From assembly GCA_018699735.1 (NCBI GenBank), contig JABIRP010000353.1, positions 1 through 33,281 on the forward strand: a stretch of 33,281 bases of DNA. The letters run 5' to 3'. This DNA is from Rhodospirillaceae bacterium (lineage in GTDB: Bacteria; Pseudomonadota; Alphaproteobacteria; Thalassobaculales; Thalassobaculaceae). The notes under the pieces are model-generated. The model was not told the DNA's origin. It was given only the letters and a program-made list of their open reading frames with translations, and did no database searches. Positions 1 to 33,281 of the stretch are shown piece by piece (position 1 is the first letter of the stretch; each line of letters starts with the position of its first letter). The translations under genes and the position numbers were made by a program.

Positions 1-126
1 AGTTCTAAAAATTCGACCAGCCTGTCGATCCGGGCAAGTGCGCGTTATGCACCAAGAACGGGTATCTGTTGGCCTCTGTGCGGTACTTGTCCTCGGTCGT
101 CGGCCACCAATAAGTTATTACCTTGG

Positions 127-3100
127 TCATTGCTTCAGCGAATTCAGCAAGGCCTCGGCGTCAATCAAATCCATTGTGTCAAAACCTTCGGTGAACCAGT
201 CATGGATCGGTTGCAAAAGGTTACGAGCATCGCCTATCTTTGCTTTTTGCGCCCACAAACGCGCGAGCCTTGTGGAGGTCCGAAGCTCCCAGGATTTGGC
301 GCCCTGGTTTTGGGCAATTTCCAATGATTTGAAAAAGAGTTTTTCCGCCTCCGTCGTATCATCTAGTCCACGCACAAAGATCAGCAACTCACCTTTCAGC
401 CGGTAGAGTTCTGCCTCGAACAATCGCTCGTTCGTGCGGTCCACATGCTCCATCGCCTCGTCCAAAAGAGCGAGAGCTTTAACGTACTGACCGTTGGCGG
501 CGTGAACCTCAATCATCTGAGCCATAGCGAGTGGCAGATGGAGAGAGGTTCCTGTTACCCGTAGATCCTCCAATCCCGTTTCCGCCAATGCTATCGCGTC
601 GCCATGCGCGCCCTGGAGGGACGCAATCCATCCCGCCTGGATCGTCCCAACCGCCTTCCATAGGGCCAAGCCCTGCTCGTTGGCCAAACTCAAAAGCGCG
701 GTATTGCTGGTGACGGCGGCGTCCAGATCGCGCCGAGTATGCGCGATCATCACGGCGCCGTAGAAGAGCACGTAGGCCATCGTGTTCGCATGGTTGATTT
801 CTCTGGAGTGGTCGACTGCGGCCTTGACCAGGGCGGAAGCCTGATCGGCGTAACCCATTAGATGCAACGTGCTGGCCTGGAACGCCATGCTGGCGGATTT
901 GGGGTTTTGCCCAAATTGGTATGTCGAGTCCTTGTGTTGCTCGTCATCGTACAAACCGATAGCCGTCTCGAATTCGGATCTTGCTGGCCCAAGTTCACCG
1001 CGGAAATAGTGGCTGACCGCCGTAATCCGGTGGCCCAGGACTTTTGGCAAGGATTCGTCCTGGGCATCTGCCATTTCCAGAAACCGATGCGCAAGATCCC
1101 GCGCCTCGTCGATTTTCGAGCCGATGAGATTGAAAACCCACTGCTGGTATAATACCGGAAACATCAGCGAGGGATCTTCAACCCTATTCGAAAGTTCCTG
1201 CGCGCGTTTGAACACCGCGCCGGTTTCCACAGCACCGTAGCCCTTGGTGGCAATCAACGGGCCGGCAAGCATCGTTTGCAGCTTGAGCTCACGAAGCGCC
1301 GATGCGTCATCGTCGGGCATTGCGCCGATAATGCTGATGCCGAAATTCAAATGCGCGATCGCCTCGGCGTTGGCGGACCGCTCAATCGACCTCTGGCCGG
1401 CCGTCTGCCAATAGTCGACCGCGCGATCTCTAACATTCGCTTCGCTGTAGTGATGGGCCAGAAGTTCGGGGTGGGCTTCGACGATATCCGGGAACTTCGT
1501 CTCCAGGAGCTCGGCGACCTGCTGGTGATAGTGTTGCCGCGGACGACGCAGGAGCGATCCGTAGGCGGCGTCCTTCACCAACGCATGTTTGAAGACATAC
1601 CGGGCATGCGGTGGTCGACCGCGCTGGTAAAGCAGTTCAGACTCGACCAATTGGCCCAATCCCTCCCGCAAGGTCGCGTCGCTGATGTTTGACAGACCCG
1701 AGATCATTTCATAGGCGAACTCGCGACCCAGGACCGAACCGATTTGTGCGAGTTCTCGCACCTGCGGTAGGTGATCCAGGCGGGCCATGAGCGATTCTTG
1801 CAGAGTATCGGGGATCGACAGCGATGATAGCGGTCCGGCCAGTTCGAAGTGATCGCCCGCATCGTGCAGGATATCGGATTCAAGGATGGTCTTGGTCAGC
1901 TCCTCGACATAAAGCGGCACACCATCGGTTTTGGTGACGATGTGATCTACGACTTCTTCCGGCAGAGGTTTAGCGCCGGCTATGCGCGTGACCAGCGCCT
2001 CGGCATGAGGACGCTCAAGACGATTGAGCGTGATTGGGGTGATGTAGGAGCGTGCTGGCCAAGGCGAGATAAATTCCGGCCGGGCTGTGGCGATGACCAG
2101 AAGCGCAGCGGTTGGGGCCTGTTCAATCAGCAGGCCCAGAAACTCCAAAGTCGAAGGATCGGCCCAATGCAAATCCTCCCAAAGCGTCAGAAGTGGTTGA
2201 TGCTCGGCTGTCTCAAGCAAGATTGCGATCAACGTATCTTGCGTTTGTCGTTTTAGCTGCTGCGGCGTTATCTCGATCGCTGGATATCGGTCGCTCGGCA
2301 CTTGTAACGAGAGAACAGACGCGATGAGTGGGACGGATTCACCTAGCGGCTGATCGTACCTTTCCAGTGTGGCCTCCAGCTTCGTCAGTTTGGCTTCGCT
2401 GTCGTCTTCCGGGCGCCATTTGGCCAACCGCTTGAGATATCCGATCATCGGATAAAGCGCGCTACTCGCGTGATAGGGTGAACAGCGAAAGGTAATGCGT
2501 TCCAACCCCTCTTGTCGGGCTTCGGCCTTTAGCCCGTCGATTAATACGCTTTTCCCTATCCCGGCCTCGCCACTGATCGTGACAACCTGGCCGCGTCCTT
2601 CCTCCCTTGTACTGGCCCAGGCTCGGCGCAATAGCCCGGTTTCCTCGTCTCGGCCGACCAAATTCGGCACTTCGGCCGCCCCATCCGTCTCATCGTCATC
2701 AACATCATCGACTAGGTCATCGACCATGCCTACAACGCCCCAAGTCTGGACCTGACCGGCAATACCCTTGAGGCCGTGTGAGCCAAGGTCTTGGTAAACA
2801 AAGGCGTCACCAGTCAGCTCCCTGGTTAAGCCACCAATCACCAAACCGTTGCGTTCGGCCACTCCCTGCAAACGAGCCGCCATGTTCGGCGCCTCGCCGA
2901 TGACGGTCCGTTCTTGTGCCATGCCTTCGCCGACGATCTCGCCGACCATTACCATGCCGGTCGCAACGCCGATCCGAACCGCGATATCGATCCCTTTATC
3001 GCGGCCCATGGTCCGGTTTAACGCCAGGATCGCTTCAATGATGGCCAGTCCGCTCCTCACAGCGCGCTCGGCGTTGCGCTCGAGGGATTTTGGGTAGCCA

Positions 3101-3621
3101 AAATACACCAGGATGCCATCGCCCATATATTTGGCGACGAAGCCTCCGTACTCTTGGATTAACTTGGTGCAAGTTTCCTGATAGGAACGGATGACGTCTT
3201 GCAGGTCTTCTGGATCGAGCTTGGTCGAGAGTTCGGTGGAATCCGCAAGATCGCAAAACATCACAGTCAGTGGCCTGCGCTCCGCCTCGGTTGATAGCGG
3301 CGCGGCACCCGTGTCAGCGTTGGCCGGCGCCGATTGCCCAACGCGTGATGTTGGTTCAGTCGGTTTGATAGCGCTCGGCGGATTGAGGGGCGGGAGCAGG
3401 CTTGCCGTTGAAGGTGTGTCAGCCGCTGGCCCACCACCAACCCAAACAAGATACTCACCATCGCGATCACTCGCCCACCGTCGGACCACGATGAGTTCAT
3501 GACGCAAGGCTTCCAGTTTTTCGTCATCCAGATCCATTTCCAGCCGAATCCAACGGTAGGAAACCTGTCGCTCGTTCAACAAGCGCCAGACGATTTTTTT
3601 GAGTGCGAGTCGGATGTTCAA
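127..3621 (-). CDS. Class III adenylate/guanylate cyclase fused to AAA-type ATPase and C-terminal TPR-like region
   Basis: 1164 aa ORF. Cyclase core 'LTVMFCDLADSTELS...GGFVAKYMGDGILVYFGYP', Walker A 'GEAGIGKS', Walker B-like 'LLTLWEDLHWADPS', helical repeat-rich C-terminus. Confidence 0.9.
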   Translation of the reverse strand: MNIRLALKKIVWRLLNERQVSYRWIRLEMDLDDEKLEALRHELIVVRRWASDRDGEYLVWVGGGPAADTPSTASLLPPLNPPSAIKPTEPTSRVGQSAPANADTGAAPLSTEAERRPLTVMFCDLADSTELSTKLDPEDLQDVIRSYQETCTKLIQEYGGFVAKYMGDGILVYFGYPKSLERNAERAVRSGLAIIEAILALNRTMGRDKGIDIAVRIGVATGMVMVGEIVGEGMAQERTVIGEAPNMAARLQGVAERNGLVIGGLTRELTGDAFVYQDLGSHGLKGIAGQVQTWGVVGMVDDLVDDVDDDETDGAAEVPNLVGRDEETGLLRRAWASTREEGRGQVVTISGEAGIGKSVLIDGLKAEARQEGLERITFRCSPYHASSALYPMIGYLKRLAKWRPEDDSEAKLTKLEATLERYDQPLGESVPLIASVLSLQVPSDRYPAIEITPQQLKRQTQDTLIAILLETAEHQPLLTLWEDLHWADPSTLEFLGLLIEQAPTAALLVIATARPEFISPWPARSYITPITLNRLERPHAEALVTRIAGAKPLPEEVVDHIVTKTDGVPLYVEELTKTILESDILHDAGDHFELAGPLSSLSIPDTLQESLMARLDHLPQVRELAQIGSVLGREFAYEMISGLSNISDATLREGLGQLVESELLYQRGRPPHARYVFKHALVKDAAYGSLLRRPRQHYHQQVAELLETKFPDIVEAHPELLAHHYSEANVRDRAVDYWQTAGQRSIERSANAEAIAHLNFGISIIGAMPDDDASALRELKLQTMLAGPLIATKGYGAVETGAVFKRAQELSNRVEDPSLMFPVLYQQWVFNLIGSKIDEARDLAHRFLEMADAQDESLPKVLGHRITAVSHYFRGELGPARSEFETAIGLYDDEQHKDSTYQFGQNPKSASMAFQASTLHLMGYADQASALVKAAVDHSREINHANTMAYVLFYGAVMIAHTRRDLDAAVTSNTALLSLANEQGLALWKAVGTIQAGWIASLQGAHGDAIALAETGLEDLRVTGTSLHLPLAMAQMIEVHAANGQYVKALALLDEAMEHVDRTNERLFEAELYRLKGELLIFVRGLDDTTEAEKLFFKSLEIAQNQGAKSWELRTSTRLARLWAQKAKIGDARNLLQPIHDWFTEGFDTMDLIDAEALLNSLKQ

Positions 3622-3745
3622 GAATTCAGACTTTCATCTCAAGTTAAACAGCAATTAAGGCTGTGGAAAATCCGGGCGCACCTTGGATCCTCCACAAATC
3701 TATGTCGATTTTGAAAGGAGCGCAAAACACCAGTCCGCCAACTTG

Positions 3746-4582
3746 TCAGGCCGCTTTCGGTGTGCTGACCAGATTGGCGTTGCCGCTGCCTGAGCTTTGA
3801 GTGTAGGGGCCGTACTGTAGGCCCACCAGGTCACCGGAACTCTCACGCATCGCCTCCATTGCACCCAGCATGGTGTAGAGGATGCGGCCACCCATTTCGG
3901 CGGTGGCATCGATCACGTAACGCGGTGCAAATGCCAACAAGCCATCGAGGTCGCCGGCCTCGACCAACTCGATGAACTGGCGGTCGAGGGCCTGTTCGGG
4001 ATCCGTCGGCCAAAGGGCTGGGCCGCGCCGCACCTTGTGTGCCAGCGCGCAACTGGCGACGAAGACGACCTGTTGGCCGCGGTCCACGGCGACTTTGTGG
4101 ATCAATCTGCCGACTTGCCGATTTTCTTCCAGATCAGAGCAAACGACCGTCGGCAACGGCACGAACGGGATCTCGCCATTCGGGTCGATATGTTTGATCG
4201 GAAGCATGGTGCCGTAATCAAAACGGAAGTTGGGATTGTTGTTGACGCCGCAGGGCACATCCAGACCCTTAATCGCGTCTGTCAGGGCATTGGCGAAACC
4301 CGGCTCACCGGTACGCTTGTAAGGAATTCCAGCGAACAAATCCGGGGCCTCGTCGGCGATGCAGACGCCTTCATGCACCGCGTGACTGGCGGCATACCAC
4401 GGGAAGGTGCTGACCCAATGGGCCGATTGCAACACGATCACGTCGGGCTTCAGAGCACGAATGACCTCGCCCATTTCGTACTGACTTTGGATCAGGGGTT
4501 TGACGAAATCCGGCGCGTTTTCCGGGTCACCCATGCGTGGGGTGTGGGGGGCCAATACGCTCGCAATTACACCTCCAGCCAT
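3746..4582 (-). CDS. LigB-family (class III) extradiol ring-cleavage dioxygenase
   Basis: 278 aa; N-terminal 'VIASVLAPHTPRMGD', 'KPDVIVLQSAHWVSTFP', 'NPNFRFDYGTMLPIKHI', 'VVFVASCALAHKV', resembling the LigB/AmnB/HpaD-type fold. Adjacent to a ring-cleavage-type ALDH. Confidence 0.8.
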   Translation of the reverse strand: MAGGVIASVLAPHTPRMGDPENAPDFVKPLIQSQYEMGEVIRALKPDVIVLQSAHWVSTFPWYAASHAVHEGVCIADEAPDLFAGIPYKRTGEPGFANALTDAIKGLDVPCGVNNNPNFRFDYGTMLPIKHIDPNGEIPFVPLPTVVCSDLEENRQVGRLIHKVAVDRGQQVVFVASCALAHKVRRGPALWPTDPEQALDRQFIELVEAGDLDGLLAFAPRYVIDATAEMGGRILYTMLGAMEAMRESSGDLVGLQYGPYTQSSGSGNANLVSTPKAA

Positions 4583-4607
4583 GGCCGGTCTCCTCAGAAT
4601 TTAAGGT

Positions 4608-6068
4608 TCAAAGCTTGATGCACACGTTACGCAACTCGGTGTAGAACTCCAGCGAATGGACGCCGCCCTCGCGCCCGATGCCCGACTGCTTGGATCCGCC
4701 GAACGGTGTGCGCAAATCGCGCAAGAACCAGCTGTTCACCCATATGATCCCGGCCTCCATTTTGCTCGCGACCCTATGGGCACGGCTCAAATTCTCGGTC
4801 CAGATCGCACAGGCTAGTCCATAGGGCGTCTCGTTGGCGAGACGGACCACTTCGTCCTCCGCATCAAAGGGTTGGATATGGCAGCAGGGGCCGAATATTT
4901 CCTCGCGCACGATGGCGCTATTTTCGCCTAGGCCGGTCCAAATCGTCGGCTCGACCCAGGCGCCGTTCGCCTGTTCACCCGGCATATCAGGCACGCCGCC
5001 ACCGGTGATGACGATCGCGCCCTCGATCTTGGCTTTCTCGTAGTAAGACAGCACCTTTTCCTGATGCTCCTTGGAAATCAACGGGCCGAGATTGACGCTG
5101 TCGTCATCTGGGGCACCCAGTTTCAGCTTTTCCGCTGCCGCCTTCAAACGGGCGACAAACTCGTCAAAGATCGGCCGCTCGACATAGACCCGCTCGGTGC
5201 CGAGGCAGACCTGGCCGCAATTCGCAAAGACCGAACGCATGGTGCCTTCGATCGCCTTGTCTAGGTCGCAATCGGCGAAGATCAAGGCCGGGTTCTTGCC
5301 GCCAAGCTCGAACGAGACGTCGCGAACACCGACTGCCGCCTCGCGCATGATCGCTTCGCCAGTGCGGGTTTCGCCGGTGAAGGTTATGGCGTCGACGCCC
5401 GGATGGCGGGTCAGGAACTCGCCAGCAGAATTCGACCCGAAGCCGTGGACGACATTGAAGACGCCGGCTGGAATGCCAACCTCATTCATCACTTCGCCCA
5501 GCAGGGTCGTCGTCGCCGGGGTTTCTTCCGACGGCTTGACAACCACGGTGTTGCCGCAGGCCAGCGCCGGGCCAACCTTCCAGGTCATCAGCAGCAAAGG
5601 CAGGTTCCACGGGCTGATCACGCCGATCACACCTTTCGGCACCCGGATAGCGTAGTTCAATGCGCCGGTACCATCGGGGGTATCGAGGTGAAAACTCTCG
5701 GTCGCTTCGCCTTTTACCGCGTCGGCGAAGACCGAGAAATTGGCGGCGCCGCGCGGGATGTCGATATGGCTGGCTAGCGAGCGTGGCTTGCCTGTATCGG
5801 CAATTTCAGCGTCGAGGAACTCGTCGAAACGCCGGTTGATGCCGGCCGCGACCGCGTGCAGTAGTTCCGAGCGCTTGGCTGTCGCCATGCTACCCCATTC
5901 GCCGTCAAGCGCGCCACGCGCGGCGCTGACCGCTGCGTCGATCTCGGCCTCGCCGCCCTCATGCACCATGCCGATTAACGACAGATCGACCGGCGAGCGG
6001 TTCTCGAAGGTTTTTCCGCTGGCGCTCGATACGAATGCGCCGTTGATGAAATGCTTGAATTCGCCCAT
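4608..6068 (-). CDS. Aldehyde dehydrogenase, 2-hydroxymuconic semialdehyde dehydrogenase-like
   Basis: 486 aa ALDH: 'SPWNLPLL', 'FELGGKNPALIFADCD', catalytic 'NCGQVCLGTERVYV', C-terminus 'WFLRDLRTPFGGSKQSGIGREGGVHSLEFYTELRNVCIKL' typical of HMS dehydrogenases (DmpC/XylG/AmnC type). Confidence 0.85.
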   Translation of the reverse strand: MGEFKHFINGAFVSSASGKTFENRSPVDLSLIGMVHEGGEAEIDAAVSAARGALDGEWGSMATAKRSELLHAVAAGINRRFDEFLDAEIADTGKPRSLASHIDIPRGAANFSVFADAVKGEATESFHLDTPDGTGALNYAIRVPKGVIGVISPWNLPLLLMTWKVGPALACGNTVVVKPSEETPATTTLLGEVMNEVGIPAGVFNVVHGFGSNSAGEFLTRHPGVDAITFTGETRTGEAIMREAAVGVRDVSFELGGKNPALIFADCDLDKAIEGTMRSVFANCGQVCLGTERVYVERPIFDEFVARLKAAAEKLKLGAPDDDSVNLGPLISKEHQEKVLSYYEKAKIEGAIVITGGGVPDMPGEQANGAWVEPTIWTGLGENSAIVREEIFGPCCHIQPFDAEDEVVRLANETPYGLACAIWTENLSRAHRVASKMEAGIIWVNSWFLRDLRTPFGGSKQSGIGREGGVHSLEFYTELRNVCIKL

Positions 6069-6172
6069 CGTGCCCTTGCCTGATCGATCGGATTGACTGG
6101 TCTTCTTTTAGGGATTCTTGGTCCGTGTTCGTGGCTCGGTACGGGCGCGATCCGGGTTTGGGGAGACGCTCT

Positions 6173-7282
6173 TCAACCCCAGACCTCGTCAGAGATTTCC
6201 TTGACCAAAAGCAACTTGGCTTTCTGCTCATCCTCGGAAATATCGTTACCCTCGACCGTGCTGGAAAACCCACATTGCGGGCTCAGAGCCAGATACTCCA
6301 TGTCGACATATTTGGATGCTTCTTCGATCCGGCGCTTGATCTCGTCCTTGCTTTCGAGTGCGCGAACCTTAGTCGAGATCAGGCCGAGCACGACGGTCTT
6401 GCCCTTTGGCACGAAACGCAAAGGCTCGAAGCCGCCAGAACGCTCATCGTCGTATTCGAGGAAGTAGCCATCGACGTTCATTTCCTGGAACAACGCCTCT
6501 GCGACCGGGTCATAACCGCCTTCGGCAACCCAGGCGCTTTGGAAGTTACCGCGACACAGATGTATGCAGATCGCCATGTCGTCCGGCTTGTCGGCGATGG
6601 CGTCGTTGACCATGCGGGCATAGAGATGCGGCAGAAGGGCCGGGTCCTCGCCCATATCGCGCACGCGCTGATGCTGGGCCGGGTCGCAAAGATAGGCGAG
6701 GTTGGTGTCATCGAACTGTAGGTAGGTGCAGCCGAGCGCTCCCAAATCGGCAAGCTCGCCCTGATAGGCTTTGGCCAAGTCGCGGAAAAAATCCTCCATG
6801 TCGGGATACGCCGTCTCATCGACCGCGTTTCGACCGCCGCGGAAATGCAACATGGTCGGTGACGGGATGGCAATTTTCGGCGTGCCTTTGGTGATCGATT
6901 TGAGATATTTGAAATCCTCGGTGACGATACCGCCGCTGCGCTTCAGCTCGCCACTGACCCGCATGCTCGGTGGTGAGAACTCGATCTGAGCGGTCTTGGT
7001 GTGAAATTTGACGGGCAGGCCGCCTTTTACCTCGACGCCTTCAAGCTTCTCCAGGAAATCGATGTGGAAAAAAGTGCGGCGATGCTCGCCATCGGTGATG
7101 CCTTGCAGACCAACACTTTCCTGCATTGCTACGGCTTTTTTAATCGAAGCGTCTTCGGCGGCGCTGAGCTCGTCGGCGGAAATCTCGCCCTTGTGTCGTT
7201 TTGTGCGCGCCTCGAGCAATTCTGTTGGCCGAAGCAGGGAGCCGACATGGTCGGCTCTGAAGGGGGGATGTGCGGACATCAT
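6173..7282 (-). CDS. Cobalamin-independent methionine synthase-like (MetE C-terminal/YxjG-type) protein
   Basis: 'FRADHVGSLLRP' N-terminus; HxC 'CIHLCRGNF', downstream 'FLEYDDERSG' and 'LALSPQCGFSS' fit a MetE-type zinc site. Start chosen at 7282 (ATGATG preceded by GAGGAAG) rather than the ORF-track start 7315. Confidence 0.82.
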   Translation of the reverse strand: MMSAHPPFRADHVGSLLRPTELLEARTKRHKGEISADELSAAEDASIKKAVAMQESVGLQGITDGEHRRTFFHIDFLEKLEGVEVKGGLPVKFHTKTAQIEFSPPSMRVSGELKRSGGIVTEDFKYLKSITKGTPKIAIPSPTMLHFRGGRNAVDETAYPDMEDFFRDLAKAYQGELADLGALGCTYLQFDDTNLAYLCDPAQHQRVRDMGEDPALLPHLYARMVNDAIADKPDDMAICIHLCRGNFQSAWVAEGGYDPVAEALFQEMNVDGYFLEYDDERSGGFEPLRFVPKGKTVVLGLISTKVRALESKDEIKRRIEEASKYVDMEYLALSPQCGFSSTVEGNDISEDEQKAKLLLVKEISDEVWG

Positions 7283-7371
7283 GGTCGCTTCCTCATTTTC
7301 GCGGATTCTCGCCAACCGGGGTGTTTGAGGCCGTTGTTTGTGAATCCTGGAGTCAGATTGGCGAGAAGCTT

Positions 7372-7383
7372 ATTGGATCCAAT
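7372..7383. promoter_or_regulatory. VanO-type operator ATTGGATCCAAT (core of 14-bp palindrome TATTGGATCCAATA, 7371-7384)
   Basis: Perfect 12-bp palindrome about 90 bp upstream of the MetE-like start; identical copy at 8192-8203 upstream of the GntR gene. Confidence 0.8.
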
Positions 7384-7432
7384 AGGCTTCGACAAGACAG
7401 CATGAAGGTGTGCCCCTCAAGGTGGTTGAAGG

Positions 7433-8119
7433 TTAAGCGGAGGACGGTTTGGCGCCAAGCATTTCTGCGTACCGGATCGCGGCGTTGGCGTGCTCACGCA
7501 TAACGCTTTCCGCGCGTGCAGCTTGCCCTGAAAGGATCGCTTCGAAAATGATCCGGTGCTGCATGTGGGCGAAGCTCAGCCGCTTATATTCGATCTCCAG
7601 ATTCTCCTTGTCGATCGCAACAGATGCGACAGAGGCAAACGGCAGATTGTCGTTCCGCTTAAGTGCGACCTCGACGGCTAGGCTTCCACTGGCTGCGAGG
7701 ATCGTCGAATGAAACAGAACGTTCAAATCGTGATACTCGTCGATATCGTCTTCGATGAGGTAGCCCTTGGCGAGTAACCGGTCTCCGCGGGTTAGGCAGT
7801 CCTCCAATGTGTCTTGGGTTTCGGTGCCAAGGCCGTTCTCGGTGGCCAGTCTTGAAGCCAAACCCTCAAGAACACCGCGTACCTCAATTGCATTGGCGAT
7901 CTCGCTCGGATCGGTTTCGCGCACCATGTAACCGCGAGCACCGGCCTTGTGCAGCAGGCCCTCATGTTCCAGGGCGCGAAATGCCAGGCGGATCGGTGTT
8001 CGCGAGACGCCGAGCCGTTCCGATATCGGGATCTCCGCCAATCGCTGGCCCGGCGAAAGTTCGCCGCTGATAATGAGGTGCCGGAGTGTAACCAGAACCC
8101 GTTGCCCTTGCTTGCTCAT
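7433..8119 (-). CDS. vanR: GntR-family (FCD-type) transcriptional regulator, VanR-like
   Basis: 228 aa; wHTH 'LRHLIISGELSPGQRLAEIPISERLGVSRTPIRLAFRALEHEGLLHKAGARGYMVR' then 'IEVRGVLEGLASRLA'; resembles Caulobacter VanR as recalled. Palindrome ATTGGATCCAAT lies upstream. No vanAB in the window, so the symbol denotes family resemblance. Confidence 0.85.
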   Translation of the reverse strand: MSKQGQRVLVTLRHLIISGELSPGQRLAEIPISERLGVSRTPIRLAFRALEHEGLLHKAGARGYMVRETDPSEIANAIEVRGVLEGLASRLATENGLGTETQDTLEDCLTRGDRLLAKGYLIEDDIDEYHDLNVLFHSTILAASGSLAVEVALKRNDNLPFASVASVAIDKENLEIEYKRLSFAHMQHRIIFEAILSGQAARAESVMREHANAAIRYAEMLGAKPSSA

Positions 8120-8191
8120 GCTGCGCCGGCCGGTTGCCTAAAGTAATTTCTCCACATTAGTGCTCTCGTTTCACAAAAGCCATCTTGGCCG

Positions 8192-8203
8192 ATTGGATCC
8201 AAT
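8192..8203. promoter_or_regulatory. VanO-type operator ATTGGATCCAAT
   Basis: Perfect 12-bp palindrome about 70-80 bp upstream of the GntR/VanR-like start (8119, minus); identical to 7372-7383. Confidence 0.8.
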
Positions 8204-8250
8204 TGGACTTGATCTGACTTAATAGTTTCGAGCCATCGGCGGCACGCTTG

Positions 8251-8793
8251 TCAGGCTGGCGTGACTTCAAAGCGGCAGTGATCGTGACCCTCACCGGCGC
8301 AACTGACCTCCTTGGAACTGAGCGCCCAGCCGAGGTCGCGGCCGACCCAGTCGAGTGCTCCAGGAAACCAACCGGCGCACATATAACAGAGTTTGCTGCC
8401 GGTTTCAGCGCCGGTACCGCCGCTCAATTCACTACCGTGGTGCAATACAAAGCAGGAGTGCTCCAGGCGCACAAAGCCCAGGCCGGTCGCGGGGTCGATG
8501 CCGGCACCGTCGAATAGTCCACCGCCGCGCTGAGACATGCGTTTCATGTAGTGATGGAAGACCGTCATACCCGACAGGCCATGCGTTTTTGCCTCGGCCT
8601 CGCACCAGGTATATGCCGACTTGTATCCGGATCGATATAGCGAGGCGGCATACGCCTCACGACCAAGGGCGGCTTCTACCTCGAGGTGGTTGTTGACGAA
8701 GGAATGGCGCGGCAAGTAGAGCATGGGCATCCCATCGGTCGACCAGATCCCGGTTTCCGGATCGACCTCGATAGGCACTTGTGGTTTAGCCAT
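8251..8793 (-). CDS. V4R-like / XylR-N-terminal-like small-molecule sensing domain protein
   Basis: 180 aa; pattern 'LCYMCAGWFPGALDWVGRDLGWALSSKEVSCAGEGHDHCRFEV' is typical of V4R domains. No output domain visible. Confidence 0.7.
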   Translation of the reverse strand: MAKPQVPIEVDPETGIWSTDGMPMLYLPRHSFVNNHLEVEAALGREAYAASLYRSGYKSAYTWCEAEAKTHGLSGMTVFHHYMKRMSQRGGGLFDGAGIDPATGLGFVRLEHSCFVLHHGSELSGGTGAETGSKLCYMCAGWFPGALDWVGRDLGWALSSKEVSCAGEGHDHCRFEVTPA

Positions 8794-9157
8794 GAATTTG
8801 CCTTCCCGACTGATTGAAGGTTTTGACGCTCAACGATCATGTCGCCCGCTTTTGGTCGTGTCTATCGGCACAACGCTGCCAACAACGTAAATCGCCAATC
8901 GTCGGCGGTGTTCTGGTTGGCGACTGATATGTAACTGAGTGCGCGGGGGTGCGGGGTGGCAAATGGCTATACACGGAAATGATTTCAGTGTTTGATGATT
9001 GCACTAATTCGCCACATCAAATTCACGCAATTCGACGTGGAAGGCGGTTATGACAGGGGGCGACATGAACTCGGTTTGCCGGTTCAGGTGGGGAAACTTA
9101 AAACAAGATCGAAACAATCTTTCCAACCGGTGAACAGTGATGTGAAGGTTTACATTG

Positions 9158-9186
9158 AAAGACTGTGAGCATGACTGCCAGTCTTT
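9158..9186. promoter_or_regulatory. Inverted repeat AAAGACTG-N13-CAGTCTTT upstream of the AEP transporter operon
   Basis: Perfect 8-bp arms (9158-9165, 9179-9186), about 70 bp upstream of the ATG at 9258. Confidence 0.45.
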
Positions 9187-9257
9187 AAACATGCGATGCT
9201 ATCCAAACGGCTGACAATAACAGCCAACAAACACTAACGAGAGGGCAAGGAGTTAAT

Positions 9258-10295
9258 ATGTTGGAACAATTCGGAAATTCGAGGGCTGCTCGGACGCTTG
9301 TTGCCGCAGCGGGCCTGATGGTGGTGGCCTCGGCCGCTCAAGCAACTGACTTGACGGTCTATACCGCCGTCGAAGCGGAAGACTTGAAGAAATATGCCAA
9401 GGCATTCAACAAGACCAACCCCGACATCAATATCAAATGGGTTCGGGATTCCACCGGCATTGTTACGGCCAAATTACTGGCCGAGAAGAATAATCCGCAG
9501 GCTGATGTGGTCTGGGGCTTGGCTGCGACCAGCCTCATGCTCTTGAAAGCCGAAGGCATGACCGAACCCTATGCTCCGGTGGGCGTTGGCAAGTTGGATA
9601 AGAAGTTTGTCGATTCGGCCAATCCGCCGCATTGGACCGGTATGGACGCCTGGATCGCTTCTGTTTGCTTCAATACCGTTGAAGGCAAAAAGAACGGCCT
9701 GCCGATCCCGACCTCTTGGAAGGATCTGACCAAACCGGTCTACAAAGGTCATGTCGTGATGCCGAACCCGAACTCGTCTGGAACCGGCTTCCTGGACGTA
9801 TCGAGCTGGCTGCAAATGTTTGGTGAAGAGGGTGGTTGGAAGTTCATGGACGCCCTGCACCAGAACATCAACTGGTACACGCACTCGGGCTCCAAGCCCT
9901 GCAAGCAGGCCGCCAGCGGCGAAACCCCCATCGGTATTTCCTTCGCCTTCCGCGGTGCCAAATCCAAAGCCAAGGGCGCGCCGTTGGAGATCATTCTGCC
10001 GAGCGAGGGTATTGGTTGGGACATGGAAGCGACCGCGATCATGAAAGGCACCAAGAACCTGGCAGCCGCCAAGAAGCTTGTTGATTTCACGATCACCAAG
10101 GAAGCCAACGTGATGTACAACAAGGGCTATGCCGTTGTGGCCTATCCAGGTGTCGCTAAGAAGGTGAAGCACTTCCCGGCCGGAATCTTGGAGGCCATGA
10201 TCGACAACAAGTTCGAGTGGGCTGCAACCAATCGCAAGCGCATTTTGAGCAAGTGGCAGACGCGATACGATTCCAAATCCCTGCCTAAGAAATAA
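9258..10295 (+). CDS. aepX: ABC transporter periplasmic substrate-binding protein, putative 2-aminoethylphosphonate type (AepX/PhnS2-like)
   Basis: 345 aa; signal peptide 'LVAAAGLMVVASAAQA', then 'TDLTVYTAVEAEDLKKYAKAFNKTNPDINIKWVRDSTGIVTAKLLAEK' (Fe3+/AEP-type SBP). AAGGAG RBS. Followed by ATPase, permease and phnX. Confidence 0.85.
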   Translation: MLEQFGNSRAARTLVAAAGLMVVASAAQATDLTVYTAVEAEDLKKYAKAFNKTNPDINIKWVRDSTGIVTAKLLAEKNNPQADVVWGLAATSLMLLKAEGMTEPYAPVGVGKLDKKFVDSANPPHWTGMDAWIASVCFNTVEGKKNGLPIPTSWKDLTKPVYKGHVVMPNPNSSGTGFLDVSSWLQMFGEEGGWKFMDALHQNINWYTHSGSKPCKQAASGETPIGISFAFRGAKSKAKGAPLEIILPSEGIGWDMEATAIMKGTKNLAAAKKLVDFTITKEANVMYNKGYAVVAYPGVAKKVKHFPAGILEAMIDNKFEWAATNRKRILSKWQTRYDSKSLPKK

Positions 10296-10325
10296 TAGGC
10301 TAGCCTAAGTCATATTGTTGTATGG

Positions 10326-10357
10326 CCGTCCGGTGTTCATTGATACGCACCGGACGG
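10326..10357 (+). terminator. Intercistronic stem-loop CCGTCCGGTG-N12-CACCGGACGG followed by a T-rich tract
   Basis: 10-bp perfect stem (10326-10335 / 10348-10357) then 'TCATCGTTTTATT', between the SBP and ATPase genes; partial terminator or mRNA-stabilising hairpin. Confidence 0.65.
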
Positions 10358-10395
10358 TCATCGTTTTATTCTGGATATGATCGGAACTGAAGACC

Positions 10396-11481
10396 ATGGA
10401 CAGCGCCGCCAGATCATTTTTGAAAATCGAAAATCTGGTGAAAAAGTTCGGCGACTTCACGGCGCTGCAGGACATCTCTCTCGACGTTTATGACGGTGAA
10501 TTTGTTTGTTTTCTGGGGCCGTCGGGGTGTGGCAAGACCACGTTGTTGCGGGCCATTGCCGGCCTGGATATTCAGACCCACGGCCGCATCGAGCAAGATG
10601 GCAAAGACATTTCCGCCCTGCCGCCGGCTGAGCGTGACTTCGGCATTGTCTTTCAATCCTATGCCTTGTTCCCCAACCTGACGGTTGAACGAAACGTTGC
10701 CTACGGCCTCGAGAACCGGAAGCTGCCAAGAGCCGAGATCGATGTCCGGGTCGCTGAGTTGCTGCAGTTGGTCGGCCTGCCCGATCAGGGCACAAAGTAT
10801 CCGGCCCAGCTATCTGGCGGCCAACAGCAACGCGTGGCCTTGGCCCGCGCCATGGCGACGTCGCCGGGATTGCTGTTGTTGGATGAACCGCTGAGCGCGC
10901 TGGATGCGCGTGTGCGCGTCCATTTGCGCACCGAGATCAAGGATCTGCAGCGCCGCCTGGGTGTGACCACCATCATGGTGACCCACGATCAAGAGGAAGC
11001 CCTGACCATGGCCGATCGGATCGTTGTCATGAACCATGGGGTCATTGACCAGGTTGGGACGCCGCAGGAAATCTATGGGTCGCCCGCGACATCTTTCGTT
11101 GCCGACTTCATCGGATCCATGAATTTTATCCCAGGAACAGTGGCGGCGAAGGGGCGCGTGACAGTTGGCGATTTCCCACTCGACTGCGACACCACCGGGT
11201 TTAACGAAGGAGACGCAATTACGGTCTCGATCCGCCCAGAGGATATCAATGCTCAGGATATGGAGCATGACGACAATGTCGTCGATGGCGAAATCACGCA
11301 TCTGCAATTCATGGGATCGTTTTATCGCGCTGAGTTGGGCGGGGCGGCATTCTCCGGCCATGACGTGCAGGCGGACTTCTCGGTTAATTTGGTGCGCCGC
11401 AAGAACGTGGTATTGGGCTCGAAATTGCCGATCCGACTGCCGGCTGATCATATTCAATTATATCCCCCGGTCGAAGACTAG
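10396..11481 (+). CDS. aepV: ABC transporter ATP-binding protein, putative 2-aminoethylphosphonate type
   Basis: 361 aa; Walker A 'GPSGCGKTT', signature 'LSGGQQQRVALARA', Walker B 'LLLLDEPLSALD', C-terminal TOBE-like region. Confidence 0.88.
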   Translation: MDSAARSFLKIENLVKKFGDFTALQDISLDVYDGEFVCFLGPSGCGKTTLLRAIAGLDIQTHGRIEQDGKDISALPPAERDFGIVFQSYALFPNLTVERNVAYGLENRKLPRAEIDVRVAELLQLVGLPDQGTKYPAQLSGGQQQRVALARAMATSPGLLLLDEPLSALDARVRVHLRTEIKDLQRRLGVTTIMVTHDQEEALTMADRIVVMNHGVIDQVGTPQEIYGSPATSFVADFIGSMNFIPGTVAAKGRVTVGDFPLDCDTTGFNEGDAITVSIRPEDINAQDMEHDDNVVDGEITHLQFMGSFYRAELGGAAFSGHDVQADFSVNLVRRKNVVLGSKLPIRLPADHIQLYPPVED

Positions 11482-11484
11482 ATC

Positions 11485-13197
11485 ATGGCCGACGCCAGCC
11501 TGACCGCTCAAACCTCAGACCGCGCCATCGTTCGGCCGAAACTGAGCCGTGACGATTGGATCATGCGAACGGTCATGGTCGCGATCGGTGTGTTTTTGTT
11601 GATTGCCGTACTCTTGCCGCTCTACACGATGATGTCGAAAAGCGTAGAGAACAAGGACGGTGGATTTGTCGGATTCGCGAATTTCGCCGAGTACTTCTCT
11701 ACGCCGGCATTGTTCAATTCCGCTTTTAACAGCCTGTCGATCTCCATCTTGGCGACCTTGATCATCCTGGTTGTAACGTTCATTTACGGGTACGCGCTGA
11801 CACGGACCTGCATGCCGTTCAAATGGTTCTTCAAACTCGTGGCCATGGTGCCCTTGCTGACGCCGTCGTTGCTGGGCGGGATCTCCCTGATTTACTGGTT
11901 CGGCAATCAGGGGGTCCTGAAAGATCTGTTGTTTGGCGAGAAAATCTACGGCCCGATCGGCATCACCATGGGATCATCTTACTGGGTCTTTCCACATGCC
12001 TTGATGATCGTGATCACCGCACTTTCGATTACCGACGCCCGGCTTTATGAAGCGGCGGAAGCGCTTAGAACCAGTAAGCTGAAGACGTTTCTCACCGTGA
12101 CGATCCCAGGCTGTAAATATGGTCTGATCAGCGCTGGTTTCGTCGTCTTTACCTTGGTGTTCACGGATTTCGGTGTGCCCAAGGTGATCGGCGGCAACTA
12201 CAACATGCTGGCCACCGATATCTACAAACAGGTGATCGGTCAGCAGAACTTTCAAATGGGTGCGGTTGTCTCGGTCGTCTTGTTGGTGCCGGCAATTATA
12301 GCCTTCTCCGTCGACCGTATCGTTCAGCGCAAACAAGTCGCCCTGCTCTCGGCGCGCGCGGTCCCCTATACCCCGAAGCCGAGCCGGGGCCGCGATATGT
12401 CGATGCTGGCTTTCTGTTCGGTTATCGCGCTCATCATTATTGCCATGATCGGCATGGCTCAATACGCGGCGCTGGTGACCTTCTGGCCGTATAATTTGGA
12501 GTTTTCTCTGAACAACTATGACTTCGATGTCATGGATGGCGGCGGTTGGGAGGCGTTTTGGAACTCCATCGAGATGGCGCTGTACACCGCCTTCTTCGGA
12601 ACCATCATCGTGTTTACCGGCGCTTATTTGATGGAGAAGGGCCGGGGATTCACTGTCGGGCGTTCGGCCTTTCACATGGTGGCAATGGCACCTCTGGCCG
12701 TGCCGGGAATGGTCTTGGGATTGGCGTATATTTTCTTTTTCAACAATCCCGCCAACCCATTCAATTTCATCTATGGCACCATGGGGATCCTGGTGGTCGC
12801 AACAGTTGTCCACTTCTATACGGTTAGCCACCTGACGGCGGTTACGGCGCTCAAGCAAATGGACCCGGAATTCGAATCCGTCTCGGCTTCGTTAAAGGCG
12901 CCGTTCTACAAGACGTTCGCCAAAGTGACTGTGCCGGTATGCATGCCGGCCGTCTTCGACATTTCGATCTATCTGTTCCTTAACGCCATGACCACGGTTT
13001 CAGCGGTGGTCTTCCTGTATTCCTCCGACACGACGCTGGCGTCTGTGGCGGTCTTGAATATGGATGATGCCGGTGATGTGGCGCCGGCTGCGGCCATGGC
13101 CATGATGATCGCCTACACCTGCGCCGCCATGCGAATTGTTCAGGTCGTCTTGACCCGCGGAATTGCGATCAAGACCCAGGCTTGGCGAAATCAGTAA
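11485..13197 (+). CDS. aepW: ABC transporter permease (fused two-domain FbpB/PhnU-type), putative 2-aminoethylphosphonate type
   Basis: 570 aa with many TM segments and two permease halves; starts 3 nt after the ATPase stop. Confidence 0.87.
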   Translation: MADASLTAQTSDRAIVRPKLSRDDWIMRTVMVAIGVFLLIAVLLPLYTMMSKSVENKDGGFVGFANFAEYFSTPALFNSAFNSLSISILATLIILVVTFIYGYALTRTCMPFKWFFKLVAMVPLLTPSLLGGISLIYWFGNQGVLKDLLFGEKIYGPIGITMGSSYWVFPHALMIVITALSITDARLYEAAEALRTSKLKTFLTVTIPGCKYGLISAGFVVFTLVFTDFGVPKVIGGNYNMLATDIYKQVIGQQNFQMGAVVSVVLLVPAIIAFSVDRIVQRKQVALLSARAVPYTPKPSRGRDMSMLAFCSVIALIIIAMIGMAQYAALVTFWPYNLEFSLNNYDFDVMDGGGWEAFWNSIEMALYTAFFGTIIVFTGAYLMEKGRGFTVGRSAFHMVAMAPLAVPGMVLGLAYIFFFNNPANPFNFIYGTMGILVVATVVHFYTVSHLTAVTALKQMDPEFESVSASLKAPFYKTFAKVTVPVCMPAVFDISIYLFLNAMTTVSAVVFLYSSDTTLASVAVLNMDDAGDVAPAAAMAMMIAYTCAAMRIVQVVLTRGIAIKTQAWRNQ

Positions 13198-13206
13198 GAA
13201 CAACTC

Positions 13207-13252
13207 ATAAGTAAAATCGATATATTTTATTATTTATAGCGATTTGCCTTAT
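13207..13252. promoter_or_regulatory. Candidate LysR-type operator: inverted pair ATAAGTAAAATCGAT ... AGCGATTTGCCTTAT upstream of phnX
   Basis: Arms 13207-13221 and 13238-13252; a third copy (AGCGATTTTACTTAT, 18829-18843) lies in the lysR/pbfA intergenic region. Confidence 0.55.
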
Positions 13253-13320
13253 CCATTGGCTTGCTGTCAGATAGCGCATAATTCGCTCAGAGATTCCGAT
13301 CAAATCAGGAGAAACGACCA

Positions 13321-14169
13321 ATGCCGATGGCATCAGATTATGTTTACCAGCGTTCCTATCGAGGCAAAGTTCAGGGCGTCGTCCTCGACTGGAGCGGCAC
13401 GACCGCCGACGCCTATGTGATTGCCCCGGCAGTCGTCTTTGTTGAGGTGTTCAAGCGCCAGGGTGTCGAGATTTCGATGCTGGAAGCACGCGGCCCCATG
13501 GGCTTGCGCAAGGACTTGCACATCAAGGCGCTGACGGAAGTGCCAGAAATTCGCGCGCGTTGGAAAGAGATCAAAGGGTCTGAGCCGACCCAGGCCGACG
13601 TGGATGCCATGTTCACGGATTTCGTGCCATTGCAGATCGAGTGTCTGCCGGAATATACCCCTCTGCTGCCCGGTGTCGCCGAGGTCACGCAGAAGATGCA
13701 GGCCGACGGTTTGAAACTTGGTGTGTCGACCGGCTTCATCCGGCCGATGGTCGACGTCCTGTTGGCGGCTGCAAAGAAGCAGGGCTTCAACCCGGATGCT
13801 ACAGTGGCCGGTGATGAGGTCATGCATGGCGCCCGGCCAAAGCCGTTTATGGTCTACCGGAACCTCGATTTGATGGACATCCATCCGATCCAGTCGGTGG
13901 TCAAGGTCGACGACACCGCTTCGGGCGTCGGGGAAGCGTTGGAGGCCGGTTGCTGGGGCGTTGGTGTGTCGCTGTACAGCAACTACATGGATATCAATAC
14001 CATTGCGGAAGCCGAAGCGATGCCGGCGGAAGAGATTGCCCGGCGCAATGCTTTGACGGCGGAGATTTTGCGCAAGACTGGCGCGCATTACGTCATCGAT
14101 AGCATCGTCGATCTACCGGCGGTCATCGACGACATCAACACCCGTTTGGCGCGCGGCGAGCGGCCGTAG
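13321..14169 (+). CDS. phnX: Phosphonoacetaldehyde hydrolase
   Basis: 282 aa; HAD nucleophile motif 'VVLDWSGTTAD', Schiff-base region 'MGLRKDLHIKAL', 'VKVDDTASGVGEALEAGCWGVGV'. RBS AGGAGA. Confidence 0.95.
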   Translation: MPMASDYVYQRSYRGKVQGVVLDWSGTTADAYVIAPAVVFVEVFKRQGVEISMLEARGPMGLRKDLHIKALTEVPEIRARWKEIKGSEPTQADVDAMFTDFVPLQIECLPEYTPLLPGVAEVTQKMQADGLKLGVSTGFIRPMVDVLLAAAKKQGFNPDATVAGDEVMHGARPKPFMVYRNLDLMDIHPIQSVVKVDDTASGVGEALEAGCWGVGVSLYSNYMDINTIAEAEAMPAEEIARRNALTAEILRKTGAHYVIDSIVDLPAVIDDINTRLARGERP

Positions 14170-14199
14170 CCCGCAGCGGATGCGTTAGAGGCGAAAGCG

Positions 14200-15474
14200 A
14201 TGGATCAGGCCGAACGCGCCCTGGCAGTATTCCCGGCGGGAATCGCCAACGGCGAGTTCGGCCTGCCCGCCGAACAACTGGTCGTCATGGCGCGTGGCGA
14301 GGGCTGCCACCTATGGGATACTGGCGGCCGGGAGTATCTCGATTTCTCGCTCGGCTGGGGGTCCTGTCTGGTCGGGCATGCGCGGCCGGAAATCGTCGAA
14401 GCGGTTCAGGCCCAAGCGGCGATGGGCTCCAACTTTGCTTACCTGAACACCCATGTTTTGGATCTGGCTGAGGAAATCTGCCGGATCAGTCCAGCCAGCC
14501 AAAGGCTCCGGTTCTGTGCCTCAGGCACGGAAGCGACGATGTATTGCCAACGCCTTGCACGCGGCTTTACCGGCAAGACCAAAATTCTGAAGTTCGAGGG
14601 CGCCTATCACGGTGCCAACGAAGCCGGGGTAACCAGCTTATTTGCGCAAAAAGACCTGGATTACCCGCAACCGGAACTGACCAGCGCCGGTACGCCGGCG
14701 GCGGCATACCAACTGCTGGTCGCGCCGTACAACGATCTGGGCAAGACGGCTTCCATCATTGCTGACAACAGGAATGAACTGGCCGGCGTGATCATGGAGC
14801 CGCTACAGCGCTGTACACCGCCGAAAGAGGGATTTCTGGAAGGCGTGCGCCAATTGTGCACCGATCATGGCATCGTCCTGATCTATGACGAAGTGGTAAC
14901 CGGGTTCCGTCTCGCCTATGGCGGGGCGCAGGAGTATTACGGCGTCACCCCCGACCTGGTGGCCTATGGGAAGGCGCTGGGCGGTGGATATCCCATTGGT
15001 GCCTTTGGCGGCCGTGCGGACATCATGGAAATGACCAACGAGCACCGCATCGGCGGCGAAGATTATGTGTGGATGGCATCCACACTTGGTGGCAATCCGG
15101 TCTCGGCTGCTGCTGCGATGGCGGCGCTGTCGGTGTTTCGTCAGCCAGGCACCTACGAGCGCCTGCATGGGCTGGGCAATTATCTCCGAGCCGGCATGCG
15201 TAGGGTGTTGCGTGATCATCAGGAAACCGCTCAGGTCATAGGCGATGGCCCATTGGCCCAGGTGGTGTTCAGCGGCGATGCGGTTTTCGACTATCGATCG
15301 ACAAAGAAGGGGGATTCAGCGCGGGGCCGAGCCTGCATGCTGAAATTGTTTGAAAGCGGCGTCTTTCTTAACCCCATGGGGACCAAGCTGTATCTCTCGC
15401 TGGCCCATGATGAAACCATCTGCGACCAGTTCCTGGACAGGTTCTCCGACGCACTCTCCGTGACCAAGGCGTAA
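14200..15474 (+). CDS. Class III PLP aminotransferase, glutamate-1-semialdehyde aminomutase-like
   Basis: 424 aa; 'SGTEATMYCQRLARG', 'YDEVVTGFR', PLP lysine region 'VAYGKALGGGYPIGAFGG'. Confidence 0.88.
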   Translation: MDQAERALAVFPAGIANGEFGLPAEQLVVMARGEGCHLWDTGGREYLDFSLGWGSCLVGHARPEIVEAVQAQAAMGSNFAYLNTHVLDLAEEICRISPASQRLRFCASGTEATMYCQRLARGFTGKTKILKFEGAYHGANEAGVTSLFAQKDLDYPQPELTSAGTPAAAYQLLVAPYNDLGKTASIIADNRNELAGVIMEPLQRCTPPKEGFLEGVRQLCTDHGIVLIYDEVVTGFRLAYGGAQEYYGVTPDLVAYGKALGGGYPIGAFGGRADIMEMTNEHRIGGEDYVWMASTLGGNPVSAAAAMAALSVFRQPGTYERLHGLGNYLRAGMRRVLRDHQETAQVIGDGPLAQVVFSGDAVFDYRSTKKGDSARGRACMLKLFESGVFLNPMGTKLYLSLAHDETICDQFLDRFSDALSVTKA

Positions 15475-15479
15475 CCACA

Positions 15480-17930
15480 ATGCCAAACAAGAAACTACCA
15501 ACCCAGGCCCGTGTCGTCATCGTCGGCGGCGGGATCGTCGGCTGTTCCGTTGCCTACCACCTGACCAAACTGGGGTGGAAGGATGTTGTCCTGTTGGAGC
15601 AGGGGCGGTTGAGCGGTGGCACCACGTGGCATGCCGCCGGCCTGGTCGGCCAGTTGCGGGCCCAGGAAAACATGACGCGACTGATCCAATACAGCACAGA
15701 TCTATATGAGAGCCTGGAGGAGGAAACCGGCCTTGCGACTGGCTGGAAGCGTACCGGCAGTGTCATCATTGCCCGTACCGAAGAGCGCATGACGGTGATC
15801 AAACGCACCGCCGCCGTCGCTGCTGCTTACGGTATCGAAGCGGACATCATTTCGGCCAAACAGGCGCAGGATAAGTGGCCAATTATGCAAGTCGACGATG
15901 TGGTCGGCGGTGTCTGGCTACCGGGCGACGGCAAGGCCAACCCAGCCGATATCACCCAGGCCTTGGCCAAAGGCGCCCGCAATCGCGGCGCCATGATATT
16001 CGAGAAAACCCGGGTTACCGGTGTTGCCACCGCGAACGGCATTGCGACCGGTGTGCAAACGGCGGACGGCGATATTGCCTGTGAGGTGGTGATCAATTGC
16101 GCCGGTCAATGGGCGCGGCAGTTCGGCCGGTTGGCTGGTGTGACCGTGCCGCTCTATTCCGCGGAACATATGTACATCGTCACCAAGCCGATCGAGGGTG
16201 TGCCCCGAGACATGGCAATGCTGCGTGATCCCGACGGCTATATCTATGGCAAAGAGGAAGTCGGCGGCCTGGTCCTCGGTGGCTTCGAGCCGGATGCCAA
16301 GCCCTGGGGCATGGACGGCATTCCAGATGAGTTCGAATTCACCTTGTTGCCGGACGATTGGGATCAATTCGGTATCCTGATGGAGAACGCGTTGCATCGG
16401 ATCCCGGCCCTGGCTGAGGCGGAGGTGCGGCAGTTCATTAACGGCCCGGAGAGCTTTACCCCCGACAGCAACTACATCCTGGGCGAGGCGCCGGAACTAA
16501 AGAACTATTATGTCGGCGCCGGCTTCAACTCCATGGGCATTGCGAGCGCTGGCGGTGCCGGCAAGGCGCTGGCGGAGTGGGTCGTCAATGGCGAGCCGAC
16601 CATGGATCTTTGGCCGGTCGATATTCGCCGTTTCGCGCATTTCCAAGGCAATGACAAATGGCTCGGTGAACGGGTTGGGGAGACCCTGGGCACCCATTAC
16701 GCCATGCCCTGGCCGAACCGGGAGATGCTGACAGCACGTCCGTTCCGTCGCTCTCCGGTCTACCACCTGCTGCAAGCGAAGGGTGCCTGCTTCGGATCCA
16801 AGATGGGTTGGGAGCGCGCGGTCTGGTTCGCACCGAATGGCGAACAGCCTGAGATGGAATACGCCTTCGGCCGGCAGAACTGGTTCGAGTATCGTGCCGC
16901 AGAACACCGTGCTGCCCGGGAAGCCGTCGCCGTCTTCGATCAAACCTCGTTCTCGAAATTCCAAATCGAGGGGCGTGATGCGGAAGCGGTCTTGCAGCGC
17001 CTCTGTGCCAACAACATGGCCGTCGAACCTGGGGTTTGCGTCTATACCGGGATGTTGAACGAACGCGGCGGTTATGAAAGCGATGTCACCGTCACCCGGC
17101 TGTCCGAGGACAAGTATTTCATGGTCTCCGGCTCGGCCCAGACCACGCGAGACATGGGCTGGATCAAGAGCAATATCCCGGACGGATCCCATTGTGTCGT
17201 GACCGATGTCAGCTCTGGCTATGCCGTCTTCGGTGTAATGGGACCAAACGCCCGGGACCTGCTATCCCGCCTGACCGACGCAGACCTGAGCAGCGAGGCC
17301 TTTCCATTTTCCACCATGCAGCGGATCAGCATCGGCTACGCCACGGCCTGGGCATTTCGGATGACCTATGTGGGCGAGTTGGGCTGGGAGCTATATGTAC
17401 CGGCCGAATTCGCCGTCGGCGTCTACGAAGCGCTTTTAGCGGCGGGCGTGGACCTTGGTTTGCGGGATGCCGGGTATTACGCGATCGATAGCCTGCGCAT
17501 CGAGAAAGGCTTTCGCGCCTGGGGGCATGAGCTGACACCGGATACAACGCCGTTCCAGGCTGGGTTGAGCTTCGCCGTCGACTTAGACAAACCATTTCCC
17601 TTTATCGGCCGGGACGCCTTGCTTGCGGCGAAGGGACAGCCGCTGACCAAGCGGGTCCTGCATTTTACCCTGGGCGACAGCGAGCCCATTTTATGGGGCG
17701 GTGAGCTCATTCTGCTCGACGGCAATCCGGTCGGAAAAATCGACTCCGGCAGCTACGGCCATACCCTGGGGGCCTCCGTCGGCTTGGGCTATATCCGCCA
17801 TGATGCGGGCGTCGACACGGCCCTGATCGAGGCTGGCGGTTTCGAGATCGACGTCGCGGGTGAACGTCATATCGCAACGGCACGCCTGCGGACCCCCTAC
17901 GATCCAAAAGCCGAACGTGTGAAAGTTTAG
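15480..17930 (+). CDS. FAD-dependent oxidoreductase with GcvT-like C-terminus (dimethylglycine/sarcosine dehydrogenase family)
   Basis: 816 aa; 'VVIVGGGIVGCSVAYHLTKLGW', covalent-flavin-type 'GGTTWHAAGLVGQLR', C-terminal GcvT-like 'TYVGELGWELYVPAEF ... GYYAIDSLRIEKGFRAWGHEL'. Confidence 0.9.
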   Translation: MPNKKLPTQARVVIVGGGIVGCSVAYHLTKLGWKDVVLLEQGRLSGGTTWHAAGLVGQLRAQENMTRLIQYSTDLYESLEEETGLATGWKRTGSVIIARTEERMTVIKRTAAVAAAYGIEADIISAKQAQDKWPIMQVDDVVGGVWLPGDGKANPADITQALAKGARNRGAMIFEKTRVTGVATANGIATGVQTADGDIACEVVINCAGQWARQFGRLAGVTVPLYSAEHMYIVTKPIEGVPRDMAMLRDPDGYIYGKEEVGGLVLGGFEPDAKPWGMDGIPDEFEFTLLPDDWDQFGILMENALHRIPALAEAEVRQFINGPESFTPDSNYILGEAPELKNYYVGAGFNSMGIASAGGAGKALAEWVVNGEPTMDLWPVDIRRFAHFQGNDKWLGERVGETLGTHYAMPWPNREMLTARPFRRSPVYHLLQAKGACFGSKMGWERAVWFAPNGEQPEMEYAFGRQNWFEYRAAEHRAAREAVAVFDQTSFSKFQIEGRDAEAVLQRLCANNMAVEPGVCVYTGMLNERGGYESDVTVTRLSEDKYFMVSGSAQTTRDMGWIKSNIPDGSHCVVTDVSSGYAVFGVMGPNARDLLSRLTDADLSSEAFPFSTMQRISIGYATAWAFRMTYVGELGWELYVPAEFAVGVYEALLAAGVDLGLRDAGYYAIDSLRIEKGFRAWGHELTPDTTPFQAGLSFAVDLDKPFPFIGRDALLAAKGQPLTKRVLHFTLGDSEPILWGGELILLDGNPVGKIDSGSYGHTLGASVGLGYIRHDAGVDTALIEAGGFEIDVAGERHIATARLRTPYDPKAERVKV

Positions 17931-18799
17931 GGAGATCTGAGATGCGCGCGGGCTACATCCAGGAAGGCCTTGATAATTCGCAGGTTCGCCCGTTCTTTCA
18001 GGCAGACGATGGATTCAGTCATGACCGCCTTGCCGTCGCTTAACTCAATGCTGGTCAGACGTTCGTCATGCCCGAACTCCGGCTCGGAAACGATGCCGAC
18101 GCCAAGACCGGCGGCAACCGCTTCGCGCGACGCTTCCCGACCCTCCACATTCAATACCAAGGGTGGTTTGATCTTGAGACGATCCAGCTCCTGCTCGGTA
18201 ATGCGCCGGGTGGCGGAGCCAGGCTCCCGCAGTACCAGGGTTTCCTGGCTTAACTCTGTAAGGGTGATTTTCTTCCGTTTCGCCCATTTATGGTCCTTGC
18301 GCACAAAGGCGACCATGCGATCGGCGCGAAGCGGCATGACCAATAACCGCTCGTCGTCCGGCGCCTCGCCCAGTTCGCCAATGTCGGCGCCATATTCGAG
18401 CAATTGTGTCAGCACTTCATTGGAATTGCCCTGGGTCAAAGAGATCTGTACCCCGGGATATTCGGCCTGGAACGCGGCGATCACCTCGACGATATGGAAG
18501 GGGGCGCCGAGGGCAATTTTCAGGTTGCCAGCGCGGAGCGCCTGGCTTTCCTGCAGTAGCTCTATCGCCTCGTCTTCCAGTTCGAACTGCCGCCGAGTGA
18601 TTTCCAACAAGCGCACACCGAGTTCGGTCGGGAACACCGTGCGCTTGTGGCGATGGAATAGCTGCACGTCGAAACGCTGTTCCAGCTTGCGCACATGGTC
18701 GGAGACGGCCGGCTGCGTCAGACCCAGTCTATTCGCCGCCTTGGTAAATCCGCCGTGGCTGGCGACCGCATGGAAGGCCCGAAGCTGGGTTGAATACAT
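17927..18799 (-). CDS. LysR-family transcriptional regulator
   Basis: 290 aa; 'MYSTQLRAFHAVASHGGFTKAANRLGLTQPAVSDHVRKLEQRFDVQLFHR' HTH. Divergent from pbfA-phnW. Confidence 0.93.
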   Translation of the reverse strand: MYSTQLRAFHAVASHGGFTKAANRLGLTQPAVSDHVRKLEQRFDVQLFHRHKRTVFPTELGVRLLEITRRQFELEDEAIELLQESQALRAGNLKIALGAPFHIVEVIAAFQAEYPGVQISLTQGNSNEVLTQLLEYGADIGELGEAPDDERLLVMPLRADRMVAFVRKDHKWAKRKKITLTELSQETLVLREPGSATRRITEQELDRLKIKPPLVLNVEGREASREAVAAGLGVGIVSEPEFGHDERLTSIELSDGKAVMTESIVCLKERANLRIIKAFLDVARAHLRSP

Positions 18800-18828
18800 C
18801 GAGAAAACCTTTCGTTTGGCCCAATATC

Positions 18829-18843
18829 AGCGATTTTACTTAT
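18829..18843. promoter_or_regulatory. Candidate LysR operator half-site AGCGATTTTACTTAT between lysR and pbfA
   Basis: Reverse complement ATAAGTAAAATCGCT matches 14/15 with 13207-13221; matches 13238-13252 at 13/15. Confidence 0.5.
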
Positions 18844-18876
18844 GTTTAAATTTTCCGCATTGATGAGGCAAGGGCG

Positions 18877-20259
18877 ATGACCAAACCAGTGCAAACCGAA
18901 GGCGATATAAATTCTTCCGCTCGCAGGCAGGCTTGGGCCGAGGCGAATGTGTCGGAGGCCATGCAAGCGACGCTGAAACGGGACGCCGACGCATTCCTCC
19001 ACCAGTCGGTTTCCAGTCCCTGCCTGTCCGTCATCAAGAAGGCCGAGGGGATTTTCATCGAAGATGCGGACGGCCGCCGCTTCATGGATTTCCACGGCAA
19101 CAACGTGCATCACATCGGCTATGGCCATCCGCGCCTGAAGCAGGCCATTGCCCGCCAGATGGATGAGCTGTCCTTTGCGCCCCGAAGATTTGCGTGTGAA
19201 CCGGCGATCGAGCTTGCCGAGAAATTGGCGGCGATCTCGCCAGGTGACTTGGGCAAAGTGCTGTTTTCGACCGGTGGCTCGGACGGGGTGGAAATCGCCC
19301 TGAAAGTCGCACGGGCCGCCACCGGCCGCTTCAAGACGCTTTCGTTTTGGGACGCCTTTCATGGTGCCGGGTTCGGTGCTGCCAGTGTCGGCGGCGAACA
19401 GTTGTTTCGCGGTGGGCCGATCGGGCCGCTGTTGCCAGGCGCGGAGCATGTCGCCCCATTCGCCTGTTATCGCTGTCCGTATGGTCACGATGCAAGGCCC
19501 GATGGAACCCCGGACCTGGACGCTTGCAAGATGGCCTGCGCCAATATGGTTCGCTACGGGCTGGAGCGAGAAGGCGATGTTGCAGCCGTAATCGCGGAGC
19601 CGGCTCGCGCGGTCCCGTATCTGCCGCCGCCCGGATTTTGGTCGGCGGTGCGCCAGGCCTGCGACGACCACGGCGCGCTGCTGATATTCGACGAAATCCC
19701 AACCGGCCTTGGCAAGACCGGTCGCATGTTCGCCTGCGATCACGACGGTGTCGTGCCCGACATATTGGTCATGGGCAAGGCTCTTGGCGGTGGCATTCTA
19801 CCGATCGCCGCCACACTCTGCCGGCCCCATCTGGATGTGGCTGGCGACTACGCCTTTGGCCACTACACCCATGAGAAAAACCCAGTTACGACCCGCGCAG
19901 CACTGACCACGATCGAGATAATCGAGGATGAAGGTCTGGTTGAACAGGCCGCGTCTGTTGGCGCTCATGCCCTCGTGCGTCTACAGGAAATGCAACGCCG
20001 GCATCGCGTGATCGGCGATGTTCGGGGGCGCGGGTTATTGATCGGTCTCGATCTGGTGCAAGACCGCGACAGCAAGGAGCCGGCAAATGATGTGGCCGAG
20101 GCTGTGCTCTACCGCGCACTGGATCTGGGGCTCAGTTTCAAGACCACCATGGGCAACGTGCTGACTTTGACGCCGCCGCTCACCACCACAAAATCGCAGA
20201 TGGATGACGCGCTCAATATCCTTGATCGGGCCTTGAGCGAAACCACCTCCGTTTCATGA
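18877..20259 (+). CDS. pbfA: (R)-1-hydroxy-2-aminoethylphosphonate ammonia-lyase-like class III PLP enzyme
   Basis: 460 aa; 'FMDFHGNNVHHIGYGHPRL', 'GGEQLFRGGPIGPLLPGAEHV', 'IFDEIPTGLGKTGRMF', 'MGKALGGGILPIAA'; directly upstream of phnW as in known pbfA clusters. Confidence 0.82.
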   Translation: MTKPVQTEGDINSSARRQAWAEANVSEAMQATLKRDADAFLHQSVSSPCLSVIKKAEGIFIEDADGRRFMDFHGNNVHHIGYGHPRLKQAIARQMDELSFAPRRFACEPAIELAEKLAAISPGDLGKVLFSTGGSDGVEIALKVARAATGRFKTLSFWDAFHGAGFGAASVGGEQLFRGGPIGPLLPGAEHVAPFACYRCPYGHDARPDGTPDLDACKMACANMVRYGLEREGDVAAVIAEPARAVPYLPPPGFWSAVRQACDDHGALLIFDEIPTGLGKTGRMFACDHDGVVPDILVMGKALGGGILPIAATLCRPHLDVAGDYAFGHYTHEKNPVTTRAALTTIEIIEDEGLVEQAASVGAHALVRLQEMQRRHRVIGDVRGRGLLIGLDLVQDRDSKEPANDVAEAVLYRALDLGLSFKTTMGNVLTLTPPLTTTKSQMDDALNILDRALSETTSVS

Positions 20260-21422
20260 GAGAAGACACAACCATGCAAGATCAGGTCCGAGACGCTTAT
20301 CTGCTGACCCCCGGCCCGCTGACTACGTCGCGCCAGACTAAAGAAGCAATGCTTCGCGATTGGGGCTCGTGGGATGCTGAGTTCAACGAGGTCACGGCCG
20401 ATATCCGCCGCCGCCTGGTGGCGATGTGCGATGGCGGTGATGACTATGACTGCGTGCCAATTCAGGGCAGCGGAACTTTCGCGATCGAGGCGGCTTTGGG
20501 CAGTTTCATTCCCAAGGATGGCAAGGTCTTGGTTTTGATGAATGGCGCCTATGGCCAGCGGGCCTTGAAAACCCTGGACTATATCGGCCGCGCCGGTGTC
20601 GGCTTGGACAAGGGCGATTACCTGCCGCCGCGGGGGGATGAGGTCGCCAGTATCCTGGCCGAAGACCCAGAGATTACCCATGTTGTGGCGATCCACTGCG
20701 AGACCAGCTCTGGAATTCTCAATCCCCTGTCGGAGATATCGCAGGCGGTCCATACGGCGGGTCGCAAACTGATTATCGATTCGATGAGTGCGTTCGGTGC
20801 CGTGCCATTGAGTGCCCAAGACATCCCGTTTGAAGCCGTGGTTTCGTCGGCGAACAAATGCATCGAAGGGGTTCCAGGCTTCGGCTTCATCATCGCCAAG
20901 AAGCAGGCACTACATGACGCTAAGGGCAACAGCCATTCCCTCAGTCTCGATGTGCATGATCAATGGGATTATATGAACCGCACCGGTCAATGGCGTTTTA
21001 CACCGCCGACACATGTCGTCGTGGCCTTCCACGAGGCGTTGAAGCAACACGATGCGGAAGGCGGCGTTCAGGGGCGGTTGGCCCGGTACACCAATAACCG
21101 AGACGTCATGGTCGCCGGCATGCGAGAAATAGGCTTCGCCACTCTGTTGGACGATCAATGGCTGTCACCGATCATCACAACGTTTTTCGGGCCGGAGGAT
21201 CCAAACTTCGAGTTCAAACGGTTCTATGAGGAGATCAAGTCCCGCGGCTTCATCATCTATCCCGGAAAATTGACCAGGGCGGAGAGCTTCCGCATCGGCT
21301 GCATCGGCCAGTTGGATGCTGAGGTCATGAAGGGCGTTGTGGCGGCCATCGATCAATCCTGCATAGCCATGGGCATCACCAACCGGTCGCCCGGTCAAGC
21401 GACGCGGGATATTGCGGTCTGA
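20256..21422 (+). CDS. phnW: 2-aminoethylphosphonate--pyruvate transaminase
   Basis: 388 aa; 'YLLTPGPLTTSRQTKEAMLRDWGSWD', 'CETSSGILNP', 'SSANKCIEGVPGFGF'. ATGA overlap with the upstream gene (internal start at 20274 also possible). Confidence 0.96.
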   Translation: MREDTTMQDQVRDAYLLTPGPLTTSRQTKEAMLRDWGSWDAEFNEVTADIRRRLVAMCDGGDDYDCVPIQGSGTFAIEAALGSFIPKDGKVLVLMNGAYGQRALKTLDYIGRAGVGLDKGDYLPPRGDEVASILAEDPEITHVVAIHCETSSGILNPLSEISQAVHTAGRKLIIDSMSAFGAVPLSAQDIPFEAVVSSANKCIEGVPGFGFIIAKKQALHDAKGNSHSLSLDVHDQWDYMNRTGQWRFTPPTHVVVAFHEALKQHDAEGGVQGRLARYTNNRDVMVAGMREIGFATLLDDQWLSPIITTFFGPEDPNFEFKRFYEEIKSRGFIIYPGKLTRAESFRIGCIGQLDAEVMKGVVAAIDQSCIAMGITNRSPGQATRDIAV

Positions 21423-21465
21423 TCTACGATCGTTTCCGCGAGCGAATTCCGAACTTGGAACTAGG

Positions 21466-22332
21466 TCACACCCTCCAACCGACCGTTGGGATACCGCTCG
21501 AAATCGTCGTCCGTTGCATAAACCGGTGGTGGGCGGTGGTGTCGAATTCGGTGGCGCGATGAACGGCGGCCTGATTGTCCCAGACGATCGCGTCGTCGGC
21601 GCGCCAGTCGTGACGGTAGGTGTTTTCGGGCCGGGTCGCGCGGGCTAACAAGTCGTCCAGCAATGCCCGGCTTTCGTCTTCCGGCCAACCGACCACGCAT
21701 TTGGCGTGGACCCCAATCATGACGGACTTCAAGCCGCTCGCCGCATTGGTGCGCACCAACCGGTGGCGGACCGGTCCCATGGTCGCCAGTTCCTCCGGTG
21801 TGAATGTGAACCCGACCAGCCCGCGTGAATAGGCAAAGTCATGCTCGATAACCAGGTCCTCGATCTCCGCCTTTTCTTTTTCTGTAAGCGAAGCATAGGC
21901 GGCTCTGGTCGAGGCTAATTCGGTGGCTCCGCCTTCCGGCGGCACGATGCGGGCAGTCAAAACCGAACAGAGAGACGGTACGGCCTTGAAGGTGCTATCG
22001 GCATGCCAAAGCATGTTGGCCTTTTGATAGAACATGCGCCGATCATCACCCGCAATGACCTCGCCGGTTTTGATATCCAGATTGGATTGGCGTGCGAAGG
22101 GTGTGCCGGCTGCGGGATTGACGCCGCGCGTTCCTTCCAGCGGTCCGAACCGTTCGCTGAATTCGATCTGCGCCTCGTCTGTCATCGGCTGGTCGGAGAA
22201 AATCAGAACCAGATGTTCGTCAAAGGCGGCTCGGATTTCAGCGAAGACCGCGTCGTCGAGCGGCGCGTTGATATTCACGCCGGAAATGCGAGCCCCAAAT
22301 ACCGGTGTTACGGGCGTTACGGTTATGGCCAT
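21466..22332 (-). CDS. TauD/TfdA-family Fe(II)/2-oxoglutarate dioxygenase
   Basis: 288 aa; HxD 'MLWHADSTFK', distal His 'DNQAAVHRAT', 'HHRFMQRTTI' Arg region. Confidence 0.9.
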   Translation of the reverse strand: MAITVTPVTPVFGARISGVNINAPLDDAVFAEIRAAFDEHLVLIFSDQPMTDEAQIEFSERFGPLEGTRGVNPAAGTPFARQSNLDIKTGEVIAGDDRRMFYQKANMLWHADSTFKAVPSLCSVLTARIVPPEGGATELASTRAAYASLTEKEKAEIEDLVIEHDFAYSRGLVGFTFTPEELATMGPVRHRLVRTNAASGLKSVMIGVHAKCVVGWPEDESRALLDDLLARATRPENTYRHDWRADDAIVWDNQAAVHRATEFDTTAHHRFMQRTTISSGIPTVGWRV

Positions 22333-22422
22333 GGGCTATCCTTCTGGCTGAGGGCTACAGTCTGTTTCATCCATGATACCGTCATGCGATCATCCAGGAA
22401 ACGACGATGGATCGGGGGCCCC

Positions 22423-23421
22423 ATGGCGAACGAGCTTTTATTCGGCATTCAGACCAACGGTATCAAACACACGCACGACGATCCCACTCCAGACGTCGAT
22501 ACCCGGTTCGCGATGGTGCGGGATGCTGGCGTGTTCGATTATGTCGACAAGACGCCGGACCCGGACCAGATCCAGGACTTCCTCGCGGCCCGCGACAAAT
22601 ACGGCTTGCCAGTTCGCGCCGGCGGTTGGTTCTACACTCTGGGCGACCCGGACGACGAAGCGCTGATGGCGAGTAATCTGGCGACGGCCAAAGAGCTCGG
22701 CTCCCTGGCACACAACACCCAGATCAAACTGCACCACGCTAACGGGCATGTGGTGACCGACGAGGAGGTGACGGATGCGTATGTCCGGGCGGCCGAACTC
22801 GGCGACAAGTACGCCTGCGTGCCCTGTTTTGAGGTGCATGTGAATATGTGGTCCGAGGATTTTGCCCGCGTATCCCGGGTCGGCCGTATGGTCGAGGCAC
22901 GAGGCCTTGAGTTCAATATCACCCTCGACCACAGCCATGTGATCTTCAAGATAGATAACCCGGACGAGCAGAAGATCTTCGATACCGACAAGCAGATCGC
23001 GTCTGGCGAGATCATCCTCGACCCGTTTCAAGAGGGTAATCTGATTGCTGAATGGGCGGCTGCCGGATGGGTGCGTCATTGCCATGCCCGAGCCTGCGTG
23101 CCCAACAATCCGAAGAACACGCTGGCTCATCACCCGGACGGTCGTGTCGGCCGTGGCATCCAGATACCCTTCAAGAAGCCCGGCCCCGGCGAATACCACG
23201 CTGACTGGGACGAGGCGGCGTTGGAGCCTTGGAAGGAAGGCATTCGTATTCTGATGCGCCACCACGCGGCCGACCCCCTGGGCAAGCTTGGTCAGATCTC
23301 AACTGAGTTCATTCCGAACACGGATTATGGTGAGGGTGGCAAATATTCACTGTTCGAGCAGGGTGTGGCCTGCACCGAATGGATGCGGCAGACGTGGACT
23401 GAAATTCGGACAGGCGGTTAA
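22423..23421 (+). CDS. Xylose isomerase-like TIM-barrel protein of unknown function
   Basis: 332 aa from ATG at 22423 ('MANELLFGIQTNGIKHTHDDP'). 'CFEVHVNMWSEDFARVSRVGRMVEARGLEFNITLDHSHVIFK' suggests an AP-endonuclease-2/xylose-isomerase-like barrel. The ORF-track start at 22003 overlaps the divergent TauD gene and is unlikely. Confidence 0.72.
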   Translation: MANELLFGIQTNGIKHTHDDPTPDVDTRFAMVRDAGVFDYVDKTPDPDQIQDFLAARDKYGLPVRAGGWFYTLGDPDDEALMASNLATAKELGSLAHNTQIKLHHANGHVVTDEEVTDAYVRAAELGDKYACVPCFEVHVNMWSEDFARVSRVGRMVEARGLEFNITLDHSHVIFKIDNPDEQKIFDTDKQIASGEIILDPFQEGNLIAEWAAAGWVRHCHARACVPNNPKNTLAHHPDGRVGRGIQIPFKKPGPGEYHADWDEAALEPWKEGIRILMRHHAADPLGKLGQISTEFIPNTDYGEGGKYSLFEQGVACTEWMRQTWTEIRTGG

Positions 23422-24095
23422 CCAGCCGTCGCTGCTTCCAGTGATGTCATGCCGAACGCTAAATGCACCGCCAATCCAGCCAGGATGATCGCGGATCCCC
23501 ATTTCTGAGCTGACCAGAAACCGGGATGACGCGATAACCAATCGCCGATCTGCCCGAAGAACAAGCCGACGGCCATGTTGAGTGAATTGCCGAGGATATT
23601 GAATATCAGGCCAAGCAGGATGAACTGGGCGAAGACCGATCCGCGCTCCGGGTCTGTGAACTGCGGCACGAACGCCAGATAAAACAGCCCAGACTTCGGG
23701 TTTAGAATGTTCGTTACGACGGCTTGGCGATATATTGCCCAAAGCCGACCAGTCGCGAGGGTTGCGATTTCGCCAATTCCAACCCTGGAGCCCGCCCGCA
23801 TGATCTGGATCGCCAGATAAACCAGATATGCCGCGCCCGCATAGCGGACAAAGTCATATGCCAAGGGAGAGACCCGGAGCAGGGCCGACAACCCAGCCGC
23901 CGCCACCAGACAATTGATGAAGGAGCCGGACGACAGGCCCAACACAGAGACCAAGGCCGCAAGCCGACCCTCGCCTAAACTACGGGCGACCACATAGAGC
24001 ATGCCGGGACCCGGAGACGCCCCCATAGCAAAGGCCGCGACAGTGAATACACTGAGTTCTCGGCCGGTAGGCAAGAGTGATGTTAAGGCGTCCAA
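23418..24095 (-). CDS. LysE/RhtB-family amino-acid exporter
   Basis: 225 aa; 'MGASPGPGMLYVVARSLGEGR' and 'NILNPKSGLFYLAFVPQF' are diagnostic LysE motifs. Confidence 0.92.
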   Translation of the reverse strand: MDALTSLLPTGRELSVFTVAAFAMGASPGPGMLYVVARSLGEGRLAALVSVLGLSSGSFINCLVAAAGLSALLRVSPLAYDFVRYAGAAYLVYLAIQIMRAGSRVGIGEIATLATGRLWAIYRQAVVTNILNPKSGLFYLAFVPQFTDPERGSVFAQFILLGLIFNILGNSLNMAVGLFFGQIGDWLSRHPGFWSAQKWGSAIILAGLAVHLAFGMTSLEAATAG

Positions 24096-24238
24096 TCGCA
24101 GGTCCTCGACGAGAGAGGGTTATCCAGAGCTTCTAGAGGGCCGCGCTGCCAGGTGCAACGGCGCTGAAAAAGATCCCACGCGGTTGACCTGATGAGGTTC
24201 TTCCAATTTAGTTTGTTGTCCGCGCCGACGCGCCGGTC

Positions 24239-24273
24239 ACCACAGAGCCGACCACAGAGCCGACCACAGAGCG
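24239..24273. repeat. Three tandem copies of 12-bp ACCACAGAGCCG (third copy lacks one C)
   Basis: ACCACAGAGCCG-ACCACAGAGCCG-ACCACAGAGCG, ending 10 nt before the ATG at 24284. Confidence 0.9.
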
Positions 24274-24283
24274 AGATCAGCTT

Positions 24284-24808
24284 ATGAAAGCCAGACCCAG
24301 CAACCCATTGACGGCTCTAGTCGTGTTCCTTCTCGCCGCTATTCTCTGCCCACATTCTGCTCAGGCGCAAGGGCTTCAGAGCGCTTGGGAGACTGACTTC
24401 GGGCCACTGCATCTCGACCTTGACCGCAATTACAATATTTCCGGATCTTATCCAAAATATCAGGGTTGGGTGGTTGGTCGTCTTTTGTCGGATGGGCGGA
24501 TCAATGCCTATTGGATGCAAAGCGCCGGCAAACGTAAGTGCCCTAGAAAAGTATACGGCACGCCGTATTGGGGCGTGGTTCGTTGGCGTCTTGCGTCGAA
24601 CGGAAGCATGTCGGGCGAGTGGTCCTACTGTGATGATACGATGAAGTCCGGCGGCAAATGGTCGGCGCGCTTGACTGCCGGCACCTCGCCGCTCGCCAAA
24701 CTCTCGCGAGGCGCACCACCGCCGCGACGCCAGGTGCCGAAAAAGGACGGGCTCGACGATTTCATGCGCGATGCAGACAAATTGTTCAACTTCCTGGAAA
24801 AGCTCTGA
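24284..24808 (+). CDS. Hypothetical secreted protein
   Basis: 174 aa with a clear signal peptide 'ALVVFLLAAILCPHSAQAQ'; Trp/Gly-rich mature region; family not recognised. Confidence 0.65.
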   Translation: MKARPSNPLTALVVFLLAAILCPHSAQAQGLQSAWETDFGPLHLDLDRNYNISGSYPKYQGWVVGRLLSDGRINAYWMQSAGKRKCPRKVYGTPYWGVVRWRLASNGSMSGEWSYCDDTMKSGGKWSARLTAGTSPLAKLSRGAPPPRRQVPKKDGLDDFMRDADKLFNFLEKL

Positions 24809-24835
24809 TTGGGCCGAATTTAGAAAGGGTGTGAG

Positions 24836-25105
24836 TTGTTTCGTTGGGTGTTGTTCGGGTTCGTCGTCCTTCAGGTTGCGGTGCCGATTTATGCTGATCT
24901 GAACTACCGCAGCCTGAGCGATACTGAGGCGGCGTTGCTCCTGGTGGTTTTCGTGTTTCCTACCGCGTTCTACCTCTATTACCGCCGCGCCGGTCGCGGT
25001 CTTGACGACCGTCAGCGCCGCGAAGGTTTAGCATTGTTCGCACTTGGTTCAGTGATCGCGATTGGCTGGATTGGGGTGTACGTGGAGATAATTAGCGCCA
25101 TTTAA
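24836..25105 (+). CDS. Small membrane protein (TTG start)
   Basis: 89 aa with three hydrophobic segments; follows 24284 gene by 27 nt and ends 5 nt from the convergent VWA gene. Confidence 0.5.
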   Translation: MFRWVLFGFVVLQVAVPIYADLNYRSLSDTEAALLLVVFVFPTAFYLYYRRAGRGLDDRQRREGLALFALGSVIAIGWIGVYVEIISAI

Positions 25106-25110
25106 TGGCC

Positions 25111-26640
25111 CTAATTGCTCCCACTCACCGGCTCGCAGCGCCCGACCACATCACCCAAAACCGGATCTAGCGATGACAGGTGATCGAGGGCGTCTGGGAC
25201 CAAAACCCGGCCGCCGGTGAGGTCGGCGACACAAGCGGTATTGGATTTCCCCGACAAATCGATCACGTCGATGACGAGTGATGGGAACCGGATCTTCATG
25301 CCGGCTGCAATCTCGCAGGGAGAGCCACCACATGTCTCGCCGCCATCGGTGATCAATATGACATGACCACCGGCCGGGCTGAGCATTGAAGTGGTTGCCA
25401 GGAGCGCGCGCGCGATCGCCGTGTCGCCGCCCCGACGCACGGTCAATCCGGTGATGGCTCCGACCAGTGTCGAGCGTTCATCGGCTGGAACCGGCCCAAC
25501 GGCGCGAACTTCGTCGCAGTCCCGGAAGGTTACAGCACCCACCTTCGTACTCTCCTCAATCATCGGCACTGTGGCCATGAAGGCCATTTTGGCGACATCC
25601 AGGCGCTTTGGGCCGGGCTTGGCCATCCAGGCGCGATACTCCTGGCGGGCGTTATCGTCACCAGCATCGATCCGTGCATCAAGCGCCGCCTCCAAACCTA
25701 GCGGGATCGAGGCGTGCAAACCCATGCTGACGGAGCCGTCGACGATGAAGATGACCGGAAGGTCGAAGCCGCCGGCCTGACATCTCGGTGGTGGCGCCGT
25801 GGCGAGAGCTTGCTTGCGGGTTTGCACGCCACCACCCGCGCTACCATCCGTGCCATCATCCTCGTTCTGGGCCGTGCCGCCGGTGCGCGAGCTGCCCGTG
25901 CTGCCCGCGCTGCCCGCACTACTGGCACCGCCCGTCGCACCGGCCGATTGCTCACCCGGGATCATCAGACCCGCCGTGCCGGAGAGTGGTCCCAGGGGAA
26001 CGGTGCGAACTATGGCTGGCCCAGGTTCCGGCCTGCTGCCCGTCTGGGTGCCTTGGTTCTTGGTCGGATCATCGTCGGCGACTTCGGGGAGTGGGTGCCC
26101 GACGGAGTTTCCGTTGACCCGATAATCGTGAGTGGTCTTTTCCAACGTCCCGTTCCGACTGAATGAGGTGGCTGTAGGGACCGCATCCTCAAGTCCGAGT
26201 GGGCTTGAGATCAGACACAGAACAAGCGTCACCAGAAGTCCTGACCCGAACCGCAAGCCAACCCGTCCGCAGCCGGCGGTGAGAGTTCTATTGGCCTGAA
26301 ATGGTAATTCGGCACCCGAATTCGGCCTGGGCCCGGCCTCGACTGGCGCCGCGTGAACCTCTCGCTTGCGACGCGTGGAAGCCGGGTTGGGATCGGCGCC
26401 GGTTCTCGTCGGGTTGACGTCTGCTTTCGCTGTTCGGCGGATAGCGTTGTCCTGCTGCCTGCCCGCGTCGCGCGAGACGGGAACCGTGATCTGTCCGGCC
26501 TGCGCCTCAGGCTGTTGCTGGGTGTTGGCAGCGTTTCCGTCGATTGACTGGCCACAGTTTGGGCAGAGTTCCGGGGCCACCGGGACCGTATCGGAGTATC
26601 CGCATGATCCGCAGAAATATGACTTTAGATCCTCCGCCAT
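25111..26640 (-). CDS. Zinc-ribbon / transmembrane / von Willebrand factor A domain protein
   Basis: 509 aa; N-terminal 'YFCGSCGYSDTVPVAPELCPNCGQS' (two CxxC), TM 'GSGLLVTLVLCLISSPLGL', VWA MIDAS 'PVIFIVDGSVSMGL' and 'VILITDGGETCGG'. Confidence 0.82.
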   Translation of the reverse strand: MAEDLKSYFCGSCGYSDTVPVAPELCPNCGQSIDGNAANTQQQPEAQAGQITVPVSRDAGRQQDNAIRRTAKADVNPTRTGADPNPASTRRKREVHAAPVEAGPRPNSGAELPFQANRTLTAGCGRVGLRFGSGLLVTLVLCLISSPLGLEDAVPTATSFSRNGTLEKTTHDYRVNGNSVGHPLPEVADDDPTKNQGTQTGSRPEPGPAIVRTVPLGPLSGTAGLMIPGEQSAGATGGASSAGSAGSTGSSRTGGTAQNEDDGTDGSAGGGVQTRKQALATAPPPRCQAGGFDLPVIFIVDGSVSMGLHASIPLGLEAALDARIDAGDDNARQEYRAWMAKPGPKRLDVAKMAFMATVPMIEESTKVGAVTFRDCDEVRAVGPVPADERSTLVGAITGLTVRRGGDTAIARALLATTSMLSPAGGHVILITDGGETCGGSPCEIAAGMKIRFPSLVIDVIDLSGKSNTACVADLTGGRVLVPDALDHLSSLDPVLGDVVGRCEPVSGSN

Positions 26641-26684
26641 GCCCGGTCATCCTGACCGTTCTAGCCAACGAGAGGCGGGTGTGT

Positions 26685-28382
26685 TCACCCACTCAGCCCG
26701 GTTGCCGCCAAACGGTCCCGAAGGTCTTTCAGAGTCGCCGTTTTTTCTTGAGAATTTGTGATGTCAGCGACGATATCCACCTCGAATTGCGGTTGTTCGA
26801 GAATTCCACGGATCAAATTTCTTACTTTTTGTTGGGCTACACCGGTTGGCAAGACGTTTTCGGAATTCAGTTCGAGCAATATGTCCAGCCGTGCCCGCAA
26901 GGGCTGCTCCGCCTTATCGATATCGCCGACAATTTCTTGCTCCGTGAGGAATTCGACCAAGCATTCATTGATTTTGACCAACAATTCGTTCTTCGGTTCG
27001 TCCGACAATGGAGAATTTCGGATCGCATCGTGGATTGCCGTGGCCCGGCGTGAACCTTCGATCGGCCCATCGCCCACGGCGAGCAGTTTGTGAAACGCAC
27101 CGCCAATGCCGAGATATCGATTGAACGCGCGATGGATCGCCCGGCCTATCATCGCTTTGTGTCGGCCGTGCAGTAATACCAAGAGGAACCCGGCCTCGCG
27201 TTCCGGATCCAATCTGAAATCCTGAAACTCCCGAATGCTGCGAACCAGGCCAGCTTTGCCGCCGGCATTTATGACGTTGGTGAGGTGATCCACCATGGCA
27301 TCGGCAACGAGGGATCCGCCGACGACGTTCAAGCCGTCGATCAGAAGCAAAACCACATCTCGGAACACGGCCTTCTCGTCGCCATGGCTGCCCCACCGCG
27401 TCAATCTACCACCGGTGCGGAGCTCCGAGGCGATATGTTCGATCAAAACCAGACGGGTTTCGGGAACTCGGCCCTGGCGAAGCAGCCCGCCGAGCAAGCC
27501 CTGAATGCGAGCCGGGCCGCTTTCCGAAACATCCTCGGTCGCCGTGTTGACCTTGCCGACGATCAGGCTGGCCAGTGCCAGCAACGACCCGGAACGTTCT
27601 TTGTGTTGGCCGAGCGCGGCTTCGATCACGACAGGGTCGATGATCGCGTCGGCGAGGAAACGGTCGAGAACCCGCGCCGCCATTTCGTGCTCCGAAGAGG
27701 CGGCGGCCCGATCCAGTAGATGGACAAACTTACCCCAAATGCTGGGGAAATAACGCAACTCGGTCACCAGTGTATCGCCAAGCTGCATTTCGGAGACGGT
27801 GTCCCGGTCCGATTCTATGTCGTTCCAGATAAGATCGGGACGAGCTTCTGCAGCCTTGAGATCGACACGCAGCACCTCGACCATGTCCCGCAGTTCGGCG
27901 CGGGCCTTCAGTGCGGCTTCCTTGGTTTCGGTCTGCAGGCGGGCGACGCCGGAAATCGTCGCTTCCATGGTGAGGCCCTCGTGCAGCACCGCTTCGAGAT
28001 AGGGCGCGTCGTGTAGGACCTCGCTCGCCAGCAGGGCGCGGTCGCCGAGATAGGCGCGGAACAGGCGATTGATCGCCAGGCGGCCGGGAAACCGGATGAA
28101 GTCGTGGTACGAACGGCAGACCGGCATGGATTCGAAATTGATCGTGCCGGCCGATCGGCCGCTAGTGTTCTTGTCGGGCTTGGATGTTTCAGTGATCACG
28201 CTGTCCTGGCGTTCGCCGGACGGCATGAACCGCACCTGAACCACGCGAACGCTGACCACGGTTGGTGTCGACAGCAGGTCCTTGGCGACCTTGTCGGCCT
28301 CGGTTTCCGTCTCGACGGTCGATTCAGTTCGCCAATAGTCCCCGAGAGACGTTTGGACCTCGAATGTATCGGTTCTGCTCAT
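26685..28382 (-). CDS. Hypothetical protein
   Basis: 565 aa ORF, 44 nt upstream of the VWA gene on the same strand; mostly helical appearance; no family recognised. Confidence 0.75.
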   Translation of the reverse strand: MSRTDTFEVQTSLGDYWRTESTVETETEADKVAKDLLSTPTVVSVRVVQVRFMPSGERQDSVITETSKPDKNTSGRSAGTINFESMPVCRSYHDFIRFPGRLAINRLFRAYLGDRALLASEVLHDAPYLEAVLHEGLTMEATISGVARLQTETKEAALKARAELRDMVEVLRVDLKAAEARPDLIWNDIESDRDTVSEMQLGDTLVTELRYFPSIWGKFVHLLDRAAASSEHEMAARVLDRFLADAIIDPVVIEAALGQHKERSGSLLALASLIVGKVNTATEDVSESGPARIQGLLGGLLRQGRVPETRLVLIEHIASELRTGGRLTRWGSHGDEKAVFRDVVLLLIDGLNVVGGSLVADAMVDHLTNVINAGGKAGLVRSIREFQDFRLDPEREAGFLLVLLHGRHKAMIGRAIHRAFNRYLGIGGAFHKLLAVGDGPIEGSRRATAIHDAIRNSPLSDEPKNELLVKINECLVEFLTEQEIVGDIDKAEQPLRARLDILLELNSENVLPTGVAQQKVRNLIRGILEQPQFEVDIVADITNSQEKTATLKDLRDRLAATGLSG

Positions 28383-28568
28383 TTGTGCGTCGGTTCGCGT
28401 TGTTCAAATTTGGCGTGGTTTGTGTCGATCTATTCGGGGATCGAAATTCCGCTCAATGGGGGATCGTATGTGGCTCCGGGCGTTGGCTCAACACCGAAGA
28501 TACGGCACCGGGATCGAATACAGAACCGGAACGGTCGTCAGCCTGTTAGAAACCGTCGCATGATTTGC

Positions 28569-28574
28569 TATAGT
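28569..28574 (+). promoter_or_regulatory. Possible sigma70 extended -10 (TGCTATAGT) upstream of the response regulator
   Basis: TATAGT preceded by TG; weak -35 TTAGAA at 28546-28551 with 17-bp spacer. Confidence 0.3.
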
Positions 28575-28675
28575 CGACCGCTATGAGTATCCAGTACGAG
28601 TGTCCCCATGCCTTCGAAACGCCTTCTAAATGGGGGCCGGTTCCAATGTTTCTGTGAAATTGAGGGTGGCGCCGG

Positions 28676-29074
28676 ATGAAAGTTGAAGACGTCAAAGTTC
28701 TGATAATCGAGGATGAATCGTACTCCCGGGCGATTATTCGGCAGGTCTTGACGGGCTTGGGTTTTGTGAAAATTCATGAGGCTGAAGAAGGTGGCGAGGG
28801 CTTCAAGAAAACGCTGCAGGTACGCCCGAATCTTGTGTTGTGCGACATTCACATGCAACCCGTCGACGGGATGAAGTATCTGACGGAAATTCGCTCGGTT
28901 CGCGGGGAAGGCATTTCCAGCACGCCGGTTATATTTCTAACCAGCAACGCGAATGAGAGGACGGTCAAGCTGGCGAGGGATCTGCACGTCGACGGCTACC
29001 TGGTCAAGCCGGTCTCAGCCAACGAGGTCAAGAAGCAAATCGGCTATGTGCTCAGCATAATTTTCCCAAGATGA
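28676..29074 (+). CDS. Single-domain (CheY-like) response regulator receiver protein
   Basis: 132 aa; acidic 'IIEDES', phospho-acceptor 'LVLCDIHM', 'FLTSNA', conserved Lys 'YLVKPVS'; no output domain. Confidence 0.9.
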   Translation: MKVEDVKVLIIEDESYSRAIIRQVLTGLGFVKIHEAEEGGEGFKKTLQVRPNLVLCDIHMQPVDGMKYLTEIRSVRGEGISSTPVIFLTSNANERTVKLARDLHVDGYLVKPVSANEVKKQIGYVLSIIFPR

Positions 29075-29178
29075 CGAACCGCCACAGGGGGAATTAGGAA
29101 TCCTCTTCCATTTCCTCTGCGCGCATGTTGAATTCATCCTTCACCCGTTAATTAGGTTTTGCTGAGGAGGAAAGTGCT

Positions 29179-29595
29179 GTGAGTAATAAAGATTGGAAAT
29201 TCGTTCACAATCAGGCCTCCGAAGCGGTCTGGGCCGAAGGCCTGCGCGAGATATTCGAATATCGCGATCTTGGCACCAAGGCCGCCTCCAACGGCGATTA
29301 TATCGCGCACATCGTTCGTGCCAACGGCAAGAAGAGTGCCGATGAAGTACAGCATTGGCACATTCATGAATGCGACTTTCAATTCGTCATGGTGCTGAAA
29401 GGCTGGGCCAAGTTCGAATACGCTGACCATGGTGTGAAGACCATCCGCGAAGGTGATCATGTCTTCCAGATCCCGCAGATCCCGCATCGCGAGATCGAAT
29501 GCTCGGAGGACTTCGAAGTCCTGGAAATTGTCGCACCTGCAGACTTCAAAACCCGTATCGTTGACGCACCAGCGGGTGCGGAAGCCGCCGAATAG
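29179..29595 (+). CDS. Cupin-domain protein (GTG start)
   Basis: 138 aa; 'HWHIHECDFQFVMVLKGWAKFEY...GDHVFQIPQIPHREIE' cupin motifs. Confidence 0.82.
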   Translation: MSNKDWKFVHNQASEAVWAEGLREIFEYRDLGTKAASNGDYIAHIVRANGKKSADEVQHWHIHECDFQFVMVLKGWAKFEYADHGVKTIREGDHVFQIPQIPHREIECSEDFEVLEIVAPADFKTRIVDAPAGAEAAE

Positions 29596-29610
29596 GGTTT
29601 TCTTGATTTT

Positions 29611-29640
29611 GGCCCCGGTTGATTCAATCCAACCGGGGCC
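29611..29640 (+). terminator. Strong stem-loop GGCCCCGGTTG-N8-CAACCGGGGCC after the cupin gene
   Basis: 11-bp perfect stem (29611-29621 / 29630-29640), 8-nt loop, only a short T run follows. Confidence 0.6.
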
Positions 29641-29776
29641 AAATTTCACCAACTGAAAAGCATCCAGGTTGGGGTTTGAACAGCCGCATTTTCGGCTATC
29701 ATTCCAATTGACGCGCGCCAGCGCCAATATCTTATCGGCCTTTGCGGCCCACCCATGACGTACCGGGGAGTTCACG

Positions 29777-32056
29777 ATGAACCAGGAAGTGAAACCGTTC
29801 AAATGGATCGGAACTCGCCAGATCCGCCCGGACGGAGTTCCGAAAGTGACCGGCACGGCAAAGTTCGGTGCCGATTACAGCCTGCCTGGATCGTTGGTCG
29901 GGCGCATTCTGCGCAGCCCGCATGCTCACGCCCTTATCAAGTCGATCGATACCTCCAAGGCGGAGGCACTTGAAGGCGTCAAGGCGGTTGTAACGTCGGA
30001 TGATTTCCCGAACCAGAATTTCGAGTACATCGGCCCAGAGCGGGTAGCGGTTAATTTCTGGCATATGACCCGCAATATCCTGGCCCGTGAAAAGGCTCTC
30101 TATGAGGGACATGCGATCGCCGGTGTCGCTGCTGTCGATGCCGCCACGGCGGCAGAAGCCATGGCGCTGATCGAGGTCGACTACGAAGTTCTGCCGCACG
30201 CGATTGATGTCGATGACGCGATGGCCGAGGACGCGCCGCTGCTGTTCGAGGACATGATCACGCGCGGCGTCGAGCCGGCACCGACCAAGCCGTCGAACGT
30301 GTCGAAGATCCTTGAGTTCACCCTAGGCGACATGGCTGCCGGTTTCGCCGAGGCGGATGAGGTGGTTGAGAAGGATTTCAAGACCGCTGCAGTGCATCAA
30401 GGCTATATCGAGCCGCATGCCTGCCTTGCGCGTTACGACGCCGATGGCCAGGGCGAGATTTGGTGCTCGAGCCAGGGTCACTTCGTGGTCCGGGCCCTGA
30501 CCGCCAAATTGCTTGGCATGAAACTCGGCGATCTGCGGGTTAATCCGGCCGAAATTGGTGGTGGATTTGGCGGCAAAACGGTTGTCTATGTCGAGCCGGT
30601 CGCGATGGCCTTGTCGAAAAAGGCGGGCCACCCGGTGGCGATCACCATGACCCGCGAGGAAGTGTTCAAATCCTCCGGCCCGACCTCTGGCTCGTCGATG
30701 ACGGTCAAGATCGGTGTCAAGAAAGACGGAACTATCACGGCCGCTGAGGGCACCTTTCGGTTCCAAGCCGGCGCTTTTCCGGGCTCTCCGGTGATGAACG
30801 CCTGCATGTGCGCCTTTGCGACCTATGATATTCCGAACCAGCACACCGTCGGTTACGACGTGGTCTGCAATCGCCCAAAGGCGGCGGCTTACCGCGCGCC
30901 AGGCTCGCCGATTTCGGCGTTCGGGGTTGAAAGCGTTCTCGATATTTTGGCCAAGAAGATCCGCATGGATCCGTTGGAGTTTCGCCTGAAGAATGCTGCC
31001 GATGTGGGTACTTCGATGGTCTACGGCCCGAAACTCGGGCATGGCGGCTACAAAGAGACCATCAAGGCGTTGCTGGATCACCCGGGTTACAAAGCCGGGC
31101 TTGGCCCGAACCAGGGCCGGGGCGCGGCCTCGGGCTATTGGTTCAATGGCGGTGGAGAGTCCGGGGCAACCGTGCACCTCAATGCCGATGGGACGGCGGT
31201 GGTCGCCACCGGGAGCCCCGACATCGGCGGCTCGCGCGCTTCCATGGCGATCATGGCGGCGGAGACCTTCGGCTTCGATTACGATCAGGTTCGCGCAACG
31301 GTCGCCGACACAACAGCGGTTGGATACACCCATGTAACCGGCGGGTCGCGCGTGACCTACGCGACGGGAATTGCGGTTGTGAACGCCTGCAAGGACGCGG
31401 TCGACCAATTGCGCGCCCGTGCGGCGATGATCTGGGAAGTCGACGTTGACGGTGTTGTCTGGGAAGACGGCCACGCCAAGCCAGCCGGCAGCAATGTCGG
31501 TGATTTCGATCCACTTTCCCTGAAGGATATCGCGGCGAAAATGGGCGCGACCGGCGGTGCGATCGGCGCGTCTTCTACTGTCAATGCCGGTGGCCAGGCG
31601 CCAGGGTTTGCCACTCAGTATTGCGATGTGGAGGTCGACCCCGAAACCGGCAAGGTGACGGTGCTTCGCTTCGTTGCGGCCCAAGATGTTGGCCGGGCAA
31701 TTCACCCGGGCTATGTCGATGGGCAGATCCAGGGCGGTGTCGCCCAGGGCATCGGTTGGGCGCTCAACGAGGAATATATCTACGACGACAAGGGCCGGCT
31801 GCAGAACGCCGGGTTCCTCGACTACCGGGTGCCGGTTGCGTCTGACCTGCCCAACATTGAATCGGTCCAAGTTGAGTTGCCGAACCCGAACCATCCCTTT
31901 GGTGTCAAAGGTGTTGGCGAGGTAAATATCTGTCCGGTTATGGCCGCGATTTCGAACGCCGTGGCCAATGCGGTCGGCCGGCGCATGGACTCGTTGCCGA
32001 TGTCGCCGCCGAAGGTACTGGATGCGCTCGACAATCGGTCCGCCGAGGAGCTCTGA
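29777..32056 (+). CDS. Xanthine dehydrogenase/CO dehydrogenase-family molybdopterin-binding (large) subunit
   Basis: 759 aa; 'TGTAKFGADYSLPGSLVGRILRSPHAHA', 'EIGGGFGGKT', 'AAYRAPGSP', C-terminal 'FGVKGVGEVNICP' with the expected catalytic Glu. Confidence 0.92.
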   Translation: MNQEVKPFKWIGTRQIRPDGVPKVTGTAKFGADYSLPGSLVGRILRSPHAHALIKSIDTSKAEALEGVKAVVTSDDFPNQNFEYIGPERVAVNFWHMTRNILAREKALYEGHAIAGVAAVDAATAAEAMALIEVDYEVLPHAIDVDDAMAEDAPLLFEDMITRGVEPAPTKPSNVSKILEFTLGDMAAGFAEADEVVEKDFKTAAVHQGYIEPHACLARYDADGQGEIWCSSQGHFVVRALTAKLLGMKLGDLRVNPAEIGGGFGGKTVVYVEPVAMALSKKAGHPVAITMTREEVFKSSGPTSGSSMTVKIGVKKDGTITAAEGTFRFQAGAFPGSPVMNACMCAFATYDIPNQHTVGYDVVCNRPKAAAYRAPGSPISAFGVESVLDILAKKIRMDPLEFRLKNAADVGTSMVYGPKLGHGGYKETIKALLDHPGYKAGLGPNQGRGAASGYWFNGGGESGATVHLNADGTAVVATGSPDIGGSRASMAIMAAETFGFDYDQVRATVADTTAVGYTHVTGGSRVTYATGIAVVNACKDAVDQLRARAAMIWEVDVDGVVWEDGHAKPAGSNVGDFDPLSLKDIAAKMGATGGAIGASSTVNAGGQAPGFATQYCDVEVDPETGKVTVLRFVAAQDVGRAIHPGYVDGQIQGGVAQGIGWALNEEYIYDDKGRLQNAGFLDYRVPVASDLPNIESVQVELPNPNHPFGVKGVGEVNICPVMAAISNAVANAVGRRMDSLPMSPPKVLDALDNRSAEEL

Positions 32057-32060
32057 GACC

Positions 32061-32312
32061 ATGCCGACCCGGGTGGTGTTTTCCAGCAGCCTGAGTGATC
32101 GCTACACCGGTGGCGAGAACGACCTTGAGATCGACGCGACCAGTATGCGCGGCGTCATCAGGGCTCTGGAAGAACGCTTCCCTGGGATCGGCGAGCATTT
32201 GGAAGAAGAGACCAGCGTCGCGATTGACGGCGAGATCCACGAGACCGCCTATTTCCAACCGCTGAAGGACGGCAGCGAGATCTTCTTTATCCCGAAGCTC
32301 GAGGGCGGGTGA
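32061..32312 (+). CDS. MoaD/ThiS-like ubiquitin-fold sulfur carrier protein
   Basis: 83 aa from ATG at 32061, 4 nt after the molybdenum hydroxylase stop; 'MPTRVVFSSSLSDRYTGGENDLEI...' ending '...IFFIPKLEGG-stop'. The ORF track lists an over-extended start at 31968. Confidence 0.78.
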   Translation: MPTRVVFSSSLSDRYTGGENDLEIDATSMRGVIRALEERFPGIGEHLEEETSVAIDGEIHETAYFQPLKDGSEIFFIPKLEGG

Positions 32313-32321
32313 GACGGCACA

Positions 32322-33281
32322 GTGGATGTGTCGGCACCCGTACTTCGGGATTTGGTCCTGCTGGGTGGCGGGCATGCACATATCGAGGTTCTGCGTCGTT
32401 TCGCCATGCGGCCATTGGCGGGCGCCCGCCTGACGCTGATTTCACCTGATACATTGACCGCCTATTCGGGAATGCTGCCGGGACTGATTTCCGGCCACTA
32501 CCGTCACAATGAAATCCATATAGATCTGGTCCGCCTCTGTCGACGGGCCGGTGCCCGGTTTATTCAAGACCGTGTGGTCGGGCTGGATTTAGAGGTGCGC
32601 CGGGTGGTTTTGGCCGGCCGGCCGGCGATCGTCTACGACACCCTTTCGATCAATACAGGCGCCACGCCGAATTTGAGCGGCGTGCCCGGAGCGGGTGCGC
32701 ATGCGGTGCCGGTTAAACCGGTGGGTCGATTCTTAGATCACTGGGCCAAGATTGAGGCCATGCAGCGACCGCCCAAGATCGCTGTTGTCGGTGGTGGTGC
32801 CGGAGGAATTGAGATTGCTCTTGCCATCGACCACCGGCTCGGCGCCGATAACAAGAGCCAGATCCATTTAATCGAGGCCGGGCCGGTGCTTTTGCCTGGC
32901 CACTCGCCTGGCGCTCGCCGACGGCTTGAGAATGCGATGGATGAAGCTGGGATTACCCGCTATGTCGATCGGCCAGTTGATCGGGTTGATGAGCAATCAC
33001 TTGTGTTCAGCGACGGCGAGAAAGTGGGTTTTGATCTGATCGTCTGGACGACCGGGGTCGCGGCACCGGATTGGTTGGCGGATACAGGTCTGGAATTGGA
33101 TGCGGATGGCTTTATCGCGGTCGATTTCCACCTGCGGTCCCGTTCGCACAGGGAGGTATTCGCGGCTGGCGATATTGCAGCCATGACGGCAAACCCGCGG
33201 CCGAAATCAGGGGTTTTCGCGGTGCGCCAAGGCGGGCCGCTAGCCGACAATCTGCGCCGCCAACTTTCCGGAAAACCATTG
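32322..33281 (+). CDS. Pyridine nucleotide-disulfide oxidoreductase domain of the type fused N-terminally to SelD (partial, runs off window)
   Basis: GTG start at 32322, open to the last base (320 codons): 'VDVSAPVLRDLVLLGGGHAHIEVLRRFAMRPLAGARLTLISPDTLTAYSGMLPGLISGHY...KIAVVGGGAGGIEIALAI...VFAAGDIAAM'. Not in the supplied ORF track. Confidence 0.75.
   Translation, partial: MDVSAPVLRDLVLLGGGHAHIEVLRRFAMRPLAGARLTLISPDTLTAYSGMLPGLISGHYRHNEIHIDLVRLCRRAGARFIQDRVVGLDLEVRRVVLAGRPAIVYDTLSINTGATPNLSGVPGAGAHAVPVKPVGRFLDHWAKIEAMQRPPKIAVVGGGAGGIEIALAIDHRLGADNKSQIHLIEAGPVLLPGHSPGARRRLENAMDEAGITRYVDRPVDRVDEQSLVFSDGEKVGFDLIVWTTGVAAPDWLADTGLELDADGFIAVDFHLRSRSHREVFAAGDIAAMTANPRPKSGVFAVRQGGPLADNLRRQLSGKPL

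Follow-up and report, generated by a model that had tools for sequence, protein, structure and literature searches.

The vanillate repressor VanR and its operator VanO form a widely used gene switch. The locus described here lies in a 33,281-nt stretch of the genome of a Rhodospirillaceae bacterium (the whole of which we call the window), and it shares with VanR/VanO systems of the Caulobacter, Acinetobacter and Pseudomonas type a clade of FCD-type GntR regulators, an identical 12-bp operator, and the position of one such site ahead of the target operon; autoregulation is plausible here as well. It differs in that vanAB is absent from the locus and was not found in the genome, and in that the second operator precedes genes for a MetE-like protein, an aldehyde dehydrogenase, and a LigB-family protein. 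Atu1419 of Agrobacterium fabrum (PDB 6z74), a tetrameric FCD repressor with N5,N10-methylene-THF as its proposed effector, recognizes the operator ATGTATACAT (PMC7797058). Its fold and its metal/ligand core residues are those of the window regulator, and its two operators per locus with looping are a precedent for the present layout, whereas its 39% identity, its place in a sister group, its own operator, and its other targets set it apart. VanR2 of Pseudomonas sp. NGC7, reported to be 30-33% identical to VanR, is a GntR repressor that responds to syringate and 3-O-methylgallate and controls vanAB and mga genes; like the window system as we picture it, it represses both its own gene and an operon for methoxy-aromatics, and its palindrome, GGGATCCC, is centred on GGATCC (PMC12314914). 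The pairing of VanR with VanO is already known, and the neighbours described here vary a known arrangement.

A VanR-clade regulator between two identical operators

The original prediction, made from the DNA letters, was that two perfect palindromes of the VanO type surround a VanR-like GntR gene. Both copies of the 12-bp palindrome ATTGGATCCAAT are exact (Table 1); the positions given for the palindromes were right, and only the start assigned to the region, 7371, fell one base ahead of the first of them. The identification with Caulobacter VanO is also supported, by a printed vanillate promoter construct of that organism that includes AATTGGATCCAATC (PMC6538847). Across the whole assembly (4,710,612 bases in 431 contigs, 90.8% complete) the scan of 4.71 Mb returned these two exact copies alone, with no crowd of unrelated occurrences. 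From base composition we would expect about 0.1-0.3 exact copies in such a genome by chance, so that two copies flanking a single regulator gene at a distance of 820 bp are not a chance occurrence. Ten further sites in the genome differ from the palindrome at one position: seven lie within predicted genes, an eighth overlaps the predicted start of an ORF, a ninth falls just beyond a gene's 3' end, and the tenth has only a weak candidate ORF. No related gene was seen beside any of the ten in this whole-genome scan, and a regulon extending beyond the regulator locus was set aside for want of a convincing target among them.

Table 1. Features of the regulator locus, numbered from the first base of the window
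Feature	Position	Strand	Remarks
Operator 1, ATTGGATCCAAT	8192..8203	.	exact match; 72 bp ahead of the start codon of gntR; putative site of autoregulation
FCD-type GntR regulator, 228 aa, VanR clade	7433..8119	-	Pfam GntR + FCD; tree
Operator 2, ATTGGATCCAAT	7372..7383	.	exact match; between gntR and metE-like gene
Possible promoter over operator 2	7367..7395	-	TTGTCG (7395-7390), 17-bp spacer, TAAGCT (7372-7367); by eye
MetE-like (core methionine-synthase-type) methyltransferase	6173..7282	-	likely start ATG 7282; ORF opens 7315 TTG
2-hydroxymuconic/2-aminomuconic semialdehyde dehydrogenase	4608..6068	-	TIGR03216, 882.9 bits (cut-off 693.25)
LigB-family extradiol dioxygenase-like protein	3746..4582	-	Pfam LigB

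Along the minus strand come a DUF5943/V4R gene (8251-8793), operator 1, gntR, operator 2, and the genes for the MetE-like protein, the dehydrogenase, and the LigB protein, a layout of operator and gntR that fits the autoregulation originally proposed. Operator 2 forms the centre of a longer inverted repeat of 26 bp at 7365-7390 (GAAGCTTATTGGA/TCCAATAGGCTTC, 92% complementary). A promoter scan over both operators reported nothing, the possible promoter TTGTCG-N17-TAAGCT falling below the scan threshold; it is weak, and its position agrees, by eye, with that of clearer promoters in two related genomes described below.

That the protein reads like VanR is borne out by its relatives. Both Pfam domains (PF00392 and PF07729) exceed their gathering scores, and in a tree of 63 homologues the regulator falls inside a 29-row clade with vanAB-linked regulators (support 83/99), with Atu1419, its closest relative in the PDB (6z74, E 1.6e-37), in the sister group. 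Its own branch is not firmly placed within the clade, and lies outside the main vanAB subclade. It is 55-57% identical to vanAB-adjacent regulators of Pseudomonas-like genomes and 46-57% identical to VanR proteins, a range that includes a Caulobacter VanR sequence. Among the sequences compared, the nearest relative of this Caulobacter sequence lies beside vanAB in genome G742 and is 81% identical to it. When the Caulobacter sequence was compared with 151 genomes, only relatives of 57-60% identity appeared in that family, and it serves as a lead only.

The DNA-binding domain is 69-70% identical to those of the nearest relatives (G747 and G750), and the core of the ligand pocket does not discriminate. 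Arg86, Asn137, and three metal-binding histidines (His141, His192, and His214) are kept in the regulator and are common to essentially all FCD relatives aligned, those of the Atu1419 group and those linked to vanAB alike. An attempt to read the ligand from the pocket residues failed on this account, and the inducer, vanillate or other, cannot be read from sequence.

The genes behind the second operator

Profile matches agree with the original assignment of the downstream genes as MetE-like, semialdehyde dehydrogenase, and LigB rather than vanAB. The MetE-like protein passes NF005085/PRK06520 (459.9 bits against a cut-off of 313) and carries the motifs HxCR, LEYD/LEFD, and SPQCGF, in which the metal ligands H, C, E, and C do not vary across 12 homologues. 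Relatives of the MetE-like protein were also found beside gallate-pathway genes in Pantoea. The best solved relatives of the dehydrogenase are 2-aminomuconate 6-semialdehyde dehydrogenases, the 2-hydroxymuconic and 2-aminomuconate types being indistinguishable here, and those of the LigB protein, by a weak match (E ~1e-12), are 2-aminophenol 1,6-dioxygenases. LigB orthologues with 54-55% identity sit in meta-cleavage clusters of two other genomes (G235 and G328), and in two more (G117 and G224) a LigB relative lies near a close homologue of the dehydrogenase (HMSD) and a RidA-family gene.

The absence of vanillate demethylase genes was likewise upheld. The regulator locus is fully covered and holds no vanAB, and VanA was not found in the 90.8% complete genome, where the best Rieske match has 31% identity over under half of the query; with about 9% possibly missing, vanA is likely to be absent from the genome as a whole. 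No match to LigM in the genome passes the model cut-off. The lower meta-pathway enzyme 4-hydroxy-2-oxovalerate aldolase (TIGR03217) is below its cut-off throughout the genome, and the ring-cleavage route is therefore incomplete or different.

Several other features of the window were recorded. Relatives of the DUF5943/V4R gene occur in operons with glyA, a dipeptidase, DUF5943, a flavin oxidoreductase, an Fe-S protein, and ETF, which we take to be similar to the operons for dimethylglycine catabolism in Pseudomonas. A 2-aminoethylphosphonate cluster on the plus strand (9258-21422) comprises phnS2, phnT2, phnU2, phnX, a HemL-like aminotransferase gene, pbfA, and phnW, together with a gene for a protein like dimethylglycine/sarcosine dehydrogenase with a GcvT domain; the inverted repeat TTGAAAGACTG-N13-CAGTCTTTAAA at 9155-9189, upstream of phnS2, is a candidate regulator site. 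A large adenylate cyclase/AAA ATPase protein encoded at 127-3621 on the minus strand resembles fusions of the TOMM kinase/cyclase type, with a score under the cut-off of that family.

Operators and targets across the clade

Twenty-five loci of the VanR clade, searched to 500 bp from the regulator gene, carry 21 exact operators, where first-order Markov sequences would give 0.005, and 14 of the 25 have a site that matches fully or differs at one position; the same search found no exact operator at 16 loci of the sister, Atu1419-like group. The operator therefore belongs to the clade and not to vanillate regulation as such. At several vanAB loci with no match inside 500 bp the operator lies just outside, upstream of vanA, and at two clade loci (L094 and L009) the region searched holds no clear operator. 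A count over 11 other genomes gave 21 exact copies, 19 of them at the locus of the regulator itself; exact operators off the regulator locus were seen at G328:C56:4650-4661 and G562:C1:1773432-1773443. In a distant FCD family from the same taxonomic family (L019, L026-L033), one-mismatch near-operators, ATTGGATACAAT and ATTGNATCCAAT, stand about 1.15 kb apart, and a PhnT-like ABC ATPase gene is close by at two of its loci.

The closest counterparts of the window locus are in two alphaproteobacterial genomes, G747 and G750, whose regulators are 61% and 60% identical to the window protein. There too gntR stands between two exact operators, the first having similar flanks and its centre 78 nt upstream of the start, as in the window, and the second lying inside the 17-bp spacer of a promoter that is clear by eye, TTGACA-N17-T(C/T)TAAT. 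Their targets are different, a Rieske oxygenase of the VanA_C type with a VanB-type reductase in place of metE-like, dehydrogenase, and LigB genes, and neither genome has a MetE-like gene at E<=1e-60. More widely, regulators of the VanR clade or its sister group adjoin vanAB, Rieske/VanB pairs of other kinds, MetE-like genes (some accompanied by oxygenases, some not), the gene of a TRAP binding protein, or a cluster of MTHFR-like, corrinoid, and UROD genes. Single loci combine several of these: vanB, vanA, gntR, and metE in one (L070, genome G647), a Rieske oxygenase, gntR, and VanB arrangement with metE in two genomes (G031 and G012), and one same-strand run of genes for a Rieske oxygenase, an FCD GntR, a VanB-type reductase, an ABC transporter, and a MetE-like protein (L185, genome G244). 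At L035 a VanR-clade regulator adjoins genes for a Rieske oxygenase, an MTHFR-like protein, a corrinoid protein, and two UROD-like methyltransferases (UROD assigned by eye).

The original prediction also spoke of the rewiring of a vanillate switch onto another pathway. Part of this stands, the conserved pair of regulator and operator with different targets; a vanillate ancestor is not supported, given the tree and the varied targets. Targets turn over often in this clade and the ancestral one is not fixed by the tree, which weakens the case for rewiring, and the window locus is one of several target variants in the clade.

A proposed switch and its alternatives

The locus probably encodes an autoregulated VanR-clade repressor of a presumed metE-like/dehydrogenase/LigB operon, which would most likely serve as a compact unit for the breakdown of a methylated aromatic compound. 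Without inducer, the repressor would bind its sites upstream of gntR and of the operon and block both promoters. A dimer of dimers could bridge the two sites, and looping across the 820 bp between them is possible because Atu1419 bridges two sites in this way (PMC7797058). An inducer tied to the methylated aromatic would bind the FCD domain, releasing the repressor and allowing expression of the operon, whereupon the MetE-like enzyme would handle the methyl group, LigB would open a ring of the catechol or aminophenol type, and the resulting semialdehyde would be oxidized by the dehydrogenase. Against this mechanism, the operon has no demethylase unless the MetE-like protein is one, the aldolase of the lower meta pathway is below its cut-off in the genome, most MetE-like relatives have no FCD regulator beside them (one of 20 loci inspected does), and some VanR-clade loci show no clear operator in the region searched. 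A bolder version, in which the repressors of the VanR clade generally switch aromatic methyl release and, in this lineage, the MetE-like protein is an aromatic-to-thiol demethylase feeding LigB and the aminomuconic semialdehyde dehydrogenase (AMSDH) without VanAB or LigM, seems to us improbable. No relevant report of an aromatic demethylase of the MetE-like kind turned up in literature searches, and passages of the core methionine synthase paper describe no such role.

The regulator might instead sense a one-carbon folate, as Atu1419 is proposed to do, and control methyl handling, the ring-cleavage genes being passengers in the operon. Atu1419 is the nearest solved relative, the residues that contact citrate and Zn in it are kept (Arg86, Tyr133, Asn137, His141, His192, and His214; PMC7797058), Lys175 is as in Atu1419 where most vanAB-linked relatives have Arg, and the targets of the clade are rich in genes for MetE-like, MTHFR-like, and corrinoid proteins. 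However, the Arg/Asn/His core occurs in practically all the FCD members aligned and so does not discriminate, Lys175 is also found in the vanAB-linked regulator L082, the window protein falls outside the Atu1419 group in the tree, and the Atu1419 operator is absent from the window even with one mismatch allowed; we regard this reading as unlikely. A general one-carbon link through MetE-like genes, strong when approached from the regulators, was not retained, an FCD regulator being nearby at one of the 20 close MetE-like loci inspected.

Two further readings place the true target elsewhere. A plain vanillate repressor, with vanAB in the ~9% that the assembly lacks and the metE-like operon as a secondary methyl-salvage target, would suit the many vanAB regulators of the clade and the union of vanBA, gntR, and metE in G647, but the failure to find VanA in a genome this complete makes it doubtful at best, as does the habit of vanAB relatives of having the regulator adjoin vanAB, which the fully covered locus here does not show. 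Still further from the evidence is a PhnR-like regulator belonging to the adjacent 2-aminoethylphosphonate cluster, whose locus the operators would serve. The best NCBIfam match of the regulator is indeed TIGR03338 (phnR_burk), and the phn cluster begins at 9258, but the match reaches 100.7 bits where 271.5 are required, the gene at 8251-8793 separates both operators from phnS2, and no near-match to the operator lies upstream of 9258. The PhnR reading was rejected for its score and for the place of the operators, and is very improbable.

In the window a natural VanR relative has the identical operator and other neighbours, so that operator identity predicts neither the ligand nor the target genes, and the precise pair of sites provides a handle on what an uncharacterized operon of a MetE-like protein and an extradiol dioxygenase degrades.
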